From NCBI RefSeq assembly GCF_005844085.1, contig NZ_VCDI01000001.1:992001-1056000 (forward strand): a stretch of DNA of 64,000 nucleotides, in the 5' to 3' direction. The notes beneath the pieces are model-generated. The model saw nothing but the letters and a program-made list of their open reading frames with translations, did no database searches and had not been told where the DNA came from. How positions within the stretch are numbered: position 1 is the stretch's first letter; every line of letters starts with the position of its first letter. The DNA comes from Lichenicoccus roseus. Its GTDB lineage: Bacteria > Pseudomonadota > Alphaproteobacteria > Acetobacterales > Acetobacteraceae. Both the position numbers and the translations under genes were made by a program. Shown here one piece after another: positions 1 to 64,000 of this stretch.

Positions 1-2
1 TC

Positions 3-278
3 TTCTGCATCGGCCTGGTGCTGTGGGTTGGCGGCGTTTCGGCGCGTGTGCCGGTGGTGCTGGATTATCTCCGGACCGGCGTCGTGCCACGGCTACCGGT
101 CGCCCGCGGCCGCGAGGAGTTCAACCGGCTGACCTGTCCTGGCACAACGGCTTGCCTTGCGATCGCCCTGCCGGCCGCGGACAAGGACGCCACACTCGAC
201 GCGACGGCAATCGAGGCGTTGCTGGCGCACCGGTCGACACCCGCGCCGGCCCGGCTCCGCAGACTGTCGCGTCCATGA
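3..278 (+). CDS. C-terminal fragment, possibly of a family 2 glycosyltransferase
   Basis: The reading frame is open from the left window edge to a TGA at 276-278, so only the C-terminus is present. It begins with a hydrophobic stretch (FCIGLVLWVGGV) typical of a last membrane helix, followed by a DYLRTGVVPRLP segment that resembles the juxtamembrane tail of some membrane-anchored GT2 enzymes. The remaining 50 or so residues are low in recognisable motifs. Its position just before polysaccharide genes fits a glycosyltransferase, but the catalytic part lies outside the window, so this is inference. It could equally be the tail of another membrane protein. Confidence 0.35.
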   Translation, partial: FCIGLVLWVGGVSARVPVVLDYLRTGVVPRLPVARGREEFNRLTCPGTTACLAIALPAADKDATLDATAIEALLAHRSTPAPARLRRLSRP

Positions 279-367
279 AATCGTCGGAATTGAGTCCGAC
301 ACTTCGCGTGACGACACGCTGGCGCACGGCTAAGTCGCCGATACGACTGAAACGAGGACTGACCCAG

Positions 368-694
368 ATGCTTCGCAAAACCCTGTTGATCCTGGCCACT
401 GCCGGCTTGCTCGCGGCACCGGACGCGCGTGCCGCTGCGCCGGGCGGCGCCGATAACGGGCTGCCGCAGGTCTATTCGACGACGCCGAGCGCGATGAGCG
501 ACCACTACGTCCAGGGAAGATACAACAAGGACGGCATATTCGTGCCGCCACACTACGAGCCGAAAGCGAAGCCGGTCTTCCACGGCTACTTCGACCACAA
601 CAAGACCACGGTCAAGCACGGCTATTTCGACGCGCCGAAGCCGGTGAAGCCGAAGACCGACCAGGACGACGCCGACCAACCCGGGCAGCGCTAG
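368..694 (+). CDS. small secreted protein with HGYFD repeats
   Basis: A 108-residue protein with a clear signal peptide (LRKTLLILATAGLLAAPDARA, cleavage after about residue 23). The mature part contains a YNKDGIFVPPHYEP segment and two copies of HGYFD 12 residues apart, and ends in a polar tail rich in Lys, Asp and Pro. The KDG-aromatic-V-x-PHY pattern is seen in small periplasmic or surface proteins of unknown function. The ATG at 368 follows a GAGG at about 353 and directly starts the signal peptide, so longer in-frame versions are unlikely. I do not recognise a function. It sits beside exopolysaccharide genes and is closed by a terminator at 732-759. Confidence 0.6.
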   Translation: MLRKTLLILATAGLLAAPDARAAAPGGADNGLPQVYSTTPSAMSDHYVQGRYNKDGIFVPPHYEPKAKPVFHGYFDHNKTTVKHGYFDAPKPVKPKTDQDDADQPGQR

Positions 695-731
695 CCACCC
701 GCGCCCCTCTCACCCGTCCGGAATAGTAAAA

Positions 732-759
732 GCGGAGGCCGGGTCACCCCGGCCTCCGC
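732..759. terminator. bidirectional stem-loop between convergent genes
   Basis: A perfect 12-bp stem (GCGGAGGCCGGG paired with CCCGGCCTCCGC) with a 4-nt loop lies between the small secreted protein gene and the convergent tyrosine-kinase gene. An A-rich stretch on the left gives a weak U-tract for the minus-strand transcript. Confidence 0.7.
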
Positions 760-811
760 CCTGATGTGGTCTATCGGGAAAACGTCCTGCCTTGGCAGGA
801 CGCCCTGTTGG

Positions 812-3088
812 TCAATGCTGGTAGTACGGCGCGTAGCGGGAGTGATAGGCCTCTGCATCGGTGTGGCCTGACCGCGCATGTGCACGCATGTTCACCCGCG
901 TCAGCGCGGCACCGACCACGTTGGCGCCGGCATCCTGCAGCATCTCGTAGCAATGCTTGGCCACTGCACGCGGCGTGGTCTGCCAGCGTACGCAGAGCAG
1001 CGTGGACTCCGCCAGGCTGGCCACGATGCGCGCGTCGGTCATGGCGATGACCGGCGGCAGATCCAGCACCACCAGATCGTAGTCGCGTCGCAGCCTTTCG
1101 AGCAGCATCACCATGTTCTCCGACATGAACAGCGAGTGCGAGTTGCTGCGTCCGGCGACGCCGGCCGGGATGTAGTCGAAGTTGGTGAGCTTGTCGGTGT
1201 GGATGACGTCCTCGAGCGTCGCGGTGCCGCTCAGGAACTCGAGCAGCCCGGTCTTCTCCTTGACGCCCATCAGCTTCGCGAAGCTCGGCTTGCGGGTGTC
1301 GCACTCGACCACCACGATACGCTCACCGGCCAGGCTCGCGGAGCGCGCCAGGCAGATAGAGGTCGTGGTCTTGCCTTCGCCGGGACGCGCGGCGGCGATC
1401 GCCACCACCTTGGGCCGGCTGGTGCCAAGCCAGAGGGCCGCACGCAGCGAGCGAACCTGCTCGGCGCCAAGAGAGAACGGCTTCTGGACGAGATATTCCT
1501 CCATCCCGGCCACGCCCTCCTTGTCGCGGTCGATCTGGGGGATCTGCGCGAGGCAGTTGAGGCCGAGCACGCTGCGGATGTCGTGCCCGCTGCGGAACTT
1601 GCTCTGCGTCAGCTCAAGCAGATAGACGAGCAGGAAGCCGATGCAGAAGCCCAGCAGCACGGCGGCCGGCAGCAGCACCTTGGTCTTCGGATAGGACGGC
1701 TCACCGGGCGGCAGCGCCATCGAGACGATACGCGCATCAGGCTGCTCGATGGCGGCCTGCTGCGCCAGGCGCTGCATCGAGCCGAGCACGGTCGAGAGCA
1801 GGTTGCGTGACGCATCAGACTCACGCTGCATCGCCTCGAGCGGGATCTCCGCCTGGCCGGCGGTGGCAACCCGCTCGCGGGCGTCGCGCAGCTCCTGCTC
1901 GAGACCGGCGACCTTGGCACGGGACGACCGCACCGCAGCGTCCGAGGCGGCCATTACCTGCCCGGTCTCGGCATTAACCTCGCTGGACAGAACGCCGAGC
2001 TGCTGGCGCATCGCCAGCACCGTCGGGTGGTTCGGGCCGAGATGGGCGAGCAGCGACTGCAGCTGGGCGCTGACGGCGTCGCGCTGCGCCCGCAGTGCGA
2101 TCACGCTGGGCGACACCGCCGCCTGCGCCGATGTGCCGAGGCGGCCGTGCGCCGCGCTTACATTGCCCTCGGCCTGCGCAAGCTCGTTGCGCGCCGACAC
2201 GAGGCTGTCGCTGAGGCGGCTGACCTCCTCGGTGGCGAGGCCGGCCTGCACGCCCTGGGTAAGCCCCTGGCTGCTACGATAGTTGGCAATCTTGTTCTCG
2301 TTCGACTGCACCTGCTGCTGCAGCTCGTGTGCCTGTCCCTCGAGCCACTTGTTGGCGTTGCGGACGGCGTCGAACTTCATCTGCAGCTGGTCGGAGATAT
2401 ACATGCTGGCGAGATCGTTCGCGATCTGCGCAGAAAGGGTGCGGCTGCGCGAGGTGAACGATACGTCGATCACGTGCGACTGGCGGACCGCTTCGGCGGT
2501 GATGGCCTGCTGTGTCAGGGTTACGACGAGGCGACGGATATCGTCCTCGGTCGCCGGCGGGCGGGAGTCTGCCACCAGGCTTTCGGCGGCGGCCGGGAAG
2601 ACCGGCCGGATCAGGAAGGCGATGCCGCCCTTCACGCCGCCGGTCACGCCCTCGATGATCGCCGAGGTGGTCGATTTCGGCCGTAGCGTCGGGTTGAACT
2701 CGGGGTTCTCCATGAGGTCGAACTTCTCGGCGACGCGCTGCGCCGAGTGCAGACCCTGGATCACCTCGACCTGACTGGAGATGACCTCGTCGCTGGTGGC
2801 ATCCGGTCGCAGGATGCTCTGCAGCTCCTGCTGCTGGTAGGACGCCGGCTCGTATATCACCGAGGCGGTCGCGGTGTACAGCGGCGTGAGCTGCTTCAGC
2901 CCCGCCCATGCGATCGCCGGTACCAGCAGGACGCAAAGCAGCATCACCCAGCGGTGGCGCCAGAGGCTCCAGGCCGCGTTCGACAGCATCACACCGGTCG
3001 CGTCTCTCGGGTTGGTTCCGACCTGCGCCCCCCGGTAAAATCGTTCGGCACCCGATCCGGACTGAGAGCCCGGCGCCACGTTCAGCAT
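812..3088 (-). CDS. exopolysaccharide chain-length regulator / BY-kinase (Wzc/GumC-type)
   Basis: A 758-residue inner-membrane protein with the full architecture of polysaccharide co-polymerases fused to a bacterial tyrosine kinase. A Wzz domain follows transmembrane helix 1 (about residues 43-64), then comes a long periplasmic coiled-coil with a GNVR-type region, helix 2 (about 470-492), and a cytoplasmic CpsD/CapB-like kinase. Walker A is ARPGEGKTTTS (about 566-576), Walker A' is VVVECDTRKP and Walker B is VVLDLPP. The C-terminus holds a tyrosine cluster (YHSRYAPYYQH), the usual autophosphorylation site. In this family the cycle of oligomerisation and phosphorylation sets polymer length during Wzy-dependent export. 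The gene converges on the small secreted protein, and its upstream region (3089-3385) is shared with the divergent acyltransferase gene. No Wzy or Wza homologue is in view nearby. Confidence 0.9.
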   Translation of the reverse strand: MLNVAPGSQSGSGAERFYRGAQVGTNPRDATGVMLSNAAWSLWRHRWVMLLCVLLVPAIAWAGLKQLTPLYTATASVIYEPASYQQQELQSILRPDATSDEVISSQVEVIQGLHSAQRVAEKFDLMENPEFNPTLRPKSTTSAIIEGVTGGVKGGIAFLIRPVFPAAAESLVADSRPPATEDDIRRLVVTLTQQAITAEAVRQSHVIDVSFTSRSRTLSAQIANDLASMYISDQLQMKFDAVRNANKWLEGQAHELQQQVQSNENKIANYRSSQGLTQGVQAGLATEEVSRLSDSLVSARNELAQAEGNVSAAHGRLGTSAQAAVSPSVIALRAQRDAVSAQLQSLLAHLGPNHPTVLAMRQQLGVLSSEVNAETGQVMAASDAAVRSSRAKVAGLEQELRDARERVATAGQAEIPLEAMQRESDASRNLLSTVLGSMQRLAQQAAIEQPDARIVSMALPPGEPSYPKTKVLLPAAVLLGFCIGFLLVYLLELTQSKFRSGHDIRSVLGLNCLAQIPQIDRDKEGVAGMEEYLVQKPFSLGAEQVRSLRAALWLGTSRPKVVAIAAARPGEGKTTTSICLARSASLAGERIVVVECDTRKPSFAKLMGVKEKTGLLEFLSGTATLEDVIHTDKLTNFDYIPAGVAGRSNSHSLFMSENMVMLLERLRRDYDLVVLDLPPVIAMTDARIVASLAESTLLCVRWQTTPRAVAKHCYEMLQDAGANVVGAALTRVNMRAHARSGHTDAEAYHSRYAPYYQH

Positions 3089-3385
3089 ATGTCGGCCCCT
3101 TTCGGACGCGCGCTTACGACATCAAGCGTTCCGGAGCGGGACCCCGGAGCGATTGACATAACGTTAGTTCACTCATAGACGCTGGAGAAGCACTTCTCCG
3201 ATCAGAGCTGCTCCCAGGGGGACCTAGCTCGCAATCAGGCGGACGATAATACATTGCTTTGCGATGTGCACTGTCTTTATGTTTGACCAAGGCGGACATC
3301 GTTGCGAAGGCAACCGACTGTGGCGGCTCAGCCGCACGGTAACGGCACGCCGTGATCGCCACTTTCCAGCTTCCGGATAAGGTCA
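3089..3385. promoter_or_regulatory. divergent promoter region of the polysaccharide kinase and acyltransferase genes
   Basis: A 297-bp non-coding stretch between divergent starts, lower in GC than its flanks. It contains a TTGACA at about 3154 and an AACGTTAGTT element at about 3160. A similar TAACGT(T)AGTT sequence, inverted, occurs upstream of the large glycosyltransferase gene near 59990. I see no reading frame worth calling here. Confidence 0.35.
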
Positions 3386-4549
3386 ATGAGCCAGGCTTCC
3401 ACGGTTTCGGCCTCAGCGACGGTAGCTGAGCGCGGGTCATCGCATTCTGTTATCAGGAGCCGCCTGGTCGACCTCGACCGGGCCAAGGGGCTCGCCATCG
3501 TCCTGGTCGTGTTCGGACACCTGGTGTCCCGGCAGGATCCGGCCGGGGTGACCTGGTACGAGCCGCTGCGCATCGCGATCTACCTCTTCCACATGCCGTT
3601 CTTCATGTACCTCAGCGGCTATGTGCTGTTCTGGTCGCAATCCGGCGCAAAATCCGGGTCAGGCCGCCGGCCGTCCTGGCTCTCCGGGGTCGCAAAACGG
3701 GCGCGTCGCCTGTTGATCCCGTTCTTCGGGTTCGGCCTGTTGACCATCGCCGGCAAGCTCGCAGCGTCCCATCTCATGCACGTCGACAACCTGCCTGCGG
3801 GGGGTTGGGCGGCACTCGACAGCCTGCTTATCCATACCCAATCCAGTCCGGCGCTCTCGGTATGGTACATCGGCGTGCTGTTCGTCTATGCGAGCGTGAC
3901 GCCGCTGCTGCTGCGACTGCCGCCGATCCCGGTACCAGCCAGCCTGCGCGCATGGCTGGCCCGGCCGGGCCTGGACCCGATCCCCAGCATCGCCTGGCTG
4001 CTGCCAGTGGCGGCGCTGCTGTATGTCCTCGACGCACCGCCGGTCGTCTATCTGGACCGTATCTGCCGCTTCTATATCTTCTTCGTCCTGGGTGGCCTTG
4101 CGGCGACAGCGGGCAGGCGCTGGTGGGCAATCCTTGACCGCTACTGGGGCGTCGCGATGGTTCTGCTTCTGGCCGTAATCGGCATCGTCGGCGCCGGCTG
4201 GGTGCCGTTCGACTGGCGCACGGATGTCGCCAACCACTTCCCGTACAAGGCCTACATGCTCGCTGCCGGCGTGCTGTCGATGATCGCCCTGCATGGGCTG
4301 GTGCGTGCCCGGATCGTCGCCGGCTGGAATTGGCTGGTGTGGCTCGGAAACATGTGTTTTGCGATCTATCTGCTCAACACCATCTGCCTGGGCCTGTCGA
4401 AGGGCGTGCTGCTGAAGTTCCTGCACTGGAACGCGGCCGATTTCCCCATCATTGCCGTCGCGATGATGGCGAGCGGCATCCTGGGCCCGATCCTGATCAA
4501 GGTCCTGCTGCTGCGCCGGATCCCGGTCCTTGACCGCATGACCGACTAG
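3386..4549 (+). CDS. acyltransferase 3 family protein (polysaccharide O-acylation)
   Basis: A 387-residue multi-pass membrane protein with about ten hydrophobic helices. The N-terminal signature RLVDLDRAKGLAIVLVVFGHL contains the R/K-G-x-A-I-x-x-V-x-x-x-H pattern of the acyltransferase-3 (OatA/NodX/GumF) family, including its essential His, followed by FHMPFFMYLSGYVLF. These enzymes transfer acetyl or succinyl groups from the cytoplasm onto sugars. Given the neighbours, the likely acceptor is an exopolysaccharide repeat unit. The ATG at 3386 has an AAGG about 10 nt upstream. It ends 91 bp from the convergent WecG-family gene. Confidence 0.8.
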   Translation: MSQASTVSASATVAERGSSHSVIRSRLVDLDRAKGLAIVLVVFGHLVSRQDPAGVTWYEPLRIAIYLFHMPFFMYLSGYVLFWSQSGAKSGSGRRPSWLSGVAKRARRLLIPFFGFGLLTIAGKLAASHLMHVDNLPAGGWAALDSLLIHTQSSPALSVWYIGVLFVYASVTPLLLRLPPIPVPASLRAWLARPGLDPIPSIAWLLPVAALLYVLDAPPVVYLDRICRFYIFFVLGGLAATAGRRWWAILDRYWGVAMVLLLAVIGIVGAGWVPFDWRTDVANHFPYKAYMLAAGVLSMIALHGLVRARIVAGWNWLVWLGNMCFAIYLLNTICLGLSKGVLLKFLHWNAADFPIIAVAMMASGILGPILIKVLLLRRIPVLDRMTD

Positions 4550-4640
4550 CACTGACGAGCGTCTTCATGCGCTCCTGAAGCAGGGTCGATCGGAAGATGG
4601 CCACGCGGGATGCCTCCGTACGGCCGCCCAGGGCGAGGCC

Positions 4641-5453
4641 CTAGAGGCGCGGCGGCATCCGGCGGGCCCGCCTCTGGCGCTGGCGCTCGCGCCACAGCAC
4701 CCAGAAGATCGGCGGATTTTCCAGGAGGTATCGCCTTACGAGGCGTCGCGGGTCGGACATCATCCGGTGCAGCCACTCGATGCCCATGCGCTGCATGAAT
4801 TCGGGGGCACGTGGCAGCACGCCGGCAACGAACTCGAGGCTGGCGCCGATGCACAGCGCCGTGCCGGTAGCCTCGCCGCTCTCGGCGATCGCCGCCGCGA
4901 GGATTTCCTGGCGTGGCGATCCCACAGCCAGAAAGATGAGCCGGGCGGGATTGTCGAGCACGAACCGTACGGCGCGCTGAAGCTCGACCGGATCACGATC
5001 GAACCCCATCGGCGGATCGAAATGCGCCGGCTGCGCAATCCCGGTGCGCGCCACCAGGGCGGCAAGATGCTGCTGCCGCAATCCGATGATGGTGACCCGC
5101 TCACCGGGCTCGAGATGCCGCTGCAGCAGTTCCGCGGTGAGATCGCTGCCGGTGGTGACGGTCGGCGCCGGCAGGCCGAACATGCGGCAGACACGCGCCA
5201 CCACACGGCTGTCCAGCAGACACAGACCGGCGGCGCGGTAGAGCGGCGACAGCGCCGGAAAACGCGCCAGCCTGACGAGGTGATCCGCGTTCGGCGTCAC
5301 CACGTAGGTGAACGGCGCCCGGGCGGGACGATTGGCGATGCATTCCGCTGCCTGCCGCACGTCGAAGTCTGCGAAGTCGAGATCGAGAAGTCGCAGCTTC
5401 CGGCTTTGCGGAACCACGGTCATCACGGGCCGGATCGGGATCGCAGCCGGCAT
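4641..5453 (-). CDS. WecG/TagA/CpsF family glycosyltransferase (GT26)
   Basis: The core matches the GT26 family. It has YVVTPNADHLVRL near the N-terminus (the T-x-N-x-D/E-x-x substrate-site motif), LLDSRVVARVCRMFG, TGSDLTAEL, then VGSPRQEILAA and GASLEFVAGVLPRAP, and the conserved end IEWLHRMMSDPRRLVRRY. Members add N-acetylmannosaminuronate, glucuronate or related sugars to lipid-linked intermediates at the inner membrane face (GumM and AceP-type enzymes belong here). I place the start at the ATG at 5453, giving 270 residues, because homologous sequence begins about 20 residues later. An in-frame ATG at 5588 would add 45 residues of low-complexity sequence overlapping the divergent promoter. 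Confidence 0.85.
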   Translation of the reverse strand: MPAAIPIRPVMTVVPQSRKLRLLDLDFADFDVRQAAECIANRPARAPFTYVVTPNADHLVRLARFPALSPLYRAAGLCLLDSRVVARVCRMFGLPAPTVTTGSDLTAELLQRHLEPGERVTIIGLRQQHLAALVARTGIAQPAHFDPPMGFDRDPVELQRAVRFVLDNPARLIFLAVGSPRQEILAAAIAESGEATGTALCIGASLEFVAGVLPRAPEFMQRMGIEWLHRMMSDPRRLVRRYLLENPPIFWVLWRERQRQRRARRMPPRL

Positions 5454-5655
5454 GTCCTGAAGGATGGAGACGCTAGTCACCGTTTCAACTCCGTTACGTC
5501 TGGCCACATCGGGCACGCCTGCAAGGCCGTGGAAGGTCAACCCCGCGACAACACCCACGATGGTCAGGCTTGCTCGCGCATCCGACAAGACCGGCGTTTA
5601 ACACGTCTTCACAGCATGCTACACTGAAGAAGAGTTGCAGAGGGTCTTCACCGGA

Positions 5656-7209
5656 ATGCTGTCGTCGCACGATCGGCGTAACGGCGGCATCGTGCTCGCC
5701 ATGTTGGTTGCCCTCATAATCCTGGTCGCGTCGGCATGGTCGCGCGGCACCGAGTATGATGAAGACTACAGCGTCTTTATCGCCGCCGGAGGTCCGCGGC
5801 CGGCCTGGCCCGCGACGGTGTTTACGCCGGTCGAAGTGCAACACGTGTTTTCCGGGCACAGCACGATGCAAAGCATCGCCGAGGATCTTCGCCGGACCGA
5901 CGTGCATCCGCCACTCTATTTCTGGACGGTCGCAGCCTGGCGAGGCGTTTTCGGCACCAGCCTGTTCGAGACCAGGCTGTTCTCCGTATTGTGCAGCCTC
6001 GGCGCGCTCGTCGGTGTCGCAGTTCTGGCGCGTCTGTCCGGCGTCCCGCCGGTTGCCGCCGTCCTGCTTACCGTCGGCTGCTACGGTTTCGCCTACACCG
6101 GCTCGATCGCACGCGGCTTCGCCCTGGCGCAGCTCTGCGTCATATGGGGGGCGGTGATGGTCCTCCGGGCATCTCTTGTTGTATCGGCACTGCCCCGAAG
6201 ATCCTCCTCCGCACCGGCCATGATCGGCCTTGCCCTCGCGGCCGGACTGGTGCTCGGGCTTGCCAGCTTCACCAACTATCTCGCGGCCTTCGGCGGTGCT
6301 GGCGCGCTGTGCTGGCTGCTGCTGACACAGTGGCGCCGCGTCGCGGTCTGGCTGGCCGCCGGGATCGGTTTCTGCGCGGTGCTGCCCCTGGACCTGTACT
6401 TCTTCATCGCCCAGCGCAGCAGCCGGACCGGGCAGTTCCCGCCCTTCCACCTGGTGCCAAGTCTCGTTCGGCTGGGGAAATATTCCGCGGCCAACATATT
6501 CGGTGGCCTGCCGCTCTATGCCGGTCATCTCGGTGGGATCCTGCTCGGCGGCATCCTGGTGCTGGCGATGTTTGCCCTGCTGCTGCTGATCGCGCTGCGC
6601 TGGAGCCGGATCGGCACGGGACGGGCAAGGCTGCTGCTGGCGATGACGGCGGTGGCGACGCCGGTCGGCCTGCTGCTGCTCGGCTTCGTGTTCAACAACA
6701 CGCCGATCGAACTGCGCTACGTGGCCTTCGCGACCCCCTTCCTGGCGTTGCTGCTGGCCGGCAGCCTGGCGTCGCTGCCCGGTCGTGCCGGATACGCGGT
6801 GCTGGCCGCCGTGCTATGCATCCAGGCGGCGGCGCTGCTCGGCATGATGACCCGACCGGAGACCATGCAGCCGCAGGCGCAGACTGCCCGCAGCGCCGCC
6901 CGGCTGGAACGTGCGGGAGCGCTGGTGCTGGTGCCATACGGCAATGACGGCGTCGGCGTGCTGGCGGCCTTCGTGCGCGAGGCGCCGCCCTCCATGCACA
7001 TGCTGGTGGTCGGTCCCGGCGCCGATCCCGCCGTGCTGCGCCACCGGGTCGGCAATGCCTCGCGCGTGATCCTGGTCATGCTCGGCCTGGACGGCGACAG
7101 CAAGGCGACCCTCCCGCAGATGGAGCATGCCTTCGAGGGCGTGTCCTGCTGGACACAGGGTCCGACCGGTTTCGATACGATTGCGTTCGATCGCGCGCCG
7201 TCGTGCTAA
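5656..7209 (+). CDS. GT-C-like multi-pass membrane glycosyltransferase
   Basis: A protein of about 517 residues with some ten to twelve predicted membrane helices. The first external loop carries acidic residues (SRGTEYDEDYS) and then RRTDVHPPLYFWTVAAW, where the D-x-HPP-LY motif is typical of the GT39/ArnT-like superfamily that uses polyprenyl-phosphate sugars on the periplasmic side. The C-terminal 110 residues form a soluble domain. The gene overlaps the next GT2 gene, whose product would make a polyprenyl-phosphate sugar donor, so the two probably work as a pair to decorate a polysaccharide or lipid. A TTG at 5635 is an alternative start; I prefer the ATG at 5656 with AGAGGG upstream. The exact acceptor is unknown. 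Confidence 0.65.
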   Translation: MLSSHDRRNGGIVLAMLVALIILVASAWSRGTEYDEDYSVFIAAGGPRPAWPATVFTPVEVQHVFSGHSTMQSIAEDLRRTDVHPPLYFWTVAAWRGVFGTSLFETRLFSVLCSLGALVGVAVLARLSGVPPVAAVLLTVGCYGFAYTGSIARGFALAQLCVIWGAVMVLRASLVVSALPRRSSSAPAMIGLALAAGLVLGLASFTNYLAAFGGAGALCWLLLTQWRRVAVWLAAGIGFCAVLPLDLYFFIAQRSSRTGQFPPFHLVPSLVRLGKYSAANIFGGLPLYAGHLGGILLGGILVLAMFALLLLIALRWSRIGTGRARLLLAMTAVATPVGLLLLGFVFNNTPIELRYVAFATPFLALLLAGSLASLPGRAGYAVLAAVLCIQAAALLGMMTRPETMQPQAQTARSAARLERAGALVLVPYGNDGVGVLAAFVREAPPSMHMLVVGPGADPAVLRHRVGNASRVILVMLGLDGDSKATLPQMEHAFEGVSCWTQGPTGFDTIAFDRAPSC

Positions 7210-7322
7210 AGCGTACGGCGGTGCCCGGCCCGCTTCCCGCGATGGCTGCCTTGGCCGGGAACAAGGGCATGATCAATCGGGATCATGCTGCAGACGGTGA
7301 TCGCGAAGGACTTCCGACCGAG

Positions 7323-8318
7323 ATGTTCCACGAGACGCAGGCTGCCGGTCCCCCGGTCTTTTCCGTCGTCGTTCCCTGCTACAACGAGGAGCTCGGCATC
7401 GACGAGTTCCATCGCCGCATCAGCCTGGTGATGGACGGGCTCGGCCGCAGCTGGGAGGTCGTCTACGTCAACGACGGCAGCGCCGACGGCACCCTGATCC
7501 GGCTCGAGGCGCTGCGCTCGGCTGACCCGGCGGTCGGCCTGGTCAACCTGTCGCGTAACTTCGGCAAGGAGATCGCCCTCACCGCCGGCCTCGACCACGC
7601 CCGCGGCGAGGCGATCATTGTCATCGATGCGGATCTGCAAGACCCACCCGAGGTGATCCCCGAGCTGGTGACGGTGTGGGAGAGCGGCTACGACATGGTC
7701 TATGCCCAGCGCCGTGCGCGCGAGGGCGAAACCTGGCTCAAGAAATTCACCGCCAACCAGTTCTACCGCACCATGCAACGAGTTGGCGGCGTGCGGTTGC
7801 CTCAGAATACCGGCGACTTCAGGTTGCTGAGCCGGCGCGCACTGGATGCGCTGCTGCTGCTGCGCGAGCATCACCGCTTCATGAAGGGCCTGTTTGCCTG
7901 GGTCGGCTTTCCAAGCCAGGCCGTGCTCTACGATCGGGCGCCGCGTCACGCCGGAAGCAGCAGCTGGAACTACTGGCGGCTGTGGAACCTCGCGGTGGAA
8001 GGCATTACAGGCTTCACCCTGATGCCGCTCAAGATCGCGACCTACCTTGGGCTGGGGGTCGCGCTGTTCTCGCTGTTCTTCGGTGGCCAGCTGGTATTGC
8101 GCACGCTGCTGTTCGGCAACCGGGTTCCAGGCTATCCCAGCCTCATGGCCGTCGTGCTGTTTCTTGGCGGCGTCCAGCTGATGACGCTTGGCGTGATCGG
8201 CGAATATCTCGGTCGCGTGTTCAACGAGACCAAGAAGCGCCCGCTCTACTTGGTGGAGCGCGCCATTCCCAGTCAGGTCTCGCTGCTTCCGCAGGCGCAG
8301 CCGTCGCGGGTCGCCTGA
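7323..8318 (+). CDS. GtrB/ArnC-like polyprenyl-phosphate glycosyltransferase (GT2)
   Basis: The GT2 fold starts at FSVVVPCYNEE, with VYVNDGSADGT as the nucleotide-sugar site and VIDADLQDPPE as the DXD-type metal site. NTGDFRLLSRRALDAL and FAWVGF follow, then two C-terminal helices around GLGVALFSLFFGGQL and LMAVVLFLGGVQLMTLGVIGEYLGRV. This layout matches DPM1/GtrB/YkcC enzymes that load undecaprenyl phosphate with a hexose on the cytoplasmic face. The frame is open back to a GTG at 7203 that overlaps the previous gene. I choose the ATG at 7323, which has GAAGGA upstream and begins about ten residues before the fold; ATG 7269 is also possible. It is followed by a terminator at 8348-8374. Confidence 0.85.
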   Translation: MFHETQAAGPPVFSVVVPCYNEELGIDEFHRRISLVMDGLGRSWEVVYVNDGSADGTLIRLEALRSADPAVGLVNLSRNFGKEIALTAGLDHARGEAIIVIDADLQDPPEVIPELVTVWESGYDMVYAQRRAREGETWLKKFTANQFYRTMQRVGGVRLPQNTGDFRLLSRRALDALLLLREHHRFMKGLFAWVGFPSQAVLYDRAPRHAGSSSWNYWRLWNLAVEGITGFTLMPLKIATYLGLGVALFSLFFGGQLVLRTLLFGNRVPGYPSLMAVVLFLGGVQLMTLGVIGEYLGRVFNETKKRPLYLVERAIPSQVSLLPQAQPSRVA

Positions 8319-8347
8319 CCCGACCAGGGCCTGCGATCACAAGACGA

Positions 8348-8374
8348 GGGGGCGTGGCACGATGCCACGCCCCC
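8348..8374. terminator. stem-loop terminator between convergent genes
   Basis: A perfect 12-bp stem (GGGGGCGTGGCA with TGCCACGCCCCC) with a CGA loop, followed by CTATTT, lies between the GT2 gene and the convergent outer-membrane protein gene. It can serve both directions. Confidence 0.8.
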
Positions 8375-8406
8375 CTATTTCAGGCCGACCGTAACCGGCC
8401 GCGCGC

Positions 8407-9804
8407 TCAGATCCCGAACTTGGCGTGCAGGAAGACCTCGTGCCGGCCGAACGAGCCGCCGCCCAGGCCGGTGCTGTCCTGCTCGGTGAAGTCGTAGCTG
8501 AGCGACAGCTGGACGTTGCGGTTCATCAGGTAGGTCACGCCGCCGCCGCCGCCATAGTTGGTCTGCGAGGCATTCGAACCCTGATAGTTCGCCTTCTCGA
8601 CGTGCACGTTGCCCTGCAGCAGGATGTTCCGGTAGAGCTCGTGATCGACGATGCCGCTGAAGCGGTCGTAGGTATACCCGGTCACGGAATCTGTAGTGGC
8701 ATCCTCGATGGTGCGCGAGTAGGCCAACCGCAGCGTGGTCAACCCGGTCGGGTTCCAGGTGACGTTGGCCTCGCCGATTGGTGCGCCCTGGTTACCGTAC
8801 TGGTTGCCGTTGAAGAAGCGCTGCTGATAGCCGACCAGCGCCCGCACGGTGATGACGCCGTTCACCTCGTAGTCGATGCCGGCCAGCGCGGTGGCGCCGG
8901 TATTGTCGACGGCGCCGATATTGGCCGGCGGATTGTTGCTGTAGTGGTCGTAGTTGCCGTTGATCACCACCAGGATGTCGCGACCGTGCGAGAACTCGTA
9001 GCGCGCGATGAAGCCACCCTGCAGCACGTTGCGGTCGCGCAGTCGCTGGTTCAGTCCACCACCGCTGATGTTGTTGTTGGTGATGATTCCGTCGTTGTAG
9101 GTAAGGAAATCGCCGCTGGCGAAGCGGAACAACTGGTAGTCGACATTCGGGGTGATGGTGATGCGCCCGAAGCTGGTGTCGTACGAGACCCGGAAGTCGG
9201 TATCGGTGAAGTTCAACGGCGCGGAAAGCTGCGTCTGCGTGCCTTGCCCGAAGGCGCCGATGTCGTACGGGTTCTCATAGGCATTGAGGTAGCTGATCGA
9301 GCCGTTCAGCGTGTCGCGGCCGAGATTGAGGCCACCGCCGATCGAGGCATTGTAGCCGGTCTGGTTGAAGCGCGGCAGATCGAAATAGGTGTCGTTGGTG
9401 ACGCCCGCGCTCAGGCCGATGTTGTTACGGCTCCAGTCGGAATTCACCGTGACGCCGGCCGAGCTGGTCAACTCGCTGCTGGCCTTCGGATTGACCAGGC
9501 CGCCGACGACGTTGCTGTTGTAGCCGATCTCCTCGTCCTCGGTCGGCCGGATCATGAAGGACCCCACGCGTATGCCCAACGGATCGTATTCCGGACGCGA
9601 GCGGGTCAGCACGGTCACGCCGGGCTCGTCCGCCTGGCCGGGGATGCCGTCCGGAAAGTAGTCGTTCAGCGGCAGGCCCGGACCGAGATAGGTATTGAGC
9701 GGCGTCACCGCATGCGCCGGACCGTTCGCGATCCACAGTCCGGACAGCGCCAGCAGGCTCACGCGGCACACGAGCGCTCGTCTCATTCCGACAGCACGTC
9801 GCAT
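8407..9804 (-). CDS. outer-membrane beta-barrel protein, BBP2-type, exopolysaccharide-linked
   Basis: About 465 residues, with a signal peptide (ALVCRVSLLALSGLWIANGPAHA) and then alternating amphipathic strands rich in Tyr, Asn and Gly over the whole length (for example NYGGGGGVTYLMNRNVQLSLSYDF). It ends in HAKFGI rather than a terminal Phe. This matches the putative outer-membrane beta-barrel family often encoded in exopolysaccharide clusters of alphaproteobacteria, where it may act in export or surface anchoring. The frame is open to 9969. I place the start at the ATG at 9804 just before the signal peptide; ATGs at 9786 and 9879 are alternatives. It is convergent with the GT2 gene, so it is transcribed separately. 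Confidence 0.7.
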   Translation of the reverse strand: MRRAVGMRRALVCRVSLLALSGLWIANGPAHAVTPLNTYLGPGLPLNDYFPDGIPGQADEPGVTVLTRSRPEYDPLGIRVGSFMIRPTEDEEIGYNSNVVGGLVNPKASSELTSSAGVTVNSDWSRNNIGLSAGVTNDTYFDLPRFNQTGYNASIGGGLNLGRDTLNGSISYLNAYENPYDIGAFGQGTQTQLSAPLNFTDTDFRVSYDTSFGRITITPNVDYQLFRFASGDFLTYNDGIITNNNISGGGLNQRLRDRNVLQGGFIARYEFSHGRDILVVINGNYDHYSNNPPANIGAVDNTGATALAGIDYEVNGVITVRALVGYQQRFFNGNQYGNQGAPIGEANVTWNPTGLTTLRLAYSRTIEDATTDSVTGYTYDRFSGIVDHELYRNILLQGNVHVEKANYQGSNASQTNYGGGGGVTYLMNRNVQLSLSYDFTEQDSTGLGGGSFGRHEVFLHAKFGI

Positions 9805-10353
9805 TCCGAAAGCAGGGTGCTCTCCCGCCGAGCACGGCCGGATGCTGCCCAGCCAGGGCCCGTCAACGTACTTTGCCATTATCTCGCCGTCCCCACCCCA
9901 ACACGTGTGAGGTAACAAATTTAGGTTCGGTTGCAAAGCAACGCGGGGACCGGAAGTCATGCCCGCCACTCACCGCGGCTTTCACGCAACAACTTGCCAG
10001 CGCGTGCTCGGGATCCGGTATCGCCACCTCAATCGTTGCAGGCCCGGATCGGGACGGCCGTGCGTGCCCTTGCACGCGGCTGATCTGTAAATAGGCAGCA
10101 GCTCTAAGCATATGCTGTAAACATAGGCTATCTGCCTGCGTAATCTGCCGGTTTTTTAGTCTTCTGTGTAGCTTTCCTGTCGAAGCGCCGATTTTTAGGC
10201 AATTTTCTGCTTGATCTTACCATGAGTTCACGGTGAGTTCATCGAGCCGGGAGAGTGGATCAGCTTCGGCGCCAGCCCCCCGGAGACGGGCGGCGGGCAC
10301 TGCCGACACCTCCGGAAGATGCGACCGAGCAGGACCAGGATGGAGATCGATGG
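9805..10353. promoter_or_regulatory. divergent intergenic region, outer-membrane protein and TonB receptor
   Basis: About 550 bp without a convincing gene. The stretch from about 10085 to 10210 is clearly AT-richer than the surroundings and probably holds the promoters. It contains a perfect palindrome AGCATATGCT at 10107-10116, flanked by an inverted pair AGGCAG/CTGCCT (about 10093 and 10132). No terminator or RNA gene is recognisable. Confidence 0.35.
10107..10116. promoter_or_regulatory. 10-bp perfect palindrome, possible operator
   Basis: AGCATATGCT lies in the AT-rich centre of the divergent region, about 240 bp before the TonB receptor start. A palindrome of this size is a plausible regulator site, but no factor can be named. 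Confidence 0.25.
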
Positions 10354-12855
10354 ATGATGAGAGTGACGCCCCGCAGCTTCCGGCGACTGCTGCTGCTGAC
10401 AGCCTGTCCCGTCGCCATTGCCGCGGGTGTCGCTCCCGCCGTCGCGCAGACGGCAACCGTCGATCCTAGCGGCGGCCGGGCGACGTCGGCCTCCGCCCCC
10501 GCCGAAACCCGGGCAGCGCAGGCGCACGCGATCGGCCAGCATCCCTCGCAGCGAACCGGCGCCGCGACCGCCGCTGCCGCCGGCCAGGGCGAAAGCGTCA
10601 TCGTGACCGGCACGCGCAGCCTCGGCCGCAAGGCGCGCGACAGCACCAGCCCTATCGATGTCGTCACCGCCGCGACACTACGCCGGTCGGGGCAGCTCAA
10701 CCTCTCGGACGCACTGACCAAGACCGACCCGTCGATCAACATCAACGCAATGGGTGCCGACACCGCCGACCTGACGGCGGCGATCGTGCTCCGCGGCCTC
10801 AATCCCGACGACACGCTGGTGCTGATCGACGGCAAGCGCCGCAACGGCACCGCCAACATCTCCGCCGACGCCGGCCCGCAGCAGGGTGCGACACCGGTCG
10901 ACCTCAACATGATCCCGGCCGCCGCCATCGACCATATCGAGGTCCTGCGCGACGGCGCCGCCGCACAGTACGGCTCCGACGCGGTAGCAGGCGTGGTCAA
11001 CATCATCATGAAGAAGACCGACCATGGCACCAGCGGCAGCGCGATCACCGGCGCCAACGCCTACAATGGCGACGGCTGGCAGTACCAGCTGAACGCCGAC
11101 CAGGGCGCAGCCTTCGGCACCGACGGCTATGTCCATATCGGCGGCCAGATGTACCACACCGACCATTTCACCGCGCCGGCGATCGACGACCGCACCGGTC
11201 GGGACGACAACTACATCAACGGGCTGCCGGAGGAGACCCGCGAGACGCTGAGCCTGGATTTCGGCAAGACGCTGGTCGAGGGAGTGCAGGGCTACGGACT
11301 GATCACCTACGGACACCGGCACGCGGAAGGATACGAGAACTACCGCACGCCGGACATCCTGCCGGAAGTCTTTCCGGCCGGGTTCAGCCCGCTCGAGACC
11401 GACGAGGAAAACCAGTATTCCGCGACGCTTGGCATCAAGGGCGACGACTTCTTCGGCTTCCGCTGGGACCTGAGCACCACCTACGGCGCGGACGAGCTCG
11501 ACATCGGCAACAAGAACACGGCCAACCCCAATTTCTACGGCACCTACGGCTACACACCGACCACGGTGCTGGCGCAAAGCATGCGCAACGCGCAATGGAC
11601 CAACAACCTCGATTTCTCCAAACCACTCAGCCTGCTCAACGTCCCGTTCAACCTGGCGTTCGGCGCCGAGCAGCGGGTCGACACCTACAAGATCGGCGCA
11701 GGCAATCCGCCCTCCTACCTGCTCGGCGGCACGCAGGGCTTCGCCGGGTTGTTGCCGCAGAATGCCGGCTCCTGGAGCCGCGACGTCTATGCCGCCTATG
11801 TGGATCTCGACATCCATCCGGTGCCCAAGCTCGATGTGGATGTCGCCGGGCGGTTCGAGCACTACACGGACTCCGGCAATACCGAGAACGGCAAGATTTC
11901 GAGCCGCTACGACTTCACACGCAGGTTCGCGGTTCGCGGCACCATCAGTACCGGCTTCAGGGCACCCACCCTGGCCGAGGAGCATTTCAGCTCGCTCAAC
12001 GTCTCGCCGACCGGCGCCAGCGGCGATCTCGCCGTCGACTCCGCGGCGGCGCGGTCGATCGGCGCGGTGCCACTGAAGCCGGAACGCTCGACCAACGCCA
12101 GCGCCGGCATCGTGCTGGAGCCGGTCACCAATCTCAGCGTCACCTTCGATATCTACCAGATCAACATACGCGACCGCATCATCGGCGGCGGCGACTACAG
12201 CGGCGCCGCCGCGGAGAACGCCATTGCCCTGACCGGCGCCACCCTGCCGTCGAACATCGGGTTGAACGACCTTTCGGCGTTCTACTTCTCCAACGGTGCC
12301 AGCACCCGCACCCAGGGCGCCGACCTCAACGTCAACTATTTCACCAATTTCGGCGATTACGGCACCGTCAACTGGACCGCAGCGCTCGATCTCAACCGCA
12401 CCCGCATCCATCACGTCGGCCTGGATACCAACGGCAACCCGCTGCTCAACGCCGAGGGCATCGGCTACCTGACAACCGCCTTCCCGCGCAGCAAGCTGAT
12501 CCTGGACGCCTACTGGAAGATCCGGAAGTGGGACGTCAACCTGCGCTGGACGCGCTGGGGTGAAACCACCAACGACCTGCAGTACGAGGACTCCGCACCG
12601 GCGGCGCTGCAGTACTCGACCACGCAATTCTACCAGTTCAAGAACGAGCCGCGCTGGTTGACCGATCTCGAGGTCGGCTACAACATCACCCCGCACTGGC
12701 ATGCGGCAATCGGCGGCAACAACCTGTTCAACCTGCGGCCGCAACGCACGCCCGCGGATGTCGCCTATCTCGGCGTGCAATATTACGACCAGAACTCGGA
12801 TCAGGTACCGATCAGTGGCGGCTTCTACTACGGCCGCCTGAACTTCAGCTTCTGA
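10354..12855 (+). CDS. TonB-dependent outer-membrane receptor
   Basis: About 833 residues. A signal peptide (RLLLLTACPVAIAAGVAPAVAQ) precedes a low-complexity Ala-rich linker, then the TonB box region ESVIVTGTRS and the plug domain with LVLIDGKRRNG and IDHIEVLRDGAAAQYGSDAVAG, then a long barrel ending in YGRLNFSF with the terminal aromatic needed for barrel assembly. The ATG at 10354 (followed by a second ATG) has GGAG about 10 nt upstream; the frame opens earlier at 10255 but that part is not signal-like. The substrate cannot be read from sequence. The gene converges on the inositol operon, so a link to inositol compounds is only positional. Confidence 0.85.
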   Translation: MMRVTPRSFRRLLLLTACPVAIAAGVAPAVAQTATVDPSGGRATSASAPAETRAAQAHAIGQHPSQRTGAATAAAAGQGESVIVTGTRSLGRKARDSTSPIDVVTAATLRRSGQLNLSDALTKTDPSININAMGADTADLTAAIVLRGLNPDDTLVLIDGKRRNGTANISADAGPQQGATPVDLNMIPAAAIDHIEVLRDGAAAQYGSDAVAGVVNIIMKKTDHGTSGSAITGANAYNGDGWQYQLNADQGAAFGTDGYVHIGGQMYHTDHFTAPAIDDRTGRDDNYINGLPEETRETLSLDFGKTLVEGVQGYGLITYGHRHAEGYENYRTPDILPEVFPAGFSPLETDEENQYSATLGIKGDDFFGFRWDLSTTYGADELDIGNKNTANPNFYGTYGYTPTTVLAQSMRNAQWTNNLDFSKPLSLLNVPFNLAFGAEQRVDTYKIGAGNPPSYLLGGTQGFAGLLPQNAGSWSRDVYAAYVDLDIHPVPKLDVDVAGRFEHYTDSGNTENGKISSRYDFTRRFAVRGTISTGFRAPTLAEEHFSSLNVSPTGASGDLAVDSAAARSIGAVPLKPERSTNASAGIVLEPVTNLSVTFDIYQINIRDRIIGGGDYSGAAAENAIALTGATLPSNIGLNDLSAFYFSNGASTRTQGADLNVNYFTNFGDYGTVNWTAALDLNRTRIHHVGLDTNGNPLLNAEGIGYLTTAFPRSKLILDAYWKIRKWDVNLRWTRWGETTNDLQYEDSAPAALQYSTTQFYQFKNEPRWLTDLEVGYNITPHWHAAIGGNNLFNLRPQRTPADVAYLGVQYYDQNSDQVPISGGFYYGRLNFSF

Positions 12856-12861
12856 ATGATG

Positions 12862-12885
12862 CGGGCGTGGCTACGGCCACGCCCG
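12862..12885. terminator. stem-loop with UACG tetraloop between convergent genes
   Basis: A 10-bp perfect stem (CGGGCGTGGC with GCCACGCCCG) closed by a TACG loop, that is C(UACG)G, an unusually stable RNA tetraloop. It lies between the TonB receptor gene and the convergent end of the inositol operon. Confidence 0.75.
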
Positions 12886-12893
12886 GCGCCTGC

Positions 12894-14387
12894 TCAGCCC
12901 AGCGTCGGCATCACGAAATCGGCGCCGGCGCGAATGCCGGTTGGCCAGCGCGACGTCACCGTCTTCAACTTGGTGAAGAACCGTACGCCCTCGGGACCGT
13001 GCATGTGGTGATCGCCGAACAGCGAAGACTTCCAGCCGCCGAAGGAGTGGAACGCCATCGGCACCGGGATCGGCACGTTGACGCCGACCATGCCGGCCTG
13101 CACGCCACTCACGAACGCCCGCGCGCTATCGCCGTCACGGGTGAAGATCGCGGTGCCGTTGCCGAACTCGTGCTCGTTGACCAGCGACAGTCCCTGCTCA
13201 AAGTCGGGCGCGCGCACCACCGCCAGCACCGGCCCGAAGATTTCTTCCTTGTAGATCCGCATGTCGGGCTTCACGTCGTCGAACAACGTGCCGCCGATAA
13301 AGAACCCACCCTCGTAGCCCTGAAGCTTCAGGTCGCGTCCATCGACCACCAGCTTGGCGCCCTCGGCGACGCCGGCATCGATGTAGCCGGACACGCGGTC
13401 GAGATGCACGCCGGTGACCAGCGGTCCCATCTCGCTCTCGCTGTCGGTGCCGGGCCCGATCTTCAGCGCCCGCACCCGCGGCGCCAGCGCTTGCACCAGC
13501 CGGTCAGCCACGTTGCCGACCGCGACCGCCACCGAAATCGCCATGCAACGCTCGCCGGCCGAGCCATACGCGGCGCCCATCAGCGCATCCACGGTCTTGT
13601 CGAGGTCGCAGTCGGGCATCACCAGCGCGTGGTTCTTCGCACCACCCAGCGCCTGCACGCGCTTCCCATGCGCGATCCCGGTCTGCTGGATGTAGCGGGC
13701 AATCGGCGTCGAGCCCACGAAGCTCACCGCCTGGATGCCGGGATGCTCCAGGATCGCATCGACCACCACCTTGTCGCCATGCACCACCTGGAACACGCCC
13801 TCGGGCAGCCCGGCCTCGCGCAGCAGCTCCGCGATCCGCAGCGAAGCGGACGGGTCGCGCTCGGAGGGCTTGAGGATGAAGCAGTTGCCGCTGGCGATCG
13901 CCATCGGCAGCATCCACAGCGGCACCATGACCGGGAAATTGAACGGCGTGATGCCGGCCACCACGCCAAGCGGCTGGCGCATCGAATAGGCGTCGATGTC
14001 GCGGCCGGCATTCTCGGTGAAGTCGCCTTTCAGCAACTCGGGAATTGCGGTGGCATACTCGACCACCTCCATCCCGCGCGTCACCTCGCCGAGCGCATCC
14101 GACAGCACCTTGCCGTGCTCGCTGGTGATGATAGCCGCGAGGTCTTTCGCATGCTTTTCGATCAGGTCGCGAAACCGGAACATCACCCGCGCGCGCGCGA
14201 GCGGCGTGGTGGCGGCCCATTTCGGAAATGCCGCGCGTGCGGCCCGCACAGCATCGTCGACATCCTCCGACGTGCCGAGCACCACCTGGCGTGCGACGCG
14301 GCCGGTGGTCGGGTCGAACACGTCCGACCGGCGCTCGCCGCGCCCTGAGGTCAGAGTACCGCCAATCGAATGCCGGACGATTTCCAT
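12894..14387 (-). CDS. iolA: methylmalonate/malonate-semialdehyde dehydrogenase (CoA-acylating)
   Basis: A 497-residue aldehyde dehydrogenase. It catalyses the last step of inositol breakdown: malonate semialdehyde + CoA + NAD+ gives acetyl-CoA + CO2. The NAD-binding region [15 protein letters not shown], the glycine motif [16 protein letters not shown] and the catalytic Cys in SAGERCMA (about residue 281) are those of the CoA-dependent MMSDH subgroup, whose length is usually 485-500. It is the last gene of the operon, 30 bp after iolB. The same enzyme can serve valine degradation as MmsA, but this position makes the inositol role the likely one. Confidence 0.93.
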
Positions 14388-14417
14388 GATGTTTTCCTGA
14401 TTGTGCGGAGCGGAGGG

Positions 14418-15215
14418 TCAGTAAGGCAGGTGGGCCTGGTCGGGGTCCATGCTGAATTTCCACTGCCGGCGCGGTCCGGCCATCACGTTCAGGTACCAGA
14501 GGTCGAAGCCGTGCGGCGCGCCGACCGGATGATAGCCCTTCGGCACCAGCACCACGTCGCGGTCGGCGATCGCCATGGTCTCGTCGAGCGAGCCGTCCCT
14601 GGTATAGACGCGCTGCAACGCGAAGCCGGCGCCGCGGCGCAGCCGGTGGTAGTACGTCTCCTCGAGATAGGTCTCGTTCGGGAAGTCGTCGGTGTCGTGC
14701 TTGTGCGGCGGATAGCTCGACCAGTGGCCACCCGGGGTGACGACCTCGACCACCAGCAGGGTCTCGGCGGCGGCGGTGTCGGGCAGGATGTTGCGCACGT
14801 AGCGGGCGTTGGTGCCGCTGCCGCGGGTGATCTCGCCGGCCTCCTCGGGGGTGATGACACGGACCGGCAGGCCGCCGCTGGCCGGCGAGGCGCAGATCGC
14901 CAATTCCACCGGACCCTCCGCCGTCACCGTCCACGGCGTGCGCGGGGGCAGATAGACCGAAAACGGACCGCCCTCGAACGGGCTCGTGCGTGCGCCCAGA
15001 ACGCCGAGATCCCCGCCGCCGGCACTGATGCGCGCGCGCCCTGTCACCAGCACCAGGCAGAGTTCGTTCGCGGCGTCCTCGCCGGACGCCACCGCACCGG
15101 GTTCCAGGTCGCGCGCTTCGAAGCCGACATAGCCCCAGCCGGCGCTTTCAGGCGTAATCCGGTGCACGATGCCCTGCGCGTCAGCCTTCGATGGATGGAC
15201 AAGCAGCCGGGACAT
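14418..15215 (-). CDS. iolB: 5-deoxy-glucuronate isomerase
   Basis: A 265-residue two-cupin protein that converts 5-deoxy-D-glucuronate to 5-dehydro-2-deoxy-D-gluconate. Family features are the N-terminal RITPESAGWGYVGFE, the metal-site segment WSSYPPHKHD, EETYYHRL and the later HPVGAPHGFDLWYLNVMAG. Its start codon shares one base with the iolE stop (TGATG), indicating translational coupling. Confidence 0.93.
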   Translation of the reverse strand: MSRLLVHPSKADAQGIVHRITPESAGWGYVGFEARDLEPGAVASGEDAANELCLVLVTGRARISAGGGDLGVLGARTSPFEGGPFSVYLPPRTPWTVTAEGPVELAICASPASGGLPVRVITPEEAGEITRGSGTNARYVRNILPDTAAAETLLVVEVVTPGGHWSSYPPHKHDTDDFPNETYLEETYYHRLRRGAGFALQRVYTRDGSLDETMAIADRDVVLVPKGYHPVGAPHGFDLWYLNVMAGPRRQWKFSMDPDQAHLPY

Positions 15216-16099
15216 CAGCGCAGTCCCGCCTCGGCCAGGTAGCCGGCCAGGTTGCGATAGCCCAGTGTTGCATACCGCAGCGGGTTCGCGCGCGCCGGGT
15301 CCTGCTCCGCCTCGATGACCACCCAGCCCGAATAGCCCGGCAGGTTCTTCAGCACGCGCACGAAGTCGATGCTGCCGTCGCCCGGCACGGTATAGACGCC
15401 GGCGATCACGCTATCGAGGAAGCTCCACCCCTCGGCATCCGACCGCGCACGTATGTCGGCGCGTATGTCCTTGGTGTGGACGTGGCCGATGCGCTCGCGA
15501 TAGTGCGCGGCAAGCGTGGCCGGGTCCGCACCGCCCCAGGTCGCATGCCCGGTGTCGAGCAGCAACTGCACCGACGGCCCGGTACTCGCCATCAGCGCCT
15601 CGATATCCGCCTCGCTCTGCACCACGGTGCCCATGTGATGGTGGTAGACCAGCCTGACGCCCTCGGCGAGCATCGCATCGGCGACCGCGGTCATCCGCCG
15701 GCCGAATTCAGGCCAGCGATCCGCTTCCAGCACCGGTCGCTCGGACAGTGGCTTGCCCTGGTCGCCGTGGATCGCGTTCGAGGTCTCGGCGAACACCATC
15801 ACCGTGCAGCCCATCGCCTTCAGCAGATCGAGATGCGGACGCATGGCGGCGATCTCCGCCTCCGCATCGCGCTCCAGCAGCGAAGCCGAGTACCAGCCGG
15901 AGATCAGGTCGAGGCCGGAGGGCGCCAGTGCCGCGCGCAGGGCCACCGGCTCGCGCGGGAACTTGTTGCCGAGCTCGATGCCCTCGAAGCCGGCCTGCCG
16001 CGCCTCGGCAAGGCAGGTGGCGAGCGGGGTGTCGCCGCCGAGACTGGGCAGGTCGTCGTTCGACCAGCCGATCGGGTTGGTGCCAATGCGGATCGTCAT
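15215..16099 (-). CDS. iolE: myo-inosose-2 dehydratase
   Basis: A 294-residue TIM-barrel protein of the AP-endonuclease-2/xylose-isomerase-like superfamily. It dehydrates 2-keto-myo-inositol to 3D-(3,5/4)-trihydroxycyclohexane-1,2-dione. The start IGTNPIGWSNDDLPSLGGDTP is characteristic of IolE, and metal-ligand segments VYHHHMGT, LLDTGHATWGG and HTKDI are all visible. It is spaced 10 bp after iolD and overlaps iolB. Confidence 0.94.
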   Translation of the reverse strand: MTIRIGTNPIGWSNDDLPSLGGDTPLATCLAEARQAGFEGIELGNKFPREPVALRAALAPSGLDLISGWYSASLLERDAEAEIAAMRPHLDLLKAMGCTVMVFAETSNAIHGDQGKPLSERPVLEADRWPEFGRRMTAVADAMLAEGVRLVYHHHMGTVVQSEADIEALMASTGPSVQLLLDTGHATWGGADPATLAAHYRERIGHVHTKDIRADIRARSDAEGWSFLDSVIAGVYTVPGDGSIDFVRVLKNLPGYSGWVVIEAEQDPARANPLRYATLGYRNLAGYLAEAGLR

Positions 16100-16109
16100 C
16101 GTTGCCGTC

Positions 16110-17957
<1,848 letters not shown>

Positions 17958-17969
17958 GGGATGCTCTCC

Positions 17970-19913
17970 CTATACCGGGCGCGGCTGTTCGCGGGATTGC
18001 CAGGCCTGCACCAGCGCGGCGTAGCGGCTCGCCATCATGTCGACCGCCGCATCGTCGGTGATCTCGTTGGCCAGCCACTGCCGCGCCGGATCGATGAAGA
18101 TGGTCCGCCCGATCGCGAAGCCCTTGACCCAGGGCGTCGCGGCGGAAGCATGGAACGCCTCGACAAGCTGCTCGGCCGGCGCGTCCAGCCCGAGCAGCAC
18201 GATGCCGCGGCAGAGCGGGTCGCGACCTGCAATCACCTCGCCGATCGCCTGCCAGGTGGCGCCGTCGCGCTGCGGCTCCAGTTTCCACCAGTCCGGACGG
18301 ATGCCGATATCGTACAGCCGGTTCATCACCCGCGGCAGGGTGTCCGGGCCGAGCAGGCCGTGCTTGCCGGCGATGATCTCGACCAGCAGGTCGCGGCCCT
18401 GCCGGCGGCAGGCATCCTGCGCGCGCAGCAACTCCCGCTCCTGGCGCAGCCGCAGCGCCTCGTCATCGTCCGGATGATAGAAGCACAGGCACTTCACCAC
18501 CTGGTCGGTCGGCCACTCGGCGAGCTGCGCGCCCAGCGAACCGCCGTTCTCGAAATCCAGCGGGCGCGAGCCGGTGCGCTCGATCGGGCGCGCCACCCAC
18601 AAACCGGCATGGGAAGCGGCGAACAGCGCCTCGCGGCCGTAACGGCCATCGAGGAACATCCCGTAGCCGGGACGGCCTTCCGCCACCCTCGCTGCGGCGC
18701 GCACCGCGAGGAGCTTGAAGTCGGCGATGCGCGAAAACGGAGCGCCGACCGCGGTCGCCACGTCCTCGAGCTGGATGCGATGGTCGCAGGCCAGTGCCAT
18801 GATCGGCGTCGGCTGGGCGCGGCGCGTCGTCGCCCAGTGGATGTGGTTCAGCTCGGCGTCGTGCCGCAGCGCGTGGTGCACGGAGCCGTGCGCCAGGAAA
18901 TGCTGCAATTCCGGAAAGGTCGGGATCTCCGGTGAGCACAACAGGCGCGAGACCGCAAAGGCGCCGCACGCGTTGGCCCAGGCGCAGCAGGTCTCGAGCG
19001 GCTCGTGGCGCAGCCAGCCGCGCAGGAAGCCGGACATGAAGGCGTCGCCGGCACCGAGCGTGTTGTAGACCTCGACGGGAAAGCCGGGCCCCTTGATGCC
19101 GTCCTCGATGCTGTCCGGTATGGCGCCGGGGAACACCACGCAGCCCATCGGGCCGCGCTTGCAGACGATGGTGGCGGAGGGAGCGGCCACCCGCACCGCG
19201 CGGATCGCATCCAGCGTGTCCTCATGGCCACCGGCGATGTGCAGCTCTTCCTCGGTGCCGACGATCAGGTCGCACTCCGGCAGGATCTCCGCCAGGTGCG
19301 TGGTGACGGTGCCGGACCGGATGTAGCGGCTCTCGCCGGCACCGTGCCCGGCCAGACCCCAGAGGTTCGGCCGGTAGTCGATATCGAACACCACGCGGCC
19401 GCCCGCCGCGCGCACCATCCGCATGGCACGACGCTGGGCAGCGGCAGAGTGCGGCTTCGAGAAATGTGTGCCGGTGACAACCACGGACCGGGTGCGTGCC
19501 AGCAGCGCGGGGTCGATGTCGGTCTCGTCCAGCGCGGCATCGGCGCAGTCGGCACGATAGAAGATGATCGGAAAGCTGGCACTGTCGCGCACGCCCAGGA
19601 TGGCGAGAGCGGTCAGGCGCTCGGGGTCGGTATGCACACCGGTCGTGTCGACGCCCTCGCGCCGCATCTGCTCGCGGATGAAGCGGCCGAGATGCTCGTC
19701 GCCCACGCGGGTGATGATGGCCGAGCGCAGCCCGAGCCGGGCGGTGCCGATGGCGATGTTGGAGGGACAGCCGCCGACCGCCTTGCTGAAGCTCGCCATG
19801 TCCTCCAGGCGGGCCCCGATCTGCTGGCCGTAGAGGTCCACCGACGACCGGCCGATGGTGACGAGGTCGAGCATCTCCGGAGACGGGCGGCCTGGTAGTT
19901 CCCCTGAGCTCAT
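17970..19913 (-). CDS. iolC: bifunctional 5-dehydro-2-deoxygluconokinase / 5-dehydro-2-deoxyphosphogluconate aldolase
   Basis: A 647-residue fusion. Residues 1 to about 330 are a PfkB-family kinase, with the DLYG and GGCPSNIA segments and the ATP/catalytic motif NTLGAGDAFMSGFLRG near residue 286. From about 335 to the end is a DUF2090 domain (ALACDHRIQLED, GMFLDGRYG, FAIGRTIF), which in this family supplies the aldolase that splits 6-phospho-5-dehydro-2-deoxygluconate into dihydroxyacetone phosphate and malonate semialdehyde. So no separate iolJ is required. The ATG at 19913 has a strong GGGAGG 6 nt upstream. It is the first gene of the operon, with an operator cluster at 19949-19982. Confidence 0.93.
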   Translation of the reverse strand: MSSGELPGRPSPEMLDLVTIGRSSVDLYGQQIGARLEDMASFSKAVGGCPSNIAIGTARLGLRSAIITRVGDEHLGRFIREQMRREGVDTTGVHTDPERLTALAILGVRDSASFPIIFYRADCADAALDETDIDPALLARTRSVVVTGTHFSKPHSAAAQRRAMRMVRAAGGRVVFDIDYRPNLWGLAGHGAGESRYIRSGTVTTHLAEILPECDLIVGTEEELHIAGGHEDTLDAIRAVRVAAPSATIVCKRGPMGCVVFPGAIPDSIEDGIKGPGFPVEVYNTLGAGDAFMSGFLRGWLRHEPLETCCAWANACGAFAVSRLLCSPEIPTFPELQHFLAHGSVHHALRHDAELNHIHWATTRRAQPTPIMALACDHRIQLEDVATAVGAPFSRIADFKLLAVRAAARVAEGRPGYGMFLDGRYGREALFAASHAGLWVARPIERTGSRPLDFENGGSLGAQLAEWPTDQVVKCLCFYHPDDDEALRLRQERELLRAQDACRRQGRDLLVEIIAGKHGLLGPDTLPRVMNRLYDIGIRPDWWKLEPQRDGATWQAIGEVIAGRDPLCRGIVLLGLDAPAEQLVEAFHASAATPWVKGFAIGRTIFIDPARQWLANEITDDAAVDMMASRYAALVQAWQSREQPRPV

Positions 19914-19948
19914 GGCGGCCTCCCTTGCTTGCCGTCATGATCATCCTA

Positions 19949-19982
19949 TTCCATATTTTGGTCAATATGGAACGTCAGTTCC
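19949..19982. promoter_or_regulatory. IolR operator cluster upstream of iolC
   Basis: A GGAA-CGTCAG-TTCC site (19969-19982) matches the GGAA-N6-TTCC motif described for RpiR-type IolR in Sinorhizobium. Its left half is also the right arm of a perfect 9-bp inverted repeat: TTCCATATT (19949-19957), a 6-nt spacer, AATATGGAA (19964-19972). Three half-sites therefore overlap 36-69 bp before the iolC start, where a repressor would block transcription. Confidence 0.75.
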
Positions 19983-20151
19983 CGTAGATGCATCAGGTCG
20001 AAGGGAGTGCCCAGGAATCGCAAACGCCGGCCCGGATGCTCCCGTGGGAGTTCCAGCGCCGGCGTCAGCAAGATGGCAACTGCGGAGACAGGCGGAGGGC
20101 TGGTGTCGCAGCGCGACGTCAGCTCACCTCACGCCGCGAAGTCGGCCTGGA

Positions 20152-20376
20152 TCAGCGGCGGTAGTCGCCAGTGGCGATCGCCGGGATGTCTGCGCGGCTG
20201 ATGCCGAGATCGAGCAGCTGGCGGTCGGTGTAGGAGTCGAGTTCGCGGCGGATGCGGGCGCGCTCCGCCATGCGGGCGCGGAAACCGCGATAGCTCTGGG
20301 CCAGAAGCGTCAGGCCGCCGGCGCTGGAAACCGGGGTGCCGAAGGACGCCATCGAGTTGGCATGTGCGTTGGTCAT
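20152..20376 (-). CDS. DUF1127 small protein
   Basis: A 74-residue protein whose C-terminal half (RGFRARMAERARIRRELDSYTDRQLLDLGISRADI) is the DUF1127 (YjiS-like) arginine-rich motif. Such proteins are common and small in alphaproteobacteria; a few have been tied to RNA binding or phosphate and carbon metabolism, and the role here is unknown. The ATG at 20376 has GGAG about 10 nt upstream. It is divergent from the LacI-type regulator, with inverted repeats in the gap. Confidence 0.85.
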   Translation of the reverse strand: MTNAHANSMASFGTPVSSAGGLTLLAQSYRGFRARMAERARIRRELDSYTDRQLLDLGISRADIPAIATGDYRR

Positions 20377-20388
20377 GGTCTTCACTCC

Positions 20389-20414
20389 GTTGCAGTAATC
20401 TTGTGCACTGCAAC
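20389..20414. promoter_or_regulatory. inverted repeat in the DUF1127/lacI gap
   Basis: A perfect 8-bp inverted repeat, GTTGCAGT and ACTGCAAC, separated by 10 nt. It sits directly upstream of the DUF1127 ribosome-binding site and overlaps a TTGTGC half-site identical to the arm of the palindrome at 20446. A likely regulator site, probably of the adjacent LacI protein. Confidence 0.5.
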
Positions 20415-20445
20415 ATCGGGCCATCGCGTCCGGTTTGCAAGGGAA

Positions 20446-20460
20446 TTGTGCGTTGCACAA
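20446..20460. promoter_or_regulatory. LacI-type operator palindrome
   Basis: TTGTGCGTTGCACAA is a 6+3+6 palindrome with perfect arms, 25 bp before the chosen ATG of the adjacent LacI regulator gene. LacI-family sites are typically short palindromes like this, so autoregulation is the simplest reading. Confidence 0.55.
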
Positions 20461-20485
20461 AAATGTCATGGAGCGGCGTGCCGCC

Positions 20486-21538
20486 ATGCGTCGTCCGACC
20501 ATCACCGACCTGGCACGCGAGGCCGAGGTCTCGATCTCGACCGTCGACCGGGTCCTGAACGGCCGCCTGCCGGTCCATCCGCAGACCGCGTCGCGCGTAC
20601 TGGCCGCCGCCGACCGGATCGGCTTCTACGCAGCCGGCCTCATCCGCCAGCGCCTCGAAGCGCAGGCACCCGCACGACGGCTCGGCTTCGTGCTGCAGCA
20701 GCGCAGCGCGCCATTCTACCAGGCGCTTGGCGCCGCCCTGCGCGAGGCCGTGCTGGCGTGCCGGACGATCCGCGGCCAACCCGTCATCGAGTATCTCGAC
20801 GATCTCACCCCGGCCGCCGTGTCCGACGCGCTGCGCCGTATCGGCGGCCAGACGGACGCGCTGGCGCTGGTCGCCGCCGATCACGCCCACGTTTCGCGGG
20901 CGATCGACGAACTGCACGAACAGGCTGTGCCGGTGTTCGCCCTGCTCTCCGACCTGACCGCGCCAACGCGCGCGGGCTATGCTGGCCTGGACAGCCGCAA
21001 GGCCGGGCGCTTCGCCGGCTGGGCGATCTCCCGCCTCGCACGGGTGCCGGGACCGGTGGCGATCATGCTCGGCAGCCATCGCTATCTCGGCCACGAGCTC
21101 TGCGAACTCGGCTACCGCTCGTATTTCCGCGAGACCGGGACAGGCGGGAGCGGAAGCAGCTTCAAGGTGCTGGAAGCGCTGGTCAGCCTGGAAGAGCCCC
21201 GCCTCGCCTACGAGGCCACCGCTGACCTGCTGCGGCGCACGCCGGATCTCGTTGGCCTCTATGTGGCGGGCGGCGGGATCGAGGGTGTCATCGGCATGCT
21301 GCGCGATCGCATCCAGGGCGGCGAGACGGGACACCTCGTCACGGTCTGCAACGAGCTCACCGGGGTGACGCGCGCGGCACTCATCGACGGCATCGTGGAC
21401 GTCGTGATCGCGCATCCCCTCGAGCGCATCGCGAACGACCTGGTCGCCGCCATGATCCATTCGATCGGCCGCCCGTCGCCGGCGGCGCCGGTGCAGGTCA
21501 TGCTGCCGTTCGAGCTGTACACCCCGGAAAACCTGTAG
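20486..21538 (+). CDS. LacI-family transcriptional regulator
   Basis: About 350 residues. The N-terminal helix-turn-helix TITDLAREAEVSISTVDRVLNG is of LacI type, with the hinge at about residues 45-60, followed by a periplasmic-binding-protein-like ligand domain (LGFVLQQRSAPFYQALGAAL ... ALVAADHAHV ... GLYVAGGGIEGV). The STVDRVLNG variant is typical of LacI proteins that sense sugars or polyols. I choose the ATG at 20486, directly before the HTH; an ATG at 20468 and a TTG at 20435 are in frame, but the latter would place the operator inside the gene. Its targets probably include itself and the DUF1127 gene; a role in inositol control is possible but not shown. Confidence 0.85.
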   Translation: MRRPTITDLAREAEVSISTVDRVLNGRLPVHPQTASRVLAAADRIGFYAAGLIRQRLEAQAPARRLGFVLQQRSAPFYQALGAALREAVLACRTIRGQPVIEYLDDLTPAAVSDALRRIGGQTDALALVAADHAHVSRAIDELHEQAVPVFALLSDLTAPTRAGYAGLDSRKAGRFAGWAISRLARVPGPVAIMLGSHRYLGHELCELGYRSYFRETGTGGSGSSFKVLEALVSLEEPRLAYEATADLLRRTPDLVGLYVAGGGIEGVIGMLRDRIQGGETGHLVTVCNELTGVTRAALIDGIVDVVIAHPLERIANDLVAAMIHSIGRPSPAAPVQVMLPFELYTPENL

Positions 21539-21597
21539 AGCCACGTCCCGCGGCGGCTGCAGCACGGCCGGCAGGTTTCGCATCGGGGGATCATCGC

Positions 21598-22659
21598 CTA
21601 GGCCACCGCGAGCAGCCGCAGCAGCCCGATGGAGAGACCGGCCAGCACCAGCAGCGAAGCGATCACCACCGCCGCGATGCGGCCGCCGGCGCCGGCGACC
21701 GCGCGCAGGTCGGTGCTCAGTCCGAGTGCCGCCATCGACACCACGGTCAGCACGCTCGCGATGCCGGCGAGCGGTGGCAGCGCGGCATGGGGCACCCCTC
21801 CGGCGGCACGCAGGGTCGCCAGCGCCACGAAGCCGGCGATGAACCAAGGCACCAGCCGGTGCAGCCGCACCCGGCCACCGCCACCACCCGCGACCGCGGC
21901 CAGCACCAGCACGACCGGGCCAAGCATCAGCACGCGCATCAGCTTGACCAGCGTGCCGATCTGCACCGCCGCCGCACCCATCGGCGCGCTGGCGGCGAAG
22001 ACCTGCGGCACCGCATAGACGGTGAGGCCGGCCAGCGTGCCGTATTGCGTGGCGCTCAGGTGCAGCAGCGGGACCGCCAGCGGCAGGACCAGCACCACCA
22101 CCACACCCAGCACCGCGGTGAAGCCGATCGACGCCGCGACATCCCCGCCTTCGGCCCCGATCACCGGGGCGACGGCGGCGATCGCGGAGTTGCCGCAGAT
22201 CGAGTTCCCGCAGGCGATCAGCGTCGCCATGCGGCGCGGCAGGCCGAGCAGGCGCCCGATGCCGTAGCTTGCCCCGATCGCGAGGACGACCACGCCGGCG
22301 ATGCCAAGCGGCAGCCCCGCACCGGCGGCGAGGATCGCGCCGGTGTCCAGCGATGCCCCCAGCAGCATCACGGCGATCTCGAGCAGCAGCCTGGCGCTGA
22401 GGTCGATGCCGCAATGCCAGCGCGCCGAGGGGGTCCATGCCATGCGGATCGCGGCGCCGAGCAGGATCGCCAGCACCAGCGCCTCGAGCCAGGCACGGCC
22501 GAGCAGGATGGCTTCCACGCGCTGCAGCAGGACCGCGGCGAGCGCGACACCGGTGCACAGCAGCAGGCCGGGGGCGTATCGGCCCAACGCCGGCCGGAGC
22601 GGTTCGACCCGATGCTGGACGATGCTGAGCATGACGACGTGCCTCCGGGGACCGGGCAC
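21598..22659 (-). CDS. YeiH/UPF0324 family membrane protein (putative sulfate exporter)
   Basis: A 353-residue integral membrane protein with about ten helices. Family hallmarks are AILLGAAIRM, the E-I-AVMLLGASLDTGAIL segment, and ACGNSICGNSAIAAVAPVI, where the GNSxCGxSAIxA motif defines UPF0324. Members have been proposed to export sulfate or related anions, but the substrate is not firmly established. A LysR regulator lies immediately upstream on the same strand, a pairing also seen in E. coli yeiE-yeiH. A palindrome at 22687-22706 precedes the gene. Confidence 0.85.
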   Translation of the reverse strand: MPGPRRHVVMLSIVQHRVEPLRPALGRYAPGLLLCTGVALAAVLLQRVEAILLGRAWLEALVLAILLGAAIRMAWTPSARWHCGIDLSARLLLEIAVMLLGASLDTGAILAAGAGLPLGIAGVVVLAIGASYGIGRLLGLPRRMATLIACGNSICGNSAIAAVAPVIGAEGGDVAASIGFTAVLGVVVVLVLPLAVPLLHLSATQYGTLAGLTVYAVPQVFAASAPMGAAAVQIGTLVKLMRVLMLGPVVLVLAAVAGGGGGRVRLHRLVPWFIAGFVALATLRAAGGVPHAALPPLAGIASVLTVVSMAALGLSTDLRAVAGAGGRIAAVVIASLLVLAGLSIGLLRLLAVA

Positions 22660-22686
22660 GACCCTGAGCCAATCGGATTGATCTAT

Positions 22687-22706
22687 CTATCGGTATATAT
22701 CGATAG
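22687..22706. promoter_or_regulatory. LysR-type operator upstream of yeiH-like gene
   Basis: A perfect 6-bp inverted repeat, CTATCG and CGATAG, around the 8-nt AT-rich centre GTATATAT. It lies in the 69-bp gap between the LysR gene and the yeiH-like gene, 28 bp before the latter's start. The size and AT centre fit a LysR-family recognition site. Confidence 0.55.
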
Positions 22707-22728
22707 GAATGATCTACTGGGTGGATGA

Positions 22729-23610
22729 TTACCGGCAGCCAATCAGCTTCAGCAGGGCCTCCGCCGCACGCGACCGATAGCGCTCGACATGCCGAACGAC
22801 GCTGAAGTCACGTTCCGGCAGCTCGATGCCGACCCGGTGCAGCAACCCGGCTTCCAGGCTGGAGGCGGCAACCGACCCCGACAGCGCGGTGGCCCCCAAT
22901 CCCGCCTCGACCGCCGCACGCACGCTCTCGTTGGAGGGCAGTTCGAGCGCCACCCTCAGGGTGGAGGGGTCGAGGCCGAGGGCGGCGAGTGCGGACTCGA
23001 ACACCGTGCGGGTACCGGACCCCGGCTCGCGCAGCACCCAGTCGCTGCCCGGCAGGTCCGATGCACGCAGGTCGGTCCGGCCGACCCAGGGATGCTGGGT
23101 GCCGACGACGATGACCAGCCGGTCGCGGGCCACCGGCCGGCTGCTGAGCATCGGGTCGTCGATGCGGCCCTCGATGAAGCCGAGTTCCGCCTCGCCGCGA
23201 TGCACCGCGGCCGCCACCTGCCCGGTGTTGCCGACAGCGAGCCTGATCTCGATGCCGGGATAGGCGTGCCGGTAGGCGACCAGGTGACGCGGCAGCCAAT
23301 AACCGGCGATGGTCTGACTCGCCTGCACGTTCAGCGTGCCGCGGCTGAGATCGGCAAGTTCGGCCAGCACGCGTTCCGCGGCATCCGCGCGCGCCAGAAC
23401 CGCGCGCGCCTCGATGAGGAACAGCGACCCCGCCTCGGTCAGGGAGATGCCCCGGCCGACCCGGTCGAACAGCCGGGTGGCGTGGCGCGCTTCCAGTCCG
23501 GCGATGGCGGCGCTGACCGCGGACTGCGCCAGATGCAGCGCCTCGGCCGCCCGCGTCACATGCTGCCGCTCGGCGACCGCGACGAACACCCGCAGCTGCT
23601 CGAGCGTCAT
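22729..23610 (-). CDS. LysR-family regulator (YeiE-like)
   Basis: A 293-residue LysR-type protein. The N-terminal winged HTH runs MTLEQLRVFVAVAERQHVTRAAEALHLAQSAVSAAI at residues 1-36, and a periplasmic-binding-type effector domain follows (about 90-290; for example VGNTGQVAAAVHRGEAELGFIEG). That effector domain resembles the CysB/CbbR/YeiE group. It probably controls the yeiH-like gene directly downstream. Its start is 4 bp from the end of the RpiR-type gene, so these three minus-strand genes may be cotranscribed. Confidence 0.85.
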   Translation of the reverse strand: MTLEQLRVFVAVAERQHVTRAAEALHLAQSAVSAAIAGLEARHATRLFDRVGRGISLTEAGSLFLIEARAVLARADAAERVLAELADLSRGTLNVQASQTIAGYWLPRHLVAYRHAYPGIEIRLAVGNTGQVAAAVHRGEAELGFIEGRIDDPMLSSRPVARDRLVIVVGTQHPWVGRTDLRASDLPGSDWVLREPGSGTRTVFESALAALGLDPSTLRVALELPSNESVRAAVEAGLGATALSGSVAASSLEAGLLHRVGIELPERDFSVVRHVERYRSRAAEALLKLIGCR

Positions 23611-23614
23611 GAGG

Positions 23615-24529
23615 TCATGGCACGGATGCGGCCGACCGGTGCTCCATCAGCGCCACCGACAGCGCGGTCGCCAGCGCCAGGGTGGCGGACAATGACCGGA
23701 AGCCGCCGAGATCGGTCTCGGCGACTTCCATCCAGACCCTGGCCAGCTGTGCCAGCGGCGAGAATGGCGAGTCTGTGATGGCGACCACCGGGATGCCGGC
23801 GGCGGCGGCCTGCTGCGCCAGTTCCAGGGTCTCGCTGGCGTAGGGGGTGAAGCTCACCGCCAGCACGGCGTCGTCGGCACCGAGCAGTTCCACCTGGCGG
23901 CGCGCCATCCCGCCCGCGTGGTCGGCGAGTTCGCAGCGGGCGCCGAGCGTCTGCAGCGCGTAGTTCAGGTACACCACCACCGGATACACCCGCCGGACGC
24001 CGAGCAGGCAGATGGTGCGGGCGCCGGCCAACAGCTCGACCGCCTGCGACAGCGCCACATGGTCGATGGTCTGCTCCAGATGGTCGATCGAGACACGCGC
24101 CGCATGCAGGAAGCCGTGCAGCAGGGCACCGGCGTCGGGTGCGGCCGGCGCCTCCCCTGGACCCGCACCGTCCTGGATCACGGCCAGCGCCTGCAGCCGT
24201 TCGCGATAATCCGGCCAGCGTTGCCTGGCGTGGGCGCGGAACACCGCCTGGAGGTCCGAGAAACCGGCATAGCCGAGGGTCTGCGCGAAGCGGACCAGTG
24301 TCGAGGGCTGTACGCCGGCCTGTTGCGCGAGATCGGCGACGCGACCGAAGGCGATCTCCTGCGGGTGCTCGACGGCGAAATCGGCCACCTGGATCAGCCG
24401 TTTCGGCAGCATCTCGCGCCGGGCCACGATCAGCGCACGCAGGCTCTTGAAGTCGCGCGGGATGGACCCGCCAGCTTCGGCACCGCCCGGATCGACCTCC
24501 GCATCCTGGCCGGCCGCATCTTGGGACAT
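23615..24529 (-). CDS. iolR: RpiR-family regulator, probable inositol repressor
   Basis: About 304 residues. An N-terminal RpiR HTH domain (FGRVADLAQQAGVQPSTLVRFAQTLGYAGFSDLQAVFRA) is followed by a SIS sugar-phosphate-binding domain (ARTICLLGVRRVYPVVVYLNYAL ... DDAVLAVSFTPYASETLELAQQAAAAGIPVVAITD). In Sinorhizobium and relatives the iol repressor is of this RpiR type and binds GGAA-N6-TTCC. Such a site (24553-24566) lies between this gene and the divergent iolG. I choose the ATG at 24529; the longer in-frame ATG at 24568 would start inside the operator. The effector is likely a phosphorylated inositol intermediate, by analogy. Confidence 0.8.
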   Translation of the reverse strand: MSQDAAGQDAEVDPGGAEAGGSIPRDFKSLRALIVARREMLPKRLIQVADFAVEHPQEIAFGRVADLAQQAGVQPSTLVRFAQTLGYAGFSDLQAVFRAHARQRWPDYRERLQALAVIQDGAGPGEAPAAPDAGALLHGFLHAARVSIDHLEQTIDHVALSQAVELLAGARTICLLGVRRVYPVVVYLNYALQTLGARCELADHAGGMARRQVELLGADDAVLAVSFTPYASETLELAQQAAAAGIPVVAITDSPFSPLAQLARVWMEVAETDLGGFRSLSATLALATALSVALMEHRSAASVP

Positions 24530-24552
24530 CGTTGACAACACTCCAACGCGGT

Positions 24553-24566
24553 GGAATATAAATTCC
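24553..24566. promoter_or_regulatory. IolR operator between iolR and iolG
   Basis: GGAATATAAATTCC fits GGAA-N6-TTCC exactly and has 5-bp symmetric arms. It lies 24 bp upstream of the chosen iolR start and about 100 bp before iolG, so it could repress both genes. Confidence 0.75.
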
Positions 24567-24663
24567 ATAAAGCAAAGATCCGGTTAAATCCATTCTGCCG
24601 CTCCCGCTCCGGGGCGCGTCAAGGCAATGACCGGAGGAAACGTCAGCTTCGGGACAACATCGC

Positions 24664-25659
24664 ATGGTCCGTTTTGCCGTCCTCGGATGTGGCCGCATCG
24701 GGCGCATGCACGCCGCCAACCTGGCGCGCCATCCGGATGCCTCCCTCGTCTCGGTGTTCGATATAGCCCAGGCCGCCGCCGCCGAGGTTGCAGGCCAGTT
24801 GGGCGTGCGGCAGGCCGCCTCGGTCGAGGAGATCCTGGGCGACGCCGGCGTCGATGCGGTGCTGATCGCGACCTCCACCGACACCCATGTCGAGCTGATC
24901 ATTGCCGCCGCCCGCGCCGGCAAGGCGGTGCTATGCGAGAAGCCGATCGACCTCGACATGGCGCGCGTCATCCGATGCTGGAACGAGATCGGCAGCCTCG
25001 ACCCGACGGTGATGATCGGCTTCAACCGCCGGTTCGATCCCTCCTTCGCCGCCCTGCGCCGTCGCGTGCAGGAGGGCGAGATCGGCCGCGTCGAGCAGGT
25101 TGTCATCACCTCGCGCGATCCGGCGCCGCCACCGCTCGCCTACATCAAGGTCTCCGGCGGCATGTTCCGCGACATGACGATCCATGATTTCGACCTGGCG
25201 CGCCATCTCGTCGGTGAGATCGTCGAGGTCTCGGCACACGGTGCGTCGCTGATCGATCCGGGAATCGGCGAGGCCGGCGACATCGATGCGGCCATGGTGA
25301 CGATGCGGGCGGCTTCGGGCGCGCTGGTGCACATTAACAACAGCCGCCGCTGCAGCTACGGATACGACCAGCGGCTCGAGGTGTTCGGGGAGACCGGCAT
25401 GCTGGTGGCGGGCAACCGTCGCGAGACCAGCGTCGAGGCGTGGAGCGCGAAAGGCACGCAAGCCGCCGACCCGGTGCTGCACTTCTTCATCCAGCGATAC
25501 GCCGACGCCTACGCTGCCGAGATCGCGCATTTCGTCGCCTGCGTGCAGGACCGGACCAGGCCATCGCCGAGCTTCAACGACGGCATGCAGGCGTTGCGCC
25601 TGGCAGACGCCGCCAACGAGAGCCTGCGCACCGGCCGCAGCATCCGGATCACCGGCTAG
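24664..25659 (+). CDS. iolG: inositol 2-dehydrogenase (Gfo/Idh/MocA family)
   Basis: A 331-residue oxidoreductase that starts the pathway by oxidising myo-inositol to 2-keto-myo-inositol with NAD+. The Rossmann motif GCGRIGRMHAANL is at residues 8-20. The family motif CEKPIDL carries the catalytic Lys near residue 97, and MFRDMTIHDFDLARHL contains the Asp and His of the active site. Its divergent position from an RpiR regulator over a GGAA-N6-TTCC operator supports the iol assignment. MocA of rhizopine catabolism and scyllo-inositol dehydrogenases have the same fold, so a preference for another inositol isomer or derivative is possible, especially with mocDEF nearby. Confidence 0.88.
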   Translation: MVRFAVLGCGRIGRMHAANLARHPDASLVSVFDIAQAAAAEVAGQLGVRQAASVEEILGDAGVDAVLIATSTDTHVELIIAAARAGKAVLCEKPIDLDMARVIRCWNEIGSLDPTVMIGFNRRFDPSFAALRRRVQEGEIGRVEQVVITSRDPAPPPLAYIKVSGGMFRDMTIHDFDLARHLVGEIVEVSAHGASLIDPGIGEAGDIDAAMVTMRAASGALVHINNSRRCSYGYDQRLEVFGETGMLVAGNRRETSVEAWSAKGTQAADPVLHFFIQRYADAYAAEIAHFVACVQDRTRPSPSFNDGMQALRLADAANESLRTGRSIRITG

Positions 25660-26126
25660 CGGGATGGAGGAGCGGCTTCGACCGGCGCTCGTCATCACGT
25701 TGCAAATCTGGTTATCGGATGCAGGGCAGGACCTCCCGCCAGAGCCGTTCCGTCACTGCCGGCAGGCGCATTTGCAGCCGTGGCCGATCCCCGGATCGAG
25801 CGAGTTGCCCGGATCAAGCTTCTTGTAATGCTCCACGGACCGGGAGGGACTGCGACGATCCTTCATCGTGGCCTTGATCGAGTTGTCTGGCTCGGCACCC
25901 TGAAGGCCACAGCAGCGACCTGATCCGGCTGCCAGACGGCCGGGTCGACGGCATGACCACCCCGCAGCACAGGAGGTTCCGGTCCGCATGCCCGAAGCTG
26001 GCAAGGCAGGCGGTCCTCCACACCCTGCCAATCGTTACACTTGGTCGCTCGCGCGCCCGATTGCCGTTACAGGGCAATGTCATGGTCCTCGTGCTACTCG
26101 GGGTAGCGGGCAGAGGGGAAAATGTC
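25660..26126. other. intergenic region with one possible micro-gene
   Basis: About 470 bp between iolG and the small periplasmic protein gene. The only candidate gene I see is a 37-codon frame on the minus strand at 25753-25866. No terminator hairpin with a clear U-tract was found after iolG. Confidence 0.4.
25753..25866 (-). CDS. possible 37-residue cysteine-containing peptide
   Basis: A short frame starting at an ATG at 25866 with AAGG about 8 nt upstream. The peptide is strongly charged in its first half (MKDRRSPSRSVEHYKKLDP) and ends in HGCKCACRQ, with three Cys in five residues. Composition and the good ribosome-binding site suggest it may be real, and the Cys cluster hints at metal or redox binding. 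I do not recognise the family. It lies alone between iolG and a plus-strand gene. It may be noise. Confidence 0.3.
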   Translation of the reverse strand: MKDRRSPSRSVEHYKKLDPGNSLDPGIGHGCKCACRQ

Positions 26127-26585
26127 ATGCTGATGCGCAATTTGCTGACTGTCGGCGCGGTCGTCGCCTCCATGGCGGGTACAGCCTGGGCGCAGGGCTG
26201 GACCGGGCATGCGGGCGGTTGGCACGGCCCGTTCGCCGGCGCGCAATTCACCGCCGCGCAGCAAACCCAGGTGCATGCCATCATGCAGGCGGCACACCAG
26301 CAGACTGCCAGCGTGCGCGCACAGATCCAGGGCCTGCAGCAGCAGATCGACACCCTGCTGGTGTCCTCCGGCACCGTCACCGAGGCGCAACTCACCCCTC
26401 TGGTACAGCAGCAGGAGACGCTCCGCCAGCAGCTGGACGCCTCGCGGATCTCGACCGAGATCGCCATACGCAACCTGCTGACCGGCGCGCAGCTTGCCTC
26501 GGCGGCGAGTACTCACGCCCAGTTGGCCGCACTGCACCAGCAGGAGCATGCGGTGCTGCAGGCGGCGGCACCCGCCACGCCCTGA
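26127..26585 (+). CDS. periplasmic Spy/CpxP-like small protein
   Basis: A 152-residue protein with a signal peptide (LMRNLLTVGAVVASMAGTAWAQ). The mature part is almost entirely helical and rich in Gln, Ala and His, with heptad-like spacing (QTQVHAIMQAAHQQTASVRAQIQGLQQQIDTLL). This resembles the all-helical Spy/CpxP/heavy-metal-resistance sensor group, though the LTxxQ motif is not clear (TAAQQTQV is closest). The ATG at 26127 has GAGGGGA 10 nt upstream. Probably an envelope chaperone or stress protein; the match is structural impression, not a firm family call. Confidence 0.6.
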   Translation: MLMRNLLTVGAVVASMAGTAWAQGWTGHAGGWHGPFAGAQFTAAQQTQVHAIMQAAHQQTASVRAQIQGLQQQIDTLLVSSGTVTEAQLTPLVQQQETLRQQLDASRISTEIAIRNLLTGAQLASAASTHAQLAALHQQEHAVLQAAAPATP

Positions 26586-26729
26586 TCGGGAGACCTCGAC
26601 CCGCGGCGCCGGCGGCCGAGGCCGCACGACTGCCGGTCGTTGGTCATGCGGCCGCGATGCGCCCTGGCCCGGACAGATACCGGGCAGCCGCCAGCTGTCC
26701 GGTTGCAGCACTTCGATGCCGGGTTCCGT

Positions 26730-27956
26730 TCAAGCTGCGCGCAGCATCGCCTTGAGCGCTTGCCCGCTGGACGCCAGCGCCAGCGGGTCGGGATGCGCGC
26801 GCGCCGCGATCAGCATCTCGGCCAGCCGGACCTCGCGCGCGACCTTGCCGATCGGCCCGAGGCCTGTCGCGGATAGCAGTCGCCCCCCGGTATCCAGCTG
26901 GAACCAGAGCGCCGCTCCGTCGCCGAGATCGCGGGTCACCAGTCGCACGGCACCGTCGGCGAGGCCCGCGGTCTGCAGGCACAGCTCGTACTGGTCCGAC
27001 CAGAACCACGGCACAGCTTCGTAGGCCTCACCCGCACCAAGCATGTTGCGCGCGACCACGTTGCCCTGGTCCTGCGCGTTGCGCCACGCCTCCAGCCGTA
27101 TCCGCCGGTCACCGTAGAGGGGATGCGGGAACGAGCAGCAATCCCCGGCGGCGAAGATGTCGGCATCGTCGGTGCGCAGGGTGGCGTCGACGGCGACGCC
27201 GTTCTCGATCACGAGGCCCGCCGACGCGGCAAGCTCCGTGTTCGGTAATGCGCCGATGCCGGCGACGATGCCGTCCGCGTCCAGGCAACTGCCGTCCTCA
27301 AGACGGATACGATGGCAATCCCCCTCGCTCGAGATCGACGCGATGCGGGCGCCGGTCACGATGCGCACGCCGGCCTCGCGGTGCCGTGCGGCGATGAGTG
27401 CCGCCGCCGGTGCCGGGACGCCGCGCGAGAGCAGGCGAGGCGCCGCCTCCAGCAGGGTCACCGCGACGCCGCGCGAGCGTGCGCCGGCGGCGATCTCCAG
27501 CCCGATGAAGCCGCCACCGATCAGGATCAGGTGGCCACCCTGTCCGAGCCGCGCACGCAGTCGGAGCGCATCGGCGAAGTTGCGCAGGTAGAGCACGTTG
27601 TCCGGTCCGGCGCCCTGGATCGGCAGCCGGCGTGGCGATGCCCCCGTCGCCAGCAGCAGCTTTGCGTAGTCGAGGACCGTACCGTCCGACAGCCGGACCC
27701 GACGCGCCGCGCGGTCGATTCGTTCCACCCGGCGGCCGGCGAGCAAGGTGATGTCGAGATCGCGCAGGCGTTGCGGGCCCAGGATGGTCGCAGGTTTCGG
27801 GTCGGTCGCATCCAGGATGACCGCCTTGGAGAGGGGCGGTCGCTCGTAGGGCGCATGCGCCTCGTCACCGACCAGGGTGATCGGACCGGACCAGCCGGTC
27901 TCGCGCAGGGCGGCGGCGGCTCGCGCTCCCGTCTCCCCTGCCCCCGCGATCAGCAT
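26730..27956 (-). CDS. FAD/NAD(P)H-dependent ferredoxin reductase (MocF-like)
   Basis: A 408-residue flavoprotein of the rubredoxin/ferredoxin reductase family (RhFRed, AndAa, MocF). The FAD motif IAGAGETGARAAAAL is at residues 3-17, with YERPPLSK at about 40. The NADH motif LILIGGGFIGLEIAAGARSRG lies near residue 145, followed by ADIFAAGDCC. A C-terminal reductase domain (VPWFWSDQYELCLQTAGL) closes it. It would pass electrons from NAD(P)H to the Rieske ferredoxin encoded just upstream; the genes overlap by one base. It is the third gene of a mocD-mocE-mocF-type operon. Confidence 0.82.
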   Translation of the reverse strand: MLIAGAGETGARAAAALRETGWSGPITLVGDEAHAPYERPPLSKAVILDATDPKPATILGPQRLRDLDITLLAGRRVERIDRAARRVRLSDGTVLDYAKLLLATGASPRRLPIQGAGPDNVLYLRNFADALRLRARLGQGGHLILIGGGFIGLEIAAGARSRGVAVTLLEAAPRLLSRGVPAPAAALIAARHREAGVRIVTGARIASISSEGDCHRIRLEDGSCLDADGIVAGIGALPNTELAASAGLVIENGVAVDATLRTDDADIFAAGDCCSFPHPLYGDRRIRLEAWRNAQDQGNVVARNMLGAGEAYEAVPWFWSDQYELCLQTAGLADGAVRLVTRDLGDGAALWFQLDTGGRLLSATGLGPIGKVAREVRLAEMLIAARAHPDPLALASSGQALKAMLRAA

Positions 27957-28279
27957 CAGGCAATCCCGATCAATACTTTCTCGCCCTCGACCTTGACCGG
28001 ATAGGTGGCGAGATCGACGCAGATCGGCGCGCCCTTGCCGGCACCGGTACGGTAGTCGAAGCGGCCGTTATGCTTCGGGCACTCGATGATATGCCCCATC
28101 ACCAGCCCATCGGCGAGATGCACGCGCTCATGGGTGCACAGCCCGTCGGTTGCGAAGAACTCGTCGTCAGGCGAACGGTAGATCGCAAACGTGCGGCCGT
28201 CATGGTCGAAGCGGAATACGTCCTCCTCCTCGATCTCGTCACGCGTGCAGGCGACCATCCAGGTCCTGGTTTCGGTCAT
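27956..28279 (-). CDS. mocE: MocE-family Rieske [2Fe-2S] ferredoxin
   Basis: A 107-residue Rieske ferredoxin. The cluster ligands are in CTHERVHLADG and CPKHNGRF, giving C-x-H ... C-x2-H. The surrounding sequence (TDGLCTHE, GHIIECPKHNGRFDYRTG) is that of the MocE family first described in rhizopine catabolism of Sinorhizobium. It should shuttle single electrons from the reductase to the desaturase-like oxygenase. The ATG at 28279 is chosen because the fold starts there; the frame is open to 28369 without similarity. It lies 37 bp after the oxygenase gene. Confidence 0.85.
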   Translation of the reverse strand: MTETRTWMVACTRDEIEEEDVFRFDHDGRTFAIYRSPDDEFFATDGLCTHERVHLADGLVMGHIIECPKHNGRFDYRTGAGKGAPICVDLATYPVKVEGEKVLIGIA

Positions 28280-28316
28280 CGTCTTGGTCCCCCAGTCGAA
28301 TTGGACAACGCCTTGA

Positions 28317-29384
28317 TCAGGCAGAGACGGCTTCGGGCAACGCTCCGGCGGGCAACGTACGCACGACATGCCATTCCGGATCGCGCGCCTGGCGCAGCAG
28401 CCCGGGGATGATTTCGCGATAGGCGGCGATCAGGCTCGGATACGGCGCCGGACAGTCGGCCTTGATCGCCTCGTGCAGCGCCGGCAGGGCGTGATACGGC
28501 ACCATCGGAAACATGTGGTGTTCGACGTGATAGTTCATGTTCCAGTAAAGGAACCGGAACACCGGGTTCATCATCACGGTGCGGCTGTTCAGCCTGTGGT
28601 CGAGCGTGTCCTCGGCAAGGGCCGCGTGCTGCGTGGTTCCGAACACCACCATCAGCCAGGCGCCGTAGAAGCTGGGCAGGCCAAGCAGCATCGCGGGAAT
28701 GATGCTGCGCAGCGCGATGCATGATGCGATCATCATTACGAAGATCCCGACATGGATGCGCGCGATCCGGAACACCTTGTGCTGCTCCATTTTCGGAACG
28801 AAGCTCCGCTCCTCGTCGGTAAGCCGCCCGATGGCGTGCAGCGCGATGCCATACAGCGCGGCCGGCCCGCTCTTCAGCTGGAACATGTTGAGCAGGATGC
28901 CGAGCAGATCCGGCGGCCGCTTGACGGCGATCTCGGGATCGCGTCCGACGATGATGGTGTCGGTATGATGGCGCGCATGGCTCCAGCGCCAGACCGTCGG
29001 CTCGCGCAGGATCATCACGCAGGCGATGTTGTAGACGACATCGTTCATCCAGCGCGTCCTGAACGCGGTGCCGTGCCCGCACTCATGCCACCGGCTATCG
29101 GATGCCGATCCGTACAAGACGCCGTAGCAGAGGAACGCAACCGCGGCCGGCCACCGGCCCCAGAAATACACACCCAGGCTGCCGCTGAGTGAGAGGCATG
29201 CGAACCAGAGCGCGGTATCACGGATCGCCGGCCCGTCGCGTCGCTGCATCAACGCCTTCATCTGCTTGCGTGGCACCAGGCAGCTGTACCATTGCGCCGA
29301 CGCCAGCCCGCTCTCGACGGCGCGGGCACCGTCGATGCCGACGAGGCTGTAGTCGCGTGTGCGGACCGGGAGTGTTTCCGACAA
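28317..29384 (-). CDS. mocD: MocD-like diiron oxygenase of the fatty-acid-desaturase family
   Basis: A 355-residue membrane-bound diiron enzyme. The three histidine boxes are visible: HECGHGT (HxxxH), HARHHT (HxxHH) and NYHVEHHMFP (HxxHH), plus an extra QH in GTTQHAAL, with hydrophobic segments between. Cotranscription with a MocE ferredoxin and a reductase matches the mocDEF set, whose products remove the O-methyl group of 3-O-methyl-scyllo-inosamine. Here the neighbouring iol operon suggests O-demethylation of a methylated inositol such as pinitol or a rhizopine, but that is inference. A lipid desaturase or hydroxylase is the main alternative. A long inverted repeat lies about 100 bp upstream. 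Confidence 0.75.
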   Translation of the reverse strand: MSETLPVRTRDYSLVGIDGARAVESGLASAQWYSCLVPRKQMKALMQRRDGPAIRDTALWFACLSLSGSLGVYFWGRWPAAVAFLCYGVLYGSASDSRWHECGHGTAFRTRWMNDVVYNIACVMILREPTVWRWSHARHHTDTIIVGRDPEIAVKRPPDLLGILLNMFQLKSGPAALYGIALHAIGRLTDEERSFVPKMEQHKVFRIARIHVGIFVMMIASCIALRSIIPAMLLGLPSFYGAWLMVVFGTTQHAALAEDTLDHRLNSRTVMMNPVFRFLYWNMNYHVEHHMFPMVPYHALPALHEAIKADCPAPYPSLIAAYREIIPGLLRQARDPEWHVVRTLPAGALPEAVSA

Positions 29385-29486
29385 CTTGCGTCTCCTCCGC
29401 CGGCGGACTGCGCTTGCTGGCAGCCTCGCCGGACGGGGCAGACGCTATCCGGCAGCTTGCGGGCGGACAACGCCGCACTGCGCCGG

Positions 29487-29548
29487 ATGACAGGATTCTT
29501 TCATCATCTTCCAGCCAACCCCCTGGAAGCCATGAAAGATCCTGTCAT
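29487..29548. promoter_or_regulatory. long nested inverted repeat upstream of mocD
   Basis: The outer arms ATGACAGGATTCTTTCAT (29487-29504) and ATGAAAGATCCTGTCAT (29532-29548) pair over 17 bp with one bulged base. Inside, CTTCCAG and CTGGAAG form a second perfect 7-bp pair. No U-tract follows on either strand, so it looks more like a double operator or an RNA structure than a simple terminator, although it also lies just after the end of the upstream short-chain dehydrogenase gene. Confidence 0.55.
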
Positions 29549-29564
29549 GTCGGCCTGAAGATGC

Positions 29565-30410
29565 TCAGCCCGGGAAGTCTGCCGACAGGCTGGCGTCGCG
29601 ATACTGTTCGATCTGCTCCAGCCGCTGCTTCAGCTTCGCCGTGACGCCGTCATAGGCTACCTTGCCAAGCACCAGGTGACGCGGCGGATCGGCGCTTTCG
29701 ACCACCCGGATCATCGCCTCGCCGGCCCGCACCGGATCGCCGGCCTGCTTGCCACTGATGTCCGACGTGCTCTTCATCCGGGCGCCGGCGGTGCCGGCAT
29801 AATCCTCGATCCTGTTCGGGGTCTGCTTGAGGGAGCGCCCGGCCCAGTCGGTGCGGAACGGCCCCGGCTCCACGCAGGTCACCTTGATCCCGAGCGGGGC
29901 GGTCTCCGCCGCCAGCGCATCCGAGAAGCCTTCCACCGCATGCTTGCTGGCCGCGTAGTAGCCGGAGCCGGGAAAGCCGATGAAGCCGGCCATCGAGGTG
30001 ATGTTCAGGATGTGGCCGCGATGCCGGCTGCGCATGCCGGGCAATACTGCCCGGGTCAGCGCGAACAGGCCGAACACGTTGGCCTCGAACTGGGCGCGGA
30101 CCTCGTCGTCCTCGCCCTCCTCGATCGCCGCCTGGTAGCCATAGCCGGCATTGTTCACCAGCACGTCGATGGCGCCGAAACGCTCCTCCGCTGCCTTCAC
30201 GGCCTGCCTGATCTGGCCGGCGTCGGTGACGTCGAGGCTCAGCGCCAGGACCCGGTCCTCGGCTCCCTTGCCGAGATCGGCGACACGGCCGGCATCGCGC
30301 GCGGTGACAACGGCGCGCCAGCCGCGATCCAGCACAAGCTGCGCCAGGTCGCGGCCGAAGCCGGTCGAGCAGCCGGTGATGAACCAGGTCGGGATGGTCT
30401 GTTCTGACAT
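29565..30410 (-). CDS. short-chain dehydrogenase/reductase
   Basis: About 281 residues. Classical SDR with the cofactor motif TGCSTGFGRD (TGxxxGxG) near residue 11, NNAGYG at about 87, catalytic Ser in NITSMAGFIGF and YYAASK for Tyr and Lys. The C-terminus is of the type annotated as retinol dehydrogenase-like or general oxidoreductase; the substrate is unknown. The ATG at 30410 is chosen, since the fold begins seven residues later; an ATG at 30437 is also in frame. It is on the same strand as mocD but separated by 180 bp with a large inverted repeat, so probably its own transcript. Confidence 0.8.
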   Translation of the reverse strand: MSEQTIPTWFITGCSTGFGRDLAQLVLDRGWRAVVTARDAGRVADLGKGAEDRVLALSLDVTDAGQIRQAVKAAEERFGAIDVLVNNAGYGYQAAIEEGEDDEVRAQFEANVFGLFALTRAVLPGMRSRHRGHILNITSMAGFIGFPGSGYYAASKHAVEGFSDALAAETAPLGIKVTCVEPGPFRTDWAGRSLKQTPNRIEDYAGTAGARMKSTSDISGKQAGDPVRAGEAMIRVVESADPPRHLVLGKVAYDGVTAKLKQRLEQIEQYRDASLSADFPG

Positions 30411-30480
30411 GTGCCTATTCCTTTGCAGGGTCGGCACCTAACGCCGTGGCACGCTCCGGGATGTCGCCCCTCGCTGCGAT

Positions 30481-31914
30481 GTGCGACCGGCAGGCATCCT
30501 TTGCCGCTCGCTAACGTTCCGCTACCCAGAAGCGCCAGGCCGCCGCCACACCGGTGTCATTGTTCTCTGGCCCCGGGATCCCGCCACCTTGCATCTGCCG
30601 CTTTCCTTCACCCATGCCTATCCGCTGGCGCTGGCCGCCGCTGGAACGCTGGCCCTGATGGTCGCCTGGCTGCCGCTGATGCTGGCGCGGCTGCCGCTGT
30701 CGCTGCCGATCCTGTGCGTGGGCCTCGGCGCCGGCCTGTCGCTGCTGCCCGGCATGCCCAGGTTGCCCAACCCGCTCGGCGGTTCCGCGCTGGCCGAGCA
30801 TCTCGCCGAGCTCTGCGTGCTGGTCTCGCTGATGGGCGCCGGGCTGAAACTCGACCGGCCACTGTCGCGGCGCGGCTGGCACGTCACCTGGCGGCTGCTG
30901 GGCATCACCATGCCGCTCTCGATCGCAATCCTCGCCGTCGCCGGGTGGATGTTCGCGGGCCTCGCGTTCTCCACCGCCCTGCTGCTGGGAGCGGCGCTCG
31001 CGCCGACCGACCCGGTGCTCGCCGGCGATATCCAGGTCGGCCCGCCCGGCGATGACGGCCATGACGAGGAGCGCGACGAGGTGCGGTTCTCGCTGACCTC
31101 CGAGGCCGGCCTGAACGATGCGCTGGCCTTCCCCTTTGTGCTGCTGGCCCTGGGCATCGCCAGCCCGGACACCACCTGGCTCAGCCACTGGTTCGCCTAC
31201 GACGTGGTGCTGAAGCTCGCGATCGGCACCGCGGTCGGCTGGGGCATCGGCACGCTGACCGGCCTCGCCGCCTTCCGGCTGCCGAAGGGAGCACAGCTGG
31301 CGCGGACCCAGGAGGGGTTCGTGTCGCTGGCGATCACCCTGCTGACCTACGGCATCGCCGAGCTGCTCTCCGGCTACGGCTTCATCGCGGTGTTCCTGGC
31401 CGGCGTCGCGATGCGCCACACCGAACGCGGCCACAGCTACCACAGCAACCTGTACGAGTTCTCCTCGAGCATCGAGCACCTGCTGACGATGGTGGTGCTG
31501 CTGCTGCTCGGCGCGGCGCTTGCGCACGGCCTGCTCGCCGCGTTGACCTGGCCGGACGCCATCCTCGGTCTCGCGGCGCTGCTGGTGATCCGCCCGCTGG
31601 CCGGCTGGATCGGCCTGCTCGGCGTGCGTCGCCGCAGCGACAACGCCCCCGCCCCCTGGGACGAGCGCGGCATCATCGCCGCCTTCGGCATACGCGGCAT
31701 CGGCTCGATCTACTACCTGGCCTACGCGCTGAACCGCCACCACTGGGAGGCGGCCAGCCGGATGCAGGCGCTGATCGGCTTCGTTGTGCTGGTCTCGATC
31801 GTGGTGCACGGCGCAAGCGTCACCCCGGCGATGGACTGGCTGGAGGCGCGGCGCGAACGGCGGCGGGCAGGACGCATCCACCCCCAGGACAATGCCGGGG
31901 CCGAAGCCGCCTGA
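30481..31914 (+). CDS. CPA1-type cation:proton antiporter
   Basis: A protein of up to 477 residues with about twelve helices. The ALAPTDPVLAGDIQVG segment (conserved TDP) and RFSLTSEAGLNDALAFPFVLL (conserved E and ND) are the ion-binding signatures of the NhaP/CPA1 family, which exchange Na+ or K+ for H+ across the inner membrane. The start is uncertain: GTG 30481 opens the frame, but TTG 30589 just before the first helix fits the topology better. Divergent from the dehydrogenase gene. Confidence 0.85.
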   Translation: MRPAGILCRSLTFRYPEAPGRRHTGVIVLWPRDPATLHLPLSFTHAYPLALAAAGTLALMVAWLPLMLARLPLSLPILCVGLGAGLSLLPGMPRLPNPLGGSALAEHLAELCVLVSLMGAGLKLDRPLSRRGWHVTWRLLGITMPLSIAILAVAGWMFAGLAFSTALLLGAALAPTDPVLAGDIQVGPPGDDGHDEERDEVRFSLTSEAGLNDALAFPFVLLALGIASPDTTWLSHWFAYDVVLKLAIGTAVGWGIGTLTGLAAFRLPKGAQLARTQEGFVSLAITLLTYGIAELLSGYGFIAVFLAGVAMRHTERGHSYHSNLYEFSSSIEHLLTMVVLLLLGAALAHGLLAALTWPDAILGLAALLVIRPLAGWIGLLGVRRRSDNAPAPWDERGIIAAFGIRGIGSIYYLAYALNRHHWEAASRMQALIGFVVLVSIVVHGASVTPAMDWLEARRERRRAGRIHPQDNAGAEAA

Positions 31915-31928
31915 ACGGCGCCGCTTTA

Positions 31929-31952
31929 CGCAATATCCCGCCGACCATAACG
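31929..31952. promoter_or_regulatory. ModE-box-like site upstream of the molybdate/tungstate operon
   Basis: CGCAATATC, a 6-nt spacer, and ACCATAACG form a 24-bp site with the 9-N6-9 geometry of ModE operators (known E. coli-type half-sites are CGTTATAT and ATAACG). It lies 32 bp before the first gene of the operon, in the right place to repress when molybdate is plentiful. A ModE-like protein is encoded 5.6 kb downstream. Confidence 0.5.
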
Positions 31953-31984
31953 TGTCGCCGCACGGCAACGGGAACAGCATCTTC

Positions 31985-32470
31985 ATGCGCATGGGCGGAC
32001 GGCTTTCCTTGGCGCTGCTGCTTGCGGCGGCCGCAGCGCCTGCCGGTGCCGAGGCGCCCGCTTCGCCGCAGCTCGAAATCGCGGGCCGGGTCGCGCATCC
32101 GCAGGTGCTGACGCTCAGCGACCTGCGGCATTTCCCTGCCACCACCGTCGAGCTGACGCAGACCGGCGGCCATGGCCCGCAACATGCGACTTGGTCCGGT
32201 GTGCTGCTCTGGACCCTGCTGCAGCGCGCGGCCCCGGTCGACGAGCCTGGACGCAAGACCACGCTGCGCCACACCATCCTGGCGCATGGCACCGACGGCT
32301 ATGCGGTGGCGCTGGCCGTCGGCGAGATCGATCCGGCGTTCGAGGGCAAGCAGGTCATCGTCGCGCTCGCCCGCGATGGCGCGCCGCTGCACAGCCTGGA
32401 ACTGGTGGTGCCCGGCGACAGGCACGCCGGACGCGACGTCCACGATCTCGACAAAGTCTCGGTGAACTAG
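31985..32470 (+). CDS. periplasmic protein with oxidoreductase molybdopterin-binding-like fold
   Basis: A 161-residue protein with a signal peptide (LSLALLLAAAAAPAGAEA). The mature part (LEIAGRVAHPQVLTLSDLRHFPATTVELTQTGGHGPQHATWSGVLLWTLLQRA) resembles the molybdopterin-binding domain of the sulfite-oxidase family in miniature, without the cofactor-ligating Cys of the full enzymes. Such short forms often accompany molybdate or tungstate ABC transporters. It may bind or sense the cofactor or oxyanion, but no activity is established. Two close ATGs (31985, 31991) are possible. The stop is 1 bp before the binding-protein gene, so the two are coupled. Confidence 0.7.
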   Translation: MRMGGRLSLALLLAAAAAPAGAEAPASPQLEIAGRVAHPQVLTLSDLRHFPATTVELTQTGGHGPQHATWSGVLLWTLLQRAAPVDEPGRKTTLRHTILAHGTDGYAVALAVGEIDPAFEGKQVIVALARDGAPLHSLELVVPGDRHAGRDVHDLDKVSVN

Positions 32471-32471
32471 G

Positions 32472-33326
32472 ATGCACAGGATCGTCCGCACGGCAGGGGC
32501 TGCCGTCGCCATGCTCGTGGTCGCGTTCCAGGCACGGGCGGCCGATGTCAGCGTGCTCTATGCCGGCTCGCTGGTGAACCTGATGGAGCACGGCATCGGA
32601 AGCGCCTTCGACGGCACTGGCCGCGACCGCTTCGTCGGCTATGGCGGCGGCTCGAATGCACTCGCCAACCAGATCAAGGGCCACCTGCGCCGCGCCGACG
32701 TGTTCATCAGCGCCACTCCCAGGGTCAACGACACGCTGATGGGGGCGGCCAACGGCGACCGTGTCGCCTGGTACGTGACCTTCGCGCAGTCGCCGCTGGT
32801 GATCGCCTACAACCCGTCCACCAGGTTCGCCGCAGAGCTGAAATCGAAGCCCTGGTACGAGGTGCTGCGCGAGCCCGGCATCAGGATCGGCCGCACCGAC
32901 CCGACGCAGGATCCGAAGGGTCGCCTGACCCTGCAACTGCTGCAGCGCGCGGAACAGGTCTACCACCAGCCCGGCCTGGCGCGGTCGGTGCTGGGCGCTC
33001 CCGGCAATCCCGCCCAGGTGCGGCCGGAGGAGAGCCTGACCGGCCGCATGCAGTCCGGGGAGATCGATGTCGGCTTCTTCTATTCGACCGAGGCCACCGA
33101 CCTGAAGCTGCCGTCGGTCGCGCCGGCCCCAGAGGTGGCGACCGGCGCACGCTACACCGTGACCATCCTGCGCGACGCCGCCGACCCGGCTGGCGCCGCT
33201 CGCTACGTGAGCTTCCTGCTTGGCGCACAGGGGCAGGCCATCATGCACCGGCACGGGCTGGACACGGTGACGCCGGTGCTGACCGGCAACCGGGCAGCGG
33301 TGCCGGCCGAACTCCATCTCCAGTAG
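32472..33326 (+). CDS. molybdate/tungstate-type ABC transporter binding protein (WtpA/ModA-like)
   Basis: A 284-residue periplasmic protein with a signal peptide (VRTAGAAVAMLVVAFQARA). The fold begins DVSVLYAGSLVNLMEHGIGSAF, and the Y-A-G-S-L start is characteristic of the WtpA/ModA class. Further landmarks are YGGGSNALANQIKG, DVFISATPRVND, PLVIAYNP, RIGRTDPTQDPKGRLTLQLLQ and VGFFYSTEA. These line the oxyanion site in relatives. Whether it prefers molybdate, tungstate or another oxyanion cannot be decided from sequence. It lies in operon with the fused permease-ATPase. Confidence 0.82.
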   Translation: MHRIVRTAGAAVAMLVVAFQARAADVSVLYAGSLVNLMEHGIGSAFDGTGRDRFVGYGGGSNALANQIKGHLRRADVFISATPRVNDTLMGAANGDRVAWYVTFAQSPLVIAYNPSTRFAAELKSKPWYEVLREPGIRIGRTDPTQDPKGRLTLQLLQRAEQVYHQPGLARSVLGAPGNPAQVRPEESLTGRMQSGEIDVGFFYSTEATDLKLPSVAPAPEVATGARYTVTILRDAADPAGAARYVSFLLGAQGQAIMHRHGLDTVTPVLTGNRAAVPAELHLQ

Positions 33327-33342
33327 CAAGCCCCGCCTCTCG

Positions 33343-35175
33343 ATGCCGCGCGTGCTGCCGGCGCTGGCCGCGCTGCTGTCGCTGTACCTGGTCGCGCCGT
33401 TCCTGGCCGCGGCGCTCCAGGCGAACGCCGCCGACTGGCGCGGCGCCGATCTCGCGGCCCTGTCCCGGGCCGGACTGGTCTCGATCGCCAGCGCCACCCT
33501 CGCCAGCCTGCTGGTCGCACTCGGCGGCATCCCGCTCGGCTACCTGCTCGTGCGGGTTCCAGGACGTGGCATGGCGCTGCTCGGCTTCGTGGTGCAACTG
33601 CCGCTTGCCCTGCCGCCGCTCGCCAGCGGCATCCTGCTGCTGTTCCTGCTCGGCTATGCGAGCCCGCTCGGACGCCTCACCGGCGGCATGCTGACCGACA
33701 GCTTCGCCGGCATCGTGCTCGCGGAGGCGTTCGTATCGGCGCCGTTCCTGATCGTTGCCGCCCGCTCCTCGTTCGCCGCGGTGGATCCCGCCCTGGAGGA
33801 CGTGGCGGCGACGCTCGGGCACCGGCCGTGGGCGGTGTTCCGGCATGTCAGCCTGGCGCTCTCGCGGCCGGGCATCCAGGCCGGGCTGCTGCTGACCTGG
33901 CTGCGCGCCTTCGGCGAGTTCGGCGCCACCGTGATGGTCGCGTACCACCCGTATTCGCTGCCGGTCTACACCTACGTCGCGTTCGGCAGCGAAGGCCTGC
34001 CGGCGATGCTGCCGATCCTGCTGCCGGCCGTGCTGATCGCCATGCTGGTGATGGCGCTCAGCCTTCGACGCCGCGCGCCGGTTGCCGCGCGGCAGGCGGC
34101 GGGCGCGGCACCCGTTGCGATGCGTGCCCCCTCACCTGCGGTTGCCGCCGCACCGGAGCAGCCGCTCGACTTCACCTTCCTCTGGCACCGGAACGGCTTC
34201 GAGCTCGATGTCGCGTGGCAGACCCGGGCAAGCCGCCTGTGCATCCTGGGCGCCTCGGGCTCGGGCAAGTCGGCGACGCTTCGCCTGCTCGCCGGCCTGG
34301 ACAATCCCGACCGGGGAACCGTCACGCTCGGCGGCGAGGATCTCGGCGCCCGACCCGCCCATGCGCGCGGCATCGCCTACGTGCCGCAGACCTTCGGGCT
34401 GCTGCCGCATCTCGCGGTCGCGCAACAGGTCCGCTTCGGCGTCGGCTGCGATCCGGAGCGCGCCCGTGTCTGGACCGACCGGCTCGGCCTGTCGGACCTG
34501 CTCCATCGTCTTCCGGTCGAGCTGTCGGTCGGCCAGCAGCAGCGCGTCGCCCTCGCCCGTGCGCTGTCCCGCCCCGGACGCCTGCTGCTGCTGGACGAAC
34601 CGTTCTCGGCGCTCGACGCGACCCTGCGCGGCGAGCTTCGCGACGAACTGGCCGCGTTTCAGCAGGATATCGAAATGACCAGCATCCTGGTCACCCACGA
34701 CCCGGAGGAGGCGCTGCTGCTCGCCGACGAGTTGCTGCTGCTGGATGGTGGCCGCGTGCTGCAGTCCGGACCGGCCGAGGCGATCTTCCGCCGTCCCGCC
34801 AACGAGGTGGCGGCGAGGCTGCTCGGCGCGCGCATGGCGGCGGCGGGGCAGGCGGTAGCGCCGCATTCGATCGACATCGGCGGCGGCATCTTGCTGGAGG
34901 TCGCAGGCGAGGCGTTGCCGATCGGGCCGATACGCTGGGCGGTGCATCCTGGTCGCGTGGCGCTTGCCGAGGCCGGTGGCCACCCGGCGACCGTGATCGA
35001 GGCGGGCCCGGTGCGCGGCGGCCGGCGGCGGCTGCTGGTGCGCCTCGGCGACAGCGTGTTCCCCTTCGACGCCAACCCGGGCCTATCACACTCACAGTCG
35101 GTCCGGCTTTCGATCGATCCCGCATCCCTGCAGGTGTGGCCGCGTCAGATGCTTGATTTGCCGACACGCCACTAA
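33343..35175 (+). CDS. fused ABC permease-ATPase for molybdate/tungstate
   Basis: A 610-residue fusion of the two parts usually made as separate ModB/WtpB and ModC/WtpC proteins. Residues 1 to about 245 form a permease with six helices, including the coupling motif around LRAFGEFGATVMVAYHP. After an Ala-rich linker (about 245-275) comes the ATPase, with Walker A GASGSGKSATLRLL (about 303), Q-loop YVPQTFGLLP, signature LSVGQQQRVALARAL (Val replaces the usual Gly), Walker B LLLLDEPFSALD and the switch His in LVTHDPEEALLL. A C-terminal TOBE-like oxyanion domain (VHPGRVAL) follows. It starts 16 bp after the binding-protein gene. Confidence 0.85.
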   Translation: MPRVLPALAALLSLYLVAPFLAAALQANAADWRGADLAALSRAGLVSIASATLASLLVALGGIPLGYLLVRVPGRGMALLGFVVQLPLALPPLASGILLLFLLGYASPLGRLTGGMLTDSFAGIVLAEAFVSAPFLIVAARSSFAAVDPALEDVAATLGHRPWAVFRHVSLALSRPGIQAGLLLTWLRAFGEFGATVMVAYHPYSLPVYTYVAFGSEGLPAMLPILLPAVLIAMLVMALSLRRRAPVAARQAAGAAPVAMRAPSPAVAAAPEQPLDFTFLWHRNGFELDVAWQTRASRLCILGASGSGKSATLRLLAGLDNPDRGTVTLGGEDLGARPAHARGIAYVPQTFGLLPHLAVAQQVRFGVGCDPERARVWTDRLGLSDLLHRLPVELSVGQQQRVALARALSRPGRLLLLDEPFSALDATLRGELRDELAAFQQDIEMTSILVTHDPEEALLLADELLLLDGGRVLQSGPAEAIFRRPANEVAARLLGARMAAAGQAVAPHSIDIGGGILLEVAGEALPIGPIRWAVHPGRVALAEAGGHPATVIEAGPVRGGRRRLLVRLGDSVFPFDANPGLSHSQSVRLSIDPASLQVWPRQMLDLPTRH

Positions 35176-35178
35176 TCC

Positions 35179-35202
35179 CGCTATATACGCTTGCATACGA
35201 CG
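35179..35202. promoter_or_regulatory. second ModE-box-like site, upstream of TonB receptor
   Basis: CGCTATATA, a 6-nt spacer, and CATACGACG repeat the 9-N6-9 geometry of the site at 31929. The left half is close to the known ModE half-site; the right half is weaker. It lies 35 bp before the receptor start, in the 61-bp gap after the transporter gene. Confidence 0.4.
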
Positions 35203-35236
35203 CTCGCCGATCCTGGCGTTGCCGGGATGCACGGTC

Positions 35237-37459
35237 ATGACGCGAACAATCAGCCGCCTGCGGTCGCGAACCACGGCTGCTCTTCCGGTTCTTCTGGCGG
35301 CGGCGCTGACACCGGCTGCTATCGCGGAGGCGCAAACCTCCACGGCACCCTCGTTGACCGGCGCGCAGGCTGCGCGGCCGGTCGAACGCATCCTGGTTCG
35401 CGGCAGGGCGCCGTACGCCGCGCGGGCGCAGTATCATGCCGATACCGCACAGCTTGGACCGCTCGGCCCCACGCCCATCCTGACCACACCGATGTCGGTG
35501 ACGGTGCTGACGCAGGATCTGCTGGTGAACCAGCAACTGCGCACCCTGAACGATGCGCTGCGCGACCTGCCGTCGGTCGAGGTCCGCGACCAGCAGGGGC
35601 TCGAAGTGTCGCGGCCGCAATCGCTCGGCTTCCAGGGCACGATCACCGAGAACACGCGTCTCGACGGGTTAAACATCATCGGCACCACCGCGATCCCGAT
35701 CGAGAATCTCGAAAGCGTCCAGGTGCTGAACGGCCTTGGCGGAGCGCTGTTCGGACCGGAGACCCCTGCAGGCGTGTTCGACTACATTCTCAAGCGACCG
35801 ACCGACACGCCGCTCCTGCGCCTGGTGGGCAGCTATGCCAGCGACGGGCTGTTCACCGAGGAGGCCGATACCGGCGGTCGTGCCGGACAGGATGGCTGGC
35901 TCGGCTATCGCGTCGACCTCGTGCACGGCGAGGGCGAGAGCTGGGCCAGTGGCAGCTTCGCCGACCGGACCCTGGGGAGTGCCGATCTCGACATCCATGT
36001 CGACGCCGACACGGTGATCCAGGTCGACGGCAGCCACTACGATGATAGCGGATACGGCCTGCCGGGCAGCATCGTCTATGACGGCGCCAGCACGAGTTCC
36101 ACCAGCAGGAGCACGGTGCTGCCGCCGGCGCCCGACCCCACCACGCGCGGCCTCGGCCAGCCGGGCGCGGGGACCGATCTGATTACCGATACCGGGCTGG
36201 TGAAGATCATCCATGATTTCGGCGGCAGCGGCTGGCGGCTCGAGCTGGGCGGCCTCTACCAGGATGCGCAGCGCAACCTGTTCGGCATCACCAACACGCT
36301 GACGAACGACCTGGGCGGCTATACCACGACCAAGAACTTCACCGCTGTTCCGCATTTCACCGACGGCAGCAACGAAGTCTCCCTGACGGGACACCCGACG
36401 ATCCTTGGATTCCGCAACGATCTGTCGCTCGGCACCAATGGCTTCATCAACGACCAGTACTCATACCGCAATTCGATCCAGGTCACGCTCGGCAGGTCGA
36501 ACCTCGCCGATCCGGCAATCTTCCCCTACGTTCCGACCCCCGCGAATGGCGGACAATATCTGTCCGGCGTGCTGCACCAGCAGTCGATCATCGAGGGGGA
36601 TACGCTGCATGTGGATCGCCATTGGGCGGTGCAGGCCGTCTTCAGCGAGTCTTTCCTGGGCTCGACCAGCTACAACACCAAGGATGCGGTAACCAGCACG
36701 GGCAAGGCGAACGGCGCCTTCAGCCCGACGGTGAGCCTGATCTGGACGCCGACTGCGAGGATCACCGGGTATTTTACCTACGCGAGCAGTGTCGAGGAGA
36801 GCGACCAGGCTCCGGCGACGGCAATCAATGCCAACGCGTTCCTTGCGCCGTACCACGACGAGATGCTCCAGGCCGGCATCAAGTATGCACCTGTCGACAA
36901 GCTGCTGCTGACGGCGGATGCGTTCCGCATGACCCGCCCGTATGCGACGACGCCTACCGACAACATCTTCCAGGTGATCGGCCAGCAGCGCGACCAGGGC
37001 TTCGAGGTCTTCGCCCAGGGCGATCTGCTCCCTGCGCTGAGCGTGCTCGGCGGCTTCACCTATCTCGATGCGCGGCTGCTGGGCTCCGGCAGCCCGGCGA
37101 CCGAAGGCGGGATGATCGTCGGCGTGCCGGAGTGGAAGAGCGACGCGACCCTCGACTGGCACCCCGGCTTGCTACACGGCGTCGCCTTCACCGGCAGCGC
37201 GCACTACGAAAGCGAGCGCGCGGCGACGGATACCGGCAACTCGTTCGCCCCCCGGTACGTGACCTTCGATATCGGCGTGCGCTATGCCGCGAGCGTGCTT
37301 CGCCATGCGATGGTGGCGAGGCTCGCGGCGGTCAACGTGACCGACAGGCACTACTATTCGTCGATCGCGGATGGCAACATCGTCGGCAGCCCCGGCGCCA
37401 ACACCGCCTATTCCGGTGCGCCCCGGACCGTGCTGGCGAGCATCGAATTCGACCTCTGA
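35237..37459 (+). CDS. TonB-dependent receptor, candidate outer-membrane oxyanion or metallophore importer
   Basis: A protein of about 740 residues. A signal peptide (TTAALPVLLAAALTPAAIAEAQ) is followed by a TonB box-like segment ERILVRGRAP, a plug domain (TTPMSVTVLTQDLLVNQQ, LNDALRDLPSVEV, IENLESVQVLNGLGGALFG) and a barrel ending in VLASIEFDL. The ending in Leu is slightly unusual. Siderophore-receptor-like in layout. Its place between the molybdate/tungstate transporter and a ModE-like regulator, with a ModE-like box in front, suggests it imports molybdate, tungstate or a chelate across the outer membrane. The ATG at 35237 opens the signal peptide; the frame is open from 35153. Confidence 0.8.
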   Translation: MTRTISRLRSRTTAALPVLLAAALTPAAIAEAQTSTAPSLTGAQAARPVERILVRGRAPYAARAQYHADTAQLGPLGPTPILTTPMSVTVLTQDLLVNQQLRTLNDALRDLPSVEVRDQQGLEVSRPQSLGFQGTITENTRLDGLNIIGTTAIPIENLESVQVLNGLGGALFGPETPAGVFDYILKRPTDTPLLRLVGSYASDGLFTEEADTGGRAGQDGWLGYRVDLVHGEGESWASGSFADRTLGSADLDIHVDADTVIQVDGSHYDDSGYGLPGSIVYDGASTSSTSRSTVLPPAPDPTTRGLGQPGAGTDLITDTGLVKIIHDFGGSGWRLELGGLYQDAQRNLFGITNTLTNDLGGYTTTKNFTAVPHFTDGSNEVSLTGHPTILGFRNDLSLGTNGFINDQYSYRNSIQVTLGRSNLADPAIFPYVPTPANGGQYLSGVLHQQSIIEGDTLHVDRHWAVQAVFSESFLGSTSYNTKDAVTSTGKANGAFSPTVSLIWTPTARITGYFTYASSVEESDQAPATAINANAFLAPYHDEMLQAGIKYAPVDKLLLTADAFRMTRPYATTPTDNIFQVIGQQRDQGFEVFAQGDLLPALSVLGGFTYLDARLLGSGSPATEGGMIVGVPEWKSDATLDWHPGLLHGVAFTGSAHYESERAATDTGNSFAPRYVTFDIGVRYAASVLRHAMVARLAAVNVTDRHYYSSIADGNIVGSPGANTAYSGAPRTVLASIEFDL

Positions 37460-37543
37460 CGCAGGCTGTGCACGGGCCACGAGACAGGCCGGCGCGCCTG
37501 CAATAGGCTTGGCAGCAATCGCCCCGCCGGACCCGACCCGACC

Positions 37544-37921
37544 ATGCCCAAGCTTCGACATCCAGACCGCCTCGGACTGCATCTGCGGGTGGTGCTGGCC
37601 GACGGAGTGGTCCTCGGGCCAGGGCGCGCCGACCTGCTGCAGGCGATCCGCGACCATGGCTCGATCTCGGCGGCGGGACGCGCCATCGGCATGAGCTACA
37701 AGCGCGCCTGGGATCTCGCCGAGGCGGTCAACAACCGCTTCGGCACCCCCCTGATCGAAACCAGCGCGGGCGGTGTCGCCGGCGGTGGCACCCGCCTGAC
37801 CGCAACCGGCGAGGCGGTGCTGGCCGCCTACCGGCGCATCGAGACTGCGGCCGCCGAGGCGGCAGGCCAGGAGATCCGGGCCCTCGAGGCCCTGCTCCCG
37901 GACAGGCTGCCGGAGACCTGA
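37544..37921 (+). CDS. ModE-like winged-helix regulator (DNA-binding domain only)
   Basis: A 125-residue protein corresponding to the N-terminal domain of ModE: LHLRVVLADGVVLGPGRADLLQAIRDHGSISAAGRAIGMSYKRAWDLAEAVNNRFGTPLIE. The ISAAGRAIGMSYKRAW helix-turn-helix is characteristic. The C-terminal molybdate-binding (MopI) domains of full ModE are absent. A separate molbindin is encoded at 44479-44688. How this short form senses the ligand is unknown. It lies 84 bp after the TonB receptor gene on the same strand. Confidence 0.85.
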   Translation: MPKLRHPDRLGLHLRVVLADGVVLGPGRADLLQAIRDHGSISAAGRAIGMSYKRAWDLAEAVNNRFGTPLIETSAGGVAGGGTRLTATGEAVLAAYRRIETAAAEAAGQEIRALEALLPDRLPET

Positions 37922-38072
37922 ACCGGCCGGTCGCGCATGACCGCCTTGGCCCGGCCCCGGACAAGAACAGCCTTGCTGCGATCTGGACCCTCGCGGCTCC
38001 GCACCCGGCTGCACCGGCCCGGGACGGGCCGAACACAGCGCTGCTGACAAAAAAGTATCGGTCGGCGGTCTA

Positions 38073-38092
38073 ACCAGACGAGGATTTCTGGT
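38073..38092. promoter_or_regulatory. inverted repeat upstream of the araC-type gene
   Basis: ACCAGA and TCTGGT, a perfect 6-bp inverted repeat with an 8-nt spacer, lies 35 bp before the AraC regulator start. The flanks repeat the GGTC element. A plausible site for control of the pentitol operon. Confidence 0.45.
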
Positions 38093-38127
38093 CGGACAGG
38101 GCCTAGCATCGGCCGATAAACAAATGG

Positions 38128-39210
38128 GTGCCCCGGCCGCGTGGCCAGGAGGCAGCCTGGGATGGAACGGTGCAGAAGACCTGCAGGAACGGTGCCCCGG
38201 GAACGTGGCCCTCGAACGGCTGCGCGACGGCAGGCGCAAGGGCCGAACCCGAGCTCGAGATCGTTGCCGCCGCCGACGGCACACCGTTCAAGATGTGGTC
38301 GCACGGCTATCCGTTCCGCACGGTACGCTGGCACTTCCATCCCGAGTACGAGATCCACCTGATCACCGCGACCACGGGCCGCATGTTCGTAGGCGATCAC
38401 GTCGGCGCCTTCGTGCCCGGCAACCTGGTCATGACCGGCCCCAACCTGCCGCACAACTGGCTCAGCGACGTCGAGCCGGGCACCACCATTCCGGAGCGCT
38501 GCCTGGTGCTGCAGTTCACCGAGGCTTTCATCGCCTGCTGCCGTGCGGCGTTTCCGGAATTCGACCTCACCTGCCTGGTCGAGGACTGCCAGCGCGGCGT
38601 GCAGTTCTCGGCCGGCACCGGCCGCGCGGCAGAGCCGCTGCTGCGCGCCATGCTCGACGGCTCGGCATTGTCCCGGCCGGCACTGTTCTTCCAGTTGCTG
38701 GAGCTGCTTGTTGGCGCCACCGACCGCCGGATGCTGGCCAGCATCGGCTATCGTGCCAAGCCTGCGATCTACATGACGCGGCCGATCAACCATGTACTCG
38801 AACATATCGCCCGCAACCTCGACTGCACCCTGCGCGAGGGGGAGATGGCCGAACTCAGCGGATATAGTCCGAGCGCGTTCTCGCGCGCCTTCCACCGGCA
38901 GATCGGCCTGACCTTCACGGCCTACGTCAACGGCATGCGTATCAATCGCGCCTGCCGTTTGCTGACCACCTCGGATCGAACGGTCACTGAAATCTGCTTC
39001 GAGACCGGCTTCAACAACGTCTCGAACTTCAATCGGCAATTCCTGTCGCGCACCGCGATGACGCCGCGCGCCTACCGGCGCCACCATCGCGCGAACGACC
39101 GTTATTCGATGAAACGGACCGACCACTCCGACATCGATGCCATCGCATCCGCGGGCGTAAGCGGCCCCGATGCGCAATCCGGCGACACGCCAAGAAACGT
39201 CCAGACCTGA
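38128..39210 (+). CDS. AraC-family regulator of the pentitol operon
   Basis: Up to 360 residues from a GTG start. An N-terminal cupin-like sensor (WHFHPEYEIHLITATTGRMFVGDHVGAFVPGNLVMTGPNLPHNW, about residues 65-110) is joined to a C-terminal pair of HTHs (EMAELSGYSPSAFSRAFHRQIGLTFTAYVNGMRINRACRLL, then VTEICFETGFNNVSNFNRQF). The sensor is of the type that binds sugars or polyols. It is 16 bp before the binding-protein gene, so regulator and transporter are cotranscribed. The first 40 residues are low complexity and the real start could be later. Confidence 0.82.
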   Translation: MPRPRGQEAAWDGTVQKTCRNGAPGTWPSNGCATAGARAEPELEIVAAADGTPFKMWSHGYPFRTVRWHFHPEYEIHLITATTGRMFVGDHVGAFVPGNLVMTGPNLPHNWLSDVEPGTTIPERCLVLQFTEAFIACCRAAFPEFDLTCLVEDCQRGVQFSAGTGRAAEPLLRAMLDGSALSRPALFFQLLELLVGATDRRMLASIGYRAKPAIYMTRPINHVLEHIARNLDCTLREGEMAELSGYSPSAFSRAFHRQIGLTFTAYVNGMRINRACRLLTTSDRTVTEICFETGFNNVSNFNRQFLSRTAMTPRAYRRHHRANDRYSMKRTDHSDIDAIASAGVSGPDAQSGDTPRNVQT

Positions 39211-39226
39211 ACGAGGAAGAGCTTCA

Positions 39227-40312
39227 ATGGCTACAAGACATCTCACCCGATCCGGCGCGCTTGGCGCGCTGGCACTCACCGTATTTGCAGCAGCGACCGT
39301 CCCAACCCATGCCGCAGGCCTGTCGAAGGTGAAGGTCGCCTTCCTGATGCCCGATGAAGGCTCCACGCGCTACGAGGAGCACGATGCCCCGGGCTTTCGC
39401 GCCGAGATGCGGAAGCTGTGCCCGAGCTGCACGGTGCTCTACCAGAACGCCGATGGCGACGCCTCGCGCCAGCAGCAGCAGTTCAATTCCGTCATCTCCC
39501 AGGGCGCCAAGGCGATCGTGCTCGATCCGGTCGACTCCACCGCCGCCGCCTCGCTGGTCAAGCAGGCGCAGGCGCAGGGCATCAAGGTCATCGCCTATGA
39601 CCGGCCGATCCCCTCCACGCGCGCCGACTACTACGTGTCGTTCGACAACGAGAAGATCGGCCGGACGATCGCCACCTCCCTCGTCCAGCATCTGAAATCG
39701 ATCGGCGCATCGACCGATGGCGGCGTGCTCGAGGTGAACGGATCGCCGACCGACGCCGCCGCCGGCCTGATCAAGAAGGGCGTCCATGAAGGCCTCGCCA
39801 GCAGCGGCTACCGGACACTCGCCGAGTACGATACGCCGGACTGGCTGCCCGCAAAGGCGCAGCAATGGGTCAGCGGGCAGATCTCGCGATTCAACAAGAA
39901 GATCGTCGGCGTCGTCGCGGCCAACGACGGCACCGGCGGCGGCGCGATCGCGGCGTTCAAGGCGGCCGGCGTGGATCCGGTTCCGCCGGTGACCGGCAAC
40001 GATGCCACCATCGCGGGACTGCAGCTGATCATTTCAGGCGACCAGTACAACACCATCTCGAAGCCGAGCGAGATCGTCGCCGCAGCCGCGGCAAAGGTCG
40101 TGGCAGCCCTGTTGCAGGGCCAGGCTCCGAGCAGCAATGCCACCCTGTTCGATACGCCGACACAGCTCTTCACGCCGAGCCTCGTCACCGCGTCGAACCT
40201 CAAGCAGGAGATCGTCGACAAGGACGTGAACGGGAAGCCGATCGAGGCCCCCGCCGTGCTCTGCACCGGTCGCTATGCGGCCGGCTGCTCGAAACTCGGC
40301 ATCTCGCCCTGA
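39227..40312 (+). CDS. sugar/polyol ABC transporter binding protein (XylF/RbsB-like)
   Basis: A 361-residue periplasmic protein with a signal peptide (SGALGALALTVFAAATVPTHA). The fold matches the xylose-binding XylF group: KVAFLMPDEGSTRYEEHDAPGFRAEM, NADGDASRQQQQFNSVISQGAKAIVLDPVD, GIKVIAYDRPIPSTRADYYVSFDNEKIG and VAANDGTGGGAIAAF. The ATG at 39227 has GAGGAAG about 10 nt upstream. Because the operon ends in a ribitol dehydrogenase gene, ribitol or another pentitol is the likely ligand. A strong hairpin follows at 40339-40368. Confidence 0.85.
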   Translation: MATRHLTRSGALGALALTVFAAATVPTHAAGLSKVKVAFLMPDEGSTRYEEHDAPGFRAEMRKLCPSCTVLYQNADGDASRQQQQFNSVISQGAKAIVLDPVDSTAAASLVKQAQAQGIKVIAYDRPIPSTRADYYVSFDNEKIGRTIATSLVQHLKSIGASTDGGVLEVNGSPTDAAAGLIKKGVHEGLASSGYRTLAEYDTPDWLPAKAQQWVSGQISRFNKKIVGVVAANDGTGGGAIAAFKAAGVDPVPPVTGNDATIAGLQLIISGDQYNTISKPSEIVAAAAAKVVAALLQGQAPSSNATLFDTPTQLFTPSLVTASNLKQEIVDKDVNGKPIEAPAVLCTGRYAAGCSKLGISP

Positions 40313-40338
40313 TCGTCATCCCCGACGCCTGAGACCGG

Positions 40339-40368
40339 AGGCCGGCGCGCCAATTGCGCGTCCGGCCT
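40339..40368 (+). terminator. intercistronic stem-loop after the binding-protein gene
   Basis: AGGCCGGCGCGC pairs with GCGCG-T-CCGGCCT (12 bp with one bulged T) around a CAATT loop, followed by a short T-run. Such hairpins commonly let the binding protein be made in excess of its ATPase and permease by partial termination or mRNA protection. Confidence 0.65.
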
Positions 40369-40400
40369 GCCCCTTTCGAAAACACCGGAGTGCCTCCGCG

Positions 40401-41228
40401 ATGGATGACCCGACCCTGTTGGCCAGGCGAGGCGAGCTGGTGCTCAGCCTGCGCGGCATCTCGAAGCATTTCGGCGCCGTGTCGGCGCTGACCGATATCG
40501 AACTCGACGTCCACGCCGGCGAGGTGGTGGCGCTGGTCGGCGACAACGGCGCCGGCAAATCCACCCTGGTCAAGATCCTGGCTGGCGTGCACCAGCCCAG
40601 TAGCGGCACCATGCGGTTCGGCGGCAAGGAGGTGACGCTTGCCGATCCGGGCGCCGCACTGTCGCTCGGCATCGCCACGGTGTTCCAGGACCTGGCGCTG
40701 TGCGAGAATCTCGACGTCGTGGCGAACATCTTCCTCGGCCGTGAACTCGGTCCTCTCGGCCTCGACGAGGTGTCGATGGAGATCAAGGCCTGGACGCTGC
40801 TGCGCGAGTTGTCCGCCCGCATCCCGAGTGTCCGCGAAGTGGTCGCCTCGCTGTCGGGCGGGCAGCGCCAGACCGTCGCCATCGCCCGCTCGCTGCTGCT
40901 CGAACCCAGGCTCATCATGCTCGACGAGCCGACCGCAGCCCTCGGGGTCGCCCAGACCGCCGAGGTTCTCAACCTGATCGAGCGCGTCCGTGACCGCGGC
41001 CTCGGGGTGGTGATGATCAGCCACAACATGGAGGACGTGCGTGCGGTGGCGGATCGCATCGTGGTGCTGCGGCTCGGCCGCAACAACGGCGTGTTCACGC
41101 CCGATGCCAGCAACCATGAGCTGGTGAGTGCGATCACCGGCGCGGCCGAGAATGCGGTCTCGCGCCGGTCGGATCGCCGGCGCGCCATGATGCCGCCGCC
41201 CGCCGCCGGAGAGGAGGCACGGCCATGA
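40401..41228 (+). CDS. sugar/polyol ABC transporter ATPase (single domain)
   Basis: A 275-residue ATPase with Walker A GDNGAGKSTLVKIL (about residue 50), Q-loop ATVFQDLALCENLDV, signature LSGGQRQTVAIARSL, Walker B LIMLDEPTAALG and the switch His in MISHNMEDVRAV. Most transporters of this CUT2 type have two fused ATPase halves (about 500 residues). This one has a single half like FrcA, so it should work as a homodimer. The ATG at 40401 is chosen; the 42 residues before it are not part of the fold. Its end overlaps the permease start (ATGA). Confidence 0.88.
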   Translation: MDDPTLLARRGELVLSLRGISKHFGAVSALTDIELDVHAGEVVALVGDNGAGKSTLVKILAGVHQPSSGTMRFGGKEVTLADPGAALSLGIATVFQDLALCENLDVVANIFLGRELGPLGLDEVSMEIKAWTLLRELSARIPSVREVVASLSGGQRQTVAIARSLLLEPRLIMLDEPTAALGVAQTAEVLNLIERVRDRGLGVVMISHNMEDVRAVADRIVVLRLGRNNGVFTPDASNHELVSAITGAAENAVSRRSDRRRAMMPPPAAGEEARP

Positions 41229-42460
41229 GCTCGAGCAACCTTGTCGACCGCGGCGACGAGCGGCTGAAACAATCGGTGGGGGTGCGTGGCGCGATCCGCG
41301 CCTTCCTCGACCGGGTGCGATCCGGCGATCTCGGCCCGCTGCCGGTGATCGTCGGGCTGGTGATCATCTGCACGGTGTTCGAGAGCCTCAACGACGTCTT
41401 CCTGTCGAGCAACAACCTCGTCAACGTCCTGTATGACTCGTCGACGATCGGCGTGATCTCGCTCGGCATCGTCTGCATCCTCATGGTCGGCGAGATCGAC
41501 CTGTCCGTCGGCTCGGTCAGCGGCTTCGCCTCGGCGCTGCTCGGCGTGCTGTGGGTCAACGCGAACTGGCCGGTCTGGCTCGCCGTGCTGGCCGCCATCG
41601 CCGCCGGCGCCGCGATCGGCTTCCTCTACGCCCAGCTGTTCAATCGTTTCGGCATGCCGTCCTTCGTGTCGACGCTCTCGGGCCTGCTGGCGGTGCTCGG
41701 CCTGCAGCTCTACATCCTCGGCCAGAGCGGTTCGATCAACCTGCCCTACGGCTCGCCGATGGTCAGCTTCGGCCAGTCGCTGTTCATGCCGGCCATCCTC
41801 AGCTACGCGCTGGTGCTGATCGCCGGGATCGGGGTCTTCGCCACCGGGTATCGCACCGCGCGCCGGCGCCAGGCGGCGCGGCTCTCCTCGCGGTCCACGG
41901 CCAGCATCGCCGCGGTGGCCATCGTGCTCACCGTCGCCCTCGAGGCGTCCGTGTTCTACTTGAACCTCGATCGCGGCGTGCCCTGGATGCTGGGCTTCTT
42001 CCTGGCCCTGGTGCTGATGCTGCACTACGCGCTGACACGCACACGATGGGGCCGCTCGGTCACCGCCGTCGGCGGCAACCGCGAGGCGGCTCGGCGCGCC
42101 GGCATCAACGTGCGCGGCATCTACACCAGCGCCTTCGTGCTGTGCTCGGTGTTCGCGGCGATCGGCGGCGTGCTGTCGTCCGCGCGCCTCGCCTCGGCGA
42201 GCCAGCAGGCCGGCACCGGCGACGTCAATCTCGACGCCATCGCGGCGGCGGTCATCGGCGGCACCAGCCTGTTCGGCGGCCGCGGCAGCGCGTACTCGGC
42301 CCTGCTCGGCATCATCGTCATCCAGGCGATCTCGAGCGGGCTGACCCTGCTCGATCTGTCGTCGTCGCTTCGCTACATGATCACCGGCGGAGTGCTGGCG
42401 GTCGCCGTCATCGTCGACAGCCTCGCCCGACGCTCGCGCGTCTCGCACGGCCGGGCCTGA
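41225..42460 (+). CDS. sugar/polyol ABC transporter permease (XylH-like)
   Basis: A 411-residue CUT2-type permease with about ten helices. Family landmarks are [89 protein letters not shown] (the cytoplasmic coupling loop) and [26 protein letters not shown]. The interrupted middle region with a longer loop matches XylH rather than RbsC. Translationally coupled to the ATPase gene. Confidence 0.9.
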
Positions 42461-42492
42461 TCCCCACGCACGCAGACCTGAAGGAACACGCA

Positions 42493-43221
42493 ATGGATCG
42501 ACCCTTGTCCGGATTGTGTGCGGCGATCACCGGCGCCGCCTCCGGGATCGGCCTCGCCTGCACGAGAGGGCTGCTGGCGGCAGGCGCGCGCGTCGCCCTG
42601 GTGGACCGCGACGAGGGCAGGCTGCGGAGCCTCTGCAAGGAGCTTGGGACCGAAGCGAGGGCCGTCTCCCTCGACCTGCTCGATCCCCGCAGCGTCGACG
42701 GCATGTTGCCGCGCCTGCTTGCCGAGCTGGGCCAGCTCGACATCTTCCACGCCAATGCCGGGTCCTACATCGGCGGCCCCGTCGTCGAGGGCGATGCGGA
42801 TGCCTGGGACCGCATGCTCACCCTCAACATCAACGCCACCTTCCGCTCGATCCGCGCCGTGCTGCCGCACATGGTCGAGCGCCGCACCGGCGACATCATC
42901 GTGACCAGCTCCGTCGCCGGAGTGGTCCCGGTGGTGTGGGAGCCGATCTACACGGCCTCCAAGCATGCCGTGCAGGCCTTCGTCCACACGGTACGCCGGC
43001 AGGTGGCCAAGGACGGCATCCGTGTCGGCGGCGTGCTGCCCGGCCCGGTGGTCACGGCGCTGCTGGACGACTGGCCGAAGGCGAAGCTCGACGACGCGAT
43101 CGCCACCGGCAGCGTGATGGAAGCCAGGGAAGTCGCCGAGGCCGTGCTGTTCATGCTGACCCGGCCCCGCAACATCACCATCCGCGATCTCGTGATCCTG
43201 CCGCAGAGCCTGGATCTCTGA
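42493..43221 (+). CDS. rbtD: ribitol 2-dehydrogenase
   Basis: A 242-residue SDR that oxidises ribitol to D-ribulose with NAD+. It has the cofactor motif TGAASGIG (residues 14-21), then the stretch [27 protein letters not shown] and IAGVVP-type catalytic Ser region ([27 protein letters not shown] with Tyr and Lys), ending [12 protein letters not shown]. These segments closely follow the Klebsiella ribitol dehydrogenase as I remember it. The ATG at 42493 has AAGGAA upstream and lies 32 bp after the permease stop. No ribulokinase gene is in the window, so phosphorylation of ribulose must be encoded elsewhere. Confidence 0.82.
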
Positions 43222-43237
43222 TCTCGCACGGCCGGTG

Positions 43238-44353
43238 TCAGAGCGCCGGCTTGCCATCCATGAAGGCGCCGATGTGGTCGTTGAGGAAGCGGGCATCGGC
43301 CGGACTGGCGCCGGCGCCGGCCGGATGGCCCCATAGCGACGGGATCGGTTTGAACGTGCAGCGCCTGATGAAGCGGGCCTCGTCGCGCGCCTCGTCCGCC
43401 GGAAAATACAGGTCGGTCGCCGACGGCATGTAGAGCAGCGGCGCCGTGATCGAGCCGAGCGCCGCCTGTAAATTGCCGGCGAACGGCGGCGTGTGGCCGA
43501 CATCGTGCTGCTGCCAGCAGCGCATCTGCAGAATCAGGTCGTTGGCGTCGTCGCCTTCGAAGAACTGCGCCGTAAGCCGCTCGACCGCCTGCCGGAAGGT
43601 CGTGCCGGGCGGGTTGTCGTTGCGCCACAGTTCCTGCCGCCACCATTCCTGCGAATACAGCCAGCCGAGCCAGACCAGGGCGGTGGCCAGGATCCCGCGG
43701 GTGGGCTGGGCGGTGTAGTTGCCGCCGTCGAACGCCGCATCGGCGGTGAGCGCCGCGATCTGGCCGTCGAGGCGGACGATGCCGTGGCCATAGGTCTTCG
43801 CGGTGCCGGAGGTGGCGACGATCCGGTCCATGAAGGTCGGATGGCTGATGCCCCATTGCAGCGCCTGCTGCGCGCCCATCGAGAAGCCGATCACGGCACG
43901 CAGATGGCTGATGCCGAAATGCCCGGTGAGCAGGCGGTGGACCGCGTCGACGTTGTCGCGAATGGTGGTGACCGGGAACCGCGGACCGTGCAGCGGCTCC
44001 GGCGTGTTGCTCGGCGACGAGGAGCGCCCGTTGCCGAACATCTCGCTGGTGATCAGGAACAGCTTCCCCGGATCGAGCGCGTGGCCGGGACCGATCAGCC
44101 AGTCATAGCCGTGCATGTCGGCCATGTAGTGCGACGGCAGCAGCACGGCATTGTCGCGCGCGGCGTTCAGGGTGCCCTGGGTGCCATACACGATGCGTGC
44201 CTCCGGCAGCACCGTACCGCTCTCGGTCACGAAATCGCGGATGACGAACTCGTGCCGCACCGGGCCGGACGGGGCAGCCTCGGCGGCGGCCTGCCGGATC
44301 GGGTTGGTGGTCATCGCCGCGGAGCCGATCAGCGCCGCCCGTCTGGTCATCAT
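43238..44353 (-). CDS. secreted alpha/beta hydrolase of the homoserine acetyltransferase-like group
   Basis: About 371 residues. It starts with a twin-arginine-like leader (MMTRRAALIGSAAM), then a MetX-type alpha/beta hydrolase fold. The nucleophile is in GFSMGAQQALQW, the acid in ATDLYFP and the His in LWGHPAG. True MetX is encoded at 58651-59871, and this protein lacks the MetX-type GGCMGSTGP segment, so it is probably a hydrolase with another substrate. The frame opens at 44458, but the ATG at 44353 fits the leader. Convergent with rbtD (16 bp apart). Confidence 0.7.
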   Translation of the reverse strand: MMTRRAALIGSAAMTTNPIRQAAAEAAPSGPVRHEFVIRDFVTESGTVLPEARIVYGTQGTLNAARDNAVLLPSHYMADMHGYDWLIGPGHALDPGKLFLITSEMFGNGRSSSPSNTPEPLHGPRFPVTTIRDNVDAVHRLLTGHFGISHLRAVIGFSMGAQQALQWGISHPTFMDRIVATSGTAKTYGHGIVRLDGQIAALTADAAFDGGNYTAQPTRGILATALVWLGWLYSQEWWRQELWRNDNPPGTTFRQAVERLTAQFFEGDDANDLILQMRCWQQHDVGHTPPFAGNLQAALGSITAPLLYMPSATDLYFPADEARDEARFIRRCTFKPIPSLWGHPAGAGASPADARFLNDHIGAFMDGKPAL

Positions 44354-44478
44354 GTCGCATTGCCCTGCCTGTCGGGGAGACAGGTATCGGCAGTCGCGCC
44401 AGGGATCCATAGCACCTCCGGTCGACCACCCCCCCGGCGGCCTGCTAGAGCCGCGCATTCCCTCCAGGAGCCACGCCG

Positions 44479-44688
44479 ATGCTGAAGCTGAGCGCCCGCA
44501 ACCAGATCAAGGGCCGGATCACCGCAGTCACCAAGGGCCAGACCACCGGCCACGTGCATATCGATATCGGCAACGGCGTCACCGTGCACTCGTCGATCAC
44601 CAACGAGGCGATCGACGATCTCGACCTGAAGGTCGGTGACGAGGCCGTCGCGGTGATCAAGTCGTCGGACGTGATGATCGGCAAGTAG
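44479..44688 (+). CDS. molbindin (Mop/TOBE domain protein)
   Basis: A 69-residue single TOBE domain: MLKLSARNQIKGRITAVTKGQTTGHVHIDIGNGVTVHSSITNEAIDDLDLKVGDEAVAVIKSSDVMIGK in outline, with the SARNQIKG start and VAVIKSSDV end that define molybdate-binding Mop proteins. They oligomerise and store or buffer molybdate and tungstate in the cytoplasm. The ATG at 44479 has AGGAG 9 nt upstream. It is 6.5 kb from the molybdate transporter and may partner the ligand-domain-less ModE protein. Confidence 0.88.
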   Translation: MLKLSARNQIKGRITAVTKGQTTGHVHIDIGNGVTVHSSITNEAIDDLDLKVGDEAVAVIKSSDVMIGK

Positions 44689-44694
44689 GCCGCG

Positions 44695-45240
44695 TCAGCC
44701 GGCCGGGAACCTGATCCGGCCGGCAAGCTGCGCCATCAGCGCACGCAGGGTTTCCAGCACGCCGGCATCGCTGGCGTTGTCGCCCCGCAAGCTGAGCCGC
44801 GTCTGCATCATCAGGTCGGGCCGCCCCGGTCGCTCCAGCGACCAGCGGGCCTGCGCCACGGCGTTGCCGTCGCGGCTCAGCTCCAGGATATCGAGATCGA
44901 CCAGCAGGCGCTCCCGCCGGGATGACCCGAGCGTGCTGCGGGTGACCTGGAGTTCGGGATGCACCGGCTGCAGGTCGGCGACCAGCGCGTCGGTGAGCTG
45001 GTCCGAGAGCCGGCTGGCCCAGCGGCCTGTCGGACTTGCGGACAGCACGCTGCCGGCATCCCTCACCTGGATGTCGCGCGTGTCGAGATAGTCCGGAATG
45101 CGCAGGCGCGGCACTTCGAGCACGGTATCCGCCTGCACGGCCGGCAGCGTCGCGGCCGGCGGGGCGATCAGATAGAGCCTCGGTACCGGCGGGGCGCAGC
45201 CAGCCAGGAGCGCCGCCAGGAGCAGCCATCGACCCCTCAC
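44695..45240 (-). CDS. ABC transport auxiliary lipoprotein (PqiC-like)
   Basis: A 181-residue lipoprotein with lipobox LLAGC (Cys at residue 15). The mature part (RLYLIAPPAATLPAVQADTVLEVPRLRIPDYLDTRDIQVR) is of the PqiC/DUF330 family. These outer-membrane or periplasmic lipoproteins work with MCE-protein systems that move phospholipids across the periplasm. Its start overlaps the end of the MCE gene by 4 bp (ATGA), so it is the last gene of the operon. It converges on the molbindin gene. Confidence 0.85.
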   Translation of the reverse strand: MRGRWLLLAALLAGCAPPVPRLYLIAPPAATLPAVQADTVLEVPRLRIPDYLDTRDIQVRDAGSVLSASPTGRWASRLSDQLTDALVADLQPVHPELQVTRSTLGSSRRERLLVDLDILELSRDGNAVAQARWSLERPGRPDLMMQTRLSLRGDNASDAGVLETLRALMAQLAGRIRFPAG

Positions 45241-46205
45241 CGTCCGCGCCCCGTCAGCAGCAGCTGCGGGTTGCGGTCGAGATCCTCGGCCAGGCCACGC
45301 AGCGAGGACGCCGCCGCCGACAGGTCGCGCAGGCTGCTCTCGATATCCCCGCGTGGCGCCGATCGCGGCGAGGCAATCCCGTTGAGCTGAGTCAGCAACG
45401 CCTGCGCCTGTCCGACCGTGCGATTCGAGGTTTGCAGCAGCCGGCTCAGCTCGGCGCCACGCCCGGCGAGCTGCCGGTCGCCATCGTTCGTGAGCCGGTC
45501 GACCGCCTCCAGCGTACGCCCGGCCTTGACCTGCAGGTCGGCGATGGCCGCTGTCGCGGTCGCCAGCGCCACCTGCGACTGGTCGGACGTCCGGGTCAGG
45601 CTGCCGACCAGCGGCGGCAACATCTGGTCCATGTGCGTGCTCAGCGCCTGCAGCGAGACCAGCGTGCGCTCGGCATCCAGCGCCAGGTCGTGCAGCGGCA
45701 GGTTCACGATCTGGTCGCGAAGCTGCTGCAACTGGCCGGGCAGCGTCGGGATCTCGGGCAGGCCGGGCACCCGGTGGTAGAGCGTCGCCGGGGTCTCGGG
45801 CCGGAAATCGAGGTCGATCTCCGCCTGGCCGGTGACGAAGCTCTGCACGTTGAGCTGGCCACGCAGGCCGTCGGCGACCATGCGCGGCAGGCCCACCGTG
45901 CGCACGCTCTTGACGCTGGTGCCGACGGTGACCCGGTTCGGCTCGAGCTGCACGATGACCGGGATATACGCGCGCCGGCTGCCGGGATCGAACTGCACCC
46001 GGATATGGCGCACCACGCCGACGCGCACGCCGCGGAAGGTCACCGGGCTGCCGACGATCAGCCCCTGCACCGAGCCCTCGAACACCAGCACCGCGCGGGT
46101 CACCGGCTCGAACGGACGCAGCCGGCTGAACAGCACCAGCACGCCCAGGGCAAGCAGGATGCCGCCGAGCACGAAGCCGCCCACGATGGTCTGCCGGTTC
46201 ACCAT
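45237..46205 (-). CDS. MlaD-family MCE protein
   Basis: A 322-residue protein with one N-terminal membrane helix (TIVGGFVLGGILLALGVLVLF) and an MCE domain right after it (GLIVGSPVTFRGVRVGVVRHIRVQF, PVIVQLEP). A long helical C-terminus (about residues 150-310) probably forms a tunnel or coiled coil. MCE proteins form hexameric lipid channels in the periplasm, attached to an Mla-type ABC transporter. Spaced 21 bp after the ATPase gene. Confidence 0.88.
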   Translation of the reverse strand: MVNRQTIVGGFVLGGILLALGVLVLFSRLRPFEPVTRAVLVFEGSVQGLIVGSPVTFRGVRVGVVRHIRVQFDPGSRRAYIPVIVQLEPNRVTVGTSVKSVRTVGLPRMVADGLRGQLNVQSFVTGQAEIDLDFRPETPATLYHRVPGLPEIPTLPGQLQQLRDQIVNLPLHDLALDAERTLVSLQALSTHMDQMLPPLVGSLTRTSDQSQVALATATAAIADLQVKAGRTLEAVDRLTNDGDRQLAGRGAELSRLLQTSNRTVGQAQALLTQLNGIASPRSAPRGDIESSLRDLSAAASSLRGLAEDLDRNPQLLLTGRGR

Positions 46206-46226
46206 GACGCTGATCCCACCGTGGCC

Positions 46227-46991
46227 CTATCCTTCCTGCTCGAGACGCTCGCGGCGCATGAAGGCCTGCACCTGCGGGTTGATGCTGTCGTCGCGCAACG
46301 CTTTTGGAGAGCCGTGCGCGATGGCGGTGCGCGTGGTGGCATCCAGGAACACCCCGTCATCGGCGATCGCCAGCAGGCTCGGCAGCTCGTGGCTGACCAG
46401 CACGATGGTCTGGCCGAAGCCGTCGCGCAGCTGCAGGATCAGGTCGTCGAGCCGCTTCGAGGTCACCGGGTCGAGCCCGGCGGACGGCTCGTCGAAGAAC
46501 AGCACCTCCGGATCAAGCGCCAGCGCACGCGCGAGGCCGGCGCGCTTGCGCATGCCGCCGCTGAGCTCCGAGGGCGACAGCGCAGCCGCGTGCTCCATGC
46601 CGACCAGGGCGAGTTTCAGCCGCACCAGGCTGTCGATGGCGGCGTTGTCGAGCCGGGTGAACATGCGCAGCGGCAGCGCCACGTTCTCCGCCACCGACAG
46701 CGAACTCCAGAGCGCGCCGTTCTGGAACAGCACGCCGAAGCGCCGGCCGATCGCCTCGCGCTGCGCCGCATCGCCCGCCCAGTAATCCTCGCCGCCGACC
46801 AGCACGCGCCCGGCCGCCGGCCGCAGCAGGCCGACCAGCGAACGCAGCACCGTGCTCTTGCCGCAGCCGCTGCCGCCCATCACCGCAAATATGCTGCCGC
46901 GCCGGACGCTGAACCCGAGATCGCGCTGGATCACCCTGGTGCCGTACGCGAGTTCGAGGCCCTGCACTTCGAGGATGGTGTCCGCCGCCAC
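46227..46991 (-). CDS. Mla-type lipid transport ATPase
   Basis: A 254-residue ATPase from a GTG start. Walker A GGSGCGKSTVLRSL (about residue 38), Q-loop GVLFQNGALWSSLSVAENVALPL, signature LSGGMRKRAGLARALA (the LSGGMxKR form typical of MlaF) and Walker B VLFFDEPSAGLDPV are all present. It energises lipid transfer by the MlaE-type permease. The GTG at 46991 follows the permease stop by 4 bp with GAGGGC as ribosome-binding site; the longer frame to 47096 would overlap the permease gene and has no similarity. Confidence 0.9.
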   Translation of the reverse strand: MAADTILEVQGLELAYGTRVIQRDLGFSVRRGSIFAVMGGSGCGKSTVLRSLVGLLRPAAGRVLVGGEDYWAGDAAQREAIGRRFGVLFQNGALWSSLSVAENVALPLRMFTRLDNAAIDSLVRLKLALVGMEHAAALSPSELSGGMRKRAGLARALALDPEVLFFDEPSAGLDPVTSKRLDDLILQLRDGFGQTIVLVSHELPSLLAIADDGVFLDATTRTAIAHGSPKALRDDSINPQVQAFMRRERLEQEG

Positions 46992-46995
46992 GCCC

Positions 46996-48153
46996 TCAGC
47001 GCCCGACCGCGTTGGCGACGACCGCGAACACCGCATCGAGCGCGATGGTGCCGACGATGCCGACCACCACCGCCGAGGTCGCGGCACTGCCGACATCGGC
47101 GGCGCTGCGGCCCGCCTTCATGCCGATCCGGCAGCTGGTCACCGCGATCATCAGCCCGAAGGCGAAGCTCTTCAGCAGCCCGAAGCCGAACTCGCCGACC
47201 GGCAGCGACATGCGCGTCTGCTGGATGTAGGCGAGCGGGGTGATGTCGAGCATCGCGATCGCCACCACGAAACCGCCGGCGATGCCGACCACGCAGCCAT
47301 AGAGATACAGCACCGGCATCATCGCGGTCAGCGACAGCACCGCCGGCAGCACGATGTAGTCGGTGGCGGGAATGCCGGTGGCGGCGAGCGCGTCGAGTTC
47401 CTCGTTGCCCTGCATGGTGGCGATGCGCGCGGCATACGCGCCGCCGGTGCGTCCGGCCATGATGATGGCGGTCATCACCGGCACCATCTCGCGCACCAGG
47501 GCAAGCCCGACCAGGTTGGCGACGAAGCTGTCGGCCGCGAGCCGGCGCAGCTGCACCACGCCGACGAAGGCGAGGATGGCGCCGACCAGCACATTGACCA
47601 CGGTGATGATGAGCAGCGCCGACGGCCCGGCATCGTAGAGATTATCGAGCAGGTCGATCCCACGCATGCGGGCGCGACCCAGGCTGGCGGCGCCGGCGCG
47701 CAGTGTGAGGCCGCCGAGCAGGGAGCTGAGCTCGCCGGTGTTGTTCAGCGCACCGGTCAACGCCGTGGTTGTCGCCCCGCCAAGCCGGGCCAGCAGTCCC
47801 GGCCCGCGACGTGGCGGCAGCGGCGCCGGCCTGCTGTCGTCGAGCAGGGAGAGCAGCCGGCGGCTGGCATCCGGGAGCCCGCTCTCGTCGAAGCCGATGC
47901 CGCGCCCGGCGGCAAGCCGGCGCAGCTGCCACAGGAAATCGATCAGGGCGCTATCCCAGCGACCGAGCCGGGTCGCATCGAAGCCGATGCTGGCTGGCGT
48001 CGCGCGGTCCGCCCCGGTTCCATGCTCGGGCAACATCGCCTCGGCAGGGCGCGGCGTATCGCCGGACCGGCCGATCCACGCGCCGGACAGCAGCAGGGTC
48101 GCATGCGCGCCGTCCTGCCGCAGCGTGACCTTGGGAGAATTGGCCTCGCTCAC
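46996..48153 (-). CDS. MlaE-type lipid transport permease with N-terminal STAS-like domain
   Basis: A 385-residue protein from a GTG start. The first 110 or so residues (LRQDGAHATLLLSGAWIG ... SALIDFLWQLRRLAAGRGIGFDESG) look like a STAS domain, the job done by separate MlaB in E. coli. The rest is a MlaE permease with five or six helices, including LVREMVPVMTAIIMAGRTGGAYAARIATM and the EELDALAATGIPATDYIVLP segment. GTG 48153 lies 10 bp after the transhydrogenase stop; a longer frame to 48333 overlaps that gene. Confidence 0.87.
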   Translation of the reverse strand: MSEANSPKVTLRQDGAHATLLLSGAWIGRSGDTPRPAEAMLPEHGTGADRATPASIGFDATRLGRWDSALIDFLWQLRRLAAGRGIGFDESGLPDASRRLLSLLDDSRPAPLPPRRGPGLLARLGGATTTALTGALNNTGELSSLLGGLTLRAGAASLGRARMRGIDLLDNLYDAGPSALLIITVVNVLVGAILAFVGVVQLRRLAADSFVANLVGLALVREMVPVMTAIIMAGRTGGAYAARIATMQGNEELDALAATGIPATDYIVLPAVLSLTAMMPVLYLYGCVVGIAGGFVVAIAMLDITPLAYIQQTRMSLPVGEFGFGLLKSFAFGLMIAVTSCRIGMKAGRSAADVGSAATSAVVVGIVGTIALDAVFAVVANAVGR

Positions 48154-48163
48154 GCCGCCGCCG

Positions 48164-49576
48164 TCACACCATGCGGTTGTAGGCGTCGAGGGCCGCGATC
48201 TTGTATGCCTCCGCCAGGGTCGGATAGTTGAAGGTGTTCTCGATGAAGTAGTCGATGGTGCCGTGCAGGTTGAGCACCGCCTGTCCGATGTGCACCAGCT
48301 CCGTGGCCCCCTCGCCGATGATGTGCACGCCAAGCAGGCGGCGGTCGTCGGTGGCGAAGATCATCTTCATCATGCCGCCGCGCAACCCCATGATGTGCCC
48401 GCGCGAGGTCTCGCGCAGCCGCGCGATGCCGCATTCGTACGGGATCCGCTTGGCACGCACCTCCTCCTCGGTCATGCCGATGGTGGAGATCTCCGGCACC
48501 GCATAGATGCCGTACGGGAAGAAGCGCGGCGCCGGCGGCATGCGCTGCCCGAAGGCGTGGCAGGCGGCGATGCGGCCCTGCTCCAGCGACGTCGACGCCA
48601 GGCTCGGGAAGCCGATCGCATCGCCGGCGGCGTAGATGTGCGACACCTCGGTCTGCAGCGTGTCCGGATCGACGGCGATGCGCCCCCGGTTGTCGACCTT
48701 GACGCCCAGCACCTCCAGCCCGAGTCCCCCGACGGAGACCTGCCGCCCGGCGCAGTGCATCAGCATCTCCGAGCGCACCACCCGGCCGCCATCGAGCCGG
48801 ACCACGACGCGCTCGTCCTCGATGGCGATGTCGTCCACCTTCGAGCCGAGGCGCAGCGCCACCCCGCGGTCGCGCAGCTCGTGGGTCAGCTCGTCGATGA
48901 TCTCGCGGTCGATGAAGTCGAGGAAGGTGTCGCGCGCCTCGACCAGCGTCACCTTGACGTCCAGCGCGCTGAAGATGGTGGCGTACTCCACCCCGATCAC
49001 CCCGGCGCCGATCACCGTCAGGCTGCGCGGCACGTGGTCCAGGTTGATGATCTCGTCGCTGTCCAGCACGGTGCGGCCGTTGAACGGCACCCCGTCCGGA
49101 CGGCGCGGCTGGGTGCCGACCGCGATGAGCACCTTTTCCGCGGTCACCTGCCGCGTCTCGCCGGCCGCCATCGCGACCTCGATGGTGTGCGGCCCGACGA
49201 AGCGACCGGCGCCGTGCAGGATCTTGACGCCGTTGCGGTTGAACTGGTGCTCGAGCCCGTCCACCTCGAACTCGAGCGTCTTGCCGAGGCGCTCGGTCAG
49301 GTCGGCGGCGCCGATCACCCCGCGCGCCCGAAACGCCGAGCCGTAGAAGCCGCGCTCGCGAAAGCCGGTCAGGTTCAGCACCGTCTCGCGCAGCGTCTTG
49401 GACGGGATGGTGCCGGTATGCACGCACACCCCGCCGACCCGCTTGTCGCGCTCGACCACCAGCACCGACCGGCCCAGCTTGGCCGCCTGCACCGCCGCGC
49501 GACGGCCGGCCGGCCCGCTGCCGATGACCACGAAGTCGTACTGGTCGCTGGCTGGCACGTTCATATCCATCGGCAT
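48164..49576 (-). CDS. sthA: Si-specific NAD(P)+ transhydrogenase (soluble)
   Basis: A 470-residue flavoprotein related to lipoamide dehydrogenase. It moves reducing power between NADPH and NADH in the cytoplasm. The FAD motif GSGPAGRRAAVQAAKLG is at about residues 17-33. At the site of the redox disulfide the sequence is GGVCVHTGTIPSKTLRE: only one Cys remains and the second is Thr, the hallmark of SthA. A second Rossmann motif is in VIGAGVIGVEYATI. It lies between the 2-oxoglutarate oxygenase and Mla genes on the same strand. Confidence 0.92.
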   Translation of the reverse strand: MPMDMNVPASDQYDFVVIGSGPAGRRAAVQAAKLGRSVLVVERDKRVGGVCVHTGTIPSKTLRETVLNLTGFRERGFYGSAFRARGVIGAADLTERLGKTLEFEVDGLEHQFNRNGVKILHGAGRFVGPHTIEVAMAAGETRQVTAEKVLIAVGTQPRRPDGVPFNGRTVLDSDEIINLDHVPRSLTVIGAGVIGVEYATIFSALDVKVTLVEARDTFLDFIDREIIDELTHELRDRGVALRLGSKVDDIAIEDERVVVRLDGGRVVRSEMLMHCAGRQVSVGGLGLEVLGVKVDNRGRIAVDPDTLQTEVSHIYAAGDAIGFPSLASTSLEQGRIAACHAFGQRMPPAPRFFPYGIYAVPEISTIGMTEEEVRAKRIPYECGIARLRETSRGHIMGLRGGMMKMIFATDDRRLLGVHIIGEGATELVHIGQAVLNLHGTIDYFIENTFNYPTLAEAYKIAALDAYNRMV

Positions 49577-49595
49577 GGTTTCCTGTCGGGAACGG

Positions 49596-50531
49596 CTAGT
49601 TCAGGCGGATTTCGCGCAGGCGCTGCATCAGGTACTCCTGCGCGGTGATCGGCTCGGGGTAGTGATCGTCCCCCGCGCCGATGCAGCCGGGCAGCGTCCG
49701 GATCTCGTATTCCATGTTCGGGGCCAGGAAGAACGGCATCGAGTAGCGGCTGACGCTGGCCGCCTCCCCGGTCGGGTTGACCACCCGGTGGGTTGTGGAG
49801 GGATACACCCTATTGGTAAGTCGTTGCAGCATATCACCGACATTGACCACCAGCGTGCCGGGTGCCGCCTCGATCGGCAGCCAGCGCCCTTCGCGGGTCA
49901 GCACCTCCAGCCCCGAGGCGGTGGCGCCGACCAGCAGGGTGATCAGGCTGATATCCTCGTGCGCCTCGGCGCGTACCGCCGGCAGGTCGCGCACGTCCAC
50001 CGGCGGGTAGTGCAGCGCGCGCAGGATCGAGTTGCCGTGGTCGGTGACGGTGGCGAAGAAGCCCTCCGACAGGCCGAGATCGGTGGCGATGGCGGCCAGC
50101 ACGCGGTCGCCGGCCTGCTGCATGGCGCGATACAGGGCGAGCGCGTTGTCGCGGAACGACGGCACCTCGGCGGGCCAGACGTTGGGCTTCAGCACCGCAT
50201 CGTCCGGCGGCGCCTCGTCGCGGCCGACATGGAAGAACTCCTTGAGATCCGGCACCGTGCTGGTCCTGGCGGTCTCGACCTTGAAGCCGACATAGCCGCG
50301 CCCGGTCTGCGGCTGCGCGTAGGCGCGCTTGGCGGCATCGGGCAGTGCGAAGAAGCGGCGGAAATCGTCGTACGCGGCGTCGATGCGATCGGGCGGGATG
50401 CCGTGGTGGCTGAAGCAGCAGAAGCCGTAGCGCCGGTAGGCCGCCCCGACATCGGCCACGAACGCCGCCCGGTCGTCCTCGAACCGGCGCATGTCGAGCG
50501 TCGGCACCCGCTCGTTCGTCAGCACGGTCAC
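49596..50531 (-). CDS. 2-oxoglutarate/Fe(II) oxygenase (isopenicillin-N-synthase-like)
   Basis: A 311-residue protein. An N-terminal DIOX_N region (VPTLDMRRFEDDRAAFVADVGAAYRRYGFCCFSHHGI) is followed by the double-stranded beta-helix core with iron ligands H-x-D in EAHEDISLITLL and a later His in YPSTTHRVVNP, and the oxoglutarate-binding R-x-S in SRYSMPFF. It resembles the broad bacterial group annotated as isopenicillin N synthase family; the substrate is unknown. The GTG at 50531 overlaps the NUDIX stop by 4 bp (GTGA), so the two are translationally coupled. Confidence 0.82.
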   Translation of the reverse strand: MTVLTNERVPTLDMRRFEDDRAAFVADVGAAYRRYGFCCFSHHGIPPDRIDAAYDDFRRFFALPDAAKRAYAQPQTGRGYVGFKVETARTSTVPDLKEFFHVGRDEAPPDDAVLKPNVWPAEVPSFRDNALALYRAMQQAGDRVLAAIATDLGLSEGFFATVTDHGNSILRALHYPPVDVRDLPAVRAEAHEDISLITLLVGATASGLEVLTREGRWLPIEAAPGTLVVNVGDMLQRLTNRVYPSTTHRVVNPTGEAASVSRYSMPFFLAPNMEYEIRTLPGCIGAGDDHYPEPITAQEYLMQRLREIRLN

Positions 50532-51082
50532 AGCATTCCCTTCAGCCGCAGCATTCCGATGGCGGCGATCGACACCATGCAAGCGATGCGCCCGTCGCAT
50601 ATCATCGCCTCGACCTCGGCGAGCGGGATGCGCCGCGTGACCATGTCCTGCTCGGTCGCCTCGCGCTCGGCCTCCTGCTGCACCAGGCCGGTCGCCAGGA
50701 ACACGTGCCCCTTCTGGTTGGAGTAGCCGGCGCCCTGGAACAGCGTCCCGGCATGGCGCATCGAGGCCGCCACCAGGCCGGTCTCCTCGCGCAGCTCGCC
50801 GGCGGCGATCGTTTCCGGCGTGGCGTCCGGCCGCTCCTCCCACATGCCCATCGGCAGCTCCCACAGGCGCCGGCGCACCGGATAGCGGTACTGCTCCACC
50901 ATGGCGAGCCAGGGCACGCCGGCGTCGTCGCCGATCGCCGCGACCGCCACGAAGTCGTTGCGCTCCACCACGCCATACAGCCCGTCCGAGCCGTCCGGCC
51001 GCCGGATGATGTCCTCGCGCAACCGCAGCCAGCGGTTCTCGTAGGCGATCCGGCTGGACAGGGTGACGATCTCACTCTCCAT
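50528..51082 (-). CDS. NUDIX hydrolase (ADP-ribose/ADP-sugar pyrophosphatase-like)
   Basis: A 184-residue NUDIX protein. The NUDIX box is in TIAAGELREETGLVAASMRHAG (REExGL core with catalytic Glu residues). The flanking sequence (IAYENRWLRLREDII at the start, VEQYRYPVRRRLWELPMG before the box) is typical of ADP-ribose pyrophosphatases. The ATG at 51082 has AGGAG 6 nt upstream, a convincing start. First gene of a likely minus-strand run through the oxygenase, sthA and the Mla genes. Confidence 0.87.
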   Translation of the reverse strand: MESEIVTLSSRIAYENRWLRLREDIIRRPDGSDGLYGVVERNDFVAVAAIGDDAGVPWLAMVEQYRYPVRRRLWELPMGMWEERPDATPETIAAGELREETGLVAASMRHAGTLFQGAGYSNQKGHVFLATGLVQQEAEREATEQDMVTRRIPLAEVEAMICDGRIACMVSIAAIGMLRLKGML

Positions 51083-51084
51083 AC

Positions 51085-52416
51085 TTGCTCCTGCCACACT
51101 CGCTGCCAGAGGAAGACCCGCTGTCCCCCACCCTGCCGACTTCGGCGCCGCTTGTCCGCACGCTTCGTACGCTCGGCTCCAGCCCATCCGGCCGGATCAT
51201 CGGCACCGTCGTCCTCACCATGCTCTGCTACACCACCATCGGCCTGCCGCTCGCGGTCATTCCAGGCTTCGTGCGCGACAGCCTGGGCTACGACGTGGTG
51301 GTCGCCGGGCTGGCGGTGTCGGTGCAGTATCTGGCCACCTTCGCGACCAGGCCGTTCGGCGGCCGGCTGACCGACACGCGCGGCCCGAAGCTGTCGGTGC
51401 TGCTCGGGCTCGCCGGCTGCATCGCCAGCGGGCTGCTGATGCTGGCGACCGGCCTGCTCGCACACGCGCTGCCCGCCAGTCCCGGCATCGCGCTCGCCGC
51501 GCTGTTCGCCAGCCGCCTGCTGCTGGGGCTGTCGGAGAGCCTGGTCGGCACCGGCTGCATCATGTGGGCGATCGGGCAGGTCGGCGCCGGCCGCACCGCG
51601 CAGATCATCTCGTGGAACGGCATCGCCTCCTATGGCGGCATCGCGCTGGGAGCACCGCTCGGCGTGGCGCTGAGCGGCGACGGCAGGATCGGTTTCGCCA
51701 TGCTCGGCCTGGTGCCGGTGGCGCTCGGACTTCTCGGCCTGCTGATCGCGGTGCCGAAGCGGGGCCTGGTGCCGCATCCCTCGAAGCGCATCCCGTTCCT
51801 GTCCATTCTCTCGCGGGTACTGCCGCAGGGCACGGCGCTGGCACTGAGTTCGATCGGTTTCGGGGTGATCGCCGCCTTCATCACCCTGTTCTATGCGGCT
51901 CACGGCTGGCCGGCCGGCGGCCTTGGCGGTGCCGCCAGCGCGCTGTCGGCGTTCGGGCTCAGCTTCATCGCCGCCCGGCTGCTGTTCGCCGGCCGCATCG
52001 CCCGCCCGGAGCTCCGGATCGGCGGCGGCTACCCGGTTGCCATGGTCTCGCTCGCCGTCGAGGCGTGCGGCCTGCTGGTCCTCTGGCTGGCCCCCGGCAG
52101 TCTCGTCGCGCTGTGCGGCGCCATCCTCACCGGCCTGGGCTTCGCGCTGGTGTTCCCGGCGCTGGGCGTGGAGGCCGTGAAACGTGTCGGCGTCGACAAT
52201 CGTGGCGCGGCGATCGGTGCCTACACCGTGTTCCTCGACATCTCGCTGGGACTGTCCGGGCCGTTGCTCGGCCTGATCGCCAACCATGCCGGCTATGCGA
52301 CGCTGTTCCTCGTCGCCGCCCTGTGCTGCGTGGCGGCACTGGCGCTGACCGCCGGCCTGCACAGCGCCGCGCCATCATCCAACGAGCATTCGACGGCAAA
52401 TTCACCATCCTGCTAA
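51085..52416 (+). CDS. MFS transporter
   Basis: Up to 443 residues with twelve predicted helices. The loop 2-3 motif GGRLTDTRGPKLSVLLGLAGC (GxLaDrxGrkxxl type) and LIAARLLFAGRIARPELRIGGG in the second half are standard MFS features; it resembles the YfcJ/YhhS-type drug or sugar efflux group. The start is unusual: a TTG at 51085 has no ribosome-binding site and lies only 2 bp from the divergent NUDIX start. A CTG at 51121, in frame, has AGAGGA 7 nt upstream and may be the true start. Confidence 0.82.
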   Translation: MLLPHSLPEEDPLSPTLPTSAPLVRTLRTLGSSPSGRIIGTVVLTMLCYTTIGLPLAVIPGFVRDSLGYDVVVAGLAVSVQYLATFATRPFGGRLTDTRGPKLSVLLGLAGCIASGLLMLATGLLAHALPASPGIALAALFASRLLLGLSESLVGTGCIMWAIGQVGAGRTAQIISWNGIASYGGIALGAPLGVALSGDGRIGFAMLGLVPVALGLLGLLIAVPKRGLVPHPSKRIPFLSILSRVLPQGTALALSSIGFGVIAAFITLFYAAHGWPAGGLGGAASALSAFGLSFIAARLLFAGRIARPELRIGGGYPVAMVSLAVEACGLLVLWLAPGSLVALCGAILTGLGFALVFPALGVEAVKRVGVDNRGAAIGAYTVFLDISLGLSGPLLGLIANHAGYATLFLVAALCCVAALALTAGLHSAAPSSNEHSTANSPSC

Positions 52417-52460
52417 AGCTTGCCGACCGCGCAGCCGAACCAGCAGGAGCCGCCTCGCCG

Positions 52461-53132
52461 ATGCCGTCCCACGCGTCTTCCGACCTCGGCCTGGCCGATC
52501 CCGTGCTGGAGGCGGCCGCCCCCGGCCTCGCGGTCGACCCAGGCCTCGCGGTTGCCCCAGGCCTTGCGGTCGCCGTCTTCTGCGGCTCGCGTTTCGGCAA
52601 CCGGCCGGCTTATCTGGAGGCTGCGAGCGAGGCCGGCGCCGGGCTGGCACGCGCCGGCATCCGGCTGATCTATGGCGGCGGCCGGGTCGGCCTGATGGGC
52701 GCGCTGGCGGATGCCGCGATCGAGGCCGGCGGCGCGGTCAGCGGCATCATCCCGGACTTCCTGTCCACCCGCGAGGTGATGCACGACCGCGTCACCGACC
52801 TCACGGTCACAGACTCCATGCACAGCCGCAAAGCCGGCATGTTCGCCCAGGCGGACGCCTACCTGGTGCTGCCAGGCGGCCTCGGCACCTTCGACGAGAC
52901 CATCGAGATCATCACCTGGAAGCAGTTGCGGCTGCACGACAAGCCGATCCTGATCGCCGATATCGATGGCTGGGCGGCGCCGCTGCTGGCGACCCTGGAG
53001 GCTGCGATCGAGGACGGCTTCGCCGATCCGTCGGCGCGCCGGCTGTTCGAGGTTGTGCCGGACGTCGGGGCGGCGCTGGCCCGCGTCGCCACCCTGACGC
53101 CGCAGGCCCAGCCCTCTGCCGCCCGCCTCTAG
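52461..53132 (+). CDS. LOG-family nucleoside-monophosphate phosphoribohydrolase
   Basis: A 223-residue protein. The LOG fold shows VAVFCGSRFGNRPAYLEAA, IYGGGRVGLMGALADAAIEAGG, the active-site segment MHSRKAGMFAQADAYLVLPGGLGTFDE (PGGxGTxxE) and ITWKQLRLHDKPI. Enzymes of this type hydrolyse cytokinin riboside monophosphate or related nucleotides to base and ribose phosphate. The N-terminus carries a 6-residue PGLAV(D/A) unit three times over (52521-52574), absent from the core family. Starts 44 bp after the MFS gene on the same strand. Confidence 0.85.
   Translation: MPSHASSDLGLADPVLEAAAPGLAVDPGLAVAPGLAVAVFCGSRFGNRPAYLEAASEAGAGLARAGIRLIYGGGRVGLMGALADAAIEAGGAVSGIIPDFLSTREVMHDRVTDLTVTDSMHSRKAGMFAQADAYLVLPGGLGTFDETIEIITWKQLRLHDKPILIADIDGWAAPLLATLEAAIEDGFADPSARRLFEVVPDVGAALARVATLTPQAQPSAARL
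52521..52574 (+). repeat. three tandem 18-bp repeats in the LOG gene
   Basis: Three near-identical in-frame units (CCNGGCCTCGCGGTCGNC type) encode PGLAVD, PGLAVA, PGLAVA. The few differences are mostly synonymous, indicating recent duplication or slippage at the start of the coding sequence. Confidence 0.8.
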
Positions 53133-53209
53133 CACCGGGAGCGGCTTTGGCATCAGGGCGCGGGTGGCGTCTTGCGGGGTCGGGGCACCGCCTGTATAGG
53201 GCGCTCCAC

Positions 53210-53286
53210 CGGAGTGTAGCTCAGCCTGGTAGAGCACTGTGTTCGGGACGCAGGGGCCGGAGGTTCGAATCCTCTCACTCCGACCA
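53210..53286 (+). tRNA. tRNA-Pro (anticodon CGG)
   Basis: A complete 77-nt cloverleaf. The acceptor stem is CGGAGTG with CACTCCG, the D-arm contains AGCTCAGCCTGGTAGAGC, the anticodon stem CTGTG/CGCAG encloses TTCGGGA (anticodon CGG at 53244-53246), and the T-arm contains GGTTCGAATCC. The CCA end is encoded. It reads CCG codons, which are abundant in this GC-rich DNA. No integrated element is seen at its 3' end. Confidence 0.95.
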
Positions 53287-53381
53287 GCCTTTTCATGAGG
53301 CCAGGTCAAACTCCCGCAGCTTGTCTTGGTCTGGTTGAACCCAAGGCTGTGGCTGACGGGTTCCAATCCGGTGGCAACCGA

Positions 53382-55646
53382 TCAGGCCGCGATTGCGACC
53401 GGGACATGCTGCTGAATGGCCTGGGAGATCCAGGCCCTTGCGGACCCTTCCTTGCTGAACTCGATGCTGTACACGCCAGCCGCTCCTTCCCGCACGATTG
53501 TCGCGGGGATAGGTCCGGCATTGGGCCCGAACTGGATGGTCAGATGGGTGCCGGCGGCAACCTTCAGGTTGGCCTGGAACGCAGCGCCTCCCTCGGACAG
53601 GTTGTCGACCGGCACGGTCATGGCAGCCTGGCCAGGAAGCAGTACGCTGGCCGTCACGGCCCGGAGCTGGAAGCGCTCGAACTGGCGCCGGTCGCTGGCA
53701 TCCGACTTGATCGCGGTCAGGAACCGGTTGACCTCCTCGCGCAGCGTCACGGTTTCGGTGCCGATGTTGGTCGCCCCGGTCAACACGACCTGACTGGCCG
53801 AGCCAGCCTGGTCCGCCACAGAGACAACCTGTCCCATGGCGCGAGCCGAACGCGCAGTGGACTCCGACACCGCATGCACGGAGCCGGCGATCTCCTGGGT
53901 AGTGACGCTCTGCTCCTCGATCGCGGCTGACATGGACGTGGTGTTGGCCGCCATGCCGCGTATCAAGTCGCATATCTCGATCACCGCCGACACGGTCGCA
54001 TCCGTCGCGCTGCGCACCGTGTCCACCTGTTTGCCGATCTCGGCGGTGGCGTGCGCAGTCTGCGCTGCGAGTGCCTTCACTTCGCTGGCCACGACCGCGA
54101 AGCCCTTGCCGGCATCTCCGGCACGTGCCGCCTCGATGGTGGCGTTCAGGGCCAGCAGGTTGGTCTGGCCGGCGATGGAGTTGATCAGCCCGACGGCTGC
54201 TCCGATCCGCAAGGTGGCAGCCGAAAGATCGCCGATGGCCGCCTGGCCGGTTTTCGCTCGCTCGACCGCCTGCTGCGAGGTCATCGCCGCCGACGAGACC
54301 TGACGGGCGATTTCGCCAAAACTGGCGGTCAGCTCCTCCACCGCTGCGGCCGTCGTGTGCAGATCGTGTGACGACTTCCTCGCCCCCTCCGACGTGACGG
54401 AAGCTTCCTCGCGAACGGCGTCCGCCGCGTCGTTCATCGCATCGGCCGCCTGTGTCATCTCGTCTGATGAGAAGCTCAGTCGCTGCATGACGGCGTTGAC
54501 GGCCATGCCGAACCGATCGGTCTCCTGCTCCATCTCGTCATGCCGCCGGGCAAGCGCCGCGCGCGAGGCGGTCTGATCCTCCGTCAGCCGACCGGTCTCG
54601 ATCAGGTTGGCCTTGAACACCTGCAGCGACGCCGCCATTGCGCCGATCTCGTCGCGTGACCGAGGCGCCGGAAGCGGCGTCCGGGCGTCGCCGGTGGCCA
54701 GCCGACGTGTAGCCGCCGAAAGCGCCAGCACCGGGCGGATCACCATCCACTGCAGCAGCAGATGCACCGCGCCGACGCACAACGCGAACAGGAGCAGGGT
54801 TACCACCAGCGCACTGGCTTGCTGGTGATGCAGGTGCTTCACGCGGGTGGTCAGCAGATGGTCGAGCACGTTCGCCGCCGAGATGTCGAAAGCGGCGGTG
54901 TTGTCCAGCATGCGGGCGGTCTCGGCCAGCGTCGGCGCCCCCTTCTGCAGGGCCGCCATGTAGGAGGCGAGTGCCGCGTGCTCGGCCTGGTAGGCTTCGT
55001 GCAAAGCAGGCTTCAAGGTGCCGTCGAGGTTGTCCTCCTCGGCTGCGGCCATATCCCCGTCGGCGCCATCGCTGGCGGCGCTCAGCAGGCCGACGCCCAT
55101 GAGGAACTGTGCCCGGTCGGCGGACGACATGCCGGCTGCATGGGCGGCGGTGACGGACAGGTCGGCGACCCGGTCGATGATCTCCGGGAACCGGTTCAGC
55201 ACGACGTCGGTCAGGTAGTAGGTGTCGAGCACGTTGTCGAGAATGAGGTTCGAGCGATCGCCGACCCGGGTCAGCAGGTCGCGCATCTTGCTCCGCGCGG
55301 CGCCGAGCGTCGCGCCATCGACAACCGCCCGCATGGCATGCACCGCGTCCGCGGACTGCATGGAGGTCGTGAGATGGGTGCCGTAGCGGTCTTCGACCTT
55401 CTGCAATGCCGGCACCAGGGCGCCGGGTGGCATGCTGTCGATGCTGGCGGCGGCGGCAGCCTGGGCCTGCACCGGGATCATGTCATGCAGGTAGTTGGCC
55501 CCCATGACTTCGCTCCTGGCGAAGTCGATCGCGATGTTCTGGCTCGACACGATCATCCACAGGGTGAAGGTGATCGGCACGATGAAGACCACGACGGCCA
55601 TCCCGAGCTTCGCCGATATGCCGAGGGGTCGCCGCATGGCACGCAT
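53382..55646 (-). CDS. methyl-accepting chemotaxis protein with C-terminal PilZ domain
   Basis: A 754-residue chemoreceptor. An N-terminal membrane helix ([22 protein letters not shown]) precedes a periplasmic helical sensor of about 240 residues, then helix 2 (about 280-305) and a HAMP domain (about 305-355). The signalling tip contains [25 protein letters not shown] near residue 515. After it, residues 650-754 form a PilZ domain with the c-di-GMP motifs RRQFER (RxxxR) and DNLSEGG (D/NxSxxG). So receptor output may respond to c-di-GMP directly. No che genes are nearby. Transcribed alone, divergent from the MFS fusion gene. Confidence 0.88.
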
Positions 55647-55784
55647 CTCCCACGCGGTGCAGGCTGCACCGCAAACTCGCCATTAAGGTGAGGAACCCTA
55701 AGATCCGATTAAGACGCTCTGGCCGCATGACCGGCTTGCTACCAGGAAGTCCGGCGCTTGCCCGGAAGCACGGCTTGTCAATAA

Positions 55785-57656
55785 ATGCGAGGCATGAGCC
55801 AGAACCACCGCGGTAGTCCCGCCATGCGCGACCCGGTCTGGACCCTGCGCGGCTCGCGCAACTACCGGCGCATCGTGGTGGCGTTGTTCCTGTCCGGCTA
55901 CGCCACCTTCTCGCTGCTCTACTGCGTGCAACCGCTGCTGCCGCTGTTCTCGCAGCATTTCCGGCTCGACGCCGCCCGCAGCGCGCTGTCGCTGTCGCTG
56001 GCGACCGGAATGCTGGCGCCGTCGATCCTGGTCGCCGGCGCCCTGTCCGAGACGCTCGGGCGCAAGACACTGATGGCCGGGTCGCTGACTGTCGCGGCAC
56101 TGCTGAACCTGCTCTGCGCCATGAGCCCCGGCTGGACCCTGCTGCTGGTGCTGCGGGGCCTCGAGGGCTTCGCCCTGGGCGGCGCGCCGGCGGTGGCGAT
56201 GGCCTACCTCGCCGAGGAGATCCACCCGTCCGGGCTCGGCCTCGCCATGGGCCTGTATGTCGGGGGTACCGCAATCGGCGGCATGGCCGGGCGGCTGCTC
56301 ACCGGGCTGGTGGCCGAGTTTGCCGGCTGGCGTGCTGCCCTGGCCACGATCGGCCTGCTGGGTGCCGCCAGCGCCGCCTGCTTCGTGCTGCTGCTGCCGG
56401 CGTCGCGCAACTTCGTGCGACGCCCCGCCTTCGAACCCGCCTACCATGCAAGGGCCTGGCTCGCGCACCTGCGCACCCCCGGACTGCCGACCTTGTTCGC
56501 GGTCGGCGGCCTGCTGATGGGCAGCTTCGTGACACTCTACAACGCCACCGGCTACCGGCTGCTCGCGCCGCCATACAACCTCAACCAGGCGGAGGTCGGA
56601 GCTATCTTCGTGATCTACCTGTTCGGCACCGCCGCGTCCGCCGGCGCCGGCATGATGACCGACCGGATCGGCCGCAAGCCGGTGCTGGCAGCCGCCCTGC
56701 TGGCGTCCCTGCTCGGCGTCGCCCTGACCCTGGCCAACCCGCTCGCCGCGGTGATCGGCGGCCTCGCCTTGTTCACCGTCGGCTTCTTCGCGGGCCATGC
56801 TGTAGCAAGCGGCAGCGTCGGACGCCTCGCGCTGCAGACCAAGGGTCACGCCGCCGCGCTCTACCTGCTGTCCTACTACCTTGGTTCGAGCCTGCTCAGC
56901 ATCCTCGGCGGCGTCGCCTGGGAGTGGGCCGGCTGGAATGCGGTGGCCGGGTTCTGTGCCCTGCTGCTGATCCTGGCGCTGGCGCTGGCTTTGCTGCCGC
57001 AGCGGCCGGCGATCCGGCGTGGCGCCGGCGCGGCCGCGCTGCTGCTGGCGCTGGCACCCGCGATGCCGGCGCGCGCGGCCACACTGCCCGCGTTCATGCA
57101 GCAGATGCTGCGGGCGGAGCTGCCCGACCCGGCTCCGGCGCCCGCGGAGATGAAACCGATCGGCACCATCGAGGTCGCCGGCGTCCCGCTCGCTTTCGGC
57201 CATGCCGGCATCGCCGCGATTGCCGGACGCCTCGGCGTGCCGGTGCGCCACCAGGGTGATGCCGGCGACAGCGTCTACTGGGCCTGCGCGCGGCTCGATG
57301 TTCCGGCAGGCACAAGGCACCCTCGCGAGGTGCCCACCCTCACCCTGTGGCTGCTGTCGGACGCGGAGGCGACCGGCCGCGCGCACGCCGTGACCGCCCT
57401 GGCCCTGGACAGCGTGCGCGAGGATGACCGGTCCTGCCCGGTGCCGCAGCACGAGCCCGATCTCACGCTCGATGCCCGCATCGTCCGCCCCGGGACCGAC
57501 GCGGCACGCATCGGGATGCTCTATGGCCGCACGCCCCGGCGCGACGGCCGCAGCGCCTTCGTGCTGCCCACCGCCGACGGGACGCTCACACTCACCGTGG
57601 CGATGGCGAACGGACGGGTGCAGACGGTCTGGCTGGCCGATACGCCCGACAACTGA
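55785..57656 (+). CDS. MFS transporter fused to a C-terminal secreted-type domain
   Basis: A 623-residue protein. Residues about 20-405 are a twelve-helix MFS transporter of the YnfM/Nim-like group (SETLGRKTLMAGSL and DRIGRKPVLAAALLASLLG in the two halves). Then comes a hydrophobic stretch shaped like a signal peptide (GAGAAALLLALAPAMPARAATLP, about 415-440) and a soluble region of about 185 residues of unknown family. In topology the extra helix would place that region in the periplasm. It looks like two genes joined in frame. The soluble part has GVPVRHQGDAGDSVYWACARL and an Asp/Arg-rich middle but no motif I recognise. Confidence 0.78.
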   Translation: MRGMSQNHRGSPAMRDPVWTLRGSRNYRRIVVALFLSGYATFSLLYCVQPLLPLFSQHFRLDAARSALSLSLATGMLAPSILVAGALSETLGRKTLMAGSLTVAALLNLLCAMSPGWTLLLVLRGLEGFALGGAPAVAMAYLAEEIHPSGLGLAMGLYVGGTAIGGMAGRLLTGLVAEFAGWRAALATIGLLGAASAACFVLLLPASRNFVRRPAFEPAYHARAWLAHLRTPGLPTLFAVGGLLMGSFVTLYNATGYRLLAPPYNLNQAEVGAIFVIYLFGTAASAGAGMMTDRIGRKPVLAAALLASLLGVALTLANPLAAVIGGLALFTVGFFAGHAVASGSVGRLALQTKGHAAALYLLSYYLGSSLLSILGGVAWEWAGWNAVAGFCALLLILALALALLPQRPAIRRGAGAAALLLALAPAMPARAATLPAFMQQMLRAELPDPAPAPAEMKPIGTIEVAGVPLAFGHAGIAAIAGRLGVPVRHQGDAGDSVYWACARLDVPAGTRHPREVPTLTLWLLSDAEATGRAHAVTALALDSVREDDRSCPVPQHEPDLTLDARIVRPGTDAARIGMLYGRTPRRDGRSAFVLPTADGTLTLTVAMANGRVQTVWLADTPDN

Positions 57657-57739
57657 TCGGCCATCGGGTCCCGTTAACCGGAGCTTCACGCCTGTCTGGA
57701 TAGGATGGATCCAACCAGACCAGCACAGGAGCATCCATC

Positions 57740-57955
57740 ATGAGCATCGCCAGCGTCGCCGCAGCCGGATCGGCAGTTCTTGCCCAACAGATCCAGAAGC
57801 TGCAGCAGGCGGTCCCGGCTCAGCAGACCGGGCGCGTGCACGGCCATCATCACGGCAGCCAGCAGACACCCCCGGCGGTGTCTGCGGCGACCACTCAGCC
57901 GGCCTCGTCCGCCGCCTCCGCCACATCCAGCAGCCTGCTCGACCTGCTGGCCTGA
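57740..57955 (+). CDS. small hypothetical protein with His-rich centre
   Basis: A 71-residue protein with a good start (ATG 57740, AGGAG 9 nt upstream). An amphipathic helix (IASVAAAGSAVLAQQIQKLQQAV) precedes a short His-rich stretch (RVHGHHHGSQQ) and a Ser/Ala/Thr-rich tail ending in SSLLDLLA. No signal peptide cut site or known domain. The HGHHHG segment could bind metal. Its last 61 bp overlap the convergent metW frame. Confidence 0.6.
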   Translation: MSIASVAAAGSAVLAQQIQKLQQAVPAQQTGRVHGHHHGSQQTPPAVSAATTQPASSAASATSSSLLDLLA

Positions 57956-58620
57956 GCGCTCCCCGCCGGGTGCGCGATCGGTTGGCACGTGCTCGTGTCG
58001 CCGGAGGCGCCGACGCCGAAATCCTTCCGGTGCAGCAGGAACAGCGCCTGCTCGCCGAACAGGTTGGCCATCTGGATGGATCTGCGCCAGGGCGAGCGGC
58101 CCCCCTTGTCGTCGACCGCGAGCCAGCTCTGGATCGCGTAGCCCTCGCTGCCGCACAGCGAGACGAAATCGCGGATGGTGCAGGGATGGATGTTCGGCGT
58201 CTCGTACCAGCCGGTCGACCAGGTGTCGGTCATCGGCATGCGTCCGCGCAGCAGCAACTGCCAGCGCAGTTGCCAGTGGCCGAAATTCGGGAAGCTGACG
58301 ATGGCACGCGTGCCGATGCGCAACATCTGACGCAGCACCTCGCGCGGGCGCTCGACCGCCTGCAGCGTGCGCGAGAGAACCACATAGTCGAACGCGCCAT
58401 CCGGATAATGCGCAAGATCGCTGTCGGCGTCGCCATGCATCACCGGCAGGCCATGCGCGACCGCGCGCGTCACCTCCGCCATGTCGATCTCGATGCCACG
58501 CGCATCGCAATTCCGGGTGCGGAACAGATGTTCGATGAGCGAGCCATCGCCACTGCCGATATCGAGCACCCGGGAGTTCGGCGCAATCATGTCGGCGATG
58601 AGCTTCTGGTCGAGGCGCAT
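57895..58620 (-). CDS. metW: methionine biosynthesis protein MetW (methyltransferase fold)
   Basis: A 241-residue protein. The SAM motif I is in VLDIGSGDGSLIEHL (about residue 18), with GIEID, and then the MetW-specific segments MHGDADSDLAHYPDGAFDYVVLSRTLQAV, FPNFGHW and TGWYETPNIHPCTIRDF. MetW is required for full activity of MetX in alphaproteobacteria. The C-terminal 40 residues are unlike the family (usual length about 200) and overlap the convergent small gene. Located 30 bp after metX. Confidence 0.88.
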   Translation of the reverse strand: MRLDQKLIADMIAPNSRVLDIGSGDGSLIEHLFRTRNCDARGIEIDMAEVTRAVAHGLPVMHGDADSDLAHYPDGAFDYVVLSRTLQAVERPREVLRQMLRIGTRAIVSFPNFGHWQLRWQLLLRGRMPMTDTWSTGWYETPNIHPCTIRDFVSLCGSEGYAIQSWLAVDDKGGRSPWRRSIQMANLFGEQALFLLHRKDFGVGASGDTSTCQPIAHPAGSAQASRSSRLLDVAEAADEAG

Positions 58621-58650
58621 TCGATCAGTCCGGCTTGCGGCGGTGCGGCG

Positions 58651-59871
58651 TCATGCCTGCCCGGCAGAAGCTGCATGGGAACGCGGTCGCTGCTCCAGCC
58701 CGGCATGTTCCGCAGCCCCGGCCAGGAAGCCCCGTATCGTGCGGTCGAGCGCAGGCTCGTCGAGCAGGAAGGCATCGTGCCCCTTGTCGCTGTCGATCTC
58801 GACGAAGCTGACGTTGGCCGCGGCACGGTTCAGCGCCCTCGCCACCGCGCGCGACTGCGCCGTCGGAAACAGCCAGTCCGAGGAAAACGAGATGACACAG
58901 AAGCGCGTGTTGGTGTTCCGAAATGCAACCGCAAGATCGCCGTCATGGTCCGCAGCGATATCGAAGTAGTCCATCGCGCGGGTGATGGTCAGATACGAGT
59001 TGGCGTCGAAGCGGCGCACGAAGCTGCTGCCCTGGTGGCGAAGATAGCTCTCCACCTCGAACATCTCGCCGAACAGGGCAAGCGGCGCCTCGGCGTTATA
59101 CGGGTCGCGGCGCAGGCGGCGGCCGAACTTCCGGGTCAGCGCCTCCTCCGACAGGTAGGTGATGTGCGCCATCATGCGTGCCACCGCGAGGCCGCGCGCC
59201 GGAACCCGCCCATCCGCCCAATAGCGGCCGCCCTGCCAGTCCGGATCGGCGAAGATCGCCTGCCGGCTGACCTCGTTGAAGGCGATGTTCTGCGCGGAAT
59301 GGAACGGCGCGGTCGCGATCGGAACCGCGGCAAATACCAGTTCCGGATAGGTCGCCGCCCACTGCAGCACCTGCATGCCGCCCATCGAGCCGCCGATCAC
59401 CGCGAACAGCCGCTCGATACCCAGTTCGGCGATCACCAGCCGCTGCGCCCGCACCATGTCGCGTATGGTGATGGGCGGAAAGTCCGTGCCCCATGGCATG
59501 GAGATGTGGGGTTCGGTGCTGCCATCGCCGGAGCCGGGACGCGGCGAGCGCGGTCCGGTCGACCCCATGCAGCCGCCCAGCACGTTCATGCACAGCACGA
59601 AGTAGCGGTCGGTATCGATCGGCAGCCCGCTTCCTACCATGCGCGACCACCAGCCGGGCTTGCCGGTCACCGGATGCGGTTCGGCGGCATACTGGTCGCC
59701 GGTCAGGGCGTGGCAGACCAGGATCGCGTTGTCGGCCGCCCTGTTGAGGGTGCCGTAGCTGCACAGGGCGATCTCCAGTGGCGCCAGATGCACACCGCAA
59801 TCGAGCGTCAGGCCCTGCGGCAGCAAGACGAGGCGATGGATGGTCTCGGCGAGAACGGTCGGCTGGTCCAT
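58651..59871 (-). CDS. metX: homoserine O-acetyltransferase
   Basis: A 406-residue alpha/beta hydrolase-fold acyltransferase that makes O-acetyl-L-homoserine from acetyl-CoA and L-homoserine for methionine synthesis. It has [14 protein letters not shown] near residue 97, nucleophile motif [12 protein letters not shown] (about 160), the acid in FSSDWLFP and the His in DKGHDAFLL. The metX-metW order is standard in alphaproteobacteria. A succinyl-CoA preference cannot be excluded from sequence alone. Confidence 0.92.
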
Positions 59872-59997
59872 GCGCAGGGTCTACAGCGCCACGCCCGCAT
59901 CCGCATCATTCCAGTTCCGGCCTGCACCCTTTTTCGCGCTGCATGCCATGCAAACCGATAACGTCCTTTACCCGAAGCTGGTTCACAACTACGTTAC

Positions 59998-60012
59998 CTA
60001 ACGCTCCGTTAG
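59998..60012. promoter_or_regulatory. small hairpin and TAACG-type motif before the large glycosyltransferase gene
   Basis: CTAACG and CGTTAG flank a 3-nt loop about 45 bp before the start. Just upstream at about 59984 lies AACTACGTTA, similar to the AACGTTAGTT in the promoter region at 3160. A possible shared control site of polysaccharide genes. Confidence 0.3.
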
Positions 60013-60055
60013 TTGCTCCCCTTTCCTCAGTCAGCCTGTGGGGCGGACCACGATC

Positions 60056-63000
60056 ATGTCAGCCGGCATTGAGCAGCATCCCGACGATCCGGTCCCGCCC
60101 GCCGCTGCGTCGCCGTTCGGCGAATTGCAGGTGATCGGGCATTCCGGGCTGTTCGACTGCGACTTCTATCTTGGCGGCAATCCGGATCTCGCCGGGCTCG
60201 GCTCGGAGGCGCTGTCGCACTACCACAACTATGGCTGGCGCGAGGGGCGAAAGCCGAACCTGTATTTCGACCCGCGCTGGTATCTCTCGCAATATCCCGA
60301 CGTCGCTGCGGCGGGGATCGATCCGCTGCTGCACTACATCCTGCGTGGCGAGGCCGCGGGCAATCGCCCGATCGCCTGGTTCGACGGGCTCTGGTACCTG
60401 GACACCTACACGGTGCCCGCAGGCATGCTCGGCCTGCGGCACTTCCTGCTGCATCGCGCAGACGGCGCGGTAAGCGCGCTGCCCGAGTTCGACGCCGGCT
60501 TCTACCTGAACTCCTATCCGGATGTCGCCGCTGCCGGACTGGATCCGCTCGAGCACTACATGGTGCAGGGCTTCCGCGAGGCACGCCGGCCGTTCGAGGG
60601 TTTCGATCCCGCCTTCTACCGCAAGCGCTACCTTCGCGATGACAACGCCACCAACCCGCTGCTGCACTACCTGTCGCATCGCGACGATCCGGAGGTGCAC
60701 CCGGCGCTGCCGCGACACGAGACCAGCATCCCGCGCGAGATGCGCCGAAACACCCAGCCCGGACCGTACTTCGAGCCGGTGCGACCGTTGCCTGCGGGCG
60801 CCCCCCGACGCGTGCAGATGCTGGCCTACTACCTGCCGCAATTCCATGCCGTGAAGCAGAACGATGAATGGTGGGGCAACGGCTTCACCGAATGGACCAA
60901 CGTCGCGCGCGGGCTGCCGCGCTTCGCCGGACACTACCAGCCGCGCATCCCGCGCGACCTCGGGCATTACAGCCTGACCGGGGCGGAGACGCTCAGGCGC
61001 CAGGCGGAAATGGCGCACAATGCGGGCATCGGCGGCTTCGTATTCTATTTCTACTGGTTCAACGGCACCCGGCTGCTCGATGCCCCGCTCGAGACGCTGC
61101 TCGCCGAGCCGGCGATCGCGATGCCCTTCTGCCTGCTGTGGGCGAACGAGAACTGGACCCGGCGCTGGGACGGCTCCGACCACGACGTCCTGATCAGCCA
61201 GGATTTCCGCCCCGAGGACGAGGCGGCGATGATCGACTGCTTCGGCCGGCATTTCGCCGATCCGCGCTATATCAGGCTGCAGGGCCGTCCGCTGCTGATG
61301 ATCTACCGCGCCGCGCTGATCCCGGACACCAGACGCACCATCGCGCATTGGCGCGCGATGTTCATGGAACGATGCGGCGAGGACCCGATCTTCCTGATGG
61401 CGCAGGCATTCGGCGAGACCGATCCGCGCCCCTTCGGCATCGATGGCGCGATCGAGTTCCCGCCGCACAAGCTGGTGGACGGACTTCCCACCATCAATTC
61501 CCAGCTCGACCTGCTCGACACCGAGTTGACGGCGCAGGTCTACGACTACGAGCAGGTCGTGGCGCAATCGCTGGCGGCGCCGGCGCCAGATTATCCGTTG
61601 ATCCGCACCGCCAGCCCATCGTGGGACAATGACGCGCGGCGCCAGGGCAGCGGACTGGTGATCCATGGTTCGACACCGGCACGCTACCAGGCCTGGCTGG
61701 AGGGGCTGGTGCGCCACGCGCGGGCGCACCCGTTCTTCGGCAGTCCGATCGTCTGCATCAATGCCTGGAACGAGTGGGCGGAAGGGGCCTATCTCGAGCC
61801 GGACCTGCATCATGGCGCCGCCTACCTTAACGCCACCGCGCGCGCGGTCAGCGGCTGCAGTACGACGACACGTCCCGGTCGCATCCTGCTGGTCGGCCAC
61901 GACGCCTTCCAGGCCGGCGCGCAGAGCCTGCTGCTGCATATCGGACGCCAGCTCAGCCGTGCGCATGGCATCGAGATCAGCTTCCTGCTGCTGGCTGGCG
62001 GCGCGCTGCTGGCGGGCTACCAGGCAACCGGCCCGACCCGGGTGATGGCGGCCGACGATCCGGCCCTGGCCGCCTGGCTCGACCGGCTGCGGCGCGACGG
62101 CTACGACGCCGCCATCGTGAACTCGTCGGCCTCCGGCGCCGCCGGGGCGCAGCTGCACGCCGCCGAGATCGGCTACACCCTGCTGGTGCACGAGCTGCCG
62201 ACAGTGATCGCCGAGAAGCACCTGCGGCACGTCCTCGCCGCCGCCGCCGCATCCGCCCGCAGCGTGGTGTTCCCCGCCACCGTCGTGCAGAACGCCGTTC
62301 GCGCGCTGGTCCAGCTGCCGGAGGCGAAGTGCCGGCTGCTGCCGCAGGGCCTGTATCGCCGATGCCGCTACTCGGCGCGCGCACGCTCCATGCTGCGGCG
62401 GCGCCTCGGCCTGCCGGCGGACGCGCTGCTGATGATAGGCATGGGCTATGGCGACCTGCGCAAGGGGTTCGACCTGTTCCTGCAGCTCTGGCGCACCCTG
62501 CAGTCGTCGCCTCGCTCACGTGCGAAATCGGCCGGGCCGGCCCGGCAGGTGCACTGCCTGTGGCTCGGCGAGCTCGATCCCGGCCTGCGTCTCTACCTGC
62601 AGGCCGAACTCGATCTCGCGCTCGCGACGGGCAGCTTCCACATGCTCGGCTACGTGCAGGACGCGCCGGACTATCTCAGCGCCGCCGACGTGTTCGTGCT
62701 GACCTCGCGCGAGGATCCGCTGCCGAGCGTGGTCCTGGAGGCGATGGCGACCGGCCTGTCCTGCGTCGCCTTCGCCAGTGGCGGCGGCATTCCCGAACTG
62801 ATCGAGCAGCATGGCGGCGGCGCGCTGGCACCGCTCGGCGACCTCGCCGGCATGGCCGGGCAGGCGCTGGCGCTGGCGGCGCAGACCCACGCGCAGTCCG
62901 CCGCCGCCCGGGCCGCGATCGGCAGGCGGGCGGCGGCGCGGCACGATTTCGGCAGCTATGTCACGAGCCTGGTGGCGCTCGCCCGGCCGGCGCTGCCGCG

Positions 63001-63865
63001 CATCTCGGTGGTGGTGCCGTCCTACAACTACGCCCGCTACATGAAGCAGCGCCTCGCCTCAATCTTCGCGCAGACCCAGCCGGTGCTGGAGATCATCGTG
63101 CTCGACGACGCCTCGTCGGACGACAGCGTCGCCACCGCCCGCGCCACTGCCGACGAGTGGAACCGGGACGTGCGCCTGGTCGCGTCGCAGAGCAACTCCG
63201 GCTCGGTGTTCCGCCAGTGGCGGCGCGCGGCCGCGGAGGCGCAGGGCGACTGGATCTGGATCGCCGAGGCGGACGATGCCGCCGAGCCGATGATGCTGGA
63301 GCGCCTGATACAGGCCATTACGCAGGCCGCCTCGGTCGGCCGCGACGTCGTCATGGCGTTCTGCGACAGCAGCAGCCTCGACGAGGACGGCGCGGTGACG
63401 TCGGAAAGCTACAAGCCGTATTTCGCCACCACCGCCGGCACGCTGCTCGAGCAGGACGGACTGCATGACGGGCCCGATTTCGTGCGCGACTGCCTGAGCG
63501 AGCGCAACCTGATCCTCAACGCGAGCGGCGTGCTGTTCGCGCGCACGGCGCTGCGCCAGGCGCTGGCGGAGTGCGGCGACGAGCTGTTCGCCTTCCGCAT
63601 GGCCGGCGACTGGCGGCTCTACATCGAGATGCTGCGCGCGCCCGGCGCTCGCATCGCCTACGTCGCCGAGCCGCTCAACATCCACCGCCGGCACAGCCAG
63701 TCCACCACCCACCGGCTGGCTGGCCAGAAGCATCTCGGCGAGGTGGCACGTATCCACCGGCTGCTCGGACGCGGTCCCAGCCTGCTCGATGCCGACCGCA
63801 TCCGCCAACGCAGCTATCGCGACCAGCTTGCGCGCCAGCTTGGCCTGGCGGTGCTCGGGGAGTGA
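60056..63865 (+). CDS. multidomain protein: surface-type repeats, WbsX/GH99-like domain, GT4 and GT2 glycosyltransferases
   Basis: A 1269-residue protein. Residues 33-216 are five repeats of about 36 residues built on FD-x-x-FYL, YPDVAAAG and DPLxHY, ending in G-x-x-E-x-R-x-P. Residues about 252-598 are a WbsX (GH99-like) domain: LAYYLPQFHAVKQNDEWWG, FTEWTNV, FYFYWFNG, LLWANENWTRRWDG and INAWNEWAEGAYLEPD. A GT4 enzyme follows (about 605-960) with GYGDLRKGFD and the donor-binding E-x7-E region TSREDPLPSVVLEAMATG. The last part (981-1269) is a GT2 beginning ISVVVPSYNYARYM with the D-x-D-like EADDAAEP. The ATG at 60056 is chosen over GTG 60038. It probably builds or edits an O-antigen or surface polysaccharide. 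Confidence 0.88.
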   Translation: MSAGIEQHPDDPVPPAAASPFGELQVIGHSGLFDCDFYLGGNPDLAGLGSEALSHYHNYGWREGRKPNLYFDPRWYLSQYPDVAAAGIDPLLHYILRGEAAGNRPIAWFDGLWYLDTYTVPAGMLGLRHFLLHRADGAVSALPEFDAGFYLNSYPDVAAAGLDPLEHYMVQGFREARRPFEGFDPAFYRKRYLRDDNATNPLLHYLSHRDDPEVHPALPRHETSIPREMRRNTQPGPYFEPVRPLPAGAPRRVQMLAYYLPQFHAVKQNDEWWGNGFTEWTNVARGLPRFAGHYQPRIPRDLGHYSLTGAETLRRQAEMAHNAGIGGFVFYFYWFNGTRLLDAPLETLLAEPAIAMPFCLLWANENWTRRWDGSDHDVLISQDFRPEDEAAMIDCFGRHFADPRYIRLQGRPLLMIYRAALIPDTRRTIAHWRAMFMERCGEDPIFLMAQAFGETDPRPFGIDGAIEFPPHKLVDGLPTINSQLDLLDTELTAQVYDYEQVVAQSLAAPAPDYPLIRTASPSWDNDARRQGSGLVIHGSTPARYQAWLEGLVRHARAHPFFGSPIVCINAWNEWAEGAYLEPDLHHGAAYLNATARAVSGCSTTTRPGRILLVGHDAFQAGAQSLLLHIGRQLSRAHGIEISFLLLAGGALLAGYQATGPTRVMAADDPALAAWLDRLRRDGYDAAIVNSSASGAAGAQLHAAEIGYTLLVHELPTVIAEKHLRHVLAAAAASARSVVFPATVVQNAVRALVQLPEAKCRLLPQGLYRRCRYSARARSMLRRRLGLPADALLMIGMGYGDLRKGFDLFLQLWRTLQSSPRSRAKSAGPARQVHCLWLGELDPGLRLYLQAELDLALATGSFHMLGYVQDAPDYLSAADVFVLTSREDPLPSVVLEAMATGLSCVAFASGGGIPELIEQHGGGALAPLGDLAGMAGQALALAAQTHAQSAAARAAIGRRAAARHDFGSYVTSLVALARPALPRISVVVPSYNYARYMKQRLASIFAQTQPVLEIIVLDDASSDDSVATARATADEWNRDVRLVASQSNSGSVFRQWRRAAAEAQGDWIWIAEADDAAEPMMLERLIQAITQAASVGRDVVMAFCDSSSLDEDGAVTSESYKPYFATTAGTLLEQDGLHDGPDFVRDCLSERNLILNASGVLFARTALRQALAECGDELFAFRMAGDWRLYIEMLRAPGARIAYVAEPLNIHRRHSQSTTHRLAGQKHLGEVARIHRLLGRGPSLLDADRIRQRSYRDQLARQLGLAVLGE
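60152..60703 (+). repeat. five protein repeats of about 36 residues
   Basis: Copies start near residues 33, 70, 108, 144 and 182 of the large glycosyltransferase. Copies 2 and 4 are nearly identical in the core (SQYPDVAAAGIDPLLHY, NSYPDVAAAGLDPLEHY). Copies 3 and 5 are diverged and lack the PDVAAAG core. Confidence 0.75.
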
Positions 63866-63947
63866 GGCCGGCCTGCGTCGGCGGCATGACGACGGTTCCA
63901 GCCATCATGTTCCGCCCGAGCGGAAACCCGGCTACTCCTCGACACTA

Positions 63948-64000
63948 ATGGTGCTTGTGAAAAAACCGTGGCTCCCTGCCGTCGACCTTGCCTGGCGCAC
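63948..64000 (+). CDS. possible start of a gene cut by the window edge
   Basis: An open frame begins at an ATG at 63948 (MVLVKKPWLPAVDLAWR) and runs off the window. There is no good ribosome-binding site, and 17 residues are too few to identify. It may instead be upstream non-coding sequence of the next gene. Confidence 0.2.
   Translation, partial: MVLVKKPWLPAVDLAWR

Follow-up and report, generated by a model that had tools for sequence, protein, structure and literature searches.

The window analysed here, a 64-kb stretch of the Lichenicoccus roseus genome, holds on its minus strand a compact three-gene operon, mocD-mocE-mocF. The first gene, mocD (28317-29384), encodes a membrane diiron-type oxygenase of the FA_desaturase family (PF00487, 137.6 bits; cut-off 29.7) that keeps all three histidine boxes, HECGH at residue 100, HARHH at residue 136 and HVEHH at residue 286. 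After a gap of 37 bp follows mocE (27956-28279) for a Rieske-type [2Fe-2S] ferredoxin with CTH and CPKH ligand motifs, which scores 167.8 bits on TIGR02377 (curated cut-off 136.15). Its start is best placed at 28279, the listed ORF start at 28369 lying within mocD. The third gene, mocF (26730-27956), shares one base with mocE and encodes an FAD-dependent ferredoxin reductase with Pyr_redox_2 and Reductase_C domains. Six reference MocDs share 53-65% identity with the MocD of the window, and MocF is 53-58% identical to four MocFs and 48% to a fifth. MocE occurs above its cut-off as a single copy in the L. roseus genome and in none of 14 control genomes.

Convergent to this operon, and separate from it, lies iolG for myo-inositol 2-dehydrogenase (24664-25659, plus strand; TIGR04380, 425 bits against 355), the end of which is 1.07 kb from mocF. 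On the minus strand follow a gene for an IolR-like RpiR-family regulator (23615-24568), a kinase/aldolase fusion iolC-iolJ (17970-19913; 714 against 600 bits), iolD (16110-17957; 937 against 715 bits), iolE (15215-16099; 389 against 290 bits), iolB (14418-15215; 309 against 205 bits) and iolA of the methylmalonate-semialdehyde dehydrogenase (MMSDH) family (12894-14387; 699 against 448.5 bits). The myo-inositol pathway is thus complete, with iolG, iolC, iolD, iolE and iolB above cut-off together with an iolA-type dehydrogenase. GGAA-N6-TTCC, which we take to be the IolR motif as in Sinorhizobium, is found at the iolR/iolG junction (24553-24566) and upstream of iolC (19969-19982). Among IolGs encoded at MocD loci, the eight closest to that of the window share 52-53% identity with it; among RpiRs encoded at MocD/iolG loci, the four closest to the RpiR of the window share 46-49%. 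The initial annotation had read from the sequence a mocDEF-type set (desaturase-like diiron enzyme, MocE and reductase) about 1 kb from iolG and close to iolR and iolCDEBA; profiles, the MocD clade and the MocF identities bear out the gene set, and the scores and distances given above the arrangement.

Between iolC and iolR, on the plus strand, is a gene for a LacI-family regulator (20435-21538) of a subfamily that elsewhere stands divergent from mocD. The protein is 45-52% identical to the best 14 of the 72 LacIs compared and, in a tree built without unrelated LacIs, falls with 100/100 support within a 65-row group that holds 58 of the 71 mocD-divergent LacIs. It is probably the regulator of mocDEF. 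A motif derived from the LacI/mocD intergenic regions of other loci has its top match in the whole window directly upstream of mocD, at ATGACAGGATCTTTCAT (29532-29548, minus strand), our candidate operator O1. Palindrome counting had yielded nothing common to these regions, and the motif emerged only from a fitted motif model; at the locus of the nearest mocD-divergent LacI, L113, just a half-site of the operator is present. O1 differs from the ATGATAGAATCTATCAT-type motif at 3 of 17 positions. Sites of this kind number three in 4.79 Mb, O1 among them, compared with one for a reversed-pattern control, and the O1 score was attained in 4 of 60 whole-window Markov simulations. A candidate second operator, O2 (29487-29504, plus strand), lies 27 bp from O1, which it nearly repeats in inverted orientation with one base more; its motif score (2.9) is weak by itself. 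The pair makes up a strong hairpin (29487-29548), which may also be the end of the transcript of the neighbouring SDR gene, its arms being near-copies of one operator-like sequence. The membership of this LacI among the mocD-linked regulators and the operator match upstream of mocD are new in the present analysis, and they predict binding at this site.

MocD is set apart from other desaturases by several comparisons. In a tree whose comparators were eight other desaturases from genomes of the host's family, with characterised lipid and carotenoid desaturases outside the set, MocD was split from all eight with 100% support. The other three desaturases of the same genome reach at most 37 bits in comparison with MocD, and curated lipid and carotenoid desaturase models at most 42 bits, far under their cut-offs. 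On these three grounds we rejected a lipid or carotenoid desaturase identity. An AlphaFold2 model (mean pLDDT 85.8) gave only two matches under E 0.001 in the PDB, both to chains of FtsHi motor complexes (TM about 0.54), and searching the PDB by sequence yielded nothing meaningful; the structure is therefore silent on the substrate.

Across genomes, the association of this system with inositol catabolism is repeated. Within the host's family, iolD is present in 17 of 18 genomes with MocE compared with 88 of 281 others (p = 9.6e-8), a relation that also holds when counted by genus (10/10 versus 38/92, p = 3e-4). At the level of neighbourhoods, with duplicate loci (L114, L120, L127, L128 and L155) removed before counting, 22 of 25 MocD genes in the family (loci L015 and L076 included) have cyclitol or sugar genes or a LacI gene at a distance of up to 10.5 kb, compared with 2 of 20 other-desaturase loci (p = 1.2e-7). 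The seeds of the neighbour profiles came from MocD loci and from the window, which biases matches towards these. For cyclitol and sugar enzymes alone the figures are 17/25 and 2/20. Genes specific to the iol pathway are found within the same distance of 28 of 106 MocD genes, in Alphaproteobacteria, Betaproteobacteria and a MAG labelled Actinomycetota, and of 3 of the 25 in the host's family. In two rhizobial plasmids the genes stand in a row, mocD-E-F-panB-iolG, with LacI, TIM-barrel, sugar ABC transporter and purU genes opposite and, in one of them, folD too. Such a row, with purU opposite, is what would be expected if the methyl group left as formaldehyde.

One-carbon genes are enriched more generally near mocD. 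By BLAST, panB-like genes were found at 39, purU at 13 and folD at 6 of 104 MocD loci and each at 0 of 20 controls, although a profile scan gave one panB match among the controls; this enrichment points to release and disposal of a one-carbon unit. In the host's family a panB-like gene lies near 1 of 25 MocD genes and purU near none of the 25, which indicates that they are not constant members of LacI-mocDEF clusters. The window has neither by profile, and in the genome no panB-like gene exceeds the threshold (best relative 34%) and no purU its cut-off. The genome does encode a formaldehyde dehydrogenase (585 against 544 bits).

Taken together, these comparisons make it fairly likely that mocDEF specifies a LacI-controlled, three-component oxidative O-demethylase of plant methylated inositols (pinitol, ononitol, sequoyitol or the like) that feeds IolG. 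Electrons from NAD(P)H would pass through MocF and MocE to MocD, which would hydroxylate the O-methyl carbon, and the resulting hemiacetal would split into formaldehyde and free inositol. The inositol would then enter the pathway at IolG and proceed through the other iol enzymes, and the formaldehyde would be disposed of by the glutathione-dependent dehydrogenase. The LacI protein is predicted to act as the repressor of mocDEF, at one operator or two immediately in front of mocD. Two other neighbours were considered and rejected as parts of the system: the SDR gene (29565-30437), since its best relatives at the loci compared are 29-34% identical over partial length, controls included, and the ABC transporter (39170-42460) as the importer, its binding protein being 28% like those of mocD-linked sets; no transporter of the mocD-linked type was found within the window.

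A different substrate is the alternative that survives best, although we consider it rather unlikely. MocDEF might demethylate another O-methylated carbohydrate, be it methyl sugar or methyl uronate; it might also hydroxylate a cyclitol without demethylation. In either case the iol neighbourhood would serve a different substrate. Most of the remaining MocD loci carry generic LacI, TIM-barrel, Gfo/Idh or ABC genes of sugar catabolism that are not iol-specific, which leaves room for other methylated sugars as substrates. Around 13 outlying MocD loci, a Pfam tally that was not locus-resolved and covered 95 of 101 listed ORFs (six partial or overlapping ones were omitted) included Sugar_tr (2), MFS_1 (3) and oligogalacturonate-lyase family (2) matches, with no dominant neighbour family besides MocD fusions. 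However, mocD of the window adjoins a complete set of iol genes, mocDEF, panB and iolG stand directly in a row elsewhere, MocE and iolD are linked at the genome level, and the panB-like, purU and folD genes indicate one-carbon release.

Catabolism of the rhizopine 3-O-methyl-scyllo-inosamine, the known role of mocDEF in Rhizobium leguminosarum bv. viciae and Sinorhizobium meliloti L5-30 (Bahar et al. 1998, as cited in PMC10107442), is very improbable here. The same three proteins occur in the same order, 59% (MocD), 64% (MocE) and 55% (MocF) identical to those of L009, a locus that carries mocR together with mocBA-like genes, and are likewise tied to inositol degradation; according to PMC10107442, moreover, the S. 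meliloti L5-30 mocD promoter tested in Azorhizobium is rhizopine-inducible. Nevertheless, rhizopine is disfavoured because the five MocR relatives in the genome are only 25-30% identical (best E 7e-19), none above 30%. No mocBA genes adjoin mocDEF, the neighbours being the SDR gene, a small ORF and iolG, and mocR lies near 1 of 106 MocD genes, at a locus that branches within a Rhizobium clade whose systems are of the LacI type. The present system further differs in its non-rhizobial host, in having iolG, iolR and iolC-A within the same 17 kb, in the absence of a panB-like or purU neighbour and, as we infer, in control by LacI in place of MocR. Of the initial proposal, a module stripping methyl groups from methyl-inositols or rhizopines for IolG, the methyl-inositol half is thus favoured on comparative grounds (clade, co-occurrence and linkage), and the rhizopine half is not. 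Of the outcomes named as refuting that proposal, the two open to computation, grouping of MocD with other desaturases and a lack of co-occurrence with iol genes, did not occur. Least probable of all is a lipid, carotenoid or other desaturase or hydroxylase beside iol genes by chance, which would fit the FA_desaturase membership, the orientation convergent to iolG and the unrelated SDR gene upstream but is opposed by the tree split, the low scores on curated models, the excess of sugar-type neighbours and the presence in the window of a mocD-type LacI gene with an operator match.

Related clusters are described in the literature. The rhizobial LacI-mocDEF clusters (fixV relatives) share the LacI subfamily, mocDEF and the operator motif as determined here, and the authors of PMC3538637 propose that the adjoining epimerase acts on an inositol derivative; in L. 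roseus, by contrast, mocD has no TIM-barrel epimerase next to it and is 6.8 kb from the LacI gene, which borders the iolC operon. Carriers of LacI-mocDEF include S. meliloti and Rhizobium rosettiformans, the latter with a PanB-like protein as well. Pseudomonas syringae also has mocDEF without mocCABR, with a sugar-isomerase neighbour, xylA2 (PMC5132102), a published case outside rhizobia that corrects the initial remark that no such system was known there. Its authors left the function unclear, naming opine-like or aromatic compounds, and the portion of their description available gives no iol link, unlike the locus here. The HcaCD and AndAa-AndAb chains of aromatic dioxygenases are alike in their electron carriers (MocE scores 59-80 bits and MocF 327-350 bits on their models, below the cut-offs), whereas their terminal oxygenase is a Rieske dioxygenase and that of the present system is of the membrane diiron type.

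It is an evenly balanced question whether MocDEF was originally a general bacterial, LacI-controlled O-demethylase of methyl-inositols coupled to IolG, with a THF one-carbon branch (a divergent PanB-like protein, FolD and PurU) in many rhizobia, and rhizopine use a late recruitment. If so, the PanB-like protein would represent a novel type of formaldehyde-to-folate transferase. The literature searched, in the parts accessible, names no bacterial genes for removal of the methyl group of pinitol; the locus and its relatives supply candidates for the enzyme of this step, for its regulator and operator and for the one-carbon route, and bacterial use of pinitol and ononitol becomes directly testable through mocDEF. 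These loci also suggest that an annotation as a rhizopine gene or a fatty-acid desaturase may in many cases conceal a gene for the consumption of methylated plant inositols. Pinitol is among the polyols listed for clover exudate (PMC8386446); of the listed components of Mimosa pudica root exudate it has the highest concentration, and mocDEF of Rhizobium mesoamericanum is up 1.5-2.1x with Mimosa exudate (PMC5789663).

The compact mocDEF operon that the initial annotation placed near an inositol pathway is real: mocD (28317-29384, with three His boxes), mocE (27956-28279) and mocF (26730-27956) all lie on the minus strand, and MocE scores 167.8 bits against a curated cut-off of 136.15, which was passed in none of 14 control genomes. 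iolG and mocDEF are convergent at a spacing of about 1.07 kb, and iolG, C-J, D, E, B and A are all present in the window, together with an RpiR (IolR-like) gene. A module that demethylates methylated inositols and delivers the product to IolG is well supported as a hypothesis. Between iolG and mocF, a small plus-strand ORF (26127-26585) has a start resembling a signal peptide and looks, by eye, like a CpxP-like periplasmic helical protein.

Electrons would pass from NAD(P)H through the reductase MocF and the Rieske ferredoxin MocE to MocD, which would attack the O-methyl carbon to give formaldehyde and inositol, the latter then passing to IolG and the iol enzymes; the pattern for this mechanism is a model reportedly advanced by Bahar et al. 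(1998) for 3-O-methyl-scyllo-inosamine (3-O-MSI). Joint function of MocD, MocE and MocF is supported by one-chain versions. In one compared locus, L094, a single chain (ORF 9971-12250) combines a MocD-type desaturase, a Rieske domain and an FNR-type NAD-binding domain, and L070, L079, L082, L085 and L090 are likewise fusions by size and family tally, with 63-72% identity to L094. These six loci, one ORF each, belong to Verrucomicrobiota and Acidobacteriota.

The window's MocD is 53-65% identical to the MocDs at six plasmid loci. Compared with it, the genome's three further desaturases reach 15-37 bits; across the examined loci, MocD profile scores are bimodal (at least 400 or at most 140). The phylogeny proposed as a check sets it apart from other desaturases: in a quick-method tree of 114 rows, 106 MocD rows, the window's among them, split with 100% support from eight other desaturases of the window's family, there being no characterised lipid or carotenoid enzyme among the rows.

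The expected co-occurrence with inositol genes also held. Among 299 genomes of the family, MocE is found in 18 and iolD in 105, with iolD in 17 of 18 MocE-positive versus 88 of 281 MocE-negative genomes (Fisher p=9.6e-8); by genus, the figures are 10/10 versus 38/92 (p=3e-4). The exception, G147, has a MocD locus (L156) adjoining iolE and an iolA-type gene. MocE alone is an imperfect marker, since no MocD-clade gene was found in MocE-positive G150; a MocD gene lies within the examined stretch at 13 of 19 MocE places. All nine family genomes with at least two iolD matches, some of the second matches being partial, are MocE-positive (G027, G034, G053, G084, G113, G129, G205, G231 and G255); the extra IolD could act on a different isomer of inositol.

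Neighbourhoods of 10.5 kb were compared around 106 MocD genes, drawn from six plasmid loci, the best 80 of 579 named-genome loci, the window, and regions of family genomes surrounding the remaining 18 MocE places and 40 places with a desaturase, after removal of five repeat loci. Nearby genes encode LacI (83), TIM barrel (58), sugar-type ABC binding (42), PanB-like (39) and Gfo/Idh/MocA (27) proteins, IolG (23), PurU (13) and IolC (10), with iol-specific genes close to 28, counts that are not independent because the rows are mostly Hyphomicrobiales. Within the family, one or more cyclitol/sugar markers or a LacI gene accompany 22 of 25 MocD genes versus 2 of 20 loci where the same genomes carry other desaturases (p=1.2e-7; 17/25 versus 2/20 for enzymes only), a comparison that favours matches at MocD loci since the profiles were seeded from these and the window. 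Three of the 25, including the window, have iol-specific genes nearby.

The initial annotation had named methyl-inositols or rhizopines as substrates; the former are likelier, and rhizopine fared worse. MocD is described in the literature as an oxygenase converting 3-O-MSI to scyllo-inosamine (PMC2593844). Against a rhizopine substrate here, mocR lies near one of the 106 MocD genes (a set including the best 80 of 579), at L009, whose annotation we read as mocR plus mocBA-like genes and whose MocD is 59% identical to the window's. This locus is nested within Rhizobium LacI-type systems in the MocD tree (95% SH-aLRT); judged from this one mocR locus, rhizopine use therefore looks like a derived trait. 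With Mimosa exudate, whose leading component is pinitol, R. mesoamericanum mocDEF rises 1.5-2.1-fold, which the authors interpret as rhizopine use (PMC5789663). A rhizopine biosensor, tried with ononitol and pinitol too, responded to scyllo-inosamine and to one enantiomer of 3-O-MSI (PMC6668481), a pattern that fits a separate regulator for methyl-inositols. No paper assigning mocDEF to pinitol or ononitol was found among the open-licence papers covered, which include these three and PMC10107442, PMC1976395, PMC5132102, PMC3538637, PMC12573493, PMC8386446, PMC5504672, PMC3927591 and PMC12712290.

Genes of panB-like, purU and folD type could carry off formaldehyde released by a demethylase. They occur in 39, 13 (always with panB) and 6 (always with purU) of 104 MocD loci, respectively, again including the best 80 of 579, versus none of 20 controls; a profile scan instead gives one panB match among the controls. 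The PurU exceeds its model's threshold, and three PanB-like proteins reach 123-132 bits versus the 272 demanded by the PanB model; this divergent protein (L186:3339-4133, L009:12765-13607 and relatives) is possibly a formaldehyde-to-folate enzyme. In Peteryoungia desertarenae and Rhizobium rosettiformans, one strand has the order mocD-mocE-mocF-panB-iolG and the opposite strand LacI-TIM barrel-ABC transporter-purU; R. rosettiformans has folD as well. In the window's genome no purU exceeds the cut-off, the nearest PanB relative has 34% identity, and there is a glutathione-dependent formaldehyde dehydrogenase (585 versus 544 bits).

A plus-strand LacI-family gene (20435-21538, Peripla_BP_4 domain) adjoins the iolC operon. 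Its product shares 45-52% identity with the 14 best-matching of 72 mocD-divergent LacI proteins and falls in a 65-member group with 58 of 71 of these (100/100), in a tree whose rows were all picked by a mocD-linked profile and which thus lacks unrelated LacIs. An open search with this protein matched 797 plasmid records; among seven examined of the best 15, six adjoin mocD, and the seventh (Sphaerotilus) has iolG, RpiR and TIM barrels and no mocD within 7 kb. The stretch separating this LacI gene from iolR (21598-23610, minus) holds a YeiH-type exporter gene that scores under the cut-off of its model, and a gene that by eye looks like a LysR gene.

We derived the 17-bp palindrome ATGATAGAATCTATCAT from 59 intergenic regions between LacI and mocD genes, excluding the window's own; it scores at least 15 in 43 and is missing from 16. 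The window's top match, a candidate operator at 29532-29548, lies between an SDR stop and mocD; the chance of its falling in this 181-bp gap is 0.003, and its score is attained in 15 of 20,000 simulated local-composition stretches and in 4 of 60 whole-window simulations. An inverted near-copy at 29487-29504 scores 2.9. The 4.79-Mb genome has three sites with at most three mismatches, versus one for a reversed-pattern control. Against this operator, L113, with the nearest mocD-divergent LacI, has a half-site only, and two of nine family LacI/mocD regions (L129, L157) carry the motif, most family members lacking it. The two operator-like near-copies make up a very stable hairpin (29487-29548; -36 kcal/mol, z -4.4), single-copy in the genome.

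GGAA-N6-TTCC, which we take to be the IolR motif, occurs twice in the window, once ahead of iolC and once where iolR and iolG meet (0.34 expected; two sites reached in 2 of 100 shuffles). Further along, 38128-42460 (plus) encodes an AraC-type regulator and a sugar-type ABC transporter (binding protein, ATPase, permease) that is not of the mocD-linked kind, and a binding-protein gene (32472-33326) precedes what is, by eye, a 611-aa ABC permease-ATPase fusion (33343-35175, plus).
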